Made by a program: the position numbers and the translations under genes. A stretch of DNA of 64,000 bases. Origin: Gammaproteobacteria bacterium (GTDB lineage: Bacteria > Pseudomonadota > Gammaproteobacteria > Steroidobacterales > Woeseiaceae). Below the pieces are notes generated by a model. That model was not told the DNA's origin. It was given only the letters and a program-made list of their open reading frames with translations, and did no database searches. The DNA is taken from assembly GCA_013151645.1 (NCBI GenBank), contig JAADHU010000051.1:1-64000 (forward strand). The letters run 5' to 3'. Positions 1-64,000 of this stretch are shown here, piece by piece; position 1 is the stretch's first letter, and every line of letters begins with the position of its first letter.

Positions 1-246
1 AACGGGCTTGGGTTGGGTGGAAATAGCAGAGTACATATCACGTCCTTGTGTGTGGATAAGTACCTGTATTATATACAGTATAGGCGATTATCTCAATGCA
101 AAACAATTACTTGGCGACCTCGTGGAAACCATAATTGCCGCTTGTGTCTTCTGCTCTATCCTTCAAAGTTGCTGGTCAAGTGCTAGGATCGAGTGATCAG
201 CTCAGAGCGCGGGAATAATTGCACCTGGTTTTCAGGGAGAGAGATC
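1..246. other. Left edge, no gene recognised
   Basis: The first 246 bases contain only a short open frame at 8-196 with no recognisable domain and an odd composition. A Shine-Dalgarno-like GGGAGAGAG at about 235-243 belongs to the gene starting at 247. I see nothing else I can support. Confidence 0.4.
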
Positions 247-1392
247 ATGCGTTTGGATTTCATCATGCATGCGGTGAAAAACACCCTTTCAACGACAATC
301 GCCATCATCGTCTATTTCGTATGGCCAATAGACGCCCATGCTTTATCGTGCGCGCGAAACATCTTCACACTTAACGAAGCGTATGAAGCAGCCGACAGCA
401 TCATTGTCGGAGTGGTGACGGAATGCCAGGAAGAGATTAGTAGCGAACCGTGGGCGAACGGCGGCGGCGGATGCTCATTCGACAGCTTGGAGGTACTCAA
501 GGAATCAACATCACCGCGCGATCATCGCGGTGTCGCCAGCAGTTCAGGCTGTGGTTTGTCTCTGCGCGTGGGGGATCAGTATCTGTTTTTTCTTGATAGT
601 GAAAACAGGCCAATGCGCTTCAGCGGCAGTCTCGCCAACGAACAGTATTTTCTGGTATCCAATGCTTACAAAAGCATCCTTCAAGAATTCAGAGACGGCA
701 TCATTCATGATTTGTCCGAGCCATGGATCTTCAGAGAACACGCGAGCAATTGTTCCCTTTCACACAACGTAGGTGGCTATCGAATTTCCTTCCGCCGGTT
801 AAAAGCGGGCGCTGCAGACCCGTCCGCCGGGAGTTGGAGCCGTGAAACCGTCGACGGAAAAACGATCTACCGGGGCAGCGCTACTTCGACAGGCGCGAAT
901 TCAACATCCTCGTTGCAAGACATGGAAGTTGTCGTGACAGGCGATCTGCAGGAGTATCCTGTCGGCGCGCAAATGCTAAGCGTTTCGTTTCTTGAAAGGT
1001 CAGCGAGTCCGGTGCGAGAGGCAACGTTATCCGTAGGCGCGCAGAGCTGGCCGCTTTACCGAAGGGAAATGTCCTTTTCTTATCGTGGCAGAATGGCCAA
1101 TACTCAAACAGAATACGTGGTCGGCGGGGACGTAGCGGAACAAATACTTTCAGCGATGACAAAACCTTCGAACGTCACGATCTCCGCAGTGCTAGTTAAT
1201 TCGTCCGTTGTCGATACCGAACCGCGATCCGGATCAGCGGAAGCCGCAATTGTATCTAGCGCAGCAGGAACGACTTTGTACAGATCTCGAAAAGAACTTC
1301 CGGAAGCGGTTCTTCGCCTGGAAACACGAACTACACAATTGCCAGCGGCAGCGGAGAGGTTTCAGGCTTGCTATGAAGACGCTGAGCACTAG
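247..1392 (+). CDS. Secreted hypothetical protein, TIMP-like N-terminus
   Basis: This 381-residue protein has an apparent signal peptide: a basic start, a hydrophobic stretch and cleavage near DAHA, leaving a mature N-terminus that begins LSCAR. The ATG at 247 is preferred over an in-frame codon at 193 because a purine-rich Shine-Dalgarno lies 4-12 bases upstream and the signal peptide then starts properly. Mature residues up to about 120 carry several cysteines and the pattern of a netrin/TIMP-like secreted fold (an early cysteine, an 'eAyeaADsIivGvV' block, then GDQYLFFL). The last 200 residues match nothing I recognise. It is monocistronic and probably periplasmic or exported. Function is unknown; the fold call is tentative. 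Confidence 0.6.
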   Translation: MRLDFIMHAVKNTLSTTIAIIVYFVWPIDAHALSCARNIFTLNEAYEAADSIIVGVVTECQEEISSEPWANGGGGCSFDSLEVLKESTSPRDHRGVASSSGCGLSLRVGDQYLFFLDSENRPMRFSGSLANEQYFLVSNAYKSILQEFRDGIIHDLSEPWIFREHASNCSLSHNVGGYRISFRRLKAGAADPSAGSWSRETVDGKTIYRGSATSTGANSTSSLQDMEVVVTGDLQEYPVGAQMLSVSFLERSASPVREATLSVGAQSWPLYRREMSFSYRGRMANTQTEYVVGGDVAEQILSAMTKPSNVTISAVLVNSSVVDTEPRSGSAEAAIVSSAAGTTLYRSRKELPEAVLRLETRTTQLPAAAERFQACYEDAEH

Positions 1393-1485
1393 GGCCCAGC
1401 CAACTCCGGTTGTCGGAAATAGTTACGCTTCCAGGAAATAACCGCCAGAAAAACGAGACTCACAAGAGCTGGTACAAGATACCGC

Positions 1486-1983
1486 CTACCCCGCCTTTAG
1501 CTCCGCGAGCAGCTCATCAATGATGGCGTATCCGCTACCCCAACCTCCGCTCATGCCGTCTTTCATCTTCGCGAAACAGGCGATTTCTGCGTCGGTCGCA
1601 TCCACAGGGATCTGAGCAAGGCGTACATTAGTTCGGTCGCCATTGTCTGCAAAGGTCACGGTCGTCAGCAATATGCGCGGCCAATCCGGCATCATGGGAC
1701 TGGCGGCGATATTCCAGTCCGCATCGGCTGAACAATGATGCCACACCAGTTTTTCCAGTTGGGCGACTTCCTTAAAGATGATTTTTTGATAATTCGAGCC
1801 GCCGCTCATTTTCATCTCGTTGAGCCACACACCATCGGGCTTCAGGTCAAACTTGTGAATGACCGTTTCTACGCCGGGTCCGTACCACCGTTGCAAGAAT
1901 TCGGGGTTCGTCCATGCACGCCAAACCAGTTCAAGCGGCGCGTCAAACTCTCGATCCAGCACAAATTCCGGTAAATCACTCAT
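1486..1983 (-). CDS. SRPBCC/AHSA1-family protein
   Basis: The protein has 165 residues and opens with the family signature EFDAPLELVWRAWT followed by LQRWYGPG. It matches the Hsp90 activator-like (AHSA1) branch of the START/SRPBCC fold, which forms a hydrophobic ligand cavity. Start ATG and the stop of the upstream ArsR gene share ATGA at 1980-1983, so the two are translationally coupled. ArsR plus SRPBCC pairs are very common in proteobacteria; the SRPBCC member is usually thought to bind a small molecule or help tolerance, but its reaction is rarely known. Full length, no anomalies. Confidence 0.9.
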   Translation of the reverse strand: MSDLPEFVLDREFDAPLELVWRAWTNPEFLQRWYGPGVETVIHKFDLKPDGVWLNEMKMSGGSNYQKIIFKEVAQLEKLVWHHCSADADWNIAASPMMPDWPRILLTTVTFADNGDRTNVRLAQIPVDATDAEIACFAKMKDGMSGGWGSGYAIIDELLAELKAG

Positions 1984-2348
1984 GGGTTGGTTTCCTTCTC
2001 ATTGATTTTCTTCATTTTGATAAGGAGGTTATCCAGCTGATCGAAGCTGGTCCCCCACATAGGTCGAAATTCGACCAGCCAATCGACGGCAGTCAGCATT
2101 CTTTCCGCTTTCAGTCTCGCAGGGCGGCGTTGTTTATCGATGTCTCGCTCAATCAAGCCGGCCCGCTCAAGGACTTTCAAGTGCCGGGAGATGGCGGGTT
2201 GACTTATTTCGAACGGTTCTGCGATCTCGTTAACGGACGCTTCACCGTCCGCGAGACGGGACAAGATCGCCCGCCGAGTGCCGTCTGCCAGCGCGTGAAA
2301 AACGACGTCGAGATTCGCGGGGCCAGCTATATTACCGACTTGTTCCAT
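1980..2348 (-). CDS. ArsR-family winged-helix regulator
   Basis: A 122-residue regulator with a typical ArsR winged helix: LADGTRRAILSRLADGEASV, NEIAEPFEISQPAISRHLKV as the recognition region, then a beta wing. It lacks the CVC-type metal motif of classical ArsR/SmtB sensors, so it fits the subgroup that travels with SRPBCC genes. Two in-frame ATGs exist, at 2354 and 2348. A good promoter (-35 at 2378-2383, -10 at 2355-2360) abuts the first, placing transcription start near the second, which I therefore chose; the message would be leaderless. The long upstream in-frame extension to 2495 is unlikely to be translated. It ends in the ATGA overlap with the SRPBCC gene. Confidence 0.85.
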   Translation of the reverse strand: MEQVGNIAGPANLDVVFHALADGTRRAILSRLADGEASVNEIAEPFEISQPAISRHLKVLERAGLIERDIDKQRRPARLKAERMLTAVDWLVEFRPMWGTSFDQLDNLLIKMKKINEKETNP

Positions 2349-2354
2349 AACCAT

Positions 2355-2383
2355 ATTGTTATATATTAACACCCGCCTGTCAA
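2355..2383 (-). promoter_or_regulatory. Promoter and operator of the arsR-like gene
   Basis: Read on the minus strand there is a perfect TTGACA (2378-2383), a 17-base spacer and AACAAT (2355-2360). The inverted repeat TGTTATATATTAACA (2357-2371, arms TGTTA/TAACA) overlaps spacer and -10, which suits a self-repressing ArsR operator. The start codons follow the -10 almost directly. Confidence 0.55.
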
Positions 2384-2463
2384 TACCAACACTCGGAAGG
2401 CGCGCCGATGTCGTCCGATTGCCGTAACGGTCTGACTCACAAAGCCATTTCGGTGCGCATGCA

Positions 2464-2495
2464 TGGACATCCCTGTTTATGTCGTGTATATACAC
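2464..2495 (+). promoter_or_regulatory. Promoter and palindromic operator of the marR-like gene
   Basis: TGGACA (2464-2469), a 17-base spacer and TATATA (2487-2492) form a plausible promoter. The -10 lies inside the perfect 12-base palindrome GTGTATATACAC (2484-2495), only 5 bases from the ATG at 2501. The same palindrome occurs upstream of the RND gene, so this is probably the autoregulatory site of the MarR protein. Confidence 0.6.
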
Positions 2496-2500
2496 CTATT

Positions 2501-2950
2501 ATGACCAAGCAAACCCTCGTGCATGAATTGCGAAGCAACGTAGCAGGTGCTTGCGCCTGCCAAAACGCGCGGGAGACCTCCCGCAAGATAACCCGCCTAT
2601 ACGATGAACTCCTGCAACCCGCTGGCATCAAGACCACTCAATTCACATTACTCGCGGCAATTTCCTTACAGGACGACGCGACGCTGACAGACCTCGCCAA
2701 GGTGCTGGGGATGGATCGAACGACGCTGTCGAGAAACCTGCGGCCATTGGAACGGGACGGCCTTATCGAAATGTCCGCAGAGGGCTATCGCCGCGCCCGT
2801 TCAGCAAGCATTACCGAACAGGGAACAACGGTAATGGAAACGGCATTGCCGCTGTGGCGTGCGGCACAGGAAACGCTGAAAAAACGCCTTGGAAACGATA
2901 CCTGGAACCGCTTTCGAACGGATTTATCAGAAGTCAGAAAGCGACTCTGA
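2501..2950 (+). CDS. MarR-family transcriptional regulator
   Basis: A 149-residue MarR-type winged-helix dimer. The N-terminal dimerisation helix contains CACQNARETSRKITRLYDE; the DNA-binding part reads TLTDLAKVLGMDRTTLSRNL followed by a wing. Two closely spaced cysteines near the N-terminus (CAC) could serve redox sensing, but this is speculation. The ATG at 2501 is chosen because the in-frame upstream part crosses the palindromic operator. The gene lies 57 bases before the RND exporter, and both carry GTGTATATACAC, so the likely role is repression of itself and of the exporter operon until a ligand binds. Confidence 0.88.
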   Translation: MTKQTLVHELRSNVAGACACQNARETSRKITRLYDELLQPAGIKTTQFTLLAAISLQDDATLTDLAKVLGMDRTTLSRNLRPLERDGLIEMSAEGYRRARSASITEQGTTVMETALPLWRAAQETLKKRLGNDTWNRFRTDLSEVRKRL

Positions 2951-2970
2951 CCTTTTATTTGTATTTTGTC

Positions 2971-2982
2971 GTGTATATACAC
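2971..2982 (+). promoter_or_regulatory. Second GTGTATATACAC operator, before the RND exporter
   Basis: The perfect palindrome GTGTATATACAC is repeated here, 25 bases before the exporter ATG at 3008. The flanks extend the symmetry loosely (TTTTGTC on the left, GACAAAA on the right after a TA). It matches the site before the adjacent MarR gene base for base over 15 positions (GTC plus the palindrome). Probable MarR binding site; a TATATA inside could be the -10. Confidence 0.65.
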
Positions 2983-3007
2983 TAGACAAAAATTATTGGA
3001 GATTGAC

Positions 3008-6000
3008 ATGAGTAAGCCCGACACCCGCACAAAGTTTTTCGAGGTCGTAACGAACTGGCCGAAAACCATTCTCGTACTGAGTGTGCTGATCATCATTAGC
3101 CTCGGGTCTTTCGTGCCTCGCTTACACAAAGACACAAGCTCCGACGCATTCATTGCTCCCGATGACCCGGTGGTTCTTTACCGCGATCATGTGCGCGAAA
3201 TATTCGGCCTGGAAGATCCCATCGTCATTGCCGTCATCAACGACGGACCTGAAGGCATTTTCAACCCGGACACGCTCGCGCTGGTCGATACGCTGACGCA
3301 GTCGATAGCAGGACTTGCGAACGTCGACCCCGACCGGGTCACCAGTCTTGCGACCGAATCGAATATTGTTGGCACCGACGAAGGCATGGAAGTCAGCGAC
3401 TTTTTCGATCCCTACCCGGCGACACAGGCACGCGCAGACGAAGTCCGCGCCGCCGTGGCTGATTTTCCGCTATATCAGGGAGCGCTCGTCGCCCGCGATG
3501 GCAGTGCCACGCTCGTCGTGGCGGAGCTTCTGAATCAGGACGCAGCGCAAGACACGTATGAGGAGATTCTTGCGGTGGTGGCGGCAACTCCGACGACGGC
3601 GGGCAACGAAATACACGTTGCGGGCGAAGGCGCCATTTCCGGTTACCTGGCCACTTACATTGACCGCGACGCTACGCGCCTGAATCCGCTCGCAGCGGTG
3701 GTCATTACGTTCGTTCTGATCATTGCCTTTCGAACCTTTGCCGGCGCGATGCTGCCCAACATCATCGTGTTGGGAACGCTGGCGGCAACGTTTGGCTCAA
3801 TGGCTGCGTTCGGCGTTTCGTTTTACGTTATCACCAATGGACTGGCGACAATCCTGATCGGTATCGCTGTCGCGGATTCCATCCATATTATGAGCCAGGT
3901 ATACGAGGAACAAGCCCGCGATCCGGTGCTCGTTTCGTCCCGCCAGGGACGACGTGAGATCGCCATTCGAGCGATGGCAAGAATGTGGAAACCCATCACG
4001 CTAACCACCATTACGACAATCGCGGGGTTCGTCGGTTTATGGCTGGGCGCGGCCATGCCGCCGATGAAATTCTTTGGTTTGTTCGCGGCCGTCGGCGTCG
4101 CGGCGGCCTGGGTTTACTCAATTTTCTTCCTGCCCGCCGCACTGACACTTTTCCCCATCAAGGCCAGTCGACTGTTTCGCGGCGCGAACATTAACGACCG
4201 CTATGGTGCGGCACTTCGCCGATTGGGCGAAATCGCGCTCAGGAAACCAGGCGTGACGCTGGCCATTGCCGCATTCATCGCGCTGGCAGGCGTCGCCGGT
4301 ACAAGTCGAGTCATCGTGCAGGAAGCGCAAATCGAAAACTTCCAGACCGACGAACCCATTTACATCGCCGACAAAGAAATCAATCGTCGTATGGATGGCA
4401 CCAAGTTTCTCGACATCGTCGTCGAAACCGACGAGATAGAGGCTCTGTTCCGGCCCGACCATCTGCGCCGCATCGAGGCGTTGCAGGCGTACGTCGAGCA
4501 ATTCCCCGCGGTACGTGGTTCAACGTCAGTCGTCGACTACATCAAGCAGATGCACAAGGCCGTGAACGAGAACCAGGACGAGTTTTACTCCATCCCGGAG
4601 GATGAGTTTCTGGTCGCACAACTATTCCTGCTGTACTCCGCTTCCGGCAATCCCGATGACTTCGAGGAAGAAATCGATACGGATTATTCACAAGCGAACG
4701 TACGTTTCAACCTGAATGTCGCGGACTACCGGCTATTGACTGAAATCATTCCAGCGATACAGAACTATGTCGATACGGAGTTCAATACCGACGAGATTCG
4801 GGCGAACCTCTCCGGGCGCGTCGCCGTCAATTATGCGTGGCTTAAAACCATCGGCGACAACCACATCAGGAGCCTGCTTTTGGCGCTGGTATTTGTCTGG
4901 CTTGCCGCCGCGGCCATCTTCCGCTCGATTCTTGCCGGTACGCTCTCGCTGATCCCCGTCGGAATGGCCCTCCTGCTGGTCTACGCGGTAATGGGCTTTG
5001 GTGGTATATGGCTTGGTGTCGGTACCTCGATGTTCGCGGCCATCGCGATTGGCTTGGGCATCGATTTCTCGATTCACACGCTGGATCGCATGAAAGAACT
5101 GCTTGCGACCAGAACGGGTAGTTTTGACGAACGCGTTGCGGACCTGTTCCCCTCGACAGGGCGCGCGTTATTCTTCAATTTCGCCGCCCTGGCGCTGGGA
5201 TTCCTGGTGCTCACCAGCAGCGAAGTACCGCCATTGATTCGCTTCGGCATGCTTGTAGCGGTTGCGGTCTCGACAAGCTTCGCCGCAAGTATGACGATTT
5301 TGCCGGCCATCGGAAAAATACTAAGGCCGGCTTTTCTCTTCCCTCGTGACACCGTCTCCGCATCGACGCCATCTACGGTCGCCTCGGCCGGTTCCGTTGC
5401 GGCATTGCTGGTGATCATTTCCATGCTGTTCATGAGTTTTGCCAAAGCCGACATAGCCGACCTGCTGTCCGGAGACGAAGTGATTGACCGAGTCAATGCA
5501 CGCGACGATGGCGAGCAGGTTTCGCGGGCATTGAAGATGGAACTGGTTGATCGGCGGGGAAAATCGCGAATTCGTGAAACGGTTGGCTACCGCCGTTACT
5601 ACGGCGCGGAGAAGCGCACTGTGCTGTTCTACGTATCGCCGACGAACGTCAAAGGAACCGCGTTCCTGACCTACGATTATCCGGATGCACAAACGGATGA
5701 CGATCAGTGGCTCTATCTGCCTGCGTTGCGAAAAGTCCGTCGCATCTCCGCAGCAGATCGTGGTGACTATTTTCTCGGCACTGATTTAAGTTATGAAGAC
5801 ATCAAGAAGGAAAGTCGCATTTCCAGGGAAGACTATGTTTTTTCAACCATTAACACGGAAGAAATTGACGGTCATCTTACCTACGTCGTTGAGGGCATCC
5901 CGGTCGACGATGCAACGGCCGAGGAACTCGGCTACAGCCGCGTGCTGTGGCGGATCGATCCGAACATGTGGATGAGTCGGCTGACGGAGATGTGGGATAT

Positions 6001-6193
6001 TAATGGCAATCGTCTCAAGACCGTGCGTAACAATGACTTTGAGAAAATTCAGGGAATCTGGACGGCACTCCGCCTGACCACCGTCAACCACAAATCCGGG
6101 CACTCGACAATATTTACGTTCTCTGATGTGGACTACCGTACGCCCGTCGATGACAGCATGTTTGAGCAACGTACCCTGCGGCGCGGTCCTTAG
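3008..6193 (+). CDS. RND/MMPL-family exporter fused to a LolA-like domain
   Basis: This is a 1061-residue fusion. Residues 1 to about 785 form an RND-superfamily exporter of the MMPL/hopanoid-exporter type: a first transmembrane segment near 20-40, a periplasmic loop, transmembrane blocks with IAVADSIHIM and later GLGIDFSIHTLDRM, in two repeated halves. A hydrophobic segment at about 793-810 ending SFAKA looks like a former signal peptide. Residues 815-1061 match the outer-membrane lipoprotein-sorting-like (LolA-like) proteins normally encoded by a separate gene beside such exporters. Start ATG follows TTGGAG at 2996-3001. Its substrate is unknown; hydrophobic or lipid cargo moved toward the outer membrane is a reasonable inference. 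Confidence 0.88.
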   Translation: MSKPDTRTKFFEVVTNWPKTILVLSVLIIISLGSFVPRLHKDTSSDAFIAPDDPVVLYRDHVREIFGLEDPIVIAVINDGPEGIFNPDTLALVDTLTQSIAGLANVDPDRVTSLATESNIVGTDEGMEVSDFFDPYPATQARADEVRAAVADFPLYQGALVARDGSATLVVAELLNQDAAQDTYEEILAVVAATPTTAGNEIHVAGEGAISGYLATYIDRDATRLNPLAAVVITFVLIIAFRTFAGAMLPNIIVLGTLAATFGSMAAFGVSFYVITNGLATILIGIAVADSIHIMSQVYEEQARDPVLVSSRQGRREIAIRAMARMWKPITLTTITTIAGFVGLWLGAAMPPMKFFGLFAAVGVAAAWVYSIFFLPAALTLFPIKASRLFRGANINDRYGAALRRLGEIALRKPGVTLAIAAFIALAGVAGTSRVIVQEAQIENFQTDEPIYIADKEINRRMDGTKFLDIVVETDEIEALFRPDHLRRIEALQAYVEQFPAVRGSTSVVDYIKQMHKAVNENQDEFYSIPEDEFLVAQLFLLYSASGNPDDFEEEIDTDYSQANVRFNLNVADYRLLTEIIPAIQNYVDTEFNTDEIRANLSGRVAVNYAWLKTIGDNHIRSLLLALVFVWLAAAAIFRSILAGTLSLIPVGMALLLVYAVMGFGGIWLGVGTSMFAAIAIGLGIDFSIHTLDRMKELLATRTGSFDERVADLFPSTGRALFFNFAALALGFLVLTSSEVPPLIRFGMLVAVAVSTSFAASMTILPAIGKILRPAFLFPRDTVSASTPSTVASAGSVAALLVIISMLFMSFAKADIADLLSGDEVIDRVNARDDGEQVSRALKMELVDRRGKSRIRETVGYRRYYGAEKRTVLFYVSPTNVKGTAFLTYDYPDAQTDDDQWLYLPALRKVRRISAADRGDYFLGTDLSYEDIKKESRISREDYVFSTINTEEIDGHLTYVVEGIPVDDATAEELGYSRVLWRIDPNMWMSRLTEMWDINGNRLKTVRNNDFEKIQGIWTALRLTTVNHKSGHSTIFTFSDVDYRTPVDDSMFEQRTLRRGP

Positions 6194-6212
6194 TTCGACA
6201 GGCGACGAAACA

Positions 6213-7478
6213 ATGCCGAAACCGCACCTGGCCATTCTTATCTTAAGCGCGATCGTCGCGCCTCAATCTGCCGCGGGGTTTTTCGAGAAAGTCGAATTCT
6301 CCGGAATCTTCGAGAGTGAACTCGCGGCGGGAATTGTCTCGGGCAATGCACGGAAAGCGGAATTCACGTTGATACCGGAACTGGTGGTGAATTTCGGCCG
6401 GATTTCGGATATCACCGTGATTGCTCGCTTGCGCAGTGAACTCGCCGACAAACTGGAACCGGGAAAAACTATCGATATAGAGCTGCGAGAAGCCTTTGTG
6501 GATACCGAGATAGGCGCTGCGTATTTACGCGCAGGAAAACAACAGGTCGTCTGGGGACAGGCCGATGGCCTCAAAGTGCTGGACGTTCTGAACCCGCAGT
6601 CTTTTCGGGAGTTTATCCTCGATGATTTCGACGACAGCCGCATACCCTTGTGGATGTTGAATGCTGAAATTCCACTGGGCGGTACCCTGCTCCAGCTCCT
6701 TTGGATTCCGGACAATACCTATGACGACATCCCGCCAGCCGACGGGACTTTCGCGTTCAGCTCGCCAAGAATCATCCCACGCCTTCCAGCGGGGCTCCCG
6801 GTCGAAGTCGCGCCGATTGACCGTCCGGACAGGACCATCAAAGATTCCGATGTGGGCGCAAAACTTTCGGCATTCGTCGGCGGCTGGGACCTGTCGCTAA
6901 ATTACGCTTACCACTATTTCGATCGACCGGTGGTACGCCGTACGATATCGCCAACAGGCATTACCCTGCGCCGGAACTATGAACGCACGCATATTGTCGG
7001 TGGCTCATTGTCCAATGTCTTCGGCGATTTTACGGTGCGTGGCGAAGCCGCTTACTCCAGTGACCGATTTTTCCTGACCGACCGCCTCGAAGACGCAGAC
7101 GGCGTCATACGCGCCGGTGAGTTCTCTTACGTCCTCGGGCTTGACTACCTGGGCTGGCGGGACTGGTTCGTCAGTGCACAGATATTTCAATCCGTGCTTA
7201 CGGAAACCCGGCCCGGCCTGGTTCGCGACAGGATCGATACGAGCGCAACACTGCTGATTCGCCGTGATTTCCTGAACGAATCCCTGCAGGCAGAAGCGCT
7301 GCTCATCCAGAACGTCAACCAGGGCGACGGAGTATTACAAGCCGCCATCCAATACGAGTGGCGCAGCAATCTTCAATTGAAGATCGGAGCCGACGTCTTT
7401 TTCGGAAAATCGACCGGTCTTTTTGGTCAGTTCAATGATCGCGACCGGGTCTCGATCGGTTTCGAACTCGGTTTTTGA
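6213..7478 (+). CDS. DUF1302-like outer-membrane beta-barrel protein
   Basis: The 421-residue product has a signal peptide (cleavage near QSAAG), then alternating amphipathic strands and a C-terminal phenylalanine (GFELGF), the usual end of an outer-membrane barrel. The block LRAGKQQVVWGQADGLKVLD is characteristic of the DUF1302 family, porin-like proteins commonly encoded beside RND exporters and LolA-like proteins. Only 19 bases separate it from the exporter gene, so the two form an operon under the MarR-linked operator. Likely role: the outer-membrane end of the export or lipid pathway; not shown by the sequence alone. Confidence 0.8.
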   Translation: MPKPHLAILILSAIVAPQSAAGFFEKVEFSGIFESELAAGIVSGNARKAEFTLIPELVVNFGRISDITVIARLRSELADKLEPGKTIDIELREAFVDTEIGAAYLRAGKQQVVWGQADGLKVLDVLNPQSFREFILDDFDDSRIPLWMLNAEIPLGGTLLQLLWIPDNTYDDIPPADGTFAFSSPRIIPRLPAGLPVEVAPIDRPDRTIKDSDVGAKLSAFVGGWDLSLNYAYHYFDRPVVRRTISPTGITLRRNYERTHIVGGSLSNVFGDFTVRGEAAYSSDRFFLTDRLEDADGVIRAGEFSYVLGLDYLGWRDWFVSAQIFQSVLTETRPGLVRDRIDTSATLLIRRDFLNESLQAEALLIQNVNQGDGVLQAAIQYEWRSNLQLKIGADVFFGKSTGLFGQFNDRDRVSIGFELGF

Positions 7479-7497
7479 CGACCATTGCCACCAACCA

Positions 7498-7935
7498 CTA
7501 TTCCGCCACCCGTATCTCCGGAGAAAAATTGACCTCGGAGGTCATGGAGTTGGTCACCAGGCACGCGTGTTCGGATTTTTCCAGAATACGCATCGCTTTT
7601 TGTTCATCAGTACCGGCTGGAACGACCAGCACGACGCGCAGGTTAAATCGGCTAAATCGCGTGACTTTCTCCAGCCGTTCCAGAACCCCTTCCACGTCGC
7701 AGTTCAACGACATCCATTCAAATTTGGATGCCCGCGCGATTGCGCGAAACGAGAGAATAAAGCAATCGGCTACCGCGGCGGTCAGCAATGTTTCCGGTGA
7801 CCAAAGATCACCCGGCCCGCCAAATTCAGCGGGTGCGTCGGATGTCATCGATACCAGCCCTGGACTCGCAAGATCGACATTGCCAGCAGGAGTACTGGTT
7901 GCAGCGACAGAGTAATAATGCGGAAGATTTTGCAC
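7498..7935 (-). CDS. OsmC/Ohr-family protein
   Basis: This 145-residue protein keeps both conserved cysteines of the OsmC fold, in AVADCFILSF and in SEHACLVTNS. Family members use them to reduce organic hydroperoxides with lipoylated or thiol partners in the cytoplasm. The start is GTG at 7935, supported by AAGGAAAG 5-12 bases upstream. It is convergent with the DUF1302-like gene and separated by 144 bases from the upstream gene on the same strand. Which subfamily (OsmC, Ohr or YhfA-like) is not settled. Confidence 0.87.
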   Translation of the reverse strand: MQNLPHYYSVAATSTPAGNVDLASPGLVSMTSDAPAEFGGPGDLWSPETLLTAAVADCFILSFRAIARASKFEWMSLNCDVEGVLERLEKVTRFSRFNLRVVLVVPAGTDEQKAMRILEKSEHACLVTNSMTSEVNFSPEIRVAE

Positions 7936-8079
7936 GTTCTTTCCTTGTGATTTCGGTTAATTGAGGCGCGACACCGCGCGGACGGCCTACATATTGGGAC
8001 CGCATCAGGGCTTTACAAGTGCTGCAAGCCGGGGATATACGCGACCGCCCGTTGAAGCGCTGGAATCGATAGCGCCCGT

Positions 8080-9483
8080 TCAGGCCGTTCCGTAGCCGAA
8101 GAGTTTTCGTCGCACGATAACGGCAGAGACGCTCTCCGGCACCATCGAACCCCATTCACCGCCATTTTTGATCAGGTCGAGTACGTCCGGTGAATGGATA
8201 TCGAGATACCGATCCGAGATGTCCTCCAGTGGAACAATGCACTGTCTGTGCCGCAGATAGTCCATCAGGTAGTGTAAGGACTTCTCGAGCGACAGGCTGT
8301 CGAGGCCGTGAATCTCCGCGCTGCCGGCGTTTTTCATGGGATATATCAACAACTTCAACTGGTCCGTAAAGAGTCGCCCGAGACTCTCGAGAATGCCCCC
8401 GTCCAGATTGACGTAGTAGCCCTCATCGAAAAGTTTCTGCAAATTGTCGAGCCCCATCGCTAAACCAATTGGCCGGTCGGTGTAACGGCCCAGATACTCG
8501 GCCAGCCGGTAATATTCCTGGAAATCGGAGATCATGACGGTATGGCCGGTTGCCGCCAGCACCTCCGCCCGGCTGATAAAATCCTCAAGGCATACGTTGC
8601 CGTCTTCCAGCAGGCTGTGCAATGACATTTCCATGATTGGCAACGGGTCCGCTGCATCTGCGCCGTATTCCTGCGTGAGCTTGCGTGTCGCCGCATTCAA
8701 CATATCGATATTGACGTGCGTCACCGGTCGGAAGCGACCGCGCTCAACGACCAGCGCTCGTTTTCGCAGCGCTTCGGAGGGCTGCAGAACGACACCGTCG
8801 GCCGAAAACATCGCCGCGCCGGTCATCCCGAGTTGCACGAGTCGCAAGGACATGATGCGATTGTCGACCCCCTCGAAGGCCGGCCCCTTGGCATCGAGCA
8901 TGTCAATCTCGACGCGTTTGTTGGAGATTCCATCGACGAGCGACGCAACCAGCGCATCGGGCTGATCGTGCAACGTATAGGCGCCGTAGATCAGGTTGAC
9001 GCCAACGATTCCCAACGCTTCTTGTTGCAAGGCATTGGTGTCATCCAGCATGCGGACATGCAGGATAATTGAACTGTCCTCGGCGTGCGTTTCCGCCTGG
9101 AAACGAATGCCCATCCACGCGTGGCACTCGTTGGTTCCCTGATAGTTGCGCGCCGATACCGTATCGGCAAAAGAAAAAAACCGCGTTGAATCGCCGCGCG
9201 CGGACGTCAGGCGCTGGCGATTGAGTGTTTGCTCGTGATCCAGCATCGACTCAAGGCGATCCCGGCAAACATAGCGCTGACAGGGACCGTAAATCGCGTC
9301 ACTGATCTGCATGTCGTAGGCGGAGATACTTTTGGAGACCGTACCGGCGGCACCACCGGCCTGAAAGAACCAGCGGACAACTTCCTGGCCAGCACCGATC
9401 TCCGCGAAGGTACCGTAACGGCCCGGGTCGAGATTGATCTCAAGCGCTTTCTGCAGCGTGGAGCATTGTTTGACTTCGTTCAT
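8080..9483 (-). CDS. Conserved protein of unknown function
   Basis: A 467-residue soluble protein without signal peptide or membrane segments. Its start is placed at the ATG at 9483, giving MNEVKQCSTLQKALEINLD; the open frame continues upstream to 9744 but that part has a shadow-frame composition. The block YGTFAEIGAGQEVVRWFFQA with SKSISAYDMQISDAIYG belongs to a widespread conserved family whose database names (for example nicotinamide-nucleotide adenylyltransferase or TonB receptor) I do not trust, because no motif of either is visible. It diverges from the cytochrome operon. No function can be assigned from the sequence. Confidence 0.72.
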   Translation of the reverse strand: MNEVKQCSTLQKALEINLDPGRYGTFAEIGAGQEVVRWFFQAGGAAGTVSKSISAYDMQISDAIYGPCQRYVCRDRLESMLDHEQTLNRQRLTSARGDSTRFFSFADTVSARNYQGTNECHAWMGIRFQAETHAEDSSIILHVRMLDDTNALQQEALGIVGVNLIYGAYTLHDQPDALVASLVDGISNKRVEIDMLDAKGPAFEGVDNRIMSLRLVQLGMTGAAMFSADGVVLQPSEALRKRALVVERGRFRPVTHVNIDMLNAATRKLTQEYGADAADPLPIMEMSLHSLLEDGNVCLEDFISRAEVLAATGHTVMISDFQEYYRLAEYLGRYTDRPIGLAMGLDNLQKLFDEGYYVNLDGGILESLGRLFTDQLKLLIYPMKNAGSAEIHGLDSLSLEKSLHYLMDYLRHRQCIVPLEDISDRYLDIHSPDVLDLIKNGGEWGSMVPESVSAVIVRRKLFGYGTA

Positions 9484-9702
9484 AAGCGCTCGTGCGGTCC
9501 CGGCAGCGAATAAGACTTCGACCTGTTTGTCGGCCAATCGCGGGAAACCTTGAATTCTGCGACTCAGGCGTGGCGCGGTACGCAATGAGCAGGTGCGGAA
9601 TTTTCGCGTGTAGCTCGCTACAGCGAACCAGAATACGTAATCGCCACGATGCAATGTCTCCTGTAACTGCGCGAAGCTTCTGCATATCGGCAGTGAACCA
9701 AA

Positions 9703-9708
9703 TATAAA
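9703..9708 (+). promoter_or_regulatory. Possible -10 element before the cytochrome operon
   Basis: TATAAA within an AT-rich patch (AATATAAATT) in the otherwise GC-rich 281-base divergent region 9484-9764. No convincing -35 lies at the right distance, so this is only a candidate; it would give a leader of about 50 bases before the ATG at 9765. Confidence 0.25.
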
Positions 9709-9764
9709 TTGGCTCTTTCTGCGACCCGCGGATGCCGAGTGCACGCATTCTCACAGAGACGGAC

Positions 9765-10445
9765 ATGACCAATAAGAGAACAAGACTCATCGCCAAAAGT
9801 GCTGCTGCGCCCGTGGCACTGATATTTACGCTCGCGGTGATCGCGGGTACGGCTTCTGCCGGCACGATCGCCGGATCGGCGCACGATTTTTCGAGCATCA
9901 ACAACGACGGTCAAATCTGTGTCAACTGTCACACGCCGCACAGTGCCGATACCACGGTAGCGACTGCACCGCTCTGGAATCACGACGTAACATCGACCAC
10001 ATTTCTTCTCTACTCGAGTCCGACCATGAACTCGGCACCCGGCCAGCCGACAGGCAGTTCCGTTCTGTGTCTTTCATGTCATGACGGCACAGTCGCAGTG
10101 GACAGTTTTGGGGGCAATGCCGGCGTCGACTTTATTGCGCCGGGTGACGAGCACTATATCGGTACTGATTTGAGTGATGATCACCCGATTTCGATAACCT
10201 ACGATTCTGCTCTCGCCAATGCGGACCCTGGTCTCAACGATCCTTCAGCGACTACCGTAACCATCGGTCTTGGCGGTGACAAGACCAATACAGGCACGGT
10301 CAGCAACCTGTTGCTGCCTGCCGATCAGGTGCAGTGCTCATCGTGTCACGATGTTCACAATGGTTTCGTACCACCCGCCGAGCCGGACTTGCTTGTCGTC
10401 TCGCGAACCAATAGCAGCATTTGCTTTACGTGTCATAACAAGTAG
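9765..10445 (+). CDS. OmcE-like secreted tetraheme cytochrome c
   Basis: The 226-residue precursor has a signal peptide (hydrophobic 13-28, cleavage after ASA at 32) and four CXXCH motifs: CVNCH at 52, CLSCH at 102, CSSCH at 191 and CFTCH at 220, the last almost at the C-terminus. Six further histidines (40, 59, 73, 130, 140, 198) suffice for bis-histidine ligation of all hemes. Size, heme number, GSAHD near the mature N-terminus, CHTPH, APLWN and CLSCHDGT resemble, from memory, the OmcE family of filament-forming cytochromes in Geobacter. It is first in a long operon and followed by a stable hairpin. Likely role: extracellular electron carrier, possibly polymeric; the polymer claim is inference. 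Confidence 0.85.
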   Translation: MTNKRTRLIAKSAAAPVALIFTLAVIAGTASAGTIAGSAHDFSSINNDGQICVNCHTPHSADTTVATAPLWNHDVTSTTFLLYSSPTMNSAPGQPTGSSVLCLSCHDGTVAVDSFGGNAGVDFIAPGDEHYIGTDLSDDHPISITYDSALANADPGLNDPSATTVTIGLGGDKTNTGTVSNLLLPADQVQCSSCHDVHNGFVPPAEPDLLVVSRTNSSICFTCHNK

Positions 10446-10459
10446 AGATTGACTGCCAA

Positions 10460-10493
10460 TATCGCCGCCGCGAAAACCAGGCCGGCGGCGATA
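10460..10493 (+). terminator. Strong hairpin after the first cytochrome gene
   Basis: A perfect 11-base stem, TATCGCCGCCG (10460-10470) with CGGCGGCGATA (10483-10493), encloses a 12-base loop. No T run follows, so it is more likely an mRNA-stabilising or partial termination element than a complete terminator. It sits 15 bases after the tetraheme cytochrome gene and 42 bases before the next gene. Confidence 0.6.
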
Positions 10494-10534
10494 CCCGCGG
10501 CCCCGACAGCGAAAGGTCTGGTGCGAGGTTACGG

Positions 10535-11614
10535 ATGAAAAAATTCACCGAACATTTCCTGTTGGGCGTGGCGGCTATTGGCATGGCGCTCCTGACCGCG
10601 TGTGCCGGTACGTCGCAGATTTCCGCATCGGACGGGTCGCTATTTTACCCCTCGCCACCGGCGCCCGCACGACTGCAATACCTGACCAAGTTTTCCTCAC
10701 AGCTCGATCTCGGCGAGAAAAATGCCAGGTTTCGGGATTTTGTATTCGGTGAGGAGACCATTAGTGGCCATCTCGTGCAGAAACCCTACGGTCTGGCTGT
10801 GTTTGAAGGAGCAGCCTACGTCGTGGATACACGCGGCGGTGGCTATGTCGTATTCGATTTCCTCAACTCAAGATCGAAACTGGTTCGCGGCAATGGCGCC
10901 AGCAATATGCCAAAACCAATCAACATTACGATTGACACGGATGGCACGCGTTACGTCACTGACACCCAACGAGAGCAGGTCCTTGTTTTCGACCGTAACG
11001 ATCGATTCGTCAAGGCGTTCGGTTCGTCGGGCCAGTTTCGGCCTGTCGATGTCGCTATCGTTGACGACCGATTGTACATTTCCGACATATTGCATCATAC
11101 GATCCAGGTCCTTGATCAACGAACCGGTCAATTGCTGTTCAAGTTTGGTTCGAACGGATCCGGCCCCGGCGAATTATTTCAACCCACCAATCTCGCCATC
11201 GGGCCAGATGGGTCGGTCTACGTTACGGACACCGGCAATTTCCGGATTCAGGTATTTTCTCCGGACGGGGAATTTATTCGCAGCATCGGCAAGATCGGCA
11301 CGGCGGCCGGCCGATTCGCCCGCCCCAAGGGCATCGCGGTAGACAGAGAAGGTCGGGTATACGTCGTTGACGCGGCCTTTGCTAACGTCCAGATTCTCGA
11401 CGCCACCGGCACGCCGCTGATGTTTTTCGGCGAACCAGGCACTAGTCCCGGCAACATCAATCTGCCCACGGTCGTCAAGATCGATTATGAGAACGTCGAA
11501 TTCTTTCAGCAGTATGCAGACCCGGAGTTTCGCCTGGAGTATCTGGTGCTGGTGGCCAGCCAGTTCGGAGTGAACAAAGTTGCTGTTTTCGGGTATGGCA
11601 CGATGCGCGAATAA
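10535..11614 (+). CDS. NHL-repeat beta-propeller lipoprotein
   Basis: The protein has 359 residues with a lipoprotein signal and lipobox LTAC (cysteine at residue 23), so it is probably anchored in the outer membrane. Repeats of the type GPDGSVYVTDTGNFRIQVF and DREGRVYVVDAAFANVQIL identify an NHL six-bladed beta-propeller. After the lipobox comes a conserved PPAPARLQYL block that recurs in the second lipoprotein of this operon at 13685. Start ATG has GAGG 8 bases upstream. It overlaps the beta-barrel gene by 20 bases. NHL propellers are protein-binding platforms; here it may organise cytochromes at the outer membrane, which is inference. Confidence 0.85.
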   Translation: MKKFTEHFLLGVAAIGMALLTACAGTSQISASDGSLFYPSPPAPARLQYLTKFSSQLDLGEKNARFRDFVFGEETISGHLVQKPYGLAVFEGAAYVVDTRGGGYVVFDFLNSRSKLVRGNGASNMPKPINITIDTDGTRYVTDTQREQVLVFDRNDRFVKAFGSSGQFRPVDVAIVDDRLYISDILHHTIQVLDQRTGQLLFKFGSNGSGPGELFQPTNLAIGPDGSVYVTDTGNFRIQVFSPDGEFIRSIGKIGTAAGRFARPKGIAVDREGRVYVVDAAFANVQILDATGTPLMFFGEPGTSPGNINLPTVVKIDYENVEFFQQYADPEFRLEYLVLVASQFGVNKVAVFGYGTMRE

Positions 11615-13685
11615 GGCTGGTGCATTGAATAGCCGTTTTACATCAGACTCATGCGCTTCTTGCTTCTCCCGTTGCCGCTGTCACCCAGGATCGCGATTTT
11701 CGCAGGTCGTGCTGACGAGCATGCTCCTGGTGATGCCCGGATTCGCCAGTGCCGATGTACGCGACGCCGAAATCGGTGGCTTTCGAGTGACGGACATTAG
11801 CGGGACGACGTCCGCACGATATTTACTGGATGATCGCGAGTATGCAAGTCAGAACGCACGCAGTAACGCAGAGAAGCAGAGGAATCTTGAGCTGGAATTG
11901 TTCATCTTGACTCGCAGCTATCTCTACCACCCGGACTTTCTGAACATGAAGATCGGTGGCGGGCCGTTACTGGTCACGCAAGATTACATCGCAACAGCCG
12001 GAACGAATGACAGCAACGAGGCTTTGTTCAATTTCGTGGTGGACCTCAACTTCCTGGATCAGAAAGCGTATCCGGTCCGCACGTATTACACGCGAAGCCA
12101 CCCGTCGATCACGACCAGCCTCGCGGGACGATTCCTGGTCAAACGGAATCAATACGGGCTGAATGCACAGTTACGCCAGCCCGTATCGCCCGTCCAGTTC
12201 ACCTTCGACGCGTTCCACGTCGACACGACCGGTTCCGGTTTCGATACCAGGCTGGACGAAAATATTGACGAATTGTCGCTCACCGCGTTCAAATCGTACC
12301 GCAACGCAGATCGGCTCAGCGTAACGTATCGATGGAATAATCGCGATTCTCTAAGCGGGAGCCCCGGACTTCCGATCCAGGCATCAAGAATAACCACCGG
12401 TACCGCGGATCTCGACGCACGCAATGTGTTCGGATCGAACGGTCAGCTGGAATTGGTTCAGCAGGTCTTCCTGGTTGACCAGGACACAGAGATCGATGTG
12501 CTGACCAAGCTCAAGGATCGCCGCTATTTCGGAAACCTCAACTGGGCACACACCAAAAGCACGCGCTCGTTTTACCGCTACACAGACCAGCAAACGACCC
12601 GGCCGGGCCAGACGAATGTCAGCCGTCGTTCGCTGGTCGTTGGAGGAAGTCACGAACGCGGGCAGAATCTCGTCGTCACCGCGAATGCAACCGTTACTGA
12701 GGACCGCGATTCCGCGTTCGAAAGAAGATTGGCGGGTGTACAGAGCAATATCAAATACACCTACCCCACTGCCTTTGGCTCGATCAGTTTGGGCATGGGC
12801 CTCGGTGCTCGCAATACTGACCAGGTTTCCGCGCAGGATCGCGCTCAGGTATTCGATGAATCCGCCGTGCTGGCCGGAACCGATCGTATTGATCTTCGCA
12901 ATGATTTCGTTGTAGCGGAAACACTGGTCGTTCGCAGTGAACCTAAGACCCAGGTATTCGTCGAGGGTATCGACTACCGACTGGTTACCGTCGGCAGTTC
13001 GACTTCGATTCAGCGCCTGGTTGGCGGGAACATCGCTGATGGTCAGACCGTACTGCTGGAGTATGCGTACCTGACAGGCGGCACCGTAAAGTTCGATACG
13101 CTCAGTCAAAACTATGTCGCTAACATCCGCTTTCTCAACCATTTCAGCGCTTTCGCCCGTCTGAGTGACCGGAGCAATCGTGTTGTCGCCGGTGCCTCGG
13201 TAATACCACTGAATGACGTTCGAAGTGTTGAGTTCGGGGGACGTATTGACTACCCGCTTGGAAACCGGTGGACCGTCGGCGGCGAGTATTTACGTACCGA
13301 TCAGAATGAGGATATTTCTTCCTACCTTCGTAACAGCTACGACGCCTACGCCGAAGTAAGACTGCCCATGGCGAGTTCGCTACGTTTGATGATGCACCAG
13401 GAAACGATTGAGAACGAAGGATCGGTGGAGAATGTTGACCTTGTCCAGTATCGCGCCAGTCTCCGCAGCCGACCATTCCGTGGCATTATCGTTTCCTGGG
13501 ACAGCGACTACCTTGAAGATATCGGCGGCACTCTGTTCCGTGAACGCGTATCGCACAGCATGACAGCGCAATGGGTATATCGCCAAATGCGTATCATGGT
13601 GCGTGGCGAGTTCGTTTCGGAGACGCTCGGCTCCACCCTGCGTGACAATGCGCGGGTAACGGCACAGATACAGAGGGCATTCTGA
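11595..13685 (+). CDS. Large outer-membrane beta-barrel, putative electron-conduit porin
   Basis: About 696 residues with a signal peptide whose hydrophobic core is VVLTSMLLVMPGFASA. The rest is dense in alternating hydrophobic/aromatic strands and ends in QIQRAF, a typical barrel-terminal phenylalanine. No heme motif, TonB box or plug domain is present. It lies between two NHL lipoproteins and next to multiheme cytochromes, as conduit porins do in porin-cytochrome systems of the MtrB, OmbB or ExtD kind, but I see no direct sequence relation to a named one. The ATG at 11595 overlaps the upstream gene; 11580 is an alternative. Its stop overlaps the next start as TGATG. Confidence 0.7.
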   Translation: MARCANKAGALNSRFTSDSCASCFSRCRCHPGSRFSQVVLTSMLLVMPGFASADVRDAEIGGFRVTDISGTTSARYLLDDREYASQNARSNAEKQRNLELELFILTRSYLYHPDFLNMKIGGGPLLVTQDYIATAGTNDSNEALFNFVVDLNFLDQKAYPVRTYYTRSHPSITTSLAGRFLVKRNQYGLNAQLRQPVSPVQFTFDAFHVDTTGSGFDTRLDENIDELSLTAFKSYRNADRLSVTYRWNNRDSLSGSPGLPIQASRITTGTADLDARNVFGSNGQLELVQQVFLVDQDTEIDVLTKLKDRRYFGNLNWAHTKSTRSFYRYTDQQTTRPGQTNVSRRSLVVGGSHERGQNLVVTANATVTEDRDSAFERRLAGVQSNIKYTYPTAFGSISLGMGLGARNTDQVSAQDRAQVFDESAVLAGTDRIDLRNDFVVAETLVVRSEPKTQVFVEGIDYRLVTVGSSTSIQRLVGGNIADGQTVLLEYAYLTGGTVKFDTLSQNYVANIRFLNHFSAFARLSDRSNRVVAGASVIPLNDVRSVEFGGRIDYPLGNRWTVGGEYLRTDQNEDISSYLRNSYDAYAEVRLPMASSLRLMMHQETIENEGSVENVDLVQYRASLRSRPFRGIIVSWDSDYLEDIGGTLFRERVSHSMTAQWVYRQMRIMVRGEFVSETLGSTLRDNARVTAQIQRAF

Positions 13686-14728
13686 TGCTCAGGCTCCACC
13701 GGTATTTTCGTTTTTCCTTCCTGGCGTCGTCACTGGCGCTCATTGCGAGTTGTGCCGGCCCGGCCGTCCTCGACCCTTTTCAAGGCAGTGGTCCCGTTTG
13801 GCCAGCGCCGCCCGCGGCGGCGCGACTCCAGTTTGTCGGCGAATTCTCGCGACCGGAGGAACTGGGAATTCGGCGTTCGCTCTGGTCGCGACTGGTGCGT
13901 ATAACGACCGGCCCGGAACAAGATGCGCTCGTGCGGCCCATGTCGGTTGCCGTCGCCGAACGCGCCAACATTATTTACGTCGCCGATCCCGGGGCAGGTT
14001 GCGTGCATCGGTATGACCTGAAATCCGGCCGCTACCGACAGCTTCGGCTGGCACGGGATGTACCGCTGTTGTCGCCGGTCGGGTTGGCGGTTACAGCGGA
14101 CGGTCGAGTATTCGTGACGGACTCTCAACTCGCCCGAATCTTCGTTGCCGATGCCGACGACAAGGTCCTTACGGCGCTCTCCCTGGACGCCCCATTGTTA
14201 CAACCAACCGGGTTATCGTGGGACGCGAGCACCGACGAACTGGTTGTGGTCGATACTACCGCCCAGATCATTCGACGCTACACATCCTCGGGGGCACTTG
14301 TCAGCGAATTTGGCCAGCGCGGGCAACAGGCCGGCTCCCTGAATTACCCGACCTTCCTGTGGCAGGACAGCGATCGATCGCTTCTGGTCAGCGATACGCT
14401 GAATTTCAGAATTCAGCGTTTTTCGAACGACGGAATCTCGCTCGGCTATTTCGGTAAGGCCGGCGATGCTACCGGCGCGCTGTCCCGTCCCAAAGGCGTC
14501 GCGGCTGACAGCTTCGGTCACATTTACGTGATTGATTCGCTGTTTCATGCCGTGCAGGTGTATGACCGCCAGGGACGATTCCTGCTGGCCGTCGGCGAGC
14601 AGGGCCAGGGTCCCGGACAATTCTGGTTGCCGACTGGCGTCTTTGTCGACGCGAACGATTCAATTTTCGTTGCGGATACGCACAACCGTCGCGTCCAGGT
14701 ATTTCGATACGTTGGAGTAGCACCATGA
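13685..14728 (+). CDS. Second NHL-repeat beta-propeller lipoprotein
   Basis: The 347-residue product has a lipoprotein signal with lipobox IASC (cysteine at about 23) and a run of NHL repeats such as DRSLLVSDTLNFRIQRF and DANDSIFVADTHNRRVQVF. After the lipobox, WPAPPAAARLQFVGEFS closely parallels PPAPARLQYLTKFS in the lipoprotein at 10535, so these two are paralogs placed on each side of the beta-barrel gene. Start and stop overlap both neighbours (TGATG before, ATGA after), which implies tight co-translation. Probable outer-membrane scaffold or periplasmic/extracellular partner for cytochromes. Confidence 0.85.
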   Translation: MLRLHRYFRFSFLASSLALIASCAGPAVLDPFQGSGPVWPAPPAAARLQFVGEFSRPEELGIRRSLWSRLVRITTGPEQDALVRPMSVAVAERANIIYVADPGAGCVHRYDLKSGRYRQLRLARDVPLLSPVGLAVTADGRVFVTDSQLARIFVADADDKVLTALSLDAPLLQPTGLSWDASTDELVVVDTTAQIIRRYTSSGALVSEFGQRGQQAGSLNYPTFLWQDSDRSLLVSDTLNFRIQRFSNDGISLGYFGKAGDATGALSRPKGVAADSFGHIYVIDSLFHAVQVYDRQGRFLLAVGEQGQGPGQFWLPTGVFVDANDSIFVADTHNRRVQVFRYVGVAP

Positions 14729-16416
14729 AGCTGTTATTCCGGACATGCCTGGCACTTCTGATCTGCACCGTCGCAGGACCCGGCGAGGCAGACACCATTG
14801 TCGGCTCCAGACACAATTTATCGGCCAGCGGGCCGGGACCGGTAACGTCCGGTTCAGAAACACAGATTTGCATATTTTGTCACACACCTCATCAATCGTC
14901 GCCGGTCGCACCGTTGTGGAATCGTCGTTCGCCGGGGCTCAACTACGTCCCTTACTCCAGCAGCACAGCGATTGCCACACCCGGGCAGCCCACGGGTGAC
15001 TCGTTGCTCTGCCTTAGCTGTCATGATGGCACCATAGCGCTCGGCGAAGTGCTCAGTCGCGGCAGCGATATCGTCATGAACGGTGGCACCATAACCATGC
15101 CCGTCGGCTCATCCCTGATCGGTACCAACCTGATGCAGGATCACCCGATTTCGTTCGCGTATTCAGGCACATTGGCCAGCCAGAACGGTGAACTCAGGGA
15201 CCCAGGTACGCTGCGGCCCGAATTCAGACTGGACGCGAGCGGCCAGCTTCAGTGTACGACCTGCCACGATGCGCATGACAACCAGTTCGGCAACTTTCTC
15301 GTGTGGCCCAATTCGCGCTCTCAGCTCTGCGTCGAATGTCATCAAAAGACCGGCTGGTCGCTTTCGCCGCACAACCTGTCTGCGTCAGCGTGGAACGGAG
15401 TATTTCCGGATCCCTGGCCGGCAAGCGACGCAGCAACCGTGATAGACAATGCGTGTGGCAATTGCCACCTGCCGCATAATGCGATTGGCGGGCCGAGGTT
15501 GCTCCAGTATTCGCTCGAGGAAGACAACTGCAATGCCTGCCACAACGGCAACGTCGCAGCCGAAAACGTCATGGCTGATTTCAACAAACTCTCGGTGCAT
15601 CCTGTCGCCGACACTTCTCTTGTGCACGATCCAACCGAGCCAGGCACCGTGGTCAACCGACACGTTGAGTGTGCGGATTGCCATGATCCACACGCCGCGC
15701 GTGCAGGAACTCCACCGATAAACGGCGTGTTGACGAATGTTCGCGGTATCGATCTATCCGGCGGCGAAGTCGACCCTGCCGGTAGTTCCTACGAGATCTG
15801 CTTTCGGTGCCACGCTGACAATCTGAATCCCGGGCAAAACCTGACGCCTCGACAACACGACCAACAGAACACACGACTGGAGTTTCAGCTCACCAACCCG
15901 TCCTTTCATCCGGTCGCCGGGGTCGGCCGCAACGCGGATGTTCCCAGCCTCATCGACCCGATGTCCGTCACGTCAATCATCGAATGCACGGATTGCCATG
16001 ATTCCGATAGTTCCGAATCGGCCGGAGGAGCCGGCCCAAGTGGCCCGCACGGGTCTATATTCGCGCCCCTTTTAGTGCGCCGCTACGACACTCTGGACAA
16101 TACGCCGGAAAGCAGTTCGGCATATGCACTGTGCTATACCTGTCACAGCCGCAACAGCCTGCTGAATGATGCCAGCTTCGCTGAACACGACAGGCACATC
16201 CGCAGGGAAAATGCGCCGTGCAATGCTTGCCACGATCCCCACGGAATCAGTTCGACACAGGGAAACAGTGTCAATAACACGCACTTGATTAATTTCGACA
16301 CAACAATCGTCAGCCCGAACGGGAACGGGCAGTTGCGATTTGTCGACGAAGGAAGATTTTCCGGGTCCTGTGACCTGCTTTGCCACGGTGAAGACCATGT
16401 CAACGAAAATTATTGA
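14725..16416 (+). CDS. Twelve-heme cytochrome c with an OmcE-like N-terminal module
   Basis: This 563-residue secreted cytochrome (signal cleavage near GEA at 20-22) has eleven CXXCH motifs and a terminal CX3CH variant, CDLLCH at 549-554. Residues 24-210, with four hemes, align throughout with the tetraheme cytochrome at 9765: QIC..CHTPH, APLWN, PGQPTG, LCLSCHDGT, IGT.L..DHPIS and the third and fourth heme motifs occur in the same order. Residues 211-563 add eight hemes of the doubled-CXXCH kind. It probably works outside the cell or in the conduit; a role as anchor between membrane conduit and tetraheme chain is attractive but inferred. ATGA overlap with the upstream lipoprotein gene. Confidence 0.87.
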   Translation: MKLLFRTCLALLICTVAGPGEADTIVGSRHNLSASGPGPVTSGSETQICIFCHTPHQSSPVAPLWNRRSPGLNYVPYSSSTAIATPGQPTGDSLLCLSCHDGTIALGEVLSRGSDIVMNGGTITMPVGSSLIGTNLMQDHPISFAYSGTLASQNGELRDPGTLRPEFRLDASGQLQCTTCHDAHDNQFGNFLVWPNSRSQLCVECHQKTGWSLSPHNLSASAWNGVFPDPWPASDAATVIDNACGNCHLPHNAIGGPRLLQYSLEEDNCNACHNGNVAAENVMADFNKLSVHPVADTSLVHDPTEPGTVVNRHVECADCHDPHAARAGTPPINGVLTNVRGIDLSGGEVDPAGSSYEICFRCHADNLNPGQNLTPRQHDQQNTRLEFQLTNPSFHPVAGVGRNADVPSLIDPMSVTSIIECTDCHDSDSSESAGGAGPSGPHGSIFAPLLVRRYDTLDNTPESSSAYALCYTCHSRNSLLNDASFAEHDRHIRRENAPCNACHDPHGISSTQGNSVNNTHLINFDTTIVSPNGNGQLRFVDEGRFSGSCDLLCHGEDHVNENY

Positions 16417-16428
16417 TTCCGTGATTTC

Positions 16429-17334
16429 ATGATTTCTTCTACCAAAAGTCCGACTGTTCCCGCCGGAAGCCGACGGCATCTTCCAGCGCAACAATCGTTC
16501 GTACTTTTGGCCGTTCTGCTTTTCGCCTATGTGCCTGGCCATGCAGCAGAGGTCTCTCCTCACTGGAACAAATCGAGCTGCGATACCTGCCACGACAGTC
16601 CAGCGCCAACCGACAGGTCCGATATCAGGCTTCACGACAACGACACAATGTGTACGAACTGTCATGATGAGACGTCCGCTGCGGTTTGTCCGCATCCGAC
16701 CGATATACCGGTAAGAAATTCCGGGCCGCTGCAACTGGCGGACGTATACGGTACGGCACTGGTCGATGAACGCATTGTCTGCACAACCTGCCACGCGGTC
16801 GTACTGCAGTGTACCGGGGGACGACAGGAGCACTACCAAAACCCCTCCTTTCTGCGAAACGGTCCGTTTCGACCGGGTCAGGCCTGTTTCGAATGTCACG
16901 ACGCAGCGGAATACGAGAAGCTGAATCCACACCAGTTCGATCAGGCCGGCGAATCGTCGGCCTGCCTGTTCTGCCACGAAGACCGGCCGGATGCCGACGC
17001 CGTCACCCGCATCCAGTTCCGGCTGAGTGGCGCCGCACAATGCCTCGGTTGTCACCCGGTTGTACCACACCCGCTATCGGTGCTCGGTTCAACCGTGACA
17101 GATAAGTGGACACACCTCGTCGTTCCGCCCGCCGACATGTTGGTTCGCATGAAAGCGGCTGAGGATCGGACTGGCGTCGCACTGCCACTTGATTCTGAAG
17201 ACGGCTCGGTCAATTGCACTACCTGCCACAACGTACACGATCCGGAGTTACCCGACTATTCGCTACAGTCCGAACGAGGTACGAGTAACAAGTTGCGCAT
17301 GCGCAATATTTGCGAGGCATGCCATGACAAGTAA
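16429..17334 (+). CDS. Octaheme cytochrome c
   Basis: The precursor has 301 residues, a signal peptide ending near PGHAA (about 40), and eight CXXCH motifs: CDTCH, CTNCH, CTTCH, CFECH, CLFCH, CLGCH, CTTCH and CEACH, the last three residues from the C-terminus. There is no catalytic-site signature of nitrite, hydroxylamine or tetrathionate reductases (for example CXXCK), so electron transfer rather than catalysis is likely. It follows the 12-heme gene after 12 bases and overlaps the next gene by 11. Probably periplasmic or part of the outer-membrane conduit. No named family recognised. Confidence 0.82.
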   Translation: MISSTKSPTVPAGSRRHLPAQQSFVLLAVLLFAYVPGHAAEVSPHWNKSSCDTCHDSPAPTDRSDIRLHDNDTMCTNCHDETSAAVCPHPTDIPVRNSGPLQLADVYGTALVDERIVCTTCHAVVLQCTGGRQEHYQNPSFLRNGPFRPGQACFECHDAAEYEKLNPHQFDQAGESSACLFCHEDRPDADAVTRIQFRLSGAAQCLGCHPVVPHPLSVLGSTVTDKWTHLVVPPADMLVRMKAAEDRTGVALPLDSEDGSVNCTTCHNVHDPELPDYSLQSERGTSNKLRMRNICEACHDK

Positions 17335-18271
17335 CCGTCGAAGAACGAACAAGACCGACGGCGTCGTGATTCTTTTCGTGACGATTGTGTTCGCGAATTG
17401 CGTCTGGGCCGCCGACGTTGCGACCGTACCGTTTCGAATCGTTCAGGAAATGGGCCTGGAAGCGCAAGACCCATTGTCGTTGCCTACGGACGTTGCCGTG
17501 GCCGATAACGGCAATCTGTACGTCGTCGATAGCGGTAACCATCGTGTCGTGATATTCGATTCTTCCGGGCGTCGAATCGGCCAGCTTGGCCAACAGGGAT
17601 CGGACGATGGACAGCTTCAGGACCCGGTCGGCATAGACATCGCAGCGAACGGTGGAATCTACGTCGCTGACCGCGGCAATAGCCGAATCGCGAAGTTTTT
17701 TTCCGATGGTTCCCCGCCGATATCGATACCGCTGCAGGAAAACGGGAAAGACGTTGTGCCGATTGATGTTGCGGTATCGCCGTTGGCCGACGAATTATTT
17801 GTTACAAGCAATAACAGCCATCGTGTGCTGGTGTTCTCCAGCACCGGCGAACTTCTCAGAAGTTGGGGAGGAGAAGGTGCCGATCCCGGACAATTCCGTT
17901 ATCCCGCGACCCTGACGTTGGCCGGGGATGCTGTATTCGTCGTCGACGTGCTGAATGCGCGCGTTCAACGTTTTGACGTTGCCGGTGGCTCGAACAAGGA
18001 ATTCGGCAAGCTCGGCGCAGGCCCGGGCACGTTTTTTCGCCCAAAGGGTATTGCTGTCGATGCATCGGGTCGGGTTTACGTCACTGATAGTTACCTGGGG
18101 GTTATCCAGGTCTTTTCTTCCGACGGAGAGTTTCTGCATGCTGTCGGTGACGACGGTGTGCCGACCCGCTTTGATAACCCGGTCGGCCTGACGACCCTTG
18201 GCGAGCAGATAGTTCTGGTGCAGATGCTCCCACATACAATCTTGATAATTGAGCCGGAGCCTGGAACATGA
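17324..18271 (+). CDS. Secreted NHL-repeat beta-propeller protein
   Basis: With the ATG at 17324 the product is 315 residues with a signal peptide (VVILFVTIVFANCVWAA). Unlike the other two propellers of this operon it appears not to be a lipoprotein; a cysteine lies in the signal core (FANC) but without a good lipobox. NHL repeats are clear, for example DNGNLYVVDSGNHRVVIF and DASGRVYVTDSYLGVIQVF. The start is chosen because it begins the signal peptide and overlaps the upstream cytochrome by 11 bases; the open frame upstream is the cytochrome's shadow. It overlaps the next gene as ATGA. Likely a cytochrome partner or scaffold. Confidence 0.82.
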   Translation: MTSNRRRTNKTDGVVILFVTIVFANCVWAADVATVPFRIVQEMGLEAQDPLSLPTDVAVADNGNLYVVDSGNHRVVIFDSSGRRIGQLGQQGSDDGQLQDPVGIDIAANGGIYVADRGNSRIAKFFSDGSPPISIPLQENGKDVVPIDVAVSPLADELFVTSNNSHRVLVFSSTGELLRSWGGEGADPGQFRYPATLTLAGDAVFVVDVLNARVQRFDVAGGSNKEFGKLGAGPGTFFRPKGIAVDASGRVYVTDSYLGVIQVFSSDGEFLHAVGDDGVPTRFDNPVGLTTLGEQIVLVQMLPHTILIIEPEPGT

Positions 18272-19257
18272 AGTACAGGTTGCTCGGTGCAATGCTTGCC
18301 GTCGCGGCCGGCCTGACTCCGTTTCGGGCTGACGAGGTCGCTGCGGAGGAAGTAGCGGAGCTTTTCAAATGTCCGGTCTGTCATACGGACCGGTTACGGG
18401 AGAACAAGCGGCGGCGTGCCATAACCCTGGTACCGCACGATCCCAGGCCGGTTTTGGATACCGGGAAACAAATGGAAAGCAGCACGCCGGCGATGTGCTT
18501 CTCTTGTCATGACGGATTTGTTGAAGACTCCCGGTCGCTCTGGAAACGTGGCCACAAAGGACATCGGGTCGGTATGCTGCCATCGGCGTCGATCAACCAG
18601 CCACGAAATGACGATGAACCGGTATTTCCCATGAACGATGACGGCCGGATGTATTGTGGCAGCTGCCACTCAGCACACCAGATCGAAGATGCACAGTACG
18701 CAGGACCTCCGTTCATGCGGGTGGACCCGCTCGATGGCAACCTTTGCCAGGCTTGCCACGATGATAAGAGGTCGATCGCCGGCAGTGACCATGTACGTAG
18801 CAATAGCCGACGCCGAAAAGCGCCGGCTGATTTCGAATCGCGGGGTGCCTGCAGTCGCTGCCATATCGCTCACGATGCCAAGGGTCCCGTGTTGTGGGCG
18901 CGCGAACCGGGTGCAGGTAACACGCCCGTCAACACGCTTTGTACGAGTTGCCACGAAGACGAAGTGCATCCTTCCGAGCATCCGGCGGAGGTCGTGGCCT
19001 GGGCACAAGCATTACGCGAGCCGTTTCGAACGCCAACCGGCGTACCGATGCCGGTGTTCGACTCCGGTGGACTGCAATCCGACAACGGCTCCATCGGCTG
19101 TCCTACCTGTCACAATGCGCACCGACAGCGTGCTGCCGATCTGCCGCCTTACCGAGTCGGAAAGTTTCTTCGGTTGTCAAAGACCCGGGACTTTCTGTGC
19201 GCGGACTGCCATGACGGATCGTCCCTGCGTCGCTACCTTTATTTTCATTCTGAGTGA
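18268..19257 (+). CDS. Octaheme cytochrome c (doubled-CXXCH type)
   Basis: The protein has 329 residues, a signal peptide of about 20-25 residues, and eight CXXCH motifs: CPVCH, CFSCH, CGSCH, CQACH, CSRCH, CTSCH, CPTCH and CADCH. Several are followed by H within three residues (CGSCHSAH, CSRCHIAH, CPTCHNAH), the spacing of doubled-CXXCH domains. No reductase-type CXXCK is present. It starts inside the stop of the propeller gene (ATGA) and closes the tightly packed part of the operon. Probably a soluble periplasmic or surface electron carrier. Confidence 0.83.
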   Translation: MKYRLLGAMLAVAAGLTPFRADEVAAEEVAELFKCPVCHTDRLRENKRRRAITLVPHDPRPVLDTGKQMESSTPAMCFSCHDGFVEDSRSLWKRGHKGHRVGMLPSASINQPRNDDEPVFPMNDDGRMYCGSCHSAHQIEDAQYAGPPFMRVDPLDGNLCQACHDDKRSIAGSDHVRSNSRRRKAPADFESRGACSRCHIAHDAKGPVLWAREPGAGNTPVNTLCTSCHEDEVHPSEHPAEVVAWAQALREPFRTPTGVPMPVFDSGGLQSDNGSIGCPTCHNAHRQRAADLPPYRVGKFLRLSKTRDFLCADCHDGSSLRRYLYFHSE

Positions 19258-19400
19258 GCACGAAAACTACGCATTAGACGGGCCTGACTTCGTACATCTA
19301 CTTATGGTTCCGCACAGGCACTAACGCTACTTTGGAGATAGCAAATACTGACAAAAATTCTCACCAATACTCTCAAAGGTTTCCAGGGAGGCACTCGAAG

Positions 19401-20030
19401 ATGCTTATTTTCAGCGGGAAAATTCGGTCGCAACTAACGGTACTGGTTTGCGCAATTTGGTTTCTTGTTCCGTTGGTAAATGCGGATGTGCTCGATGATG
19501 TCAAAGAATGCGATAGCTGCCACGGTGTCGACGGCGTCAGTACCGAAAGCGACATCCCGACAATTGCCGGTGCGTCCGCGTTTGTACTTGAAGAATACAT
19601 GTACCAGTTTCGTGAAGATGCCCGACCCTGCCGCGAATCCAAATTTCGTTCCGGGGATACGGACCGTCCGGCTACCGATATGTGTACGATCGCCAAGAAT
19701 CTCGATGAAGACGAATTTGCCGGGCTGGCAGAACACTACAGTGGCAAGACGTTCATGGCCGCCAAGCAGGATTTCGACGTCGCCAAGGCTGAAGCTGGAA
19801 GGTCTATCCACAAGAAAAATTGCGAAAAATGCCATTCAGATGGCGGTAGTTACGCGGATGACGATGCGGGGCTTCTCGCCGGCCAATGGATGCCCTACCT
19901 GAAGGAAACGTTTGAGGACTATGTTGCCGGTGACCGGGACATGATGGAAGACAAAATGAAACAGAAGATCGAGGCGCTGGACGCGGAGTCTTTCGATGCA
20001 CTGCTTCACTTCTATGCAAGCCTGCAGTAG
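19401..20030 (+). CDS. Diheme cytochrome c, c4/c553-like
   Basis: The 209-residue product has a signal peptide (LTVLVCAIWFLVPLVNA), then two class I cytochrome halves: CDSCHGVDG near residue 39 and CEKCHSDGG in the second half. Two additional cysteines (PCRES and DMC) lie in the first half, perhaps a disulfide. The start at 19401 has the strong Shine-Dalgarno AGGGAGG at 19385-19391. A 143-base gap separates it from the octaheme gene, so it may have its own promoter. As a soluble periplasmic diheme carrier directly before a NapC-type gene, it likely accepts electrons from that quinol dehydrogenase. Confidence 0.82.
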   Translation: MLIFSGKIRSQLTVLVCAIWFLVPLVNADVLDDVKECDSCHGVDGVSTESDIPTIAGASAFVLEEYMYQFREDARPCRESKFRSGDTDRPATDMCTIAKNLDEDEFAGLAEHYSGKTFMAAKQDFDVAKAEAGRSIHKKNCEKCHSDGGSYADDDAGLLAGQWMPYLKETFEDYVAGDRDMMEDKMKQKIEALDAESFDALLHFYASLQ

Positions 20031-20101
20031 TCGCAGCACACGTCAACATTCAAGCCGAACAATCCGTCCGATACCGACAATGAAACTGAGCGGAGCATGT
20101 T

Positions 20102-20719
20102 ATGACTGAGGCTAACGACGATAAAACACGGTCAGAAAGCAAGTGGGGAAAGCTTTGGCGCAAACCGGACCGATGGTTTTATTTCGGCGTGCCACTCGGT
20201 GGCTATCTATTATTCGTTGTTGGCGTGCTGTTCTGGGGCGGATTCAATACCGTGCTCGAGGCTTCGAGCACGGAAACGTTTTGCATTTCATGCCATGAAA
20301 TGAAAGACAACGTCTACGAGGAATATCAGCAGACGATCCACTACTCGAATCGCACCGGTGTCCGAGCCACATGCCCTGATTGTCATGTGCCAAAGCAATG
20401 GGTTCCCAAGATGATCCGGAAAATGCAGGCGACCGTCCACGAAATTCCACACTGGATCCTCGGTACGATCGATACACCTGAAAAATTCGATAAACGGCGC
20501 CTGTATCTTGCCAAACGCGTCTGGAGCAGTATGGAGCGTACAGACTCGCGCGAGTGCCGCAATTGCCATGAATTGCAGCACATGGACCTCAGTGCCCAGG
20601 CCCGTACCGCGAGCCGCAAGCACACGCTAAAAAGGCAAATCGAACGGGGAGAAACCTGCATAGATTGTCATCAGGGTATCGCTCACACTTTGCCGGAGGG
20701 CTGGGAAGACGAATTCTGA
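20102..20719 (+). CDS. NapC/NirT-family tetraheme quinol dehydrogenase
   Basis: The 205-residue protein has one N-terminal transmembrane helix (about 27-50, FGVPLGGYLLFVVGVLFWGG) and four CXXCH motifs: CISCHEM, CPDCH, CRNCH and CIDCHQG, in the NapC/NirT/CymA pattern. This family oxidises menaquinol or ubiquinol at the inner membrane and passes electrons to periplasmic acceptors. It is last in the cytochrome region, 71 bases after the diheme gene, and no nitrate or nitrite reductase lies nearby. By analogy with CymA it is the probable entry point of electrons into this pathway. Confidence 0.9.
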   Translation: MTEANDDKTRSESKWGKLWRKPDRWFYFGVPLGGYLLFVVGVLFWGGFNTVLEASSTETFCISCHEMKDNVYEEYQQTIHYSNRTGVRATCPDCHVPKQWVPKMIRKMQATVHEIPHWILGTIDTPEKFDKRRLYLAKRVWSSMERTDSRECRNCHELQHMDLSAQARTASRKHTLKRQIERGETCIDCHQGIAHTLPEGWEDEF

Positions 20720-20729
20720 CCGATCGCGA

Positions 20730-21641
20730 CTATGTCATGACCTGCGTTTTCGCGAAATAGTGCTCTACCAATTGATAGAAACGAGTTACATACAGAGGTT
20801 TTTCAGCCTGGAACGCGTGCACAAAATAAAACGGCCATTTCCGTCCGCGGTACTGCTTCAGTATTCGCACCAGTGTGTTATCAAGAATGAGCGGCAGGCT
20901 CGCGACATCCGGAAGCAGCACCAGGCCCATGTGTTGTTTGGCCAGTTCGATCGCAGCAGGCAGAGTGTTGGTTCTGGCGAAGCGCTGTAAATTGAGTGGT
21001 TCAGGACGACTGTCGATCGCGTTTTCGTAAACGGCCAACGGGTTTTTTTGCCAATCAGTCGCAATCCAGCGGTGCTGTTGCAGGTCTTCCGGAGTTCTTG
21101 GATCACCATGCCGTTGAATGTACGCCGGGGTGGCACACCAGATTTCTGTCATGGTTCCCACTGGCAATGCGCGGTAGCTACTGTCCTTAAGTTCACCACC
21201 ATAAATCGCAACGTCCAGTTTGTCCTGAACCAGATCCATTTTCCGGTCGGTCACGATGAGTCGCGGTTCCAAGCCTGGATACTCCTGGCACAATTGGCGT
21301 ATAGCAGGAATGGCAATATCGCGCTCGAGCGAATGGGGGAACGTTATCGAGAAGGTACCGGTCGGGGTCGTCTCGAGGTTGCTCAATTCAACAAACGCCA
21401 GGTCCACCTGCGCTTGCAGTAATTCGCAACGAACCAATAACTTGTTACCCAGAGCCGTAACGGATAGCCCGCGTGTGTTACGAGTCAACAATTGCGAACC
21501 TACCTCGCGTTCCAATCGACTCACGTGTTGGCTCACCGCGGATTTGCTCATTCCGAGATGCCTGGCCGCTTGTGTAAATGAGCCCTTATTGGCCACTTCG
21601 GCAAATATCAGGAGCGAAGGCAGGCGTTTTACTTTGTTCAT
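20730..21641 (-). CDS. LysR-family transcriptional regulator
   Basis: A 303-residue LysR regulator. Residues 5-60 form the helix-turn-helix (FAEVANKGSFTQAARHLGMS, KSAVSQHVSRLE); residues 90-295 form the substrate-binding-like effector domain. ATG at 21641 is preferred over an in-frame GTG at 21653. It diverges from the DUF1330/quinone oxidoreductase pair across 97 bases, the classic LysR arrangement, so it probably controls those genes and itself. It converges on the NapC gene with only 10 bases between stops. Confidence 0.9.
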   Translation of the reverse strand: MNKVKRLPSLLIFAEVANKGSFTQAARHLGMSKSAVSQHVSRLEREVGSQLLTRNTRGLSVTALGNKLLVRCELLQAQVDLAFVELSNLETTPTGTFSITFPHSLERDIAIPAIRQLCQEYPGLEPRLIVTDRKMDLVQDKLDVAIYGGELKDSSYRALPVGTMTEIWCATPAYIQRHGDPRTPEDLQQHRWIATDWQKNPLAVYENAIDSRPEPLNLQRFARTNTLPAAIELAKQHMGLVLLPDVASLPLILDNTLVRILKQYRGRKWPFYFVHAFQAEKPLYVTRFYQLVEHYFAKTQVMT

Positions 21642-21672
21642 ATAAGTGAACACTGAGTTCGTTTAATGGCTA

Positions 21673-21701
21673 TTGTTCGAATTATCAATCCTTCTTACAA
21701 T
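21673..21701 (+). promoter_or_regulatory. Promoter of the DUF1330/oxidoreductase pair
   Basis: TTGTTC (21673-21678), exactly 17 bases, then TACAAT (21696-21701) resembles a sigma-70 promoter. The predicted transcript begins near 21708 and leaves about 30 bases before the ATG at 21739. The site lies in the LysR divergent region, so LysR probably acts here. Confidence 0.5.
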
Positions 21702-21738
21702 GCCGTCAACTTAATCAACCGTGCACAGAATCGAGACT

Positions 21739-22017
21739 ATGAGCGCCTATATTGTTGTTGACATGACCCCCGTGAATGCAGAGAGACTCCAGGAATACGG
21801 CGCCGCGGCGGCCGCTACCATTGCAAGGTATGACGGAGAGTTTATTGTGAAGGGTGCGATTGAACCCCTGAATGGCGGCCGTCATCACCAAAGCAAAGTC
21901 ATTATCCAGTTTCCGGATCGCGAGGCTGCGTTGAACTGGTATCGATCCGACGATTACCAGGCCTTAGTCCCGTTGCGGGATCGGGGTATGGACGCCACTT
22001 TTCACCTGGTCGGCTAG
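21739..22017 (+). CDS. DUF1330-family protein
   Basis: A 92-residue protein with the DUF1330 pattern: MSAYIVVDMTPVN, GGEF-like GEFIVKGA, then FPDREAALNWYRSDDYQAL. The fold is a dimeric alpha/beta barrel of ferredoxin type. No reaction is established for the family. ATG at 21739 starts the conserved MSAYIVV; a GTG at 21721 is in frame but outside the family's usual length. It is 41 bases before the oxidoreductase gene and probably cotranscribed. Confidence 0.85.
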   Translation: MSAYIVVDMTPVNAERLQEYGAAAAATIARYDGEFIVKGAIEPLNGGRHHQSKVIIQFPDREAALNWYRSDDYQALVPLRDRGMDATFHLVG

Positions 22018-22058
22018 TTTTCCCACCCGCCATCCACTTCGCTTCGAGGAACATCAGT

Positions 22059-23060
22059 ATGTCTGCGCAAACGGCAAAGGTAGTACGCTTCTACCAAACT
22101 GGCGATGCGTCTGTACTCAAACTGGAGGAGCAGGTGCTGACGAAACCGGGACCCGGCGAGGTCCGAATAAAGGTCGACGCTTTCGGCCTGAACCGAGCCG
22201 AAATCATGTTCCGTGAAGGCCAATACCTGGAAGCGCCAGAGTTCCCTTCGAAGCTGGGTTACGAAGCGTCCGGCGTGATCGATGCTCTTGGGGAAGGAGT
22301 CGATACGTTTGTCGTGGGTGAGCGCGTGAGTAGCGTGCCCGCATTTTTCATGGGAAAGTATGGCGTCTACGGAGAAAGCGCCACACTACCTGCCACCGCC
22401 GTTGCCAGGTACAGCGACTCTTTGTCACCGATCGAGGGCACCGCTATCTGGATGCCGTACATCACCGCCTACGGTTTGTTATTGGAGGTCGGCAACCTAA
22501 CTCGCGGTCAGGCGGTACTGATTACGGCGGCCAGCAGCAGTGTCGGAATCGCTGCGATCCAGATTGCCAAGGCGGCAGGGGCCACCGTCATTGCGACCAC
22601 CCGTGGCACTGACAAGGTGGAGTCGCTTTACGAAATTGGCGCCGAGCACGTAATCGCGACCACTGAGCAGGAACTGGTTGACGCCGTAATGGAGCTGACT
22701 GACGGGAAGGGCGTAAATCTGATACTTGATCCGATTGGCGGACCCATTTTGACAGAGCTTGCCGGCGCGGCGGCGCCGCTGGCGACGATCGTAGAGTATG
22801 GCGCACTGGATAAGGAGCCGACGCCATTCCCGCTGTTCGTTGCGTTGGGCAAGGGACTGACTATTCGTGGCTATACCATCTTCGAAACCTCGACAGACCC
22901 GAAGAGGCTGGCGCAAGCGACGGATTTCATCAATGCCTCCCTGGAAACAGGCGCGATCAAACCGCTGATCGATCGGGTGTTCACGCTCTCCGAAATCCGA
23001 AAGGCGCACGAGTACATGGCATCCAATCAGCAGATGGGGAAAATTGTCGTCACTGTCTGA
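22059..23060 (+). CDS. Zinc-independent alcohol dehydrogenase/quinone oxidoreductase (MDR family)
   Basis: A 333-residue medium-chain dehydrogenase/reductase. The N-terminal GroES-like half includes GPGEVRIKVDAFGLNRAEIM and GYEASGVI; the Rossmann half has ITAASSSVGIAAIQIAKAAG for NADPH. The GHE zinc signature and structural zinc cysteines are absent, so it fits quinone oxidoreductase or enoyl reductase-like members rather than zinc alcohol dehydrogenases. Together with the DUF1330 gene under LysR control it may deal with quinones or reactive carbonyls, which is a guess. Confidence 0.87.
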   Translation: MSAQTAKVVRFYQTGDASVLKLEEQVLTKPGPGEVRIKVDAFGLNRAEIMFREGQYLEAPEFPSKLGYEASGVIDALGEGVDTFVVGERVSSVPAFFMGKYGVYGESATLPATAVARYSDSLSPIEGTAIWMPYITAYGLLLEVGNLTRGQAVLITAASSSVGIAAIQIAKAAGATVIATTRGTDKVESLYEIGAEHVIATTEQELVDAVMELTDGKGVNLILDPIGGPILTELAGAAAPLATIVEYGALDKEPTPFPLFVALGKGLTIRGYTIFETSTDPKRLAQATDFINASLETGAIKPLIDRVFTLSEIRKAHEYMASNQQMGKIVVTV

Positions 23061-23267
23061 GCGTAATGGTTGCTATCAGACGGTCAATATAGACCTCATC
23101 AAATCAACCAATTCGGTTCCTCCCCTTGCTCTGCTAAGTTGTAGCCGACACTCTTGGAATTTCGGTCTGCCGCTACCGCAGTAGATTTACGTATCGCATG
23201 CCCGATCCAGGACAGATACGGTTAGTCATCTATACCCGAAGCGGGCACCGCCGGAGTCATTCCCTGT

Positions 23268-26074
<2,807 letters not shown>

Positions 26075-26180
26075 CGACCTGCTGTGGTATCTGCCTATTG
26101 CAAATCGCGATGAGAAAGCAGAACGTCCAGCGCTTACGTTGAAACGAATCGGCGACAGCATCACTACAGGGGAACTTCGG

Positions 26181-27392
26181 ATGGACTACGACATAGTCAT
26201 TGTGGGTGCAGGCCCGGCAGGCTTGAGCTTCGCACGGTCTCTCGCCGACAGTGGCTTGAATATCGCGTTGATCGAGAAACAACCGGAGGCGCAACTCGCG
26301 GCACCCGAGTTCGACGGACGGGATATAGCGTTAACGCACCTTTCGGTGCGTATTTTGAAAGAGCTTGGTATCTGGGCACGCTTCAAGGCCTCGGATCGAC
26401 CGGCCATCAAGGAAGCGAGGGTTCTGGACGGTAAGTCACCGTATTCCCTGAACTTCGATGTCAAAAAAGAGCCGCTTGAAGAACTCGGCTACCTTGTCTC
26501 GAATCATGTAATTCGCAAGGCACTGTTTGACGAGATTCGGACCATTGACAATATTTCGATGCTGTTTGACCTGGCGGTAACAGCGCTGGCGACGGACAAC
26601 CGCATGGCCTCCACCACTTTGTCCGATGGCAGGGTGTTGAAATCACGCCTTGTCATCGCCGCCGACAGTCGATTCTCGGCCTTGCGCCGCATGGCGGGAA
26701 TATCCGCTTCGATGCACGATTTCGGGCGTGTTTGTATCGTTTGCCGCATGGAACACCAAAGGCGTCACAACAGCGTCGCGTTCGAGTGTTTTGACTACGG
26801 CAGAACGCTGGCGGTATTGCCGCTTTCCGGCCATCAATCTTCCATCGTATTAACAGCTCCAATGGATCAACGCGATGCGTTCATGAATATGGATAGCGAC
26901 GAATTCGGTCGTGATATTCGACAACGCTTCAACAGCCGCTACGGCGAAATGACGCTCACGACCAGGCGGTTCGCTTATCCACTCGTCGGCGTTCACGCAA
27001 CGACCTTCTATGCACGGCGATTTGCGCTAGTCGGCGATGCCGCCGTTGGAATGCACCCGGTCACTGCGCATGGTTACAATCTTGGGCTCAGTGGCGCTAA
27101 TATTCTTGCGACGGAAATCACCAAAGCGGTGGCCGAAGAGCGCGATATCGGTGCATCGGCGCTGCTCGAAAGGTATTCCCGCAAACACATGCGGACAACC
27201 AAACCGATGTATCACGGCACCAATGAGATTGTTAAGTTTTTCACGGACGATCGATTGCCGGCGAGACTGGCGCGAAAAGTGGCGTTGCGTCTGGCGAACA
27301 ATGTGCCGCCGTTGAAGAATGCGATACGGAGAAAGCTCACGCAAACTGCGGAAGTCGGTGGTTTGGTACCGTCCTTTTCCGGATCGAAGTAG
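26181..27392 (+). CDS. FAD-dependent UbiH/UbiM-type hydroxylase
   Basis: A 403-residue flavoprotein monooxygenase: DYDIVIVGAGPAGLSFARSL binds FAD, GRDIALTH lies after it, and GDAAVGMHPVTAHGYNLGLS is the second FAD motif. The order and wording fit the UbiH/UbiF/VisC family and especially UbiM, the multi-position ubiquinone-ring hydroxylase. ATG at 26181 with AGGGGAA just upstream. Ubiquinone synthesis is the family role, but its position 106 bases after the phenol-lyase allows a role in phenol hydroxylation; the sequence does not decide. Confidence 0.8.
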   Translation: MDYDIVIVGAGPAGLSFARSLADSGLNIALIEKQPEAQLAAPEFDGRDIALTHLSVRILKELGIWARFKASDRPAIKEARVLDGKSPYSLNFDVKKEPLEELGYLVSNHVIRKALFDEIRTIDNISMLFDLAVTALATDNRMASTTLSDGRVLKSRLVIAADSRFSALRRMAGISASMHDFGRVCIVCRMEHQRRHNSVAFECFDYGRTLAVLPLSGHQSSIVLTAPMDQRDAFMNMDSDEFGRDIRQRFNSRYGEMTLTTRRFAYPLVGVHATTFYARRFALVGDAAVGMHPVTAHGYNLGLSGANILATEITKAVAEERDIGASALLERYSRKHMRTTKPMYHGTNEIVKFFTDDRLPARLARKVALRLANNVPPLKNAIRRKLTQTAEVGGLVPSFSGSK

Positions 27393-27431
27393 TTCCGGGG
27401 ATAACGTTTATGCGGGCTTGAGGTCACGACT

Positions 27432-30400
27432 TTATGCCTGGAATTTCGACGGGCCCTGACTCTGCATATGTTCGTACGTTTGCCACCGCCGTTCGACCAG
27501 TTCCTGGGCACTTTGCATTAGCGTATCGGCCTCCTCGGGATTCGTACGCTGCAAAATCTTGTAACGCATCTCGTTGTACGCATAGTCCTTCAGCGGAATG
27601 CTGGGACGCGGGGAATCGAGGACAAATGGCTTCTTGCCGGCCGCACGCAAGCTCGGATTGTAACGGATGAGTGGCCAGTAGCCGCTTGCCGTTGCCAGTT
27701 TCTGCTGCTTCATGCCGTCCGCCATATCGTAGCCGTGAGCGATGCAATGGCTGTAGGCGAGAATCAGCGACGGTCCCTGGTATTCCTCCGCCTCGCGCAT
27801 TGCCAGTAAAGTCTGCTGCGGGTTGGCGCCCATGGCAACCTGGGCGACGTAAACGCTGCCGTACGATACAGCCTGCAAAACCAGATCCTTTTTACCGATA
27901 CGCTTGCCGGCGGTGGCGAATCGGGCGGATGCGCCCAGCGGTGTCGCCTTGGACATCTGCCCGCCTGTATTCGAATACACCTCGGTATCGAGCACCAGAA
28001 CATTCACATTACGACCACTGGCCAGTACGTGATCGAGGCCGCCGGAGCCAATATCGTAAGCCCAGCCATCGCCACCAATAAGCCAGACGCTGCGACGAAC
28101 CAGGTGGTCGACGATGGACAGCAGCGCAGCGGCTTTTTCGTTGTTGCCATTGTGCAGCATCGCAGTCAACGTCTGCTTCAGACCCGCGACCCTGTGTCGC
28201 TGCGCCCGGACCTCGCTGCCCACTCTTTGACGCGCGTTGATCAGCTCATCGGCGAGTTCCTCACCGATTTGCGGTGCAAGTTTCGTGACAAGCTCTTGCG
28301 CAATCGCCATGTGGTGATCGGCCGCAATTCGCATGCCCAGACCGAACTCCGCGTTATCTTCGAACAATGAATTGGACCACGCCGGTCCACTTCCTTCCGC
28401 ATTCTTGCTCCACGGCGTAGTTGGCAAGTTGCCTCCGTAGATCGACGAACACCCCGTGGCATTCGCCACTAACAGACGTGGACCGAACAATTGCGACAGC
28501 AGGCGGATATAGGGTGTCTCGCCACAACCGGAACAAGCACCGGAAAACTCGAACAACGGTTCCAGGAATTGAGTGCCTCGAACCGAAGAAAAATCGACTT
28601 TCGCTCGATCATTGAACGGCAGGCTGGCGAAAAACTCGATGTTCTTTCGCTCCTGCTCGAGCAACGGCGCTTTGTCGGTCATGTTGATAGCACGGAATTC
28701 CGGGTCGTCCGGACTCTTGACCGGGCAGGCATCGACGCACAAGTTGCAACCCGTGCAATCCTCAACGTATATCTGCAACGTATAACGAGTCTCGGGAAAC
28801 CCCCGTGCACTGACCGGCGTTGACGGAAAACCCTCCGGCGAGCCCGCGATGGCACTGTCGTGGTAGAACTTCGCGCGGATAACGCTGTGCGGACACACAA
28901 AACTGCAATTCCCACACTGGATGCACAAGTCCGGCTCCCAGGCCGGGACTCGATCCGACACGTTGCTTTTCTCCCAGCGGGTTGTACCGCTGGGATAGGT
29001 GCCATCGACCGGCAGCATACTGACCGGCAGATCGTCACCATGGCCGCGCATCATCTGTGCAGTAACCTCGCGGACGAATCGGGGGGCTTCGTCGGGCACC
29101 AATTCATCCAGCGAGCGGTCACTGTTGGCGACCGCGGGAATCTCAACTTCGCACAAATGATCCAGCGCCGAGTCCACCGCCGCGAAATTCTGCTCAACGA
29201 CCGCCTGCCCTTTTACACGGTAGGTTTTTTCGATGGCCTGCTTGATTTGCCGGATTGCAGCGTCCCGCGGCAAGACGCCCGATAATGCGAAGAAACAGAC
29301 TTGCATAACGGTGTTGATGCGCTTGCCCATACCCGCATCGCGCGCAACCCGGGTTGCATCTATGACATACAAGCGTATCTGTGAATCCAGAATCGACTGC
29401 TGCACCGGTTGCGGCAATCTGTCCCAGACCTCATCCGCGGGATACGGACTGTTCAGCAGGAACACAGCGCCCTGGGCCGCGTGTTGCAACACCTCAATTT
29501 TCTCAATCAGATCAAATTTGTGGCAGGCAATGAAGTTCGCCGACTGGATCAGGTAAGGCGCCTGGATCGGTTGCGGTCCGAACCGCAGATGGGAGACGGT
29601 CCGCGAACCCGATTTCTTGGAGTCGTAGACGAAGTAACCCTGGCAATAGAGATCGGTATTTTCGCCAATAATTTTTATACTGTTCTTGTTCGCACCTACC
29701 GTGCCGTCGGAGCCCATACCGTAGAACAATGCGCGCGTAGTATCGTCGCGCTCTACGTTGAAGGCAGGGTCGAAGTCCAGGCTCGTAAAAGTCACATCAT
29801 CGTTAATGCCGATCGTAAAATGATTCTTCGGTGTTGACCTGGCCGATTCTTCAAAAACCGCCTTCACCATGGCCGGCGTGAACTCTTTGGATGACAATCC
29901 GTAGCGACCGCCGATGACCTTCGGCATCGACGGTAATTTCCCGTCACTCACTGCTTCAGCCAATACAGTCACGATATCCTGATAGAGCGGTTCGCCGCTT
30001 GCACCAATTTCCTTGGTTCGATCAAGCACCGCAATCGAGCGGACCGAATCCGGAATGGCCTGAAGAAGATGCTCCGCGGAGAAAGGACGGTACAAACGAA
30101 CATTGATCAGACCGAGCCCTTTTTTCGGCATGGCGTCAATCGTATGCGCGACCGTTTCAGCGCCCGACCCCATCATGATAATGATGCGCGTAGCATCTGC
30201 ATCGCCGTGGTAATCAAACAGGCGGTACTGTCGACCGGTCATGGTCGCAAACCGGTCCATCGACTGCTGCACGATTTTCGGCGTTTCTGCATAGAACCGA
30301 TTGACTGTTTCCCGACCCTGAAAGTAGACGTCCGGATTCTGCGCCGTGCCGCGGATAAACGGATTGTCCGGATTCAGTGCGCGTTCTCGATGTTCGTAAA

Positions 30401-30995
30401 CGAGTTTCGCGTCGATCATCGCGTCAATCTGCTCGTCCGAGAGCATGTCGATCTTGTTCACTTCGTGCGAAGTACGAAAGCCGTCAAAGAAGTGAACAAA
30501 CGGCACCCTGGCCTCGAGTGTCGCGGCGTGGATAACCAACGCGAGGTCCTGCGCTGCCTGAACGGAAGAAGCGGCCAGCAGACCGAAACCCGTCGTCCTG
30601 GCCGCCATGACATCCTGGTGGTCGCCGAAAATGGACAGGGCCTGTGCCGCGAGCGATCGGGAAGCAACGTGAAAAACGGCCGACGTCAGCTCCCCCGCAA
30701 TCTTGTACATATTCGGCAACATCAACATCAGCCCCTGTGAGGCGGTAAACGTCGTCGTGAGCGCACCTGTCTGCAACGCACCGTGTGCGGTACCTGCAGC
30801 CCCACCCTCACTTTGCATCTCCATGATGTCGGGTACCTGGCCCCAGATGTTCTTACGGCCGCTTGCTGACCAGACGTCGACCCACTCTGCCATGGCGGAC
30901 GACGGTGTAATCGGGTAGATCGAACAGACTTCGCTCACCAGGTACGCGACGCGCGCGACTGCTTCGTTGGCATCGACTGTCTGCTGCCGGGACAT
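27432..30995 (-). CDS. nifJ: Pyruvate:ferredoxin (flavodoxin) oxidoreductase
   Basis: A full-length 1187-residue single-chain enzyme. Near the N-terminus YPITPSSAMAEWVD marks the pyrimidine-binding domain; around 690-760 lie two 4Fe-4S motifs, CIQCGNCSFVCP and CTGCNLCVDACP; CSGCGETPYIRLL begins the thiamine diphosphate domain with GDGWAYDIGSGGLDH and NTGGQMSKATP. It oxidises pyruvate to acetyl-CoA and CO2 with reduction of ferredoxin or flavodoxin, in the cytosol, and is oxygen sensitive in most organisms. Its start overlaps the stop of the GltD-like gene (ATGA), implying a functional pair. It converges on the tryptophanase/phenol-lyase operon, whose product pyruvate it could use. Confidence 0.95.
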   Translation of the reverse strand: MSRQQTVDANEAVARVAYLVSEVCSIYPITPSSAMAEWVDVWSASGRKNIWGQVPDIMEMQSEGGAAGTAHGALQTGALTTTFTASQGLMLMLPNMYKIAGELTSAVFHVASRSLAAQALSIFGDHQDVMAARTTGFGLLAASSVQAAQDLALVIHAATLEARVPFVHFFDGFRTSHEVNKIDMLSDEQIDAMIDAKLVYEHRERALNPDNPFIRGTAQNPDVYFQGRETVNRFYAETPKIVQQSMDRFATMTGRQYRLFDYHGDADATRIIIMMGSGAETVAHTIDAMPKKGLGLINVRLYRPFSAEHLLQAIPDSVRSIAVLDRTKEIGASGEPLYQDIVTVLAEAVSDGKLPSMPKVIGGRYGLSSKEFTPAMVKAVFEESARSTPKNHFTIGINDDVTFTSLDFDPAFNVERDDTTRALFYGMGSDGTVGANKNSIKIIGENTDLYCQGYFVYDSKKSGSRTVSHLRFGPQPIQAPYLIQSANFIACHKFDLIEKIEVLQHAAQGAVFLLNSPYPADEVWDRLPQPVQQSILDSQIRLYVIDATRVARDAGMGKRINTVMQVCFFALSGVLPRDAAIRQIKQAIEKTYRVKGQAVVEQNFAAVDSALDHLCEVEIPAVANSDRSLDELVPDEAPRFVREVTAQMMRGHGDDLPVSMLPVDGTYPSGTTRWEKSNVSDRVPAWEPDLCIQCGNCSFVCPHSVIRAKFYHDSAIAGSPEGFPSTPVSARGFPETRYTLQIYVEDCTGCNLCVDACPVKSPDDPEFRAINMTDKAPLLEQERKNIEFFASLPFNDRAKVDFSSVRGTQFLEPLFEFSGACSGCGETPYIRLLSQLFGPRLLVANATGCSSIYGGNLPTTPWSKNAEGSGPAWSNSLFEDNAEFGLGMRIAADHHMAIAQELVTKLAPQIGEELADELINARQRVGSEVRAQRHRVAGLKQTLTAMLHNGNNEKAAALLSIVDHLVRRSVWLIGGDGWAYDIGSGGLDHVLASGRNVNVLVLDTEVYSNTGGQMSKATPLGASARFATAGKRIGKKDLVLQAVSYGSVYVAQVAMGANPQQTLLAMREAEEYQGPSLILAYSHCIAHGYDMADGMKQQKLATASGYWPLIRYNPSLRAAGKKPFVLDSPRPSIPLKDYAYNEMRYKILQRTNPEEADTLMQSAQELVERRWQTYEHMQSQGPSKFQA

Positions 30996-32641
30996 CAGTG
31001 CCGCGACTCCGGCGCGTTCGGCTCATCAATCATATCGATCGCATAGCAAGGGCACTGCTCATAACAAACAGCACAACCTGTACAAAGATCGAAATCGAAC
31101 CGATAGCGGTTCCCCGGTCCCAGCTTGATGATTGCGCCTTCCGGACAGGCACCGTAGCAACCATCGCATTCAAAACAATTGCCGCAGGAAAGGCAGCGTC
31201 GCGCTTCAAACAGCGCATCTGCTTCTGACAGGTTTTTCATAATCTCGTCAAAGCCTCCCTCCCGATCCACGATCGGCAGCCGCTCCTGCTCAACCTGCGG
31301 TGCAGCGGTGCGATACCAGAGTTGTAACTTTTCGTGCCCGACCAGTGCATGCCGCGGGCGGCGCTCGTAGACGCCACCGTTCAGGTACGCGTGTATGTGA
31401 CGTGCAGCCTGTTTGCCATGCCCGACTGCAATCGTCACCGAGCGTTCGCTCGGCACCATGTCACCACCGGCGAATATACCTTCGTAGCCGGTCATCATGT
31501 TCTCACCGACCACCACCGTGTGATCGAGTTTGAATTCAATGCCGGGTACGTTCTCAAGGAAGGCCGTATCGGTGTCCTGACCAACGGCCAGTATTAATGA
31601 GTCTACCTCCAGGGATTCGAATTTCCCGGTAGGCTGCGGACGGCCATTGTTGTCGAGTTCCATTATTTCGACTTTGAAAGTCGACCGGTCGATTTCCTTG
31701 ATGGTCCGCAACCAGTTGATCTTCACGCCTTCCTCCAGCGCTTCGTCGGCTTCGAAATCATGCGCTGGCATACTACTGCGGTCGCGGCGATAGATGATCA
31801 TTGCCTCATCCGCACCCAGGCGTTTGGCCGTACGCGCTGCATCCATCGCCGTATTGCCACCCCCGTAAATTGCGACGCGCCGACCGATCTTCGGTGGATC
31901 GCCTTCATTGGCACTGCTCAGGAAACTGACCGCATCGAGAATTTTGGCGGCATCCCGGGTCGGAATATCGATTTTCTTGCTGATGTGCGCACCAACGGCG
32001 ACAAACACGGCATCGAATCTGCCGGCCGTTTTTTCCGCAATAACGTCGTCGACGCGATGATTGAGAACAATCTTCACACCGAGGTCCTCGATCCGTTGAA
32101 TTTCGGCCGCCAGCTCGTCACGCGGCATACGGTAGGCAGGAATACCAAACTGGATCATGCCGCCCGCCACCGGGCCGGCTTCATGAATTTCGACCGCATG
32201 CCCTTTGCGAGCGAGGTGGTATGCAGCAGACAGGCCACTGGGTCCTGCACCGACGATCAAGATCTTCTTACTGCTTTTCTCCGCCGGTCGCGCGAATTTC
32301 CAGCCTTTTTCCAAAGCCAGGTCACCCAGAAACCGTTCCACAGCGTGAATGCTGACAGCACTGTCAGTAAACGCGCGATTGCACACATCTTCGCAAGGGT
32401 GGTAACAGACGCGGCCATGAATCGATGGCATGGGGTTATTACTGACGAGTTCCTGCCAGGCGGCCTCATAGTCCCCCGCCTGGGCAAGCGCGAGCCAGGC
32501 CTGAATATTTTCGCCGGCAGGACACGCGTCGTTGCACGGCGGGAGAAAGTCGACATATTCGGGCCGCCGGGTGCGTAACGCTCCCGTACCTCGATCATGG
32601 CGCGTCAGATCGACGCGCTTTGTCAGGTCTTTGGCTGCCAT
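30995..32641 (-). CDS. GltD-like NAD(P)H-dependent iron-sulfur flavoprotein
   Basis: A 548-residue protein built like the small subunit of glutamate synthase: an N-terminal cysteine region (CNDACPAG, CYHPCEDVC), the FAD motif VGAGPSGLSAAYHLA, the NAD(P)H motif YGGGNTAMDAARTA, and a C-terminal extension with two further clusters (CLSCGNCFECDGCYGACP and CTGCAVCYEQCP). The ATG at 32641 is preferred to the upstream frame start at 32680. Translational overlap with nifJ suggests it links the ferredoxin-type electrons of that enzyme to NAD(P), like KorC of some anaerobic 2-oxoglutarate oxidoreductases. No glutamate synthase large subunit is nearby. Confidence 0.87.
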   Translation of the reverse strand: MAAKDLTKRVDLTRHDRGTGALRTRRPEYVDFLPPCNDACPAGENIQAWLALAQAGDYEAAWQELVSNNPMPSIHGRVCYHPCEDVCNRAFTDSAVSIHAVERFLGDLALEKGWKFARPAEKSSKKILIVGAGPSGLSAAYHLARKGHAVEIHEAGPVAGGMIQFGIPAYRMPRDELAAEIQRIEDLGVKIVLNHRVDDVIAEKTAGRFDAVFVAVGAHISKKIDIPTRDAAKILDAVSFLSSANEGDPPKIGRRVAIYGGGNTAMDAARTAKRLGADEAMIIYRRDRSSMPAHDFEADEALEEGVKINWLRTIKEIDRSTFKVEIMELDNNGRPQPTGKFESLEVDSLILAVGQDTDTAFLENVPGIEFKLDHTVVVGENMMTGYEGIFAGGDMVPSERSVTIAVGHGKQAARHIHAYLNGGVYERRPRHALVGHEKLQLWYRTAAPQVEQERLPIVDREGGFDEIMKNLSEADALFEARRCLSCGNCFECDGCYGACPEGAIIKLGPGNRYRFDFDLCTGCAVCYEQCPCYAIDMIDEPNAPESRH

Positions 32642-32776
32642 GGTGATCTCTATAGTATGCAGCGTCGAATACGACGACATCAGGACAACTACTGATGTTT
32701 CAGAACGGGCAGCGTGGTTGTCAACTGAACGATCTGGCTCAACCGTGGCGGTGCCCGGGTTTCCACCCGCCTGCCA

Positions 32777-33907
32777 TCATCGTTTCAATGACGTTTGCTG
32801 AATGACTTTTTCAATGCGGGAGAATGCATCTTCCAGCACTGACTCTTCCTGTCCAAAAGCGATCCGCAGATGATGATCCATGCCGAAGGAATCACCAGCG
32901 CCAAGGAACACACTCGCCTCACGGCACAGTGTTTCCATAAGTTCAGTTGAATTGACGTCAAGATGATAGCGAATGAACGAGACGGCGGATGCTTCGGGCG
33001 GCGTGTAGCTGAAAAGACCGTCCTGGCTGTCCAGCCACGATGCCAACACCTCGAACCCTTTGCGTACGTAGTTGCGTGATCGTTGCATGAGTCGTGGTCG
33101 GACGGCGGCCGAGAGTGCGAAGGTCGCCAAAAGATTGCTTAGCATACTGGCTGAAATCGTACTGTATTCGTGGCGCAACCAGATATCGTCCACCGTCTTT
33201 GCCGGGCCGACAATCCAGCCAACGCGCAAGCCCGGCAGTCCATAGGCCTTACTCATACTACCCACGGCCAGGACTTTTTCGTAGCGACCGAAAAAAGACG
33301 GCGTTTCGTCTTCACGCAATCGTTCCGCACCGCGATAAACTTCGTCAGCCAATATCCAGGCACCGACGCGTTGGGCGGCCGCCACCACCGCGTCCATTTC
33401 TGCCTCCGTCATGATATGACCGGTCGGATTGTTGGGGTTTACGATAGCAATGATGCGCGTTTTGTCCGTTACCTGACGATTGAGTTCGTCAATATCGAGC
33501 GCCCAGCCTTCTGCCGACAGCAGGCGAAACGGGCGCACCAAATTGCCATGGTTTTGTGCGATACCCCACACCTGCTTGTAGGTCGGAGACAAACTGGCCA
33601 GTTCGTCTCCGGGCTGCATTAACGTCTCCATGATGATGTTGTTCGCTTCTGCCGCCCCAACGGTCACAAGAACGTTTTCGATGTTTGCACCCTCATACAA
33701 AGCCGCAATATTTTCGCGCAACGCCGGATTGCCATTTACATGGGGGTAGTTGATTTCGCATGACATTAACCGCTTGCGCATATCCGCATCGCCGCCGAGA
33801 AGTTCATCAAGCCGAATGGGGTGTACACCGCTTTCGGTCAGGTTGATATCCACCTTTTGTTCCCAGACGGATTGGCTACGTTCAAGATCGAATGTTGTGA
33901 ATGGCAT
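32777..33907 (-). CDS. Class I/II PLP aminotransferase
   Basis: A 376-residue fold-type I aminotransferase. Visible landmarks are NPNNPTG (substrate/PLP), ILADEVYRG (PLP aspartate), and SMSKAYGLPGLRVGW with the Schiff-base lysine; the C-terminal LRIAFG holds the carboxylate-binding arginine. Substrate is not determined; the nearby HppD suggests an aromatic amino acid to arylpyruvate step, but the family also includes unrelated specificities such as capreomycidine synthase-like enzymes. It lies between the nifJ pair and the Lrp gene, all on the minus strand. Confidence 0.85.
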   Translation of the reverse strand: MPFTTFDLERSQSVWEQKVDINLTESGVHPIRLDELLGGDADMRKRLMSCEINYPHVNGNPALRENIAALYEGANIENVLVTVGAAEANNIIMETLMQPGDELASLSPTYKQVWGIAQNHGNLVRPFRLLSAEGWALDIDELNRQVTDKTRIIAIVNPNNPTGHIMTEAEMDAVVAAAQRVGAWILADEVYRGAERLREDETPSFFGRYEKVLAVGSMSKAYGLPGLRVGWIVGPAKTVDDIWLRHEYSTISASMLSNLLATFALSAAVRPRLMQRSRNYVRKGFEVLASWLDSQDGLFSYTPPEASAVSFIRYHLDVNSTELMETLCREASVFLGAGDSFGMDHHLRIAFGQEESVLEDAFSRIEKVIQQTSLKR

Positions 33908-33933
33908 ATTTCAACTCTGCAATAATTACGGAT

Positions 33934-34413
33934 TCAAGAGGGAAGCCCGGCCAGTGACAAGGGCAATGCGGTCGAATATTTGACCCGTCGCAGTGCAAAT
34001 GTAGAACTTGCCGACCGTACCGCGGAATGATCGAGAATCTGTGTATTAATGAAATGGTTGTAGGCATCCATGTCGCTGACCATGACCTGAAGGATATAGT
34101 CTCGCTCGCCCGACACCGAGTAACATTCCGTCACTTCCGGCAATGATTGCACGTGTGCTTCGAAGCTTTTTCGATTCGCATCGGTGTGTTCGACCATCGC
34201 CACGGCCAGCAGGACGTGAATCTGAAAGCCCAGCTTTCGCGGGTTGAGGAGTGCTACTTGCTTCTCAAGTATGCCGTTCTTTTCAAATTCCCGAATACGG
34301 CGCCAGGCCGACGTGCGGGACATGCCCGCCGTGTCGGCCAGTTCATCCTGACTCGGTGTCACATCGCGCTGCAGGGCATCCAGCAGGCGTAAATCGGTTT
34401 TTGAAATTTCCAT
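33934..34413 (-). CDS. Lrp/AsnC-family regulator
   Basis: A 159-residue regulator: residues 6-55 hold the helix-turn-helix (LLDALQRDVTPSQDELADTA, GMSRTSAWRRIREFEKNGIL) and residues 65-150 the RAM effector domain (ETHVQSLPEVTECYSVSGER-like, DYILQV). It diverges from hppD across 137 AT-rich bases and lies 26 bases upstream of the aminotransferase, so it may control both using an aromatic amino acid as effector. Confidence 0.9.
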   Translation of the reverse strand: MEISKTDLRLLDALQRDVTPSQDELADTAGMSRTSAWRRIREFEKNGILEKQVALLNPRKLGFQIHVLLAVAMVEHTDANRKSFEAHVQSLPEVTECYSVSGERDYILQVMVSDMDAYNHFINTQILDHSAVRSASSTFALRRVKYSTALPLSLAGLPS

Positions 34414-34550
34414 TGCGCATTTATCTCATATTTAATACTTTTTTGAAACGTTTTTTCCTTTTCTTAAATATTTTCCACTATATTCGCGCAATATATCCAA
34501 TAGTTTCGCTCATAATGTAGAGATAATTTTGTGTATCGGAGGACGACATT
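34414..34550. promoter_or_regulatory. AT-rich divergent region between lrp-like gene and hppD
   Basis: This stretch is much richer in A+T than its neighbours. TTGAAA (34443-34448) with a 16-base spacer and TAAATA (34465-34470) is a possible promoter toward hppD, and TATATT at 34479 is an alternative -10. T-rich and A-rich tracts suit Lrp wrapping. GGAGGA just before the GTG at 34551 is the hppD ribosome site. Confidence 0.4.
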
Positions 34551-35636
34551 GTGAGCGACTTATTTGAGAACCCGATGGGCCTGAACGGCTTTGAATTTGT
34601 TGAGTTCGCCTCACCGGAACCGGGCCTGCTGGAACCCGTATTCGCAGTCCTGGGATTTACGGCCGTTGCCAAACATCGCTCGAAGAACGTCACGCTGTTT
34701 CGCCAGGGTGATATTAATTTCATCCTGAACGAAGAGCCGCATAGCCACGCCTTCTACTTCGCACAGGAACACGGTCCGTCCGCCTGCGGCATGGCTTTCC
34801 GAGTGAAGGATTCTCACCACGCTTATTCCCGCGCACTCGAACTGGGCGCGCAGCCGCTGGAAATACCAACCGGGCCAATGGAGTTGCGTTTGCCCGCGAT
34901 CAAGGGAATTGGTGGCGCGCCGCTTTACCTGATTGATCGTTATACCGATGACAACAATATCTACGACATCGACTTCGAATTTTTCGAAGGCGTTGACCGG
35001 CACCCGGAAGGCTGTGGTTTTCACGAGATCGATCATTTGACGCACAACGTCTATCGTGGCCGGATGGAACATTGGGGCGCGTTTTACGAGACTTTGTTCA
35101 ACTTCCGGCAAATTCGCTATTTCGACATCAAGGGCGAATATACCGGTCTGGTTTCCAAAGCGATGACGGCACCCGACGGAAAAATTCGTATACCACTGAA
35201 TGAAGATGCTTCGAAGGGCGCGGGACAAATTGAAGAATTTCTGATGGCCTACAATGGCGAAGGTATTCAGCATATTGCCCTGATATGCGATGACCTGTAT
35301 GCCTGCTGGGACCGGCTGAAGACCGCCGGACTCGAATTCATGACGGCACCGGCGGATGCCTACTACGAGATGCTCGAAGATCGACTGCCCGGGCACGGCG
35401 AGCCCGTGGCTGAATTGCAGTCCAGGGGCATTCTGCTCGACGGCTCTACCGAGGACGACGATCCGCGACTGTTATTGCAGATTTTCTCTGCTAATCTTGT
35501 CGGCCCCGTCTTCTTCGAGTTCATTCAACGTAAGAGGGATGAAGGTTTTGGCGAAGGCAATTTCGCTGCATTATTCGAATCCATCGAGCGGGATCAAATA
35601 TCCCGGGGCGTAGTCGGCGAAGATGAGGCGGCGTAA
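34551..35636 (+). CDS. hppD: 4-hydroxyphenylpyruvate dioxygenase
   Basis: A 361-residue enzyme of usual bacterial length with two VOC halves. The iron ligands are visible as His in EIDHLTHNV, His in [11 protein letters not shown] and Glu in FFEFIQRK. It converts 4-hydroxyphenylpyruvate to homogentisate with O2 and CO2 release in tyrosine catabolism. The start is GTG at 34551, with GGAGGA 6 bases upstream. It is followed after 37 bases by a VOC protein. No homogentisate dioxygenase or fumarylacetoacetase occurs in this window. Confidence 0.93.
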
Positions 35637-35673
35637 AACCTGCACACAGTAGTTTTGGACCGGAGAGAAACGA

Positions 35674-36219
35674 ATGAACCTCAAGCGTATTCATCACGTC
35701 GCTTATCGTTGCAATGATGCCAAAGAGACCGTGGAGTTTTATGAGCGCGTTCTGAACATGGAATTTCAGATCGCTTTTGCCGAAAACCGTGTTCCCTCTA
35801 CCAAGGAACCGGATCCCTATATGCACGTATTCCTTGACGCGGGCATGGGCAACGTATTGGCCTTCTTCGAACTACCGACACAACCACCGATGGATCGAGA
35901 TCAGAACACGCCCGAGTGGGTGCAACACCTCGCGTTTGAGGTCGAAAATTACGACGCGCTGCTCGCCGCCAAGAAACATATTGAAGGCGAAGGTGTCGAC
36001 GTCCTCGGACCGACCAATCACGGTATATTCCAGTCGATCTATTTCTTCGACCCGAACGGGCATCGCCTGGAACTGGTAGCAAATACTCGCACCGAAGAGC
36101 AAGTTGCGGAACTACGGCGTGTGGCACCGGAGATGCTGGAAGAGTGGAGTCAGACCAAGAAAGCGCCGCGACATGCCGCGTGGCTGCATGAACTGGAATT
36201 TCGTGGCAGCGCAACCTGA
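35674..36219 (+). CDS. VOC-family (glyoxalase/dioxygenase-like) protein
   Basis: A 181-residue single VOC module followed by a charged C-terminal tail. Candidate metal ligands are His in RIHHVAYR, His in VQHLAFEV and Glu in GHRLELVAN. It might be a small dioxygenase, isomerase or glyoxalase; the sequence does not specify. RBS GGAGAG lies before the ATG. It is translated in series with hppD and overlaps the next gene by 32 bases, so it probably serves the same aromatic pathway. Confidence 0.85.
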   Translation: MNLKRIHHVAYRCNDAKETVEFYERVLNMEFQIAFAENRVPSTKEPDPYMHVFLDAGMGNVLAFFELPTQPPMDRDQNTPEWVQHLAFEVENYDALLAAKKHIEGEGVDVLGPTNHGIFQSIYFFDPNGHRLELVANTRTEEQVAELRRVAPEMLEEWSQTKKAPRHAAWLHELEFRGSAT

Positions 36220-36898
36220 CAGGATTTTCGCTTCGAGAGAAGCCGCATCCGGAGCGTTGGCCGACCACATCGCCAATACCCTGAAATCCGCGATCACAGA
36301 AACCGGGCACGCGTCACTCGTCGTCAGCGGCGGTACGTCACCGCTGGAAACATTCCATGCGTTGCGACGAAAGTCGCTCCCGTGGACAAACGTAACGATT
36401 GTGCCGAGCGACGAACGCCTCGTTGCCGTTGATCATGAGGACAGCAACGAGGGCATGATTCGCCGGGAGTTGCTGCAAGAGGAAGCGGCAACCGCGTCGC
36501 TAATGTCACTCGCAGGCGATGACGTTGCTGATAACGAACGATTCGAAAACCTGAATACTCAACTATCCATGCTGCACAAACCGTTGGACATGGTTATGCT
36601 GGGCATTGGGGATGATGGGCACACCGCATCATTGTTTCCGAATTCGCCGGATGTTCGCGAGGCGCTCAACTGCGATGACTATTGCGTTGTACAAAACCCG
36701 CCGCACCTTGATGTCGCGCGAATGAGCCTCACGCCTGCCTGTTTGCTGGATGCCAGCGAAATAGTTCTGCTGTTTTTTGGATACCACAAACGCTCTGTCT
36801 ACGAGCGCGCATGCCGCGGCGGTGCTGTCGAAGAGTTCCCGATACGCTTCGTACTAAACCAAAAACGTGTGCCTGTAACGGTATATTGGGCGGCGTAA
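36188..36898 (+). CDS. pgl: 6-phosphogluconolactonase-like protein (DevB/SOL family)
   Basis: A 236-residue protein with the sugar-isomerase-like landmarks of 6-phosphogluconolactonase: LVVSGGTSPLETFHAL, IVPSDERLV, and the conserved LGIGDDGHTASLFPNS. It hydrolyses 6-phosphogluconolactone in the pentose phosphate and Entner-Doudoroff routes. ATG at 36188 overlaps the VOC gene. No zwf or edd is adjacent, so its place after hppD is unusual; a different lactone substrate is possible but unsupported. Confidence 0.85.
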   Translation: MNWNFVAAQPDRIFASREAASGALADHIANTLKSAITETGHASLVVSGGTSPLETFHALRRKSLPWTNVTIVPSDERLVAVDHEDSNEGMIRRELLQEEAATASLMSLAGDDVADNERFENLNTQLSMLHKPLDMVMLGIGDDGHTASLFPNSPDVREALNCDDYCVVQNPPHLDVARMSLTPACLLDASEIVLLFFGYHKRSVYERACRGGAVEEFPIRFVLNQKRVPVTVYWAA

Positions 36899-37086
36899 GC
36901 GCTCGCTGGCGCGGAACTACGAGCGTGGACTGGTAGACGTAAGCAGAGAGTGGCAACGAGCAGACAAAATCGTCGTACGCCTGTCGCGCGTTAGTGGAAT
37001 CGCGCCCGAACACCTGTGCCTGTAGAATGATTGCACAAGCGTCTCCTGAGGCGCGACCGTCATCTGCTAGTGCACGTTTTTCCTGA

Positions 37087-38490
37087 TCAAATAACCGGCC
37101 AAGGATGATGAACGCTCATACCCGTTCGACTGACAATGGAGCTGGCTGATTCGCGAGCCTGAGCACGCAATACGTCTTCATCGATTTTTGTCGAACGGTA
37201 GTCTTCGATCACGCGCTCCCCATCGACCCACACGCTATGCACGCCTGCGCCGTTTGCCGTTTCCAACAGTTGTTCAACGACATCGAATTCAGGGAACCAC
37301 TGCAGCCGGTCGGTATCGTGGCAAACGATATCTGCTTTTCGTCCCACTTCAATTGCACCGATACGCTGCGGTAGCCCCATACCTTTCGCGCCATTAAGCG
37401 TAATCATTTCCAGCACTTCCGTTGCCGGGAACAACGTTTCGTCGTTGCGAGCATCCTTGAAAAACCCCGACATCAATCGGGCCGAATTCATGATATCGAT
37501 GGCAACCCCGTCGCTACCCAGCATGATATTGATTCCTGCCCGCGCCATCTCCGGAAACAAACCATGAGACGCAGCACCGAAGCCACCGACCAGCGCGGCG
37601 TAGGGACAAAAGATAACGTTCGTTCCCGTCTCGGCAAGAATGTCGACCTCACTTTGACTGACGTAAACCACATGGGTCAGCGATACGTTCTCTCCCAACA
37701 CGCCCAGATCGGCCAGGTGTTCGATCGGACGTTTGCCGGTATTGCCGAGAAACCACGCTGGATCGGACGCGTACGGGCTCATGTGAGCGGATATACCAAC
37801 GTCGTTGTCGTCGGCCAGACGTTTCGCTGCCAGCCAAACCTCATCCGGATTCACGGCGTGGCCGATCAACAGAGGCCAGGCGACGATACGCGCGTCCGGT
37901 GATTTGCCAAAACGATTAACTTCCTTCTCGAGCGTCTCGATCGCACTGTCGATTGCGGCCGTTTCCGACACCGAGGAATCGAACGACCGGCCTTCAACCC
38001 ACGCACCGACTCGACTTCGAATGCCGGTCTTTTGCAGACCTTCCACGACATCGTCAAGGTGCTGGACAGTACCCGCCTCAATGAATGAGGTTACACCCCC
38101 GTGCAACATGCGCAACGCGGCCACTTGTGCTGACACTTGTTCATCGTGCGGCTCATGTGCATGGAAAAGAGGAATCACCCATTCCATGAGCGTTTTCGAA
38201 AAATCCATTCCCGGTTCGCCGCGGCGAACGCCGCGAGTCAGAGGATCACCCGTAATATGAACATGTGCGTCGGTAAAGCCGGGCGTTACAACAAAGTGCC
38301 GGCCGTCGACGATCGTTTTCGCCTCATAAACAGCATCGAGATCCGCTCGTTTTCCCACCGCGACGATGCTATCGCCGAGCATCGCGATGGAGCCGTCTCG
38401 AATAACGTGACGATCGCTGTTCATTGTAACGATCGTCGCACCGACGATCATCGTATCGACCGAATCGATGCCCGGTTTCGAAGCAGTCAT
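37087..38490 (-). CDS. Amidohydrolase (cytosine deaminase/chlorohydrolase-like)
   Basis: A 467-residue metal-dependent hydrolase of the TatD/amidohydrolase TIM-barrel class. VTPGFTDAHVHITGD carries the HXH pair; further metal or catalytic candidates are the His in ISAHMSPY, the His in SLTHVVYV and the Asp in LGSDGVAID. Overall pattern resembles the ATZ/TRZ and 5-methylthioadenosine deaminase group acting on C-N bonds of heterocycles. ATG at 38490 is chosen over GTG at 38496. It is followed on the same strand at a distance by nothing obvious and preceded 42 bases upstream by a VOC gene; substrate unknown. Confidence 0.85.
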   Translation of the reverse strand: MTASKPGIDSVDTMIVGATIVTMNSDRHVIRDGSIAMLGDSIVAVGKRADLDAVYEAKTIVDGRHFVVTPGFTDAHVHITGDPLTRGVRRGEPGMDFSKTLMEWVIPLFHAHEPHDEQVSAQVAALRMLHGGVTSFIEAGTVQHLDDVVEGLQKTGIRSRVGAWVEGRSFDSSVSETAAIDSAIETLEKEVNRFGKSPDARIVAWPLLIGHAVNPDEVWLAAKRLADDNDVGISAHMSPYASDPAWFLGNTGKRPIEHLADLGVLGENVSLTHVVYVSQSEVDILAETGTNVIFCPYAALVGGFGAASHGLFPEMARAGINIMLGSDGVAIDIMNSARLMSGFFKDARNDETLFPATEVLEMITLNGAKGMGLPQRIGAIEVGRKADIVCHDTDRLQWFPEFDVVEQLLETANGAGVHSVWVDGERVIEDYRSTKIDEDVLRAQARESASSIVSRTGMSVHHPWPVI

Positions 38491-38532
38491 GACCACCCGC
38501 CCCTTTCCGTCCGACGCTTCAAACTGCGAGTC

Positions 38533-39015
38533 CTATTTGCCCCACATTTCTCTCGCCTTCTCGTAGACGCCCTGGTCAAAAGAGAACTCAACCGTGTTGC
38601 CATCCGGGTCTTTCAAGAAACAGATGTAACCGATTTGTTTCGGCATTTGCGTCGGTCCGAAGGCGAGACACCCGGCCTCTTTCCCTTTCGCGGCCAGTTC
38701 GTCGACCATTTCTTTTGTGGGTACCTCGATACCGATGTGCGCGAACGGTCCCAACTCGGCATGTTTGGTCGGCGCAAAGGGATCTTTGCCTTCAAAAAAC
38801 TGTGCCAGGACGAGCAAGAATGGCGCTTCGGCCTGAGAATCGTCACCGACCCAGGCGTTGTAACCGTTCTCATCCTCGCCACGCACCAGAAGTTTCAGGT
38901 GGGTGAATTCTTCGTACCAGGCGATCGTCTTGCTAATGTCCTTGACGCATAGTGCCAGGTGGGTCCAGGTCGGCTTGCGGGGTCGAAGATCGTGTTGTGC
39001 TGTTTCTTCCTGCAT
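38533..39015 (-). CDS. VOC-family protein
   Basis: A 160-residue VOC/glyoxalase-like protein. Possible metal ligands are His in WTHLALCVKD, His in FAHIGIEV and Glu in GNTVEFSFD. Start ATG has AGGAGA 7 bases upstream. It stands directly before the amidohydrolase on the same strand, so the two are probably cotranscribed. Specificity cannot be read. Confidence 0.83.
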   Translation of the reverse strand: MQEETAQHDLRPRKPTWTHLALCVKDISKTIAWYEEFTHLKLLVRGEDENGYNAWVGDDSQAEAPFLLVLAQFFEGKDPFAPTKHAELGPFAHIGIEVPTKEMVDELAAKGKEAGCLAFGPTQMPKQIGYICFLKDPDGNTVEFSFDQGVYEKAREMWGK

Positions 39016-39200
39016 TCGATTGTCTCCTGTATCGAATTCAACTTACGCCAATCCACATCGAGCGTCTAGCCGAGTCAATTGATGGCTGTACCGCTTCTAT
39101 TTTGCATCACACATACGCTCAAAACTTGATCGAGCCCGCACGTTCATATGCATGAAATGTCATTCCCGGAGCGTTAGTCGAGTCCTGCCACCCCATACGA

Positions 39201-39235
39201 AAACGGCCGATGCAGGTTTCTCACCTGCATCAGCC
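39201..39235 (-). terminator. Intrinsic terminator of the TonB receptor gene
   Basis: The stem GATGCAGGT/ACCTGCATC with a 5-base loop (39209-39231) extends past one mismatch by three more pairs (39205-39207 with 39233-39235). On the minus strand it is followed by GTTTT. It begins 23 bases after the receptor stop codon and has the form of a rho-independent terminator. Confidence 0.75.
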
Positions 39236-39257
39236 GCTCCTCGATTACTTCTTTTAC

Positions 39258-41756
39258 CTAAAAGCTGATCGTAGCTTTGATACGGAATATGCGACCGGTG
39301 CCCGGCAGAACCGAGACTTCCTGATAGACGCCCTGCAGCGGCTGGAAATAGCGCTTGTCAAACACGTTATCGATCGTGGCCGTAACCTGGTAGCGCTCCA
39401 TATTTGCAAACAAAGCCGCACGGTAGACGCTGTATGACGGCAGGATCACGGCCCCGGCGGTCACACCGCTGGTCTTGGAAACGCGAGTACCACCGAACGT
39501 CGCACCGAAAACACCGTAGCGGGTTTCGTCAGACGTGTAGGTCAGGAATGCCGTAGCCACAGTGTCAGGAATCGTCTTGCGCTGATAGCCACCCTGCAGC
39601 TCCGGCAGGCAACTGGCGTTCAGTGCCGCGAAAATACCGCCGTAACCCTGTACGCCTGTCACTTGTGTACCGAACAAATTGACCACCGAATGCGTCGGAG
39701 GAATCACGAGGAATTCGCCCTGACCGGAGAAACAGGCGCCTGGCGGCGGAATGTTGAACTCCTGTTTGGTGAACGCACCGGTCATTGACCAGTTGTCGCT
39801 AATGAGATAGTTCATCTCAAATTCGAAGCCTTCCGATGTCTCGTCGTTGACGTTACCGAACGGATCTGCAATCTGGCGTTCCTGATCGTAGAACGTCGCA
39901 GCGCCGAACAACGTGCCATCCATTACATTGAATTTGACGCCGTACTCCATCAATTGGGAACCGAACAGGAATCCATCCCGGACAGGGCCCGGTGAAACGC
40001 CACCATTGGAGTTGTCGTTTAACTCGGATCCTTCGGCATAGGTGAAATACGGTACCAGGCCGATCGGTGTCACATAATTCACGCTGGCGGACCAGGAGAA
40101 ATCGTTGTCGTCACCTTTCAGACGCACGTTCGCCAGACCAGGATCGAAGATTGTTGTGCCGGTATCCATAGAATCGACATCGTAGCTGTCGTAGCGTCCG
40201 GCCAGAATGATACCGAGATCACCGATTTTGATATCACTGACCAACGCGATACCGGTATCCGACCAGCTCGAGTCGTAATTGGAGTCCCAGCCGATCCCGC
40301 CGGTTTCCTGGGTAAACGGACTATCAAATATGTCGTTACCCTGTGCGCCAACCGACAGATCACGACGATCGAGGACGAGATAACCCGAAAGGAAATTCTC
40401 CCGCAGCTCCGAATCGTAAGTCTTGTGTGATGCGGTAAGGAAAAAATCGGCGCTGGTTCGATCATTAAATTCGAAACCGAATTCGTACGACGCCCGCGCC
40501 TCGAATACGTCCATTTTATGCTGTGCCGCGAACCCGGTCGATACGTAAATATCGCCATCCATACTGTCGACGAACAACTGCAAGGAAAGTTTCGAGTTAT
40601 CGAATTCCTTGTTTAGGTCGAGATAACCTGTCAGCGAATCCGATTTGGCGATGGCCTGATCGGACAAGAATACCGTACGGGTATCCAGTTGCGTCGTTCC
40701 CACACCGGTATCGAGACCGTAGGCCGGCGGAACAGCAAAAATACCGAAGTCAATCAGCGTGCGAATATTTGAGGTACCGAAGAACGTGCCAACCACCGGA
40801 TCGATTTCGCTCGGCGTCAACCGTCCGTTGCCGTCGAGGTCCTGCAGGTCCGTGTCACGGCCCGTGATGTAGGTTCCATTGTCGATCAGATCCTGGGTGA
40901 GCCGATTCCAGCCCGCGGTTTGGAAATACCCGTCCGAGTTGTAATACATGCCGCCCGCTTCGATGCTGAACCCATTACCCAGATCGTGCGTAAATGCCAA
41001 TTGCAGCAACTGGTGTTCCGGTTTGCGTCCCCGGTAAAAACTCTCGGAGTCTTCGACCTCACCGTAAACAGACAACCCGGTCTCGCGCCCTGCCATCAGG
41101 AACGGCAGGTTAAGCTCGCCCGTGAAATTGTTCTTGTTGTAACTGCCAGCCGTGTAACTCAGGCTACCCGTCGCACCATCCGATGCCTTCATGCCTGCCG
41201 CCGAAACCGTTTTCGGGTAGAAATTCAATAATCCGCCGACGCGACCGGCACCGTAGATCACGGGTACGGGACCGCGAACGATTTCCACCCGTTCACTGGC
41301 GCCCAGCGGCGTCGGGAAAAGCCCCTGGTTCAAGGCACGCTTGAAACCGCGGAAATAGGTTTCGGAAACCGATCCGCGAATGGTGATAGCTCCCGGTACA
41401 CCGAAGAAGCTGCCGCCGAACGTACCGGGCGTGGTGGTAATGAAATCATCAATGTCCTCAATGCCGTAACGCTCCATCGTCGTAGCACTAATGATGCTGA
41501 TCGAACGTGGCGTTTCCGTAAGCGATCGATTTGTGCCGAACACAGAGTTGGTTGAATTGTCCTCGGTCAGTCCGATTGGGTCGGCCGTGACGATAATTTC
41601 CTCGAGCTCCTCCTCTTCCTGAGCGAATGCGCTCAATGGAATTAGGGCGACCGCGACAAGACCGCACAGGAACATGTGGCCAAGCTTCCTCAAGTCGAAA
41701 ACTTCCGAAACACACTGAATTTTTTGATTGACGGTTTTAGTTGCAATTAACGACAT
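39258..41756 (-). CDS. TonB-dependent outer-membrane receptor
   Basis: An 832-residue receptor. After a signal peptide (LVAVALIPLSAFA, preceded by a longish 27-residue N-region) comes a TonB-box-like EEIIVTA, a plug domain (IEDIDDFITTTPGTFGG, GAITIRGS, ERVEIVRGPVPVIYGAGRVG) and a 22-strand barrel ending RIFRIKATISF. The plug wording fits siderophore (FhuA/FpvA-like) receptors, though the ligand is unproven. The ATG at 41756 has GGAGGA 6 bases upstream, so the in-frame extension to 41960 is rejected. It is monocistronic with its own terminator; no siderophore genes are nearby. Confidence 0.92.
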   Translation of the reverse strand: MSLIATKTVNQKIQCVSEVFDLRKLGHMFLCGLVAVALIPLSAFAQEEEELEEIIVTADPIGLTEDNSTNSVFGTNRSLTETPRSISIISATTMERYGIEDIDDFITTTPGTFGGSFFGVPGAITIRGSVSETYFRGFKRALNQGLFPTPLGASERVEIVRGPVPVIYGAGRVGGLLNFYPKTVSAAGMKASDGATGSLSYTAGSYNKNNFTGELNLPFLMAGRETGLSVYGEVEDSESFYRGRKPEHQLLQLAFTHDLGNGFSIEAGGMYYNSDGYFQTAGWNRLTQDLIDNGTYITGRDTDLQDLDGNGRLTPSEIDPVVGTFFGTSNIRTLIDFGIFAVPPAYGLDTGVGTTQLDTRTVFLSDQAIAKSDSLTGYLDLNKEFDNSKLSLQLFVDSMDGDIYVSTGFAAQHKMDVFEARASYEFGFEFNDRTSADFFLTASHKTYDSELRENFLSGYLVLDRRDLSVGAQGNDIFDSPFTQETGGIGWDSNYDSSWSDTGIALVSDIKIGDLGIILAGRYDSYDVDSMDTGTTIFDPGLANVRLKGDDNDFSWSASVNYVTPIGLVPYFTYAEGSELNDNSNGGVSPGPVRDGFLFGSQLMEYGVKFNVMDGTLFGAATFYDQERQIADPFGNVNDETSEGFEFEMNYLISDNWSMTGAFTKQEFNIPPPGACFSGQGEFLVIPPTHSVVNLFGTQVTGVQGYGGIFAALNASCLPELQGGYQRKTIPDTVATAFLTYTSDETRYGVFGATFGGTRVSKTSGVTAGAVILPSYSVYRAALFANMERYQVTATIDNVFDKRYFQPLQGVYQEVSVLPGTGRIFRIKATISF

Positions 41757-42210
41757 GCTGTCCTCCGCTGCAGGCACCTGATGCTTTGCTGTATGTGAAA
41801 AAACTATTCTTCTCGTTATCGTTGGCCAGTTCCGCGAATGCTGCATCATCGATGAAACTATCGATGCAATGAATATTTCACTTGAAACTGACTGTATGGC
41901 ACGAACGGAGCCCCCCGGGGTGCCGAATATCAGCTTCGAAAAGAACGTGGCAAAAGTCAAGCGAAAGGCCGTTGGCCCGCGGCGCGTTTGACGCCTGCCA
42001 TCTTTTGTTTAAATCGCCGGAATTCGCTCGAGCCGTTTTCCGAAAGGGTTTTCCTCAACGATTACGCGCTATAACGGAACGCCGTTTTGTGTAGCGAAAC
42101 GACAAAGATCGACGGAAACTGTACCGGGTGGTCCATACGCAAGCGCAAGATAGTTTCTTATGGCGGTAAGATTCGTTCGACTTTGAACCGAAAATGCGCA
42201 AGCAAATGTT
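41757..42210. other. 454-base intergenic region before the TonB receptor
   Basis: No credible gene is present. It holds the receptor leader and an operator-like element at 41842-41868: arms TGCATC/GATGCA enclosing two copies of ATCGAT (41848-41853 and 41860-41865). I did not find a convincing Fur box or promoter hexamers. The rest shows nothing recognisable. Confidence 0.5.
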
Positions 42211-42603
42211 TCAGCGCTGCCGGGTCTGTTCGAGAAACATCACACCGTCCCAATAGTCTTCACGCGATTCGACCAGGCCATCGCGAACGGTCATGACCAT
42301 GACGCCGGGAATATCAATCGAGTGGCCGTCGCTGATCGCCCGCATCCTGTATGTAATAGCGACCCGCTCGTTTTGCTCGATGACGTGGATCGGTTCATAG
42401 TGCAAATTCTCGAACTCAGCGAGAAAGCCAAGCAGGCGTTCACGATAAACTTTTCGGGTTTTGCAACCCTTCCCTAGCGCACCGGTCTGCGTATTGACAA
42501 AGTCATCGCTCACATTCGCGGCGACCACATCAGCCTCGCCTGTTGCAAATGAGGCCATATACCGCAGCGCGGTGTCAGCGCAGGAATTCTTGTCTATTGC
42601 CAT
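42211..42603 (-). CDS. NTF2-like/SnoaL-like protein
   Basis: A 130-residue cone-shaped NTF2-like fold: an N-terminal helix pair (CADTALRYMASFATGEADVV), a central sheet (EPIHVIEQNERVAITYRMRA) and a C-terminal strand (GLVESREDYWDGVMFLEQ). Such proteins are ester cyclases, isomerases or ligand binders. AAGGAGG lies upstream of the ATG. It follows the SDR gene after 15 bases on the same strand, so the two form an operon; the substrate is unknown. Confidence 0.85.
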   Translation of the reverse strand: MAIDKNSCADTALRYMASFATGEADVVAANVSDDFVNTQTGALGKGCKTRKVYRERLLGFLAEFENLHYEPIHVIEQNERVAITYRMRAISDGHSIDIPGVMVMTVRDGLVESREDYWDGVMFLEQTRQR

Positions 42604-42618
42604 CGCACTCGTCCTCCT

Positions 42619-43443
42619 TCAGCGCTTGATGCTCATGGTCAGTGACATCCAGTCCGCCATACTCGCGAGGAAGCCCGCGACCTGATTGCCGGCGTAGTGG
42701 ACAGCGTCTTCGCCCAGCATCAACTGAACCGGCGGGTTCTCCGCTTCAACAATCGCAATAATCGCCTGCGCCGCTTTGTTTGCATCGCCCGCCGCGGTTT
42801 GCTTCGCCGCGAAAATCTGCCGGGGAAGGTGTGCCGCAGTGCCCTGGTAGGCCGAGACTTCCTGCTTCGCAGTCAACACTGAGCGGCTGGCGAAATCCGT
42901 ATCCAGTCCACCGGGTTCGATGTTGGTTACTTTCACGCCGAACGCCTGCATTTCCTGGGCCAGCGTCTGACCAAAACCTTCCAACGCGTATTTGCTTGAA
43001 CCGTAGGCGGCCGTCCCGGCCCAGGGAGCCAGGCCGCTAACAGAAGTGATATTAATGATGTGTCCAGAACGCCGACGACGAAAGCCTGGCACCACTGCCT
43101 TGATACAGGCAACAGCACCGAAAAAATTTACTTCGAACAGTGCGCGCAATTCATCGACCGTGAGCTCCTCAACGGCACCGATGAGACAATAGCCTGCATT
43201 GTTGACCAAAACGTCCAGACCACCAGTGCGCATTTCCGCGGCGTCGACCACTTCGGAAATTTTCGCCGAATCAGTAACATCCAGCAGATAACCCAGCGCA
43301 CGCTCGGGATGCAGTCGCTCGAACGCGAGCAGGTCTTTTTCCGTGCGGACTGTGCCGACAACCGTATCGCCCGCTGTGAGTACTTCCTGCGCCAACGCTT
43401 TTCCCAGGCCACTGCTCACGCCCGTCACCAACCAGTTTTTCAT
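42619..43443 (-). CDS. Short-chain dehydrogenase/reductase
   Basis: A 274-residue classical SDR. TGVSSGLGKALA binds NAD(P), NNAG appears as VNNAGYCL, and the catalytic set is Ser in NITSVSGLAP, Tyr and Lys in AAYGSSKYALEG. ATG at 43443 has GGGAGG 6 bases upstream and gives the expected N-terminus MKNWLVTG; the longer frame to 43500 is rejected. Oxidoreductase of unknown substrate, paired with the NTF2-like gene. Confidence 0.9.
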   Translation of the reverse strand: MKNWLVTGVSSGLGKALAQEVLTAGDTVVGTVRTEKDLLAFERLHPERALGYLLDVTDSAKISEVVDAAEMRTGGLDVLVNNAGYCLIGAVEELTVDELRALFEVNFFGAVACIKAVVPGFRRRRSGHIINITSVSGLAPWAGTAAYGSSKYALEGFGQTLAQEMQAFGVKVTNIEPGGLDTDFASRSVLTAKQEVSAYQGTAAHLPRQIFAAKQTAAGDANKAAQAIIAIVEAENPPVQLMLGEDAVHYAGNQVAGFLASMADWMSLTMSIKR

Positions 43444-43552
43444 ACGACCTCCCGGATTCGATGGCTCGATACTAGTGCCATTGATATCCGCTTGCACCAA
43501 ATTTCAGGACTGCAAGGCGATGTGGAGCGACACGGATACGAGGGAGGACACT

Positions 43553-45337
43553 CTATGCGGCGCGAGATTTAACATCCCACTTGTTAAGAAAGGACAGCCG
43601 CCCTGCTTTGCCGAGATAGCGGTTCAGGTATTTGTCCGGCGCGTCTCTCAGGTCAACCAGAATCAGCCCGTCCAGGGAATCGTTGAAGCCTTTGTTGACC
43701 GTGAACGACGCGAAACGACCATTCAATGCCAAATAATGGCGCAGTAAGATCGGCATGCGTTTTCCCTGATCCAGATTGCCCAGTAGCTTGTTGATCACCG
43801 CAATATTGCCCAGCGATGCGAGAATTTCCGGTGTCCACAACTTGCCCTTAACGTGCAAGGGCGATTGTGGGCGGACGTTTTGCTGCCATTCCGGCCGCAC
43901 GGAAAAATTGCTCATCATTGCATCGGCAAGAAACGCACGTGCCAGTGCGGAATATTGCCGCGAAATGCTAACCGGCCCGAACAACGTGTGGTAGTCGGGA
44001 TTTTCAACCATGAAGGCGCCAATACCTCGCCACAGCAAATCGAGTGCTTTGGGTTGTCGTTGGTACCGTAGCGTGACAAACGAGCGTCCGACCTCGATGG
44101 CGTTGCCGATCTGTCCGATGAACGACTCGTCAAATTCGTACAGTGAACGACTGTACAGGTGATCGATGCCATGGTCTCGAAGGATTTCATCGGTCTTGCC
44201 GACTCGATAGGCACCGACGATTTCGCGATTCTGTTTGTGCCAGGCCCACAGATGCCAATAACAGGGATCGAAATGATCGCTGTCCAGTTCACGCCCCGTG
44301 CCCTCATCGACGGCACGAAACGTTGTCTCCCGGTCAATAGCGATCTGCCCCATGAGACAGCCAAGCGCATCGTACGGTGCACAATAGACCGCGTAGACGC
44401 CGGAATCGACGAGTCGGTATGGTTCGAGTTTCTCAATCTGGTGTTGCAGTTTTGCCGCGGCGACATTGAGCGCAATCGCGGCCTCGGGACGGGTTCGCCC
44501 GTCTCCCGGTTGCTGCCTTGTCTTCGCGGTCAGCATATCGGTACTCAGGCGCAGGAAGTCGGTAATCGAAGCGGCATTGCCGAGCGCCGCAATGTCCCGC
44601 GCGGTCAGTAACTCACCCGCCGTCGCACGTACAACACAGTTTTTCTTGTTGGCCAACTCTCGCGGCAGCAGCAGCGTACGCAAACGTTTGTGCACCAGTC
44701 CGGCGAGATAAAATGCGCGACTGTTACGGGCATCGAGGTGTACCGGCATACAGTCCGCAGCGTAACGCCGGGCCAGCCAACCCACCAGTTTGTTCCAGCG
44801 ACCTTCTTCAATGCGCAGGTTGCCGAGCCGTATGCTGGCCACGGTGCCCGCAGGAAAAACCAGCAATGCCCCTCCCGCCGCCAGGTGTTTGCAGGCTTCC
44901 CTGATCCCGCTGGCATTCCTGCTCGACGCATCGTCGTTCAAGACATCGAGCCCAATGAACAAATCGTCGAATTCCGGGAACCGCGACAACAGCTGATTCG
45001 TCAGGACTTTCGTATCGCGGCGTTGGCGCAGCAATTCCCGCGTCATTAACATCCCTTCCAGGCCGCCCAGCGGATGGTTTGCAACGACGATCAACGGTCC
45101 GTTCCCAGGGATCTGCTGCCACGCGCTCTGACTCTGCCAGGCCAGGTCTGCTCCCAGCAAAGTGAGTGCATGGTCAAGCAATTGCCCGCCGACAGGCAGC
45201 GCACTGCTGTGCTGCGATTCTGTCCACGAGTCGTAGATACGGATAAGCGGCGGCAGCCCCATCATCCTGGAAACGAGCCGATTCAACAGTGCGCTTCTAA
45301 AGGGTAGCTGGAGCGGGTGCATTGTCGACTCAGTCAC
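43553..45337 (-). CDS. OlsF-like bifunctional acyltransferase
   Basis: A 594-residue two-domain protein. Residues 60-270 form a glycerolipid-type acyltransferase with the variant motif VANHPLGGLEG in place of HX4D; residues 300-590 form a GNAT-like N-acyltransferase (VGAYRVGKTDEILRDHGIDH, SRSLYEFDESFI, EVGRSFV). This order is that of OlsF, which makes ornithine lipids, phosphorus-free membrane lipids, in one chain. The start is uncertain: GTG at 45337 or ATG at 45322. It follows the ATP-grasp gene after 6 bases and so belongs to the sigma-factor operon. Ornithine-lipid synthesis is inferred from architecture only. Confidence 0.78.
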   Translation of the reverse strand: MTESTMHPLQLPFRSALLNRLVSRMMGLPPLIRIYDSWTESQHSSALPVGGQLLDHALTLLGADLAWQSQSAWQQIPGNGPLIVVANHPLGGLEGMLMTRELLRQRRDTKVLTNQLLSRFPEFDDLFIGLDVLNDDASSRNASGIREACKHLAAGGALLVFPAGTVASIRLGNLRIEEGRWNKLVGWLARRYAADCMPVHLDARNSRAFYLAGLVHKRLRTLLLPRELANKKNCVVRATAGELLTARDIAALGNAASITDFLRLSTDMLTAKTRQQPGDGRTRPEAAIALNVAAAKLQHQIEKLEPYRLVDSGVYAVYCAPYDALGCLMGQIAIDRETTFRAVDEGTGRELDSDHFDPCYWHLWAWHKQNREIVGAYRVGKTDEILRDHGIDHLYSRSLYEFDESFIGQIGNAIEVGRSFVTLRYQRQPKALDLLWRGIGAFMVENPDYHTLFGPVSISRQYSALARAFLADAMMSNFSVRPEWQQNVRPQSPLHVKGKLWTPEILASLGNIAVINKLLGNLDQGKRMPILLRHYLALNGRFASFTVNKGFNDSLDGLILVDLRDAPDKYLNRYLGKAGRLSFLNKWDVKSRAA

Positions 45338-45343
45338 GATGAA

Positions 45344-46420
45344 TCAATCCGTCAACGGGTAGCATGCCGAGGCGCGTTTTTCTTCGCGCCAGCGATTCCG
45401 AACTTCGGACAACGATGGCGGTACGAAGCCGCGTTTGCGATTGATTTGACCGAATCTGAACAAGGTTCTGTATTGCCAGAGCAATGTTTTCAGCGCCGTT
45501 CCCAAACGGGTATTTCGATCCCAGATATGCAGGGACTCCGCACTGGCTGTGTTGATCTCCACAATCTCGATATCTTTACCTTGCTGCAAACGCTGAATAT
45601 TTGAGAATTTGATGTCCAGCCTCCCATAGTGAAACTCCGGAATATCGGACATCAATCGATCGATGCAATCGGTGAGCTCCGGCGTAATCAGGTCATTGCC
45701 ATCGCGAAAAATCCCCCCGCGCGAATGCGTAATCGAGAAAACCAGCCGAAACGATTGACCGCGCTCAATCACCTCATCGAGATGTGCCCGGTGCCGCTCC
45801 CGATAAAGATGCTGCAGGTTACCGGCCCGGCGATCCCGCGCGATCAGTTGTGCCAGCGTACTCACGCCGTCGCCCGTCACATAAGGGCTGTATTTCAGCG
45901 CCAGTGACACAATCCGACCGGTTCGTTCGTCCGGACTACGCACATAAAATATGCCGGCTTCCGGTTCCCAGCTCGCGAGCTTCTGAACGATCACGCCAAC
46001 ACCCTGCGGATAAGCCGCGAGACAACACTCAAGCTGGCCGATATCGTGAATGAGTTTGACGCCGGAACCACGGCAGCCGATATCCGGCTTGCACACAAAC
46101 GGGTATTCGATACCACGCACCCCGGCTTGCGCGACAACACTGGCTGCCTGCAGCTCGGGTGATTCCTGGTCGGTACGATGGTGAATCCAGGGCAGTATCG
46201 ACTCGGCACAGCGACCGGCTGCCTGCTTCATGACCTGACTCTTGCCCACGCCGACCATCCCGGAAACGGGTAGTCTGGGATTGGCAATCAGCGGCAGCGT
46301 CAAAGACCGATACCGACAGGCCAGCAACAGCCATTGCAGGCCAACCGGAATGTACATCAGCCACAGGGGCCAGAACTCAAAGAATGACACCGTCTTGCCA
46401 TCGTGGTGCAGCGGTGGCAT
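45344..46420 (-). CDS. ATP-grasp ligase-like membrane-associated protein
   Basis: A 358-residue protein with a hydrophobic stretch near the N-terminus (FFEFWPLWLMYIPVGLQWLL) and an ATP-grasp fold: FVCKPDIGCRGSGVKLI as the ATP-binding lysine/glycine loop, and YGRLDIKFSN with IVEINTA as the magnesium-binding part. ATP-grasp enzymes join a carboxylate to an amine or thiol; D-Ala-D-Ala ligase and glutamate ligases are relatives. The ATG at 46420 is chosen over TTG at 46486. Position between anti-sigma factor and OlsF-like acyltransferase suggests a cell-envelope substrate. Confidence 0.72.
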   Translation of the reverse strand: MPPLHHDGKTVSFFEFWPLWLMYIPVGLQWLLLACRYRSLTLPLIANPRLPVSGMVGVGKSQVMKQAAGRCAESILPWIHHRTDQESPELQAASVVAQAGVRGIEYPFVCKPDIGCRGSGVKLIHDIGQLECCLAAYPQGVGVIVQKLASWEPEAGIFYVRSPDERTGRIVSLALKYSPYVTGDGVSTLAQLIARDRRAGNLQHLYRERHRAHLDEVIERGQSFRLVFSITHSRGGIFRDGNDLITPELTDCIDRLMSDIPEFHYGRLDIKFSNIQRLQQGKDIEIVEINTASAESLHIWDRNTRLGTALKTLLWQYRTLFRFGQINRKRGFVPPSLSEVRNRWREEKRASACYPLTD

Positions 46421-46600
46421 GCCCGGTGTTACGTGGGCTTGATCAGGTTGCAAGCTGGTTTTCTCCGCTAAGAAGCCAAAAGACAAGCATGTGCCCTGAT
46501 ATAGTTGCCGCTGAAGCTCAAAAGGTTACAGATTTTCGATCGACTATCGCCCCATCCTTTGAGATCGCGCTTTCCAATCGCCGGACAGGCCGTATTTCGC

Positions 46601-46858
46601 TTAATCGCCGCCCAGGTTTTGTTGCCGATAAGCCAAAGCAGCGTTGACCAGTTCCTCCGGGACCGCCTCTGGAATCGAGTCAGCCGAAGGTAGCAAAGCA
46701 TCTTTTTCGAGCAAGACGACGCGCCGGTACTGGTCGACGAATTTTGCACATTTTCTGCACATTCTCAGGTGCAACCCACAGGACACTTTTTGCCAGAACG
46801 GCAAATTTCCCTCCAGGTAGTCCATCATGAATTCATCAAATTGTTTACAGGTCAACAT
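46601..46858 (-). CDS. Zinc-finger anti-sigma factor
   Basis: The 85-residue cytoplasmic protein contains CGLHLRMCRKC, an HX3CX2C zinc motif of the ZAS/anti-sigma family, with an upstream YLEGNLP typical of these proteins. No transmembrane segment follows, so it is the soluble, probably zinc- and redox-responsive kind. It overlaps the sigma gene by 14 bases, the usual pairing that keeps inhibitor and sigma in ratio. 180 bases separate it from the ATP-grasp start used here. Confidence 0.85.
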   Translation of the reverse strand: MLTCKQFDEFMMDYLEGNLPFWQKVSCGLHLRMCRKCAKFVDQYRRVVLLEKDALLPSADSIPEAVPEELVNAALAYRQQNLGGD

Positions 46859-47522
46859 GGCAATCTGCTTGCTCCAGAACAGGTTCCAACAAAAATTTCA
46901 GGGCCGATCTGGCCCGATGCAGCCGAGTCTTCACGGCATTGGTCCTGATACCGAGTATCGATGCCGCCTCGCCCGTGGAATAACCGTCAATATCGCGCAG
47001 CAATACGATCACACGATAGTCTTCCGGTAATTTGTCGATACTGTCGCGAACACTTTTTCGCAACTGTTCGGCGTCCAGTCGTTCGCCGGCCGCTGCTACT
47101 TGACGGGGACTTGCCACTTCAATGCGATCGCCGCGCTCATCGAACATCGGCAGCATATGCTCGATCGATTCCTCGCGACGACGTTGCCGGTGACGCAGTT
47201 TCATCAGGCATTGATTGATCGTTACGCCGTAAATCCACTGTCGAATGGACGACCGCTGCTGAAAGCCGTCGATACTTCTGAACACGGCGATAAAAGTGTC
47301 CTGAAAACAATCCGCGGCGTCTTCGCTGGATCGCAGATAACGAACCGCAATGGCCATCACCTGAGGGCCGAAACGACGAATGAGCGTTTCGTAGCCGAGT
47401 TCCTCATTGTTCCTGAGGCTTTGTAACAGAGTATCTTCCGCATCCAGTGAAAATAAATCACGCTCGCGACCCGGCCGCTCGTTCGATGCTGAAAAATCGA
47501 TGCTTTTTTGTACAAGGACCAA
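46845..47522 (-). CDS. ECF-type RNA polymerase sigma factor
   Basis: With a TTG start at 47522 the protein has 225 residues. Region 2 runs from ETLIRRFGPQVMAIAVRYLR to ADCFQDTFIAVFR and includes the core-binding part; region 4 is LPEDYRVIVLLRDIDGYSTG then EAASILGIRTNAVKTRLHRA. The TTG is supported by a perfect GGAGG (47530-47534) at 7 bases, whereas the upstream in-frame ATG at 47654 lacks one and would run into the divergent promoter. Its operon continues with the anti-sigma factor, the ATP-grasp protein and the OlsF-like enzyme, which are the likely targets along with the divergent hemerythrin gene. Confidence 0.87.
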   Translation of the reverse strand: MVLVQKSIDFSASNERPGRERDLFSLDAEDTLLQSLRNNEELGYETLIRRFGPQVMAIAVRYLRSSEDAADCFQDTFIAVFRSIDGFQQRSSIRQWIYGVTINQCLMKLRHRQRRREESIEHMLPMFDERGDRIEVASPRQVAAAGERLDAEQLRKSVRDSIDKLPEDYRVIVLLRDIDGYSTGEAASILGIRTNAVKTRLHRARSALKFLLEPVLEQADCHVDL

Positions 47523-47594
47523 GAAAATACCTCCGATACCGCTCAGACAGAGGAAGGGTGCCGTTAGTTCAACGGCCGTAGGCAAAACTACCAA

Positions 47595-47623
47595 TGGCGA
47601 GTCGGGCACCGCCCGCCTATAAT
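47595..47623 (+). promoter_or_regulatory. Promoter of the hemerythrin-domain gene
   Basis: A perfect TATAAT at 47618-47623 is preceded at 17 bases by TGGCGA (47595-47600), a weak -35. Transcription would start near 47630, about 36 bases before the ATG at 47666. It lies in the 143-base region divergent with the sigma factor gene. Confidence 0.5.
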
Positions 47624-47665
47624 GCAAGATCGGTAATCGATGGCTCCAGGACATAAAGGCCGGTC

Positions 47666-48250
47666 ATGAAACAAGACGTGGAAACCCTGTTGACGAATCT
47701 CCGCACGGATCATCGCAACCTCGCGATGTTGCTCGACCTGTTGCAAGGAGAGACGCAACGACTGGAATCGCTGGAAGAGCCGGATTACGAACTCGTACAC
47801 GACATCATGCAATACATGACGAGCTACCCCGACGCCGTGCACCATCCCCGGGAAGACCTGCTGTACCGTCACATTCTTACCGTACGACCGGATGCCGACG
47901 AAAACTTGCGGCGTGTCGAAGCGGACCATGACAATATTGCGACATTGGGCGTCAAGTTACGCGATGATATCGACTCGATTGCCGCCGGTACGTTTGTCAA
48001 ACGTGAAGTGATCATCGGGGAGCTGCGCAGCTACCGGGAAACGCTCCTCACGCATATGTACTGGGAAGAGCGCGAACTGTTTGCTCTCGCGGACGAATTA
48101 CAGAGCGACAGTGACTGGTCAAACATCGACCTGGGCGGTGCTGACGACCGTGACCCGCTCTTCGGTTCACGCGTCGATCGAAAATTTCGCCGCTTGATGG
48201 CGGGCATCCAACAGCGGATTGTGTGGGACAACCAACAATACTTCGTTTGA
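47666..48250 (+). CDS. Hemerythrin HHE-domain protein
   Basis: A 194-residue four-helix protein with hemerythrin-type metal ligands: LRTDHRNL, DAVHHPREDLLYRHI, VEADHDNI and LLTHMYWEERELF. Such proteins hold a diiron site and bind oxygen, nitric oxide or take part in iron-sulfur cluster repair. Ligands look complete for two irons. It diverges from the ECF sigma gene, suggesting a stress link, and precedes a flavin reductase by 47 bases. Confidence 0.87.
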   Translation: MKQDVETLLTNLRTDHRNLAMLLDLLQGETQRLESLEEPDYELVHDIMQYMTSYPDAVHHPREDLLYRHILTVRPDADENLRRVEADHDNIATLGVKLRDDIDSIAAGTFVKREVIIGELRSYRETLLTHMYWEERELFALADELQSDSDWSNIDLGGADDRDPLFGSRVDRKFRRLMAGIQQRIVWDNQQYFV

Positions 48251-48297
48251 CTTTTTCGCTAAGATCACCGCCAGACTCCTCCCTGGCCCGTGCCCCA

Positions 48298-48777
48298 ATG
48301 AATGAAATTGACTCTAGAGAATTTCGCGACGCGCTCAGCAGTTATCCAACCGGTGTTGCGGTCATAACGACTCGTGACCGGCACGGCGAACCCGTTGGCA
48401 TCACTGTCAACAGTTTTGCCTCTGTGTCGCTCGATCCACCGCTGATTCTGTGGAGCATTGACAACGACTCGGGTTTTTATGACGTATTCATGCAAACCAA
48501 TCATTTCGCCGTACACATATTGCGGTCTGATCAACGGCAATTGTCACACGATTTTTCAAGCGAGAACGCCAATCATTTCGATGATGTGGGGCATGACACC
48601 GGCATCGCGAATCTGCCATTGCTGAAAACGTATTCGGCGGTATTTCAATGTGAAGTTAGCAACCGACACAGCGAGGGCGATCATGTTATTTTGCTTGGAC
48701 GGGTACTCGAATTACAGAATCGCCCCGCAAAACCGCTGGTCTTTTTCGCCGGCCACTACCACAAGATTGCCGACTAG
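48298..48777 (+). CDS. Flavin reductase-like (FMN-binding) protein
   Basis: A 159-residue flavin-reductase domain protein: FRDALSSYPTGVAVITTRD, GITVNSFASVSLDPPLILWS, and FAGHYHKIAD at the end. These split-barrel enzymes reduce FMN or FAD with NAD(P)H and feed two-component monooxygenases. ATG at 48298 begins the conserved part; the upstream frame overlaps the hemerythrin gene. Its TAG stop shares CTAG with the stop of the convergent MFS gene. No cognate flavin monooxygenase is adjacent. Confidence 0.88.
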   Translation: MNEIDSREFRDALSSYPTGVAVITTRDRHGEPVGITVNSFASVSLDPPLILWSIDNDSGFYDVFMQTNHFAVHILRSDQRQLSHDFSSENANHFDDVGHDTGIANLPLLKTYSAVFQCEVSNRHSEGDHVILLGRVLELQNRPAKPLVFFAGHYHKIAD

Positions 48778-50015
48778 ACATTCTGGCCCGCTCGCGTAGC
48801 GGGTACGGAATAAATGTCGAACGGCCGCAGCCGAGTCAGTAGAAACGCCCCCAGCAGCAACGCGAGGCAAATGATGGCGATTGCCAGCCGGTAGTTGCCA
48901 CTCGCATCGTAGTTCAGGTCCATTAGAAACGGGGTCAGCCCCTGGGTCAGAACGACAACACCGTAGACCATCCCGGAAATCGCACCGTAGTGCCGGACCC
49001 CGAAATAGCGGGACAGAAAATAGGGCAGGACACCGTACTCGGTACCAAGGCCAAGACCCAGCAGGAAGCCCGCGAGCAGGAGTAGCGGGTAACTGTCCGC
49101 ATACTCCAGCAACAACAAACCCGCCATTGCTGCGATATAGAAAGGTGCTGCAACCCACGGCTTCGATATTCGATCCAGTGCATAGCCAACACCGACCTGC
49201 CAAAACGCCGTGACGATGGAAAAGGTGATGAGGACGGTGATTGCCTTGTCCATGCCGATACCACGATCGACCAGCATCGGAATGACGTGAGCGAAAACGG
49301 CAGTGACACAACCGGCACCCATCGCAATGGCGACGAGAATCAGCCAGAACGTGCCCGTTCGTCGGGCTTCAGCGAGCGTCATGCCATCCGTTGATTCGAC
49401 GGCTTTCTTTGTGCTCTTCGGCGGGTCACGCAAGAAGCCGAAAAGTACGGGAAAACCGATCACGACGATGGCGACTGCAAGACCGAGCATTGCACCACGC
49501 CAGTCGTAGGTCATCAACAGCATTTTGACGTAAACAGGCGAAATCGCCGCACCTACGCCGTTGCCAACGCCACCAACGAAACCCAGCAACAAGCCCCGAT
49601 TGCGATCAAACCAACCTGCGATCACCTTGGTAAAAGAAACCGAGCTCGGAATGGCGGCAGCGATACCGAGTAACGCGTAGGACAAGTAGAACTGGGCATG
49701 ATTCGCGGAACTCTGGGAGACCAACGCGACAGACATCGCGAACAGCAGATTTCCCGTGAGAATTACCGGGCGCGCACCGAAGCGATCGATCATACGACCG
49801 ACGATCGGGAAACTCAGCGCACCCGCGACGGCAATAATCAACAGCACGATCGACACGGCGGCCCGTGGCCAGCCGAACTCGGTTGAAATGGGAATAAGAA
49901 ACAGGCCGAACACCGTGTAAACCATCGGTGTCACACCGACAAGATTGCCGACCGTACAGGAGAACACAACACCCGCGGGGCGCGATTCACTTAAGCCTGA
50001 TCGCGCGTCAGTCAA
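48774..50015 (-). CDS. MFS transporter
   Basis: A 413-residue major facilitator with twelve predicted helices. The A-motif reads GRMIDRFGARPVIL between helices 2 and 3. It resembles the oxalate/formate or monocarboxylate transporter branch. A TTG start at 50015 overlaps the upstream MFS gene by 8 bases; there is no better start before residue 31. Two MFS genes in tandem with overlap suggest alternative transport of related organic acids; the substrate is unknown. Confidence 0.85.
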   Translation of the reverse strand: MTDARSGLSESRPAGVVFSCTVGNLVGVTPMVYTVFGLFLIPISTEFGWPRAAVSIVLLIIAVAGALSFPIVGRMIDRFGARPVILTGNLLFAMSVALVSQSSANHAQFYLSYALLGIAAAIPSSVSFTKVIAGWFDRNRGLLLGFVGGVGNGVGAAISPVYVKMLLMTYDWRGAMLGLAVAIVVIGFPVLFGFLRDPPKSTKKAVESTDGMTLAEARRTGTFWLILVAIAMGAGCVTAVFAHVIPMLVDRGIGMDKAITVLITFSIVTAFWQVGVGYALDRISKPWVAAPFYIAAMAGLLLLEYADSYPLLLLAGFLLGLGLGTEYGVLPYFLSRYFGVRHYGAISGMVYGVVVLTQGLTPFLMDLNYDASGNYRLAIAIICLALLLGAFLLTRLRPFDIYSVPATRAGQNV

Positions 50016-51273
50016 TATTTTCCCGGGGTAACGTCGGTGGCTTCATGAGTGCAGCCGCGACGAGACAGCCAAACAATATCACGGCGTAAACCCTGAACAG
50101 GCCGGAGAATCCGCCAAATGTGTCCCCGATGACACCACCCAACACAGGACCGATCATGGCCAGCGTGGAAATCATGTGCATGGTACCCATGGTTTTCGGC
50201 GCCTCCTTCGGACCGTAGTAATTGACCAGCAGAATAGTCGTGGCAAACATGCACATGCCAAAACCGTATCCCTCACCGAAAGCAAACAGAATGATGGTCA
50301 CCATGTTGTCCGCCGAAGCCAGCGCGAGCATGCCCATAATTTCCGCGGCCAGTGCCGATACCAATAACCACTTCGGATCAATCCACGTGGCCAGCGCCCC
50401 GCCGAACGCACGAGAAAACGCATTGACAAACGCATGCGCGCTCAAAGCGCCCGCGGCAATAGTGATCGAAATCCCCAGGTTTCCCATGTGAGTGACAGCC
50501 CAGCTATTGGTCGTCACACCACCGAACAGCGTCATCGTCCATGCCGCGACAATCACGTAATACTGTGGCGTTCTGAGCGCATCCTGCAGGCGCCATGCTC
50601 TGACGGTCGCATGCACGCGTTGCGTATGTTTTTCTGTTTCAGGTTTCGCCGCAGGCGCGGAATCCGGCGACGCTTGGCGCTTAGCGCCGAATGTCAGGAC
50701 GGCCAGCAGCACGAGAACGATGTTCGCCAATGCTACCGACCACCAGTGCCATCGCCACGATCCCGTCATCGCCACCACCGTCGTCACGATCAACGGCCCG
50801 GCAACACCACCCAGTCCGCCAATGGTCATATAAGCGCCAATCGCGAAGGAACGCCGGTGTGGCAAGGCATGATTGATGACAGCGACGCCGGGAACGATGC
50901 CACACAGCGTGGAACCAAGCCCGGCGAGAGCGGCGCCGACGAAATACTCGGCAAGGCTGGTCGAAAAACCCAGCAAGCCGAGACCACTTGCCAGGATAAG
51001 CCCGCCGATGCCAAAGGTAGCCCCGGTGCCGAAACGTTGCATGGTCCAGGCGGGAAGCCTCCCCGTAATACCCACCATGAACGCCAGCATCGAAAAACCA
51101 AGGCCGGCATAGGACCACGACCAGGAAAGCTCGTCGATCATAAAGGGTAAAGCCACGCCCAGCGAGGTAAATGTCGATGCCGTCAGATGGAAGAAAATCA
51201 AACTGACGAGCGTAAATTTCCACCATCCATTCCAGTCTATGGAACTGTCGCCAGTGTTCGTCAAGTCCCCCAT
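50008..51273 (-). CDS. MFS transporter (second of a pair)
   Basis: A 421-residue twelve-helix major facilitator. Helix 1 begins FTLVSLIFFHLTASTFTSLG; a central cytoplasmic loop (GAKRQASPDSAPAAKPETEK) divides the two halves. It is related in style to the following MFS protein but not a close duplicate. ATG at 51273; the promoter side faces the divergent acyl-CoA synthetase. The genomic setting suggests import of an aromatic or heterocyclic acid degraded by the enzymes at 51-63 kb. Confidence 0.86.
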   Translation of the reverse strand: MGDLTNTGDSSIDWNGWWKFTLVSLIFFHLTASTFTSLGVALPFMIDELSWSWSYAGLGFSMLAFMVGITGRLPAWTMQRFGTGATFGIGGLILASGLGLLGFSTSLAEYFVGAALAGLGSTLCGIVPGVAVINHALPHRRSFAIGAYMTIGGLGGVAGPLIVTTVVAMTGSWRWHWWSVALANIVLVLLAVLTFGAKRQASPDSAPAAKPETEKHTQRVHATVRAWRLQDALRTPQYYVIVAAWTMTLFGGVTTNSWAVTHMGNLGISITIAAGALSAHAFVNAFSRAFGGALATWIDPKWLLVSALAAEIMGMLALASADNMVTIILFAFGEGYGFGMCMFATTILLVNYYGPKEAPKTMGTMHMISTLAMIGPVLGGVIGDTFGGFSGLFRVYAVILFGCLVAAALMKPPTLPRENID

Positions 51274-51443
51274 TTTCGCCTTCGGTTTTTGGGTTAAGAA
51301 GCGGTGGTGCGAATAATGCCTAAGAACGCGACAGTATTGAACTCATCATGAAATCTTCGCCGAATCCACTTCGTTTCGATTGGCGAAATACTATTTATGC
51401 TAGCGATACAATAGTCCATATGCTAAATTCGGTCAATTATCGT

Positions 51444-52961
51444 ATGAATATTGCCTCTCACATGATCCGCGCGGGTCGCGCGTTTCGCGACAAGCCTGCC
51501 GTCGCAAAAGGCACGACAGTCGTCTGCGACTACGGCACGGTGGCCAAGCGCGTCGCCCACATTGCGTGGGCTCTGCGCCACCGGTACCGCCTCGACAGCG
51601 GCGCCCGGGTCGCCCTCGCCGCCAAGAACTGTCCCGAGTATCTCGAACTTCTTTACGCCATCTGGCACGCCGGTCTTGTCGCCGTACCCATCAATGCCAA
51701 ACTGCATCGCAACGAATTCAAATACATTCTGGACAATAGTCAGGCAGCACTCTGTCTTACGTCGCCGTCACTGACCGAGGACGTTGCGTCCGCTGGCAGT
51801 GACGCGCTGCAGTCAATTGTCGAAATAGGCGACGCCGCTTACTTGCAAATGCTTGCGGGCGAGACAATGCCCATGGCGCCACGAGCAGCGAATGACCTGG
51901 CGTGGTTGTTCTATACGAGCGGCACGACAGGCATGCCGAAAGGCGCCATGCTGAGCCATCGCAATCTACTCGCGATGAGCTTGTGCTATTTCGCGGACGT
52001 CGATCAGGAGTCCCCCTGGTGTGCGATTCTGCATGCGGCACCAATGAGTCACGGCTCGGGTCTGTATGCCCTCGCCTATGTCATGCAAGGCGGCTGCCAT
52101 GTAATTCCGCAAAGCAGTGGCTTCGATGTTGCGGAAATCTATGACCTGATCCGGCACTGGCCGGGCAGTGCATTTTTCGCGGCTCCCACGATGGTCAAAC
52201 GCCTGGTCGATCATCCCGGTGATGAGGACACGACAAACCTGAAGGCCATCATCTACGGCGGCGGACCGATGTACGTCGAAGATTGTCTCGCCGGGCTCGA
52301 GCGCTTCGGTCCGAAGCTGACGCAACTCTACGGACAAGGCGAAAGCCCGATGACCATCACTGCGTTAAATGCCCGCATGCACGCCGACAACAATCACCCG
52401 CGGTGGCACGAACGGCTGGCATCGGTCGGCATTGCACAGAGTGTCGTCGACGTACGCGTCTGCAGCGCCGACGGTCACTGGCTACCCGAAGGTGAGATTG
52501 GTGAAGTACTCGTCAGAGGTGAAACCGTCATGACGGGCTATTGGCAAAACCCGACCGCGACGGAAGAAACCCTGCGCGACCGCTGGTTGCATACGGGCGA
52601 TTTTGGCGTACTCGATGCGGACGGTTTCCTGACGCTGAAAGATCGTTCTAAAGACCTCATTATTTCCGGTGGGTCGAATATTTACCCGCGCGAAGTTGAG
52701 GAGGTCCTGGTGAAACATGCGAACGTCGCCGAAGTATCAGTAATCGGCCGACCGCATCGCGAATGGGGCGAGAGCGTTGTCGCTTACGTCGTCATGGAAA
52801 ACAACGCGCCGCTGGATACGGCGTCATTGGACGAGTTTTGTCTCGCTCATATTGCGCGCTTCAAACGACCACGTGAATACCGGGTCATTGATGCTCTACC
52901 CAAGAACAACTACGGCAAGATCCTGAAGACCAAATTACGTGAGCTCGACAGCAATCGGTAA
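51444..52961 (+). CDS. Acyl-CoA synthetase (AMP-forming)
   Basis: A 505-residue ANL-superfamily ligase. The P-loop-like A3 motif is YTSGTTGMPKGAMLSH, A5 is YGQGESPM, and the hinge is LHTGDFGVLDADGFLTLKDR; the C-terminal lysine lies in KNNYGKILK. It activates a carboxylic acid to an acyl-CoA through an acyl-AMP. The start is uncertain: MNIASHMIRAG at 51444 is the usual family N-terminus, but in-frame ATGs at 51420 and 51348 exist and none has a clear ribosome site. It diverges from the MFS pair, so the imported acid could be its substrate. Confidence 0.88.
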   Translation: MNIASHMIRAGRAFRDKPAVAKGTTVVCDYGTVAKRVAHIAWALRHRYRLDSGARVALAAKNCPEYLELLYAIWHAGLVAVPINAKLHRNEFKYILDNSQAALCLTSPSLTEDVASAGSDALQSIVEIGDAAYLQMLAGETMPMAPRAANDLAWLFYTSGTTGMPKGAMLSHRNLLAMSLCYFADVDQESPWCAILHAAPMSHGSGLYALAYVMQGGCHVIPQSSGFDVAEIYDLIRHWPGSAFFAAPTMVKRLVDHPGDEDTTNLKAIIYGGGPMYVEDCLAGLERFGPKLTQLYGQGESPMTITALNARMHADNNHPRWHERLASVGIAQSVVDVRVCSADGHWLPEGEIGEVLVRGETVMTGYWQNPTATEETLRDRWLHTGDFGVLDADGFLTLKDRSKDLIISGGSNIYPREVEEVLVKHANVAEVSVIGRPHREWGESVVAYVVMENNAPLDTASLDEFCLAHIARFKRPREYRVIDALPKNNYGKILKTKLRELDSNR

Positions 52962-53044
52962 ATTGCAGAGCATCACCTGAGGCGCAACCCTCCAAACGTC
53001 AGTCACGCGTTGGCATGCGCACCCGCAGCCGTTTCAATAGAAAA

Positions 53045-53920
53045 TCAGGCAGCAACCTCACCGATGCCATAGGGCTTGTCACCTTTCGCCCACATGCGAT
53101 GCATCGTGCGTATATAGCGAGTGTCGTCGTAAAGCGTTCCGGTATGCAGCGTGCAGCGATTGTCCCAGACAAGCAGATCCCCGACCTGCCATTTGTGGCG
53201 GTACGTAAACTGATCCTGGGTCATGAACTCAACCAGTTCGTCGATCAATTCCAGCCCTTGTGGGTTCGCCATGCCGACGATTTCCTTCACCGTACCGGTA
53301 CTCACCCAAAGGGCGCGACGACCGTCAATCGGATGAACACGAATGAGCGGATGGAATACATCCGGATTCTCAGCCTCCATCTCCTTGCTCAGTTTCGTCC
53401 CACCGTATTGGCGAGTTTCCATAAAGTGCTTGTAGCTATGATGCAAGACCAGATCGTTGAGCTGTTCTTTCTTCGCAGCATCAAGGGCCTCGTAGGCCGC
53501 GCAGCCATCTGCCAGGATCGTATCGCTGCCCTCCGGCGGTACCTCTATTGCGTACAACATCGTGCATTTGACCGGTTTGTCCTTGTAGGAAAAATCAGTG
53601 TGCCAGCCAACGCCGTCGTTATGTGCGCCGATCGGACGGCCGTTTTCCTCGCGATTGGAGAGGATAAAAATATTCGGATATCCCGGCAACGTAAATTGTG
53701 TCTGCGTATGTCCTTCGAGTTCACCGAAGGCACTCAGGTATTTGATCAGGTCATCGGGATTCATTTTTTGACCGCGCAGCAGAACGGCACCGTGTTTACT
53801 AAATGCGTCGACCACCGCTGCGCGCGTCGCGGAATCCGCGACGGCGATGTCAAGATCCGTAATTTCGACACCGAATCCGGGTCGCAATTCGCGTTTGTGG
53901 AGTTCTGTTGCTTGATTCAT
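53045..53920 (-). CDS. TauD/TfdA-family 2-oxoglutarate dioxygenase
   Basis: A 291-residue non-heme iron oxygenase. Iron ligands are His and Asp in WHTDFSY and the distal His in CTLHTGTLYD, with the 2-oxoglutarate arginine in RTMHRMW. Family members hydroxylate taurine, phenoxyacetates and other acids. ATG at 53920 is taken; an in-frame extension to 53977 is not supported by length. It faces the acyl-CoA synthetase convergently and diverges from the Rieske oxygenase across 228 bases. Substrate unknown. Confidence 0.9.
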   Translation of the reverse strand: MNQATELHKRELRPGFGVEITDLDIAVADSATRAAVVDAFSKHGAVLLRGQKMNPDDLIKYLSAFGELEGHTQTQFTLPGYPNIFILSNREENGRPIGAHNDGVGWHTDFSYKDKPVKCTMLYAIEVPPEGSDTILADGCAAYEALDAAKKEQLNDLVLHHSYKHFMETRQYGGTKLSKEMEAENPDVFHPLIRVHPIDGRRALWVSTGTVKEIVGMANPQGLELIDELVEFMTQDQFTYRHKWQVGDLLVWDNRCTLHTGTLYDDTRYIRTMHRMWAKGDKPYGIGEVAA

Positions 53921-54148
53921 TATCGCCGTCCGGTCTGCTCGTTTACGAGGATCCACTGTAACGAGCACCGCCATCATCGTCTTGACCTGGCACGCCCGAA
54001 GTCTTGCCTGTCAGGGCTCCGTTGTTGAAAACAGCGGTCGAACGAGCCAAGTTGGTGTGCGCCCATGTGCAAGACGGGTCGTCAGGTCGGGGCTAGCATT
54101 GCCTGCCGATAATCGAATACTCTTGCCATAAGTAACGGAAGGACAGCA

Positions 54149-55327
54149 ATGAACAGATTTCAACTCACAGACGAATTTTTTGCGGGATTGTCGAGTTCCA
54201 CGCTACCGCTCGGCGATGCCGAGACCTTGCCGCCGGAGTGCTACACCGATCAGGACTTCTACGAATTCGAAAAAGACGCTGTTTTTAGCCGCGAGTGGCT
54301 TTGCACAGGACGGGAATCCTGGGTTAGCGAACCGGGCGACTACTACACGACGTCGATCGCCGGCGAACCCATTATCGTCGTGCGCACACTCAAGGGTGAA
54401 CTCAAGGCCATGTCATCAGTTTGCCAGCATCGCGCGATGCTGGTGGCCGAGGGAAGCGGTAATACCCGCGGTTTCCTTTGCCCTTATCATCACTGGAGTT
54501 ATTCACTGGATGGCCGCCTGACGCAGGCCCCCGCAATGGAAAAAGCATGCAACTTCGATAAATCGGAGTTTGGACTGCCCAACTTCAAGGTCGAGGTCTG
54601 GCAGGGTTTTATTTTTGTCAACCTTGACGAAAACGCGGCGCCACTTGGTCCACGGCTTGTCGCCGTCGATGAAGCCGTTGCCGGACACGAGCTCGCCACG
54701 GCAGAAGGGGTCAAACCTGACGAACCACCCGAATTCGACTGGAACTGGAAAGTCATGTTCGAAAACAACAATGACGGTTACCACGCCAGTCGCCTGCACC
54801 AGGGTCCGTTGCACGATTTCGTACCCAGCGCACTCGCCACGTTCCCGGACTTGCCCGAAGATACCGCCGGGTACTACCGGTTTAATGGCACCAAACACGC
54901 CGATGCAAGTTTCAACGCGACCCAAAAAGCGCTGCTGCCGGTTTTTCCGAAGCTGACGGACGAAGGCCGCAATCGAATGGTGTTTGCAAATGTCCCACCG
55001 ACCTTGTCGCTGGTCCTGACAAGCGACATGGTCATCTACCTGATCGTCCGCGCAACCGGGGCCGAAACGCTGGAAATGGATATCGGCACGCTGGTGGCTC
55101 CGGGTGCGATGCGTCAAGCCGGCTACCAGCACTGCATCGACATGAACATGGCGGCCGCGACGGAAATCGTCGCGCAGGATCTGCACGTCGATAAACTGGT
55201 GCAGGTTGGCCTGCGATCAAGATATGCCGTTCGCGGCCGTTATTCCTGGCAGGAAGGGGCACAACACGACTTCAACAAATGGCTCGTACCGCGTTATCAG
55301 GAATGCTGGAAAAGCCGCTCCGCGTAG
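54149..55327 (+). CDS. Rieske non-heme iron oxygenase, alpha subunit
   Basis: A 392-residue ring-hydroxylating oxygenase. The Rieske cluster is CQH-X16-CPYHH (54-75% into the first 110 residues); the mononuclear iron site is DGYHASRLH (D-X2-H-X4-H). These enzymes hydroxylate or demethylate aromatic or quaternary ammonium compounds and need a reductase, which is not encoded nearby. AAGGA lies before the ATG. It is followed 21 bases later by a DODA-type ring-cleavage dioxygenase, so an aromatic ring hydroxylation and cleavage pair is likely. Confidence 0.9.
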   Translation: MNRFQLTDEFFAGLSSSTLPLGDAETLPPECYTDQDFYEFEKDAVFSREWLCTGRESWVSEPGDYYTTSIAGEPIIVVRTLKGELKAMSSVCQHRAMLVAEGSGNTRGFLCPYHHWSYSLDGRLTQAPAMEKACNFDKSEFGLPNFKVEVWQGFIFVNLDENAAPLGPRLVAVDEAVAGHELATAEGVKPDEPPEFDWNWKVMFENNNDGYHASRLHQGPLHDFVPSALATFPDLPEDTAGYYRFNGTKHADASFNATQKALLPVFPKLTDEGRNRMVFANVPPTLSLVLTSDMVIYLIVRATGAETLEMDIGTLVAPGAMRQAGYQHCIDMNMAAATEIVAQDLHVDKLVQVGLRSRYAVRGRYSWQEGAQHDFNKWLVPRYQECWKSRSA

Positions 55328-55348
55328 CGCACGGGATTAATCATCAAG

Positions 55349-56137
55349 ATGAGCAAGATTTCAAAAATGCCGGTCGTGTTCTTCGCTCACGGCAGTCCCA
55401 CGAACGTCCTCGAGGATAATGTTGCGACGCGAAGCTGGCAACGTATTGCCGAATCGATCGAGCGTCCGAAGGCCATCCTGTGTGTCTCGGCACACTGGTG
55501 CACACAGGGTGCCGCCGTAACGGCGATGGAACAGCCACGCACGATTCACGACTTTGGCCGTTCGCTCCCCGCCGCTCTTTTCGATTGTCAGTATGCCGCG
55601 CCGGGCAGCCCGGCACTGGCCGAACGGGTTGTAGAATTACTCAAGCCGGTTGCCGTGCAGATGGACCAATCCTGGGGTCTCGACCATGGTACATGGGCGG
55701 TATTTTCGAAGGCCTGGCCGGATGCGAATATTCCCATCGTGCAACTCAGCATCGATATGTCCCAGCCCGAACAGTGGCACTACGATATCGGCAAACGACT
55801 AAAGCCGCTGCGTGATGAGGGCATCCTGATCGCAGGGTCCGGCGATATCGTTCACAATCTGGGCGTAATGGACTGGAACGAAGCGTCTCTCCCGTACGAC
55901 TGGGCCACTCGCTTCAATGATTACATCAAGAAATGCATCGTCGAAGACAGGCCGCAGGGTGTGCTGGATTATCAATCATGCGGAACGGATGCGACACAGT
56001 CAGTGCCGACCAAAGACCACTTCTTGCCATTGCTCTATGTTTTAGGCGCGCGTGAAGATACTGACACCGTTCGTTTCGTGTCGGACTTTATCCAGTACAA
56101 GTCGCTGAGTATGACCAGTATCGTTTTGGGCGGGTAA
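55349..56137 (+). CDS. DODA-type extradiol dioxygenase (LigB family, YgiD-like)
   Basis: A 262-residue class III extradiol dioxygenase of the YgiD/4,5-DOPA dioxygenase type. The metal-binding histidines are seen in FFAHGSP, CVSAHWC and LDHGTW, with a catalytic His in SGDIVHNLG. It opens catechol rings next to a hydroxyl pair. Two genes in series with the Rieske oxygenase support a role in aromatic degradation; the exact diol is not readable. Confidence 0.9.
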   Translation: MSKISKMPVVFFAHGSPTNVLEDNVATRSWQRIAESIERPKAILCVSAHWCTQGAAVTAMEQPRTIHDFGRSLPAALFDCQYAAPGSPALAERVVELLKPVAVQMDQSWGLDHGTWAVFSKAWPDANIPIVQLSIDMSQPEQWHYDIGKRLKPLRDEGILIAGSGDIVHNLGVMDWNEASLPYDWATRFNDYIKKCIVEDRPQGVLDYQSCGTDATQSVPTKDHFLPLLYVLGAREDTDTVRFVSDFIQYKSLSMTSIVLGG

Positions 56138-56211
56138 CGTTCCAGGCTGGACATATCCTGCCGGCTAACCCACCATCTCGATCTACCTGGCGCCTGGATA
56201 ACGATACCGCT

Positions 56212-57174
56212 GTGAAACCCTGGCATTTCACGACCGACACATTGCCTGAAGCACAACGCCGCGAAGCATGGGCGGATGCCATGAACCGCCTGTGTTTGCC
56301 GATGGGTCAATTTCCGGACCAGGGTGACTTCCACGGCGCCCTCTCCTGCATGGTCTCGCCGCTGGGCATCGAATTTGCCCGTATCGATGCCAGCGCCCAT
56401 GAGATCAGTGGTGCCTACCCAAACCAGCCGTCATCCATCTGGCTGGCACTGTTGATCGAAGGCAAAGCTGAAATGACAGACGGCGAACGCCACTTCGCGG
56501 TCGGCCCCGGCGATCTGACTTATGGGCCGTCAGGTGTGGCCGCAACGCTCACCTTCACTTCCGAGGTTCGCCTGCTTTTTATCAAGGTGCCGCAACTGGC
56601 CCTCAACCAGCGTCTGATCGCGCCGCTCTCTTTGCGCGTCGGCTACCTTCCCGGACAACATGGAATCAGCCTGGTTTTCTCGGGCATGCTGCGCTCATTG
56701 GCCGAAGGCCTGGACGACATCACGGCAGAACAACTTCATCCCGTCGAGCTGGCGCTGACCGAATTCCTGATAACCTGCGTCACGCACACGGCGAGCGTCG
56801 CAAGCGATGTTTCTGTGCTGGGAGGCGCGACCGGTGCAAGAGCAGCCCACTTGCACCGAATCTGCCAGACCATCGAGACGCTCCTGAGCGACCCTGACCT
56901 CACGCCGGGACGTGTCGCCGAAGAACACGGCGTCTCATTGAGATACCTGCAAAAATTGTTCACGATGTCCGGCAAGACTTTCAGCAACTACGTTCGAACC
57001 CGCCGTCTCGAACGTTGTCGCGCGGAACTCATCAGTCCGCTGTACGCCGACCTGTCCATCACCGAGATTTGCTACCGCTGGGGCTTCAATGCGTCAGCTC
57101 ATTTCAGTCGGGCCTTCCGCGCGCGCTATGACATCTCCCCCCGCCAATATCGCCGCAATAATGCGAGCCCGTAA
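56212..57174 (+). CDS. AraC-family regulator
   Basis: A 320-residue regulator starting with GTG. The N-terminal half is an AraC-binding-like cupin sensor (WLALLIEGKAEMTDGER, FAVGPGDLTYGPSG); residues 215-315 hold two helix-turn-helix units (RVAEEHGVSLRYLQKLFTMS and CYRWGFNASAHFSRAFRARY). It lies 74 bases after the extradiol dioxygenase, so it may control the oxygenase genes or the following operon. Confidence 0.9.
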   Translation: MKPWHFTTDTLPEAQRREAWADAMNRLCLPMGQFPDQGDFHGALSCMVSPLGIEFARIDASAHEISGAYPNQPSSIWLALLIEGKAEMTDGERHFAVGPGDLTYGPSGVAATLTFTSEVRLLFIKVPQLALNQRLIAPLSLRVGYLPGQHGISLVFSGMLRSLAEGLDDITAEQLHPVELALTEFLITCVTHTASVASDVSVLGGATGARAAHLHRICQTIETLLSDPDLTPGRVAEEHGVSLRYLQKLFTMSGKTFSNYVRTRRLERCRAELISPLYADLSITEICYRWGFNASAHFSRAFRARYDISPRQYRRNNASP

Positions 57175-57257
57175 GCTGCATTGACGACCCGCACTGAATC
57201 GGCTAATGTATCGTCAGAATAAATACTGTTTCGACTAAAGAAACGAAGGGGTGGACG

Positions 57258-57635
57258 ATGGCTGAAAAGGCGCGTCTCTATAAATGGGATGAGCTTCCTA
57301 AAGAAGTCGTGCGAGCAGGCGTGGAACGCTGTGGTTTTCGCGGTGACGATGTCTTGCTGGTCATGAACTGGCTTACGCCGGGAATGGAAGTGAAACCGCA
57401 TAGCCACCCGTTCGAGCAAATCGCCTACGTCGTGCAAGGACGCATGAAGTTTATCGTCGGCGACGATGTGTTCGATGTGGGACCGGGCAGCGTTATTCGA
57501 ATTCCGGCAAACGTAATGCATTGCGGTGAGCCGATCGGTGATGAAACCGTACTGAATCTTGACGTGTTCAATCCGATTCGCGAGGACTATCGGCATTTGG
57601 TGGAATACCAGGAAGCCGATTTCAAAGACGATTGA
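57258..57635 (+). CDS. Cupin-domain protein
   Basis: A 125-residue single-domain cupin. Metal ligands are likely the histidines in KPHSHPFEQIAYVV, the Glu beside them and the His in NVMHCGEP. Small cupins in catabolic operons often act as isomerases, decarboxylases or dioxygenases. AAGGGG precedes the ATG. It is two bases from the next gene, which begins at 57638, and heads an operon with aldolase, IclR and hydantoinase genes. Confidence 0.85.
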   Translation: MAEKARLYKWDELPKEVVRAGVERCGFRGDDVLLVMNWLTPGMEVKPHSHPFEQIAYVVQGRMKFIVGDDVFDVGPGSVIRIPANVMHCGEPIGDETVLNLDVFNPIREDYRHLVEYQEADFKDD

Positions 57636-57637
57636 CC

Positions 57638-58432
57638 ATGACGGCATTCTCGCAACATTCGGCACTGAAAGAATCGGTAAGAAAGGGTTTACCGGTACTC
57701 GGTTTGTTCATCAAGATTCCGGCTATCCAGGTGATCGAGTCGCTGGCCATGGCAGGCCTGGATTTCGTTGTTCTGGACGCGGAACATGCGGCGTTCGGCA
57801 GCAGCGAACTGGATCGATGCATTTTGGCGGGACGCTCCGTCGGCCTGCCAGTACTGGTCCGCATACGGGAATCGACTTCGGCCGCTATCTTGCAGGCACT
57901 CGACATGGGTGCCGCCGGCGTTGTTATGCCGCACGTTACCTCCGCCGGGCAGGCTGAGACGATGGTGGCCGCGACGCGGTATGAAGGCGGCACGCGCGGC
58001 TTCTCCGGGATGCACCGCGCGGCCGGCTACGGCGCTATTGCCGCAGACGAATTCAAGGCTGCGAGCGATACATCGACCCTCGTCATTGCGCAAATCGAAG
58101 ATGCTGCCGGGGTCGAGAACATCGCTGAGATTTCTGCAGTCGATGGCATCGATGCGTTATTGATTGGACCTGCCGACCTGGCGGTTTCACTGGGTGCAGA
58201 CAAGCCCGGCGATCCTGCGGTGCAACAGGCCATCGATACCGTTCTTGCAACGGCACGAGAGATCGGCATGAGAAGTGGTATTTTCTTGCCGGACACCGGG
58301 AAAACGCCGGCTTACCGGAACAAGGGTGCCAGCTTCTTTATCATTGCCACCGATCAAAATTTGCTGGTCAACGCAGCCGGCGAAATTGCCGCAGAATTCA
58401 AATCACTCAACGGGAACATCAATGGCGGATAA
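57638..58432 (+). CDS. HpcH/HpaI-family aldolase
   Basis: A 264-residue class II pyruvate-type aldolase. DFVVLDAEHAAFG, VLVRIRES (substrate arginine), GAAGVVMPHVTSAGQA and LIGPADLAVSLG are typical of 2-oxo-acid retro-aldol cleavage or citrate-lyase-like enzymes; metal binds to the conserved Glu and Asp. It releases pyruvate and an aldehyde from hydroxy oxo acids. ATG at 57638 is used; it is coupled to the cupin gene and overlaps the IclR gene by 11 bases. Confidence 0.88.
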   Translation: MTAFSQHSALKESVRKGLPVLGLFIKIPAIQVIESLAMAGLDFVVLDAEHAAFGSSELDRCILAGRSVGLPVLVRIRESTSAAILQALDMGAAGVVMPHVTSAGQAETMVAATRYEGGTRGFSGMHRAAGYGAIAADEFKAASDTSTLVIAQIEDAAGVENIAEISAVDGIDALLIGPADLAVSLGADKPGDPAVQQAIDTVLATAREIGMRSGIFLPDTGKTPAYRNKGASFFIIATDQNLLVNAAGEIAAEFKSLNGNINGG

Positions 58433-59198
58433 CACACCTATCGATGCCGTCGTAACGTCATTGTCGGTCATCGAAAATATGGCCGCAGCCGGCGGACCGG
58501 TTGGTGTGAGCGAACTGGCGAAACTCACCGGCGCGAACAAGCCACGCATATACCGGCATCTGCGCACACTGGTGGACATGCAATACGTAACCCAGGATCC
58601 GGAAACCGACAAATACTCTCTAACGTTGAGACTGTTTCATATTGGTCAGCTCATTGCGGCTCACACCGAATTCCTGTCCGAGGCCCGGCACGTCATGCGA
58701 TCACTGCGAGACGAGGTGGGACAGACCGTCACGATCGGTCAGATTGAGGAAAACGGTGTGCGTATTCTCGATATTGTCAAACACCGTTCTTCCGTGGAAA
58801 TTACGACGCCCCCGGGCACACTGTTCGAGTTCCATTCCTCCGCGCAAGGTAAAATCGCGCTGGCGTTCGGTCCGGATCGATTGTTGCAGCAACTGCTCGA
58901 TCGCGGTTCGCGGTCGTCGCAGGCGAAGGCCGGTCTCGATCTCAAGAAATTGAAAGCAGAAGTTTCCAGAATCCGGCAGCGTCGTTGGGCCGTCGCTCCC
59001 GGCGAGGCGTTAATGGGAATCAATGCCCTGGCAGCACCGGTATTCGACGCGAACAATGAACTCGCCGGAACAATTTCGATCGTTGGTTCCATCCAGCATC
59101 TGACCGCGAATCCGGATGAGAAAATGATTTCGGCCGTATCGAAGGCCGCCGCAATGTTCTCGGCACGATTGGGGTACAGAGAGGCAGAAAAAGTATGA
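58422..59198 (+). CDS. IclR-family transcriptional regulator
   Basis: A 258-residue IclR regulator. Residues 10-70 form the winged helix (VSELAKLTGANKPRIYRHLR), and the C-terminal GAF-like domain includes FHSSAQGKIALAF and AVAPGEALMGINALAAPVFD. ATG at 58422 fits the family; the upstream frame is the aldolase's shadow. It overlaps both neighbours (11 bases before, ATGA after), so it sits inside the operon and likely regulates it in response to a pathway acid. Confidence 0.9.
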   Translation: MADNTPIDAVVTSLSVIENMAAAGGPVGVSELAKLTGANKPRIYRHLRTLVDMQYVTQDPETDKYSLTLRLFHIGQLIAAHTEFLSEARHVMRSLRDEVGQTVTIGQIEENGVRILDIVKHRSSVEITTPPGTLFEFHSSAQGKIALAFGPDRLLQQLLDRGSRSSQAKAGLDLKKLKAEVSRIRQRRWAVAPGEALMGINALAAPVFDANNELAGTISIVGSIQHLTANPDEKMISAVSKAAAMFSARLGYREAEKV

Positions 59199-61264
59199 CA
59201 CGCTACGCACTGGCGATCGACATCGGCGGTACCTTTACCGATGCCGTTTTGATCTCGGACGATGGTCGCGGCTGGACAGACAAGACGCTGTCCACTCATC
59301 ACGACCTGCTCGAGGGGTTTTTTAAAGCGGCTGACATGGTTCTGGACAAGGCAGGTATCAAACTTGATCAGGTGAACGATGTCGTCACTCACGCGACGAC
59401 CGTTGTTACCAACATCCTCATTGAGCGTAAAGGCTCGCCAACCGGTCTGATTACCACCGAAGGGTTCCGCGATGTTCTCTATATTCGGGATGAGCACCGC
59501 TACGACATGTTCGACCCGCAAATAGAATACCCGGAACCGCTAATCACGCGAGATTACACCTGGGGAATCGACGAACGCATTTATGCCGACGGCAGCGTGG
59601 GAAAAGAAATCGACCCGGACGCGGTTGCAAAGATAGCAAGCGACCTGGTGGCAAAGAACGTTTCGACGATCGCCGTCTGTTTTCTGAACAGTTACCGTAA
59701 CCCCGACAACGAACGTCGTTTTCGCGACATCCTGCATGAGATAGCGCCGGACCTTTTTATTACTTTGTCCAGCGACGTCGCACCGCAAATGCGTGAATAC
59801 CTGCGCACCAGTACGACCGCGATCAACGCCTATACCGTTCCCATCACACGACCCTACCTGAATGCGCTGATCGAAAAACTGCAGCAACAGGGCGTCGATC
59901 ATGAACCGCTTATCATGCTGTCGAACGGCGGCGTTGTAGGTGCGCGTACTGCAGGAACGTACCCGGTTCGTATGATCGAATCAGGACCGGCTGCGGGCGC
60001 ATTGGTCGCGGGCTTTATCGCCCGCAAGCACGGCATCGAAAACCTGATCTCGTTCGATATGGGTGGGACCACGGCAAAAGCATGCATTGTTCAGGGCGGC
60101 GAGCCGCTGGTTATCGGCGATTTTGAAGTCGACCGGCGCTATCGATTCAAGCCAGGCAGTGGTATGCCAATCACCGTGCCCTCCATCGACATGATCGAGA
60201 TAGGCGCCGGCGGTGGCTCTATCGCCCGCATCGACTCGCTCGGGCTTCTCAAGGTCGGACCGGACAGCGCAGGCAGCAGCCCGGGGCCTGCCTGTTACGG
60301 ACAAGGTGGAAGCCACGCCTGCGTCACGGATGCAGACGTCGTACTCGGCATCCTGGACCCGCTCAATTTCCTCGGTGGCGATATGGCACTCGACGGCGAC
60401 GCCGCCTTTGCCGCAGTAAAAAAACTCGCCGACGTTCTGGAGACCTCGGTGGATGATGCGGCTCACGGAATCTTCAGTGTCGTCGGTGAATCGATGGCCG
60501 CTGCCGCACGTGCGCACGCGACCGACCGCGGCGTCAATTACCGCGGTCTGCCGATGTTGGCGTTCGGCGGTGCAGGCCCCGTCCACGCCTGCTACGTCGC
60601 CGAGCGACTCGATAGCACTCAGGTCATCTACCCGGCGATGGCGAGCGTTCTCAGTGCTTTCGGCACGCTTGTGACGCCGGCTCGACTCGACCTCGCTCGC
60701 AGCGGACTCTGCCGACTTAGCGATATCGACTGGCAGAACGTCGAACCACTCATTGCAGAAATGCTCGATGAAGGTACCCGTGCGTTGATCGAAGCAGGGC
60801 TCGACGAATCAGCGGCCGCTTTCGAATTCGCGGCCGACATGCGCTATGTTGGACAACAGAACGAGGTGCCCGTGCCGCTTGCGGGAGATCCCCGTCAAGC
60901 CGAAAACCAGGACGACCTGCGTGAGCGGTTCAACGAGATTTACCAGAAACTTTATGGTCTGCGACTCGATGACATGGATATCGAGGTTGTCAGCTGGCGG
61001 GTTACAGCACACGGTGGCGAAGCGCAGCGCCAGGTCAACGTTTCCCTGGCCAACGAAGAAGGGAAACCGAAATCGCGTCGTAATGTTTATATCGAAAACC
61101 GGCATGTCGAAACACCCGTTTATGACAGAAGCACGCTGGCACTCGGGCAACAAATCGATGGCCCTATCATCATTGAAGAACGCGAAACCACTGTGTTCAT
61201 CTTGCCGGGATGGAGCCTTACCGTGCGGGACGATGGCAGCTTGATCGCGAACAGGCAGGACTAA
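59195..61264 (+). CDS. Hydantoinase/oxoprolinase A subunit
   Basis: A 689-residue ATP-dependent hydantoinase/oxoprolinase A-type subunit with the ASKHA nucleotide site: AIDIGGTFTDAVLIS, HATTVVTNILIERKG, FDMGGTTAKACIV and FGGAGPVHA. It works with a B subunit to hydrolyse cyclic imides or lactams (N-methylhydantoin, 5-oxoproline) or, in acetone carboxylase-like members, to carboxylate. Start overlaps the IclR stop as ATGA and the B subunit starts 3 bases after the stop. Substrate not determined. Confidence 0.92.
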   Translation: MTRYALAIDIGGTFTDAVLISDDGRGWTDKTLSTHHDLLEGFFKAADMVLDKAGIKLDQVNDVVTHATTVVTNILIERKGSPTGLITTEGFRDVLYIRDEHRYDMFDPQIEYPEPLITRDYTWGIDERIYADGSVGKEIDPDAVAKIASDLVAKNVSTIAVCFLNSYRNPDNERRFRDILHEIAPDLFITLSSDVAPQMREYLRTSTTAINAYTVPITRPYLNALIEKLQQQGVDHEPLIMLSNGGVVGARTAGTYPVRMIESGPAAGALVAGFIARKHGIENLISFDMGGTTAKACIVQGGEPLVIGDFEVDRRYRFKPGSGMPITVPSIDMIEIGAGGGSIARIDSLGLLKVGPDSAGSSPGPACYGQGGSHACVTDADVVLGILDPLNFLGGDMALDGDAAFAAVKKLADVLETSVDDAAHGIFSVVGESMAAAARAHATDRGVNYRGLPMLAFGGAGPVHACYVAERLDSTQVIYPAMASVLSAFGTLVTPARLDLARSGLCRLSDIDWQNVEPLIAEMLDEGTRALIEAGLDESAAAFEFAADMRYVGQQNEVPVPLAGDPRQAENQDDLRERFNEIYQKLYGLRLDDMDIEVVSWRVTAHGGEAQRQVNVSLANEEGKPKSRRNVYIENRHVETPVYDRSTLALGQQIDGPIIIEERETTVFILPGWSLTVRDDGSLIANRQD

Positions 61265-61267
61265 GGC

Positions 61268-62824
61268 ATGGCAAAACTGGATGGCATCGAACTGGAGATC
61301 ATGTGGGGCAACATGATCAGTATCGTCAGCGAACAGGCGAAAGCGTTGCAGCGCATCGCCTTCAGCCCGATCGTTCGCGAAGCCGGCGATCTGGCCACTG
61401 GTTTGTTCGACGTGAACGCTCGCATGGTCGCACAGGCGGTTACGGGTACGCCGGGACATATAAACTCATTGGCGGCCGCCGCCGGTCACCTGATCGACGT
61501 CATACCGCCGGAATCGCTCTATCCAGGCGACGTCCTGATTACCAACGATCCATGGCTATCGGCCGGGCACTTTTTTGACATCACTTTGCTGACGCCGATT
61601 TTTCGCGGCGAAAAATTGATCGGCTACTGTGGCTCTACGATTCACCATACGGACATCGGTGGTTATGGTGTCGGTGCCGGTGCTCGTGATATCCACGAAG
61701 AAGGCCTGTGGATCCCGGTGATGAAGTTGTACGAACGCGGCGAACCCAATGAAACACTGCACAGCATCATTCGACGAAATGTGCGCACACCCGATTCCAT
61801 ATTCGGTGATCTTGCGGCCCAGGTCTCGAGTGGAAAAATGGGCGGGGAGCGACTCAATGCAATGTGCGACCGCTATGGTCTGGACGATATTGTCGATCTG
61901 TCCGATGAAATCATTGCACGTTCAGAATCCGCGACACGTGATGACATCCGTAAACTACCCGGCGGCTCCTATCATGGCGAAACTGAGTTTGACGTTCCTG
62001 GCGGCGAAGTAATCACGCTCAAAACCGAGCTGATCATCGACACGGAGAGAGGTGAAATCACCATCGATTTTGCCGGTAGCTCGGGACCCAGTCGGAGCGG
62101 CATCAATGTTGTCACGGCTTACACCCATGCCTACAGCACGTTCGCGATTCGCAGTATTCTGGACCCGGACCTGCCGAATAACGCGGGCAGCCTTGCGCCA
62201 ATCATTATCAGGGCGCCCGAACAATGCATCGTCAACGCGCAATATCCATCGCCGGTCAATGCCAGACACGTGGTCGGCATGTACGTACCGTTTCCGATAC
62301 TGAAGGCCTTGGCACAAGTGGTGCCGGACAAGATTCTCGCCGAGGGTTCCGGGGCGGTATGGACAATCCAGATCCAGGGCCGCGACAAGCACGGAAAATC
62401 CTTTACCAGCTCGATGTTCAACTATTCCGGCGGCATGGGTGCGCGCAAGACCAAAGCCGGCCTCTCTGCAACCTGCTACCCGACCGGCGTCGCCGCCGTG
62501 CCCGTGGAGGTGCTCGAGGCATCCATCCCCATCGCGTTCACGTGCAAGGAACTTGCACGGGGTACCGGTGGCAAAGGTCTCGTCGATGGCGGTGACGGAC
62601 AGCGTATCGGCTTTCGAATGCGGACTGGACAGGAGTGGTTGCTCAACGCCATTCCCAGTCGGCTGAGTTCACAGGCCGAAGGCATGTTCGGCGCCGGCAA
62701 TGGTGCAGCCGGCCAGTTCCTGGTCAACGGCGAGTCAAGCTCCGAGGCCAAGAAACTGGTCATGCAGGCGGACGACATCGTACTAATGCAAACCCCCGGT
62801 GGCGGGGGCTACGGCGAGGCCTGA
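61268..62824 (+). CDS. Hydantoinase/oxoprolinase B subunit
   Basis: A 518-residue B subunit. Conserved family blocks include LQRIAFSPIVREAGDLATGL, LITNDPWLSAGHFFDITLL and the C-terminal TPGGGGYGEA. It follows the A subunit with only three bases between, so the two are made together as a complex. Ring-opening of a cyclic amide fits with the nearby amidohydrolase and aldolase, but the compound is unknown. It converges on a VOC gene. Confidence 0.92.
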   Translation: MAKLDGIELEIMWGNMISIVSEQAKALQRIAFSPIVREAGDLATGLFDVNARMVAQAVTGTPGHINSLAAAAGHLIDVIPPESLYPGDVLITNDPWLSAGHFFDITLLTPIFRGEKLIGYCGSTIHHTDIGGYGVGAGARDIHEEGLWIPVMKLYERGEPNETLHSIIRRNVRTPDSIFGDLAAQVSSGKMGGERLNAMCDRYGLDDIVDLSDEIIARSESATRDDIRKLPGGSYHGETEFDVPGGEVITLKTELIIDTERGEITIDFAGSSGPSRSGINVVTAYTHAYSTFAIRSILDPDLPNNAGSLAPIIIRAPEQCIVNAQYPSPVNARHVVGMYVPFPILKALAQVVPDKILAEGSGAVWTIQIQGRDKHGKSFTSSMFNYSGGMGARKTKAGLSATCYPTGVAAVPVEVLEASIPIAFTCKELARGTGGKGLVDGGDGQRIGFRMRTGQEWLLNAIPSRLSSQAEGMFGAGNGAAGQFLVNGESSSEAKKLVMQADDIVLMQTPGGGGYGEA

Positions 62825-62854
62825 TGCCGAAATCGGTGCGACAACGTTGCCGGT

Positions 62855-63346
62855 TTATTCCTGAGTAAAATTCGGCGGAACCTGCGGGGTCTCGCCACCC
62901 TTGACCCAAAGCAGCATTTCATTGCCCCACGGATCGCGAAAGCAGTGATTAAAACCGCCGAACTCCGCCCAAAAATGATCGCGCCAGAGAATAGTCGCCC
63001 CGAGTCGTTCCGCGGTGCCCAGAATTCTGTCCACGGAGTCATCTTCGCTGACCATGATCCATACACGCGCCTTGCGACCATCGTCCGCCAGCTTGCGTGG
63101 CTCGACGCCGTCCGGATCCGGGTGCGGTCGCGCATTGGCCGCGTTGTAAATTCCGAGATGAAGGTTCCCCACTTCACTTTGAGTGCCGTCCGATAAACTG
63201 AAGTTTTGTCCCGGCACCATGCGATGATAGTTGCCGTTTAGTCGCGGATCATCTTCCCAACCAAATACCTCCGCATAAAATTCACCTGCAGCATCAGGGT
63301 CATCGGAAGCAAGATCGACAAAAATAAGCGTATTGGGATATGACAT
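62855..63346 (-). CDS. VOC-family protein
   Basis: A 163-residue VOC/glyoxalase protein with the typical opening NTLIFVDLASDDPDAAGEFY and AEVFGWE. Likely metal or substrate residues are in VEPR, GHxx-less turns and NEMLLW, so metal binding is uncertain. GGAGAG precedes the ATG. It is divergent from ribF and convergent with the hydantoinase operon. Function unknown. Confidence 0.85.
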   Translation of the reverse strand: MSYPNTLIFVDLASDDPDAAGEFYAEVFGWEDDPRLNGNYHRMVPGQNFSLSDGTQSEVGNLHLGIYNAANARPHPDPDGVEPRKLADDGRKARVWIMVSEDDSVDRILGTAERLGATILWRDHFWAEFGGFNHCFRDPWGNEMLLWVKGGETPQVPPNFTQE

Positions 63347-63366
63347 GTTTTAATACTCTCCGTAGT

Positions 63367-63408
63367 AGCCCGTTGCAACTCCAGACAGTGTGAGGAGTTA
63401 ACCGGGCT
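63367..63408. promoter_or_regulatory. Two-part hairpin between the VOC gene and ribF
   Basis: Outer arms AGCCCG/CGGGCT and inner arms AACTCC/GGAGTT are separated by an asymmetric internal bulge and an 11-base loop. It would lie 21-62 bases upstream of the VOC start codon, or 50-91 upstream of ribF. There is no T run on either side; a leader structure or protein-binding site is possible. It does not match an FMN riboswitch. Confidence 0.35.
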
Positions 63409-63457
63409 CGATTGAATTATTATTAACGTAGCTAGGTTAGCAGGCCCGACTTAAATC

Positions 63458-64000
63458 ATGCAAATCATACGTAGTACAAATGGCACTCCGGTGGATCGCC
63501 TGGCGAAAGGCAGCATTGCGACGATCGGCGTTTACGACGGACTGCACCTGGGTCATCAAAAATTGCTTGATCGGGTGTTGTCAGAAGCACGGGATTCCGG
63601 TTTGCCATCACTGGTCATGAGCTTCGAACCCACACCGCAAGAGTTTTTCTCACCGCAAAACCCACCGCCCAGACTAATGCGTTTTGGTGAAAAATGTCAG
63701 GCGCTGGCCGAATATGGCGTTGATGTCTATTACTGTGCAAATTTCGACGCCGAGATGCGCAGCCTGACGGCAGAAGCATTCATTCAGAAGGTTCTTCTCG
63801 ACTCGCTCAAGGTGCGCAAACTGATCGTTGGCGAGAGTTTTCATTTTGGCTTGAATCGCAGCGGCAACACAGAGCTGCTGGAAAAGGCGGCCGAAAAACT
63901 CAATTTCGAAGTGCTTCGCGTTCCCGGCGTTAGTTACGAGGGCGAAACTGTGAGCAGTACGGCTGTTCGCCACGCCCTGTCGTCGGGTGACTTGCAGCGT
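63458..64000 (+). CDS. ribF: Riboflavin kinase/FAD synthetase, 5' part (runs off window)
   Basis: The open frame starting at ATG 63458 continues past the end of the window, giving 181 codons of the N-terminal FMN adenylyltransferase domain. IGVYDGLHLGHQKLLD is the nucleotide-binding HXGH-like loop, VMSFEPTPQEFF follows it, and VSSTAVRHAL near the end is the conserved SSTXXR block. The kinase domain lies beyond the edge. The bifunctional enzyme makes FMN and FAD from riboflavin. It is partial only because of the window boundary. Confidence 0.92.
   Translation, partial: MQIIRSTNGTPVDRLAKGSIATIGVYDGLHLGHQKLLDRVLSEARDSGLPSLVMSFEPTPQEFFSPQNPPPRLMRFGEKCQALAEYGVDVYYCANFDAEMRSLTAEAFIQKVLLDSLKVRKLIVGESFHFGLNRSGNTELLEKAAEKLNFEVLRVPGVSYEGETVSSTAVRHALSSGDLQR

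Follow-up and report, generated by a model that had tools for sequence, protein, structure and literature searches.

A probable extracellular electron-transfer island of the Uet kind, with a candidate base for an OmcE-type filament, in a gammaproteobacterial genome

The closest described system to the locus examined here is the undecaheme electron transfer cluster (Uet, uetABCDEFGHIJ), which was named in Tenderiales and is present in six Gallionella genomes (PMC10734462, PMC12575090). As described there, its parts include the undecaheme cytochrome UetJ, the extracellular tetraheme cytochrome UetA, the barrel UetC and the NHL proteins UetH/I (PMC10734462), and the order of the Tenderia locus tags places the triheme genes Tel_16515, 16520 and 16530 and the TPR gene Tel_16525 before the undecaheme gene Tel_16545 (PMC5371394); going by tag order, our guess for UetC is Tel_16510. 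Another conduit, OetABI, has been reported from the sulfate-reducing partners of ANME and from Geobacter, with OetB as an extracellular-facing lipoprotein (PMC10553843). As for the filaments, how nanowires are anchored in the membrane is "still speculative" according to a 2025 review, which names their physical anchoring and redox coupling as a task ahead (PMC12307469), and there is dispute over whether cytochrome filaments serve as conduits in the first place (PMC11077965).

In this study, we analysed a stretch of 64,000 nucleotides, referred to as the window, from a Woeseiaceae genome. Between positions 9765 and 20719 it carries ten co-directional open reading frames on the + strand, which we label A to J:

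A, 9765..10445, + strand: tetraheme OmcE-family cytochrome (4 CxxCH), candidate nanowire subunit
B, 10535..11614, + strand: NHL-propeller lipoprotein, first propeller (PF01436, 4.8e-18; lipobox LTAC)
C, 11595..13685, + strand: predicted large outer-membrane beta-barrel (model pLDDT 90.5)
D, 13685..14728, + strand: NHL-propeller lipoprotein, second propeller (PF01436, 3.7e-23; lipobox IASC)
E, 14725..16416, + strand: twelve-haem cytochrome (11 CxxCH and 1 CxxxCH) with an OmcE-type head, candidate filament base
F, 16429..17334, + strand: octaheme cytochrome (8), perhaps in the place of a pentaheme protein
G, 17324..18271, + strand: secreted NHL propeller, third propeller (PF01436, 6.7e-29)
H, 18268..19257, + strand: octaheme cytochrome (8 CxxCH)
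I, 19401..20030, + strand: diheme (2) periplasmic cytochrome c resembling PdsA
J, 20102..20719, + strand: NapC/NirT-family tetraheme (4) cytochrome, presumed quinol dehydrogenase (PF03264, 5.7e-71)

The initial annotation had counted 38 haem motifs in ten co-directional genes, one of them for a 12-heme cytochrome, together with three NHL propellers, and had described the genes from 10535 to 19257 as overlapping or at most 12 bases apart. All of this agrees with the open reading frames and with our recomputed gaps. There are 37 CxxCH motifs and one CxxxCH (the latter in E), against a mean of 0.19 and a maximum of 3 CxxCH when the ten proteins are shuffled with their composition preserved (n=2000). 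From B to H, neighbouring genes overlap by 1-20 bases, except for a gap of 12 bases between E and F; wider gaps separate A from B (89 bases), H from I (143) and I from J (71). Pfam assigns NHL repeats to B, D and G, the NapC/NirT family to J and c-type haem domains to A, E, F, H and I, and finds no family match for C. The ATG starts of C and G are 11595 and 17324, and some analyses used translations beginning one codon later, at 11598 and 17327. As a separate observation, the haem pattern was counted 298 times forward and 198 times reverse over the whole genome, compared with 135 and 128 in a backward control.

We read this island as encoding a complete route for extracellular electron transfer, of the kind represented by Uet and known here from genes, homology and predicted structures, and put the probability of this reading at roughly two in three. 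The basis in hand consists of gene order and its conservation, the OmcE homology of A and of the head of E, the invariant haem sites and ligand-type histidines of E, the predicted large barrel and the exchange of the quinol module. An electron-transfer island was also what the initial annotation had proposed, and this is still the best reading, with A an OmcE homologue, MtrB the top Foldseek match of C, and J a member of the NapC/NirT family. Membership of a named respiratory complex or a substrate-porin fold of C would have spoken against it; Pfam and NCBIfam link none of the ten proteins to a named complex for nitrite, sulfur or arsenic, and the predicted structure of C is not that of a small substrate porin. 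The further suggestion of an undescribed conduit type was too strong: the accessory set does differ from that of Uet, but the make-up of A to E is that of the published Uet core.

Conservation of this core was assessed in 85 loci including the window. These derive from 90 fetched loci (L016-L105), less four without an E of at least eight haems (L020, L024, L040, L105) and two duplicates (L029 = L017, L048 = L021). The core of A (four haems), B, C, D and E is present on one strand in 60 of the 71 distinct loci with room for it, spread over 13 named phyla; at the other 11 (L025, L032, L037, L039, L043, L044, L055, L072, L083, L086, L092), one or more core parts are missing on the strand of E. 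At 74 of 77 distinct loci, a D-type gene stands immediately upstream of E. Searching with nothing but the window proteins had earlier placed all four partners at 32 of the 47 loci that extend 6.5 kb to either side; the later, profile-based count is higher, though some of the same loci went into building its profiles. Cultured carriers of the gene set include Aromatoleum tolulyticum ATCC 51758, A. toluvorans Td21 and Desulforhopalus sp. IMCC35007. Pairwise identities of all four partners track those of E (r 0.63 for A, 0.69 for B, 0.73 for C and 0.55 for D; permuted maximum 0.21). The initial annotation had suggested looking for the same gene order in related genomes; what is conserved is the set A to E, and I and J lie outside this core. 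With the core as a signature, extracellular electron transfer can be looked for in phyla such as Planctomycetota, Bacteroidota, Verrucomicrobiota and Nitrospirota.

Two members of the core are related to OmcE. The profile of A (n=49) matches OmcE at 1.6e-45 across nearly the whole chain (7tfs) and at 5.5e-42 (9yuq), in keeping with the OmcE-like tetraheme cytochrome of the initial annotation. All 49 family members have four haem motifs, and further histidines are retained at positions 40 (48/49), 59 (47/49), 140 (49/49) and 198 (49/49). The head of E (residues 7-209) matches OmcE by profile at 5e-46, and its predicted structure superimposes on OmcE with a Z of 16.0 and an rmsd of 2.5 Å over 177 residues, the next match having a Z of 5.1. 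Throughout the E family the 12 haem motifs are invariant (58/58), including a twelfth site beyond the 11 of the "undecaheme", as are 15 further histidines (58/58), while a sixteenth, H56, is found in 56 of 58. An N-terminal histidine, possibly an inter-subunit ligand, is present in 48 of 49 A proteins and in all 58 E heads; which histidine of OmcE spans the subunit interface we assume by analogy with OmcS. In a quick tree, the 49 A proteins and 58 E heads are split by one branch (SH-aLRT 99), the pattern that a single ancient duplication with both copies retained would leave. The underlying alignments comprise, in addition to the window protein, 48 of 66 candidates for A, 57 of 74 for E and 58 of 69 for the barrel, and mean column identity is 44% in E compared with 24% in the barrel.

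Within E, unit 2 (207-345) aligns with the head at a probability of 97.4 and a score of 72.8 (maximum 36.5 in 30 column shuffles with haem columns kept), and residues 340-563 at a score of 47.0 (shuffle maximum 38.8). A reading of E as three equal OmcE repeats was rejected, as F (76.2) and H (93.8) match the head as well as E's own units do. Since F and H, and almost the pentaheme family discussed below (63.8, nearly as high as unit 2), score as high against the head, we claim OmcE identity for the E head alone.

The barrel is known from prediction. The model of C, with a mean pLDDT of 90.5, is the large beta-barrel named in the initial annotation, with some 30 strands (a manual count from the strand list) and an insert near residues 426-482. 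Foldseek ranks MtrB first (6r2q_B, E 3.4e-9, TMq 0.42), and in the VIA comparison C matches MtrB with a Z of 15.3, a value equalled by unrelated barrels. When the C profile (59 sequences) was compared with the sequences of the PDB, MtrB was not listed at any E value up to 10; homology to solved porins by sequence was rejected, with nothing convincing at E<=10 and the best listed match at 0.58. For the proteins encoded on either side, a rough lipobox rule fires in 42 of 77 B and 37 of 96 D profile matches, as well as in 32 of 90 for the pentaheme profile (h5), 3 of 100 for A and 3 of 95 for E. In the window, B and D can therefore be taken as clear lipoproteins, and for their families this holds only in part; the window's E carries no lipobox.

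With an OmcE protomer as its head, E is a candidate base for a filament of A. We tentatively propose, with the odds against it, that E is the missing nanowire base: a twelve-haem wire fixed in barrel C, whose outer end would be an integral OmcE protomer and the site of A polymerisation, and whose inner end would be fed by an exchangeable cytochrome, a pentaheme protein in most other phyla and octaheme F here. Already in our main reading, A would be secreted and then polymerise into an OmcE-type filament, for which E would form the junction: the N-terminal histidine of its head, H30, is one that in a filament would ligate the haem of a neighbour, so that an A subunit and then the filament could dock, and the C-terminal end would close on its own last histidine, H558. 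C would be the sheath for a cytochrome wire, taken to include E, and the lipoprotein propellers B and D may brace the barrel or aid the folding of its partners. If E is indeed such a base, A-B-C-D-E would be a standard nanowire-plus-socket machine in at least 13 phyla. Most work has treated cytochrome nanowires and outer-membrane conduits separately, and the pairing of A with its paralog E, together with a barrel and two lipoprotein propellers, opens the anchoring question to direct tests. In the literature searched, which did not extend to Eddie 2022, we found no published description of an OmcE-type head in the undecaheme cytochrome. New here are the spread of the core over phyla, the identification of A as an OmcE homologue, the twelfth haem site and OmcE head of E, and the exchange of accessory parts.

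These accessory parts are swapped between lineages, which carry either a pentaheme protein or F, and either NapC plus diheme or a cytochrome b561-like module. F adjoins E at 12 of 22 Pseudomonadota loci and at none of the 63 others, and at 42 of the 63 loci outside Pseudomonadota, B and C are separated by a pentaheme-type gene, which there adjoins the barrel gene. The label is a loose one, as the pentaheme profile gives 90 matches with other multihaem proteins included; of eight proteins examined at this position, seven contain 5 CxxCH and one contains 4, and the motif F-[DT]-G-V is common to all eight. F perhaps stands in for the pentaheme protein of other phyla. A homologous replacement was rejected: F scores 98.6 against the pentaheme family but 133.4 against H, and being closer to H, its replacement of the pentaheme protein rests on the presence pattern, not on homology. 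Regions related to H occur at other loci within proteins of 16-24 haems.

Within our main explanation, it is an even question whether F, or the pentaheme protein elsewhere, would sit in the barrel like MtrA, leaving E wholly outside like MtrC. The position of the pentaheme-type gene next to the barrel gene at those 42 loci favors this arrangement, while sequence conservation is much higher in E than in the barrel, and three OmcE rises of 34 Å each (PMC12954529) would give about 100 Å, enough to span the membrane, if the 12 haems of E stack alike. An alternative, which we consider unlikely, is that A and E are not filament and socket but surface or soluble cytochromes, terminal reductases or shuttles. 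OmcE homology demonstrates fold, not polymerisation, and E, without a lipobox, could be freely secreted; against this, A retains the four haem sites and four further histidines of the OmcE core, and the N-terminal histidine is kept almost throughout both A proteins and E heads.

The input from the inner membrane would be provided by I and J. J exceeds the gathering score of PF03264 (238.3 bits; 24.1 required) and falls below the NCBIfam cut-offs for napC_nirT (256.4; 310.6 required) and for NapC, and I matches NCBIfam PdsA at 2.2e-48 and 164.7 bits, below the cut-off of 330. As a query against its own genome at E 0.001, J finds itself alone. A role for J in nitrate, DMSO or TMAO respiration was rejected: PF00384 has just two matches in the genome, formate dehydrogenase alpha and NuoG, so that no periplasmic nitrate reductase was found. 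The search for NrfA in the genome gave just a weak match within an octaheme/TPR protein. A cd1-type haem protein, to which NCBIfam gave no nitrite-reductase name, is encoded elsewhere in the genome, and J and I might also serve it. It seems rather improbable to us, however, that I and J form a separate nitrite-respiration operon merely beside the conduit genes. Their gaps (H-I 143 bases, I-J 71 bases), their place outside the conserved core and the cd1-type protein, albeit unnamed, are consistent with such an operon. Yet at L026 I and J, divergent beside A, flank the same cluster in another orientation, and among 21 Pseudomonadota loci and the window, I-J occurs in 2, a cytochrome b561-like/7-haem/3-haem module in 10, and both together in none, where absence means absence from the stretch covered and L020, L024 and L045 are left out. 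It would appear from this that the module feeding in electrons at the inner membrane can be exchanged.

For the conduit reading, we infer the likeliest path to run outward, from quinol to J, I, F/H, the barrel with E and the A filament: J would oxidise quinol, diheme I would ferry electrons across the periplasm, and F and/or H would pass them to the outer membrane. Conduits can work in both directions, and NapC-type proteins usually oxidise quinol. That the same conduit runs inward, carrying electrons from Fe(II), a cathode or a partner cell towards nitrogen oxides or a terminal oxidase, the direction put forward for Uet in Tenderiales, is quite unlikely, given that the quinone module of the island is of this usually quinol-oxidising NapC type, that no RuBisCO large subunit, and hence no sign of Calvin-cycle autotrophy, was found in the 98% complete genome, and that there are hints of organotrophy in a nearby pyruvate:ferredoxin-type oxidoreductase and two beta-eliminating lyases, even though the genome has five COX1-family matches and the cd1-type protein, and published Uet is the cluster of a cathode-oxidising autotroph found also in iron oxidisers (PMC10734462, PMC12575090, PMC5371394).

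Set against known systems, the island shares with MtrCAB of Shewanella (6r2q) the concept of a barrel sheath with multihaem wires, and MtrB is the first Foldseek match of C; it differs in that the PDB matches of the barrel profile (E<=10) include no MtrB and that NCBIfam models of MtrA/MtrC type score far below cut-off. By description, OetABI likewise combines a barrel with multihaem cytochromes and has OmcS/OmcX-type filament candidates nearby, but its OetB is a lipoprotein, in contrast to E with no lipobox (PMC10553843). In periplasmic transfer, I resembles PdsA and J belongs to the NapC/NirT family, both below NCBIfam cut-offs. To the OmcE nanowire of Geobacter sulfurreducens (7tfs), A and the E head are homologous by sequence, the E head also by predicted fold, and E differs in having eight more haems behind the head. 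The likeness to Uet is one of gene make-up and haem count, as the 80 loci kept include no Tenderia: E has 11 CxxCH (plus one CxxxCH), A has 4 and corresponds by haem count, B, D and G are NHL proteins and C is predicted to be the barrel. Unlike Uet, the window lacks triheme genes (UetD, E, G), with no three-haem protein among the ten, and Pfam (E 0.01) finds neither a peptidylprolyl isomerase (UetB) nor a TPR protein among them; the window has two octahemes, a third propeller, a diheme cytochrome and a NapC-type protein.

In this analysis, we place the ten-gene island in the context of related loci and find that it is a widespread conduit, similar to the published undecaheme electron-transfer system (Uet), with a new accessory arrangement. 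The island itself was borne out, its ten genes being located as the initial annotation had described:

9765-20719, + strand: genes A to J, comprising a tetraheme cytochrome (A), NHL propellers (B, D, G), a barrel (C), a 12-haem "undecaheme" cytochrome (E), octahemes (F, H), a PdsA-like diheme (I) and a NapC/NirT-family tetraheme (J).

Together the ten proteins carry 37 CxxCH motifs and one CxxxCH motif; shuffled versions contained a mean of 0.19 and a maximum of 3 CxxCH (2000 shuffles). Genes B to H form a single run, overlapping or nearly so, with gaps of 143 bases before I and 71 before J. Pfam identified the NHL propellers of B, D and G and the NapC/NirT domain of J, and found no family for C.

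With the barrel as query (E 0.001), 3/60 relatives matched, one of them weakly and one being the genome of the window itself; of 369 genomes sampled across the class, ten matched, again with that genome counted. The C-terminal part of E matched at least 583 GTDB stretches, at least 487 of them encoding a relative. Our locus sample consists of the best 80 of these at least 487 E relatives, by match to the window's E, plus ten loci from the barrel searches, giving 85 distinct loci with E, the window among them; the distribution figures are thus those of a sample and no census. A D-type NHL gene lies directly upstream of E in 74 of the 77 loci with at least 1.5 kb there, and A-type tetraheme, B, C and D are all on E's strand in 60 of the 71 loci that extend 6.5 kb or more upstream of E, or 9 kb or more downstream. 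Among sampled loci, the full set was found in 13 named phyla: Pseudomonadota, Planctomycetota, Nitrospirota, Bacteroidota, Verrucomicrobiota, Thermodesulfobacteriota, Calditrichota, Chlorobiota, Ignavibacteriota, Lentisphaerota, Acidobacteriota (in a different order), Ca. Hydrogenedentota and Ca. Zixiibacteriota. Isolates carrying the core include Aromatoleum toluvorans Td21, A. tolulyticum and Desulforhopalus sp. IMCC35007. The loci come mostly from metagenome bins, so individual phylum labels may be wrong; on a quick tree, one labelled 'Nitrospinota' (L031) groups with Pseudomonadota. The labels clustered on that tree (24 changes versus 41.5 when shuffled), so the family has largely been retained within phyla, with exceptions. 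In a Woeseiaceae bin, the D-E pair is tandemly duplicated (L070:6950-12496; NHL, 11-haem, NHL, 11-haem), the second E copy being more diverged from the window's E.

Around this core, accessory parts are exchanged. Outside Pseudomonadota, a gene of the five-haem pentaheme type sits between B and C in 42/63 loci, B adjoins C in none of the 63, and 21/63 show neither order, whereas in Pseudomonadota B adjoins C in 19/22 loci and a pentaheme intervenes in 1/22. An F-type octaheme follows E in 12/22 Pseudomonadota loci versus 0/63 others. The quinol side also varies among the 21 Pseudomonadota loci plus window: ten have a cytochrome b561-like gene with 7-haem and 3-haem type multihaem partners, two (window and L026) have I with J, and ten have neither module within the available stretch; none has the b561-like module together with I-J. 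The b561-like assignment was checked with Pfam (PF01292) in L019 alone.

L019:13824-17087, and nine further Pseudomonadota loci: module of 7-haem, cytochrome b561-like and 3-haem genes next to the core; in L017 and L022 on the strand opposite to E.

Some related clusters encode large cytochromes, with 16-24 haem motifs, that contain an H-type region (L027:11931-14939, L030, L032, L061).

On sequence comparison, A is a homologue of OmcE, a cytochrome nanowire subunit. A profile of 49 A proteins matched OmcE (7tfs; 1.6e-45) and the deposited multihaem protein 9yuq (5.5e-42) over almost the full chain, and four non-motif histidines are kept (40 in 48/49, 59 in 47/49, 140 and 198 each in 49/49). 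E carries a related head. Across 58 E proteins (42-65% identity to the window's E), all twelve haem motifs, including CxxxCH, are invariant, as are fifteen other histidines; the sixteenth, H56, is present in 56/58. Residues 7-209 matched OmcE at 5e-46, and the predicted structure (mean pLDDT 84.4) superposed on OmcE over range 29-207 with Z 16.0 (2.5 Å, 177 residues), the next match reaching Z 5.1. In a quick tree of 58 E heads and 49 A proteins, one branch separates both kinds (SH-aLRT 99). Motif order suggested that the remainder of E comprises two further OmcE units, but this reading is not established, because F and H score against the head as well as the rest of E does. One new, testable idea is that this undecaheme cytochrome has twelve haems and incorporates a nanowire subunit. 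Glycine runs past the last conserved Tyr of E occur in L017, L018, L019, L021, L022 and L030, and are absent in the window.

C was modelled with confidence as a barrel (pLDDT 90.5), with about 30 strands by our count. Near residues 426-482 it has an insert that, in our own reading of the topology, would be periplasmic if the last strand ends there. Foldseek ranked MtrB, the porin of the Mtr complex, first (E 3.4e-9, TM 0.42 on the model), followed by many barrels, and in VIA MtrB (Z 15.3) was tied with others. Judged from its strand count, C is predicted to be roomy enough for a multihaem rod. Electrons would pass from quinol to J, I, F/H, C with E, and A; the propeller lipoproteins B and D would adjoin the barrel. 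In OmcE filaments, neighbouring subunits are joined by a His that one provides to a haem of the next (PMC9473688; PMC12307469). In E, conserved H558 lies near the last haem in sequence. The N-terminal His retained in the E head is a candidate inter-subunit ligand, if, by analogy with OmcS, it is this His that bridges subunits in OmcE. With this His kept and H558 by the last haem, E would have one open and one closed end, as a filament base would require, a reading drawn from conservation.

As to direction, we favour electron flow outward from quinol. In the genome of the window (98% complete), a search for the RuBisCO large subunit found nothing, the COX1 family gave five matches, and the two PF00384 enzymes are formate dehydrogenase and NuoG. 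The genome also encodes a cd1-type protein, and J as query found no second match to itself there. J may in addition serve nitrite reduction. Elsewhere in the window are two tandem beta-eliminating lyases (PF01212; 23268-26074) and, on the - strand (27432-32680), a pyruvate:ferredoxin-type oxidoreductase (1187 aa) adjoining a pyridine-nucleotide oxidoreductase with Fe-S domains, a pair that hints at anaerobic organotrophy. Contig C31 of G000 (2044-4401; L109:1545-3902) encodes, close to genes of the COX1 family, a 785 aa protein that matches a TPR model and carries 8 haem motifs.

The Uet cluster was named in cathode-oxidising Tenderiales, is also carried by six Gallionella genomes, and comprises undecaheme UetJ, tetraheme UetA, barrel UetC, triheme UetD/E/G, peptidylprolyl isomerase UetB and NHL UetH/I (PMC10734462; PMC12575090), with Tenderia locus tags given in a further source (PMC5371394). 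Against these descriptions, likened by gene make-up, the triheme, peptidylprolyl isomerase and TPR parts of Uet are missing from the window, and we therefore call its set Uet-like and not a Uet member; both have undecaheme, tetraheme, barrel and NHL components. Thus, of the new conduit type that had been proposed, it is the accessory arrangement that is new, while the conduit itself is shared with a widespread, Uet-like family.
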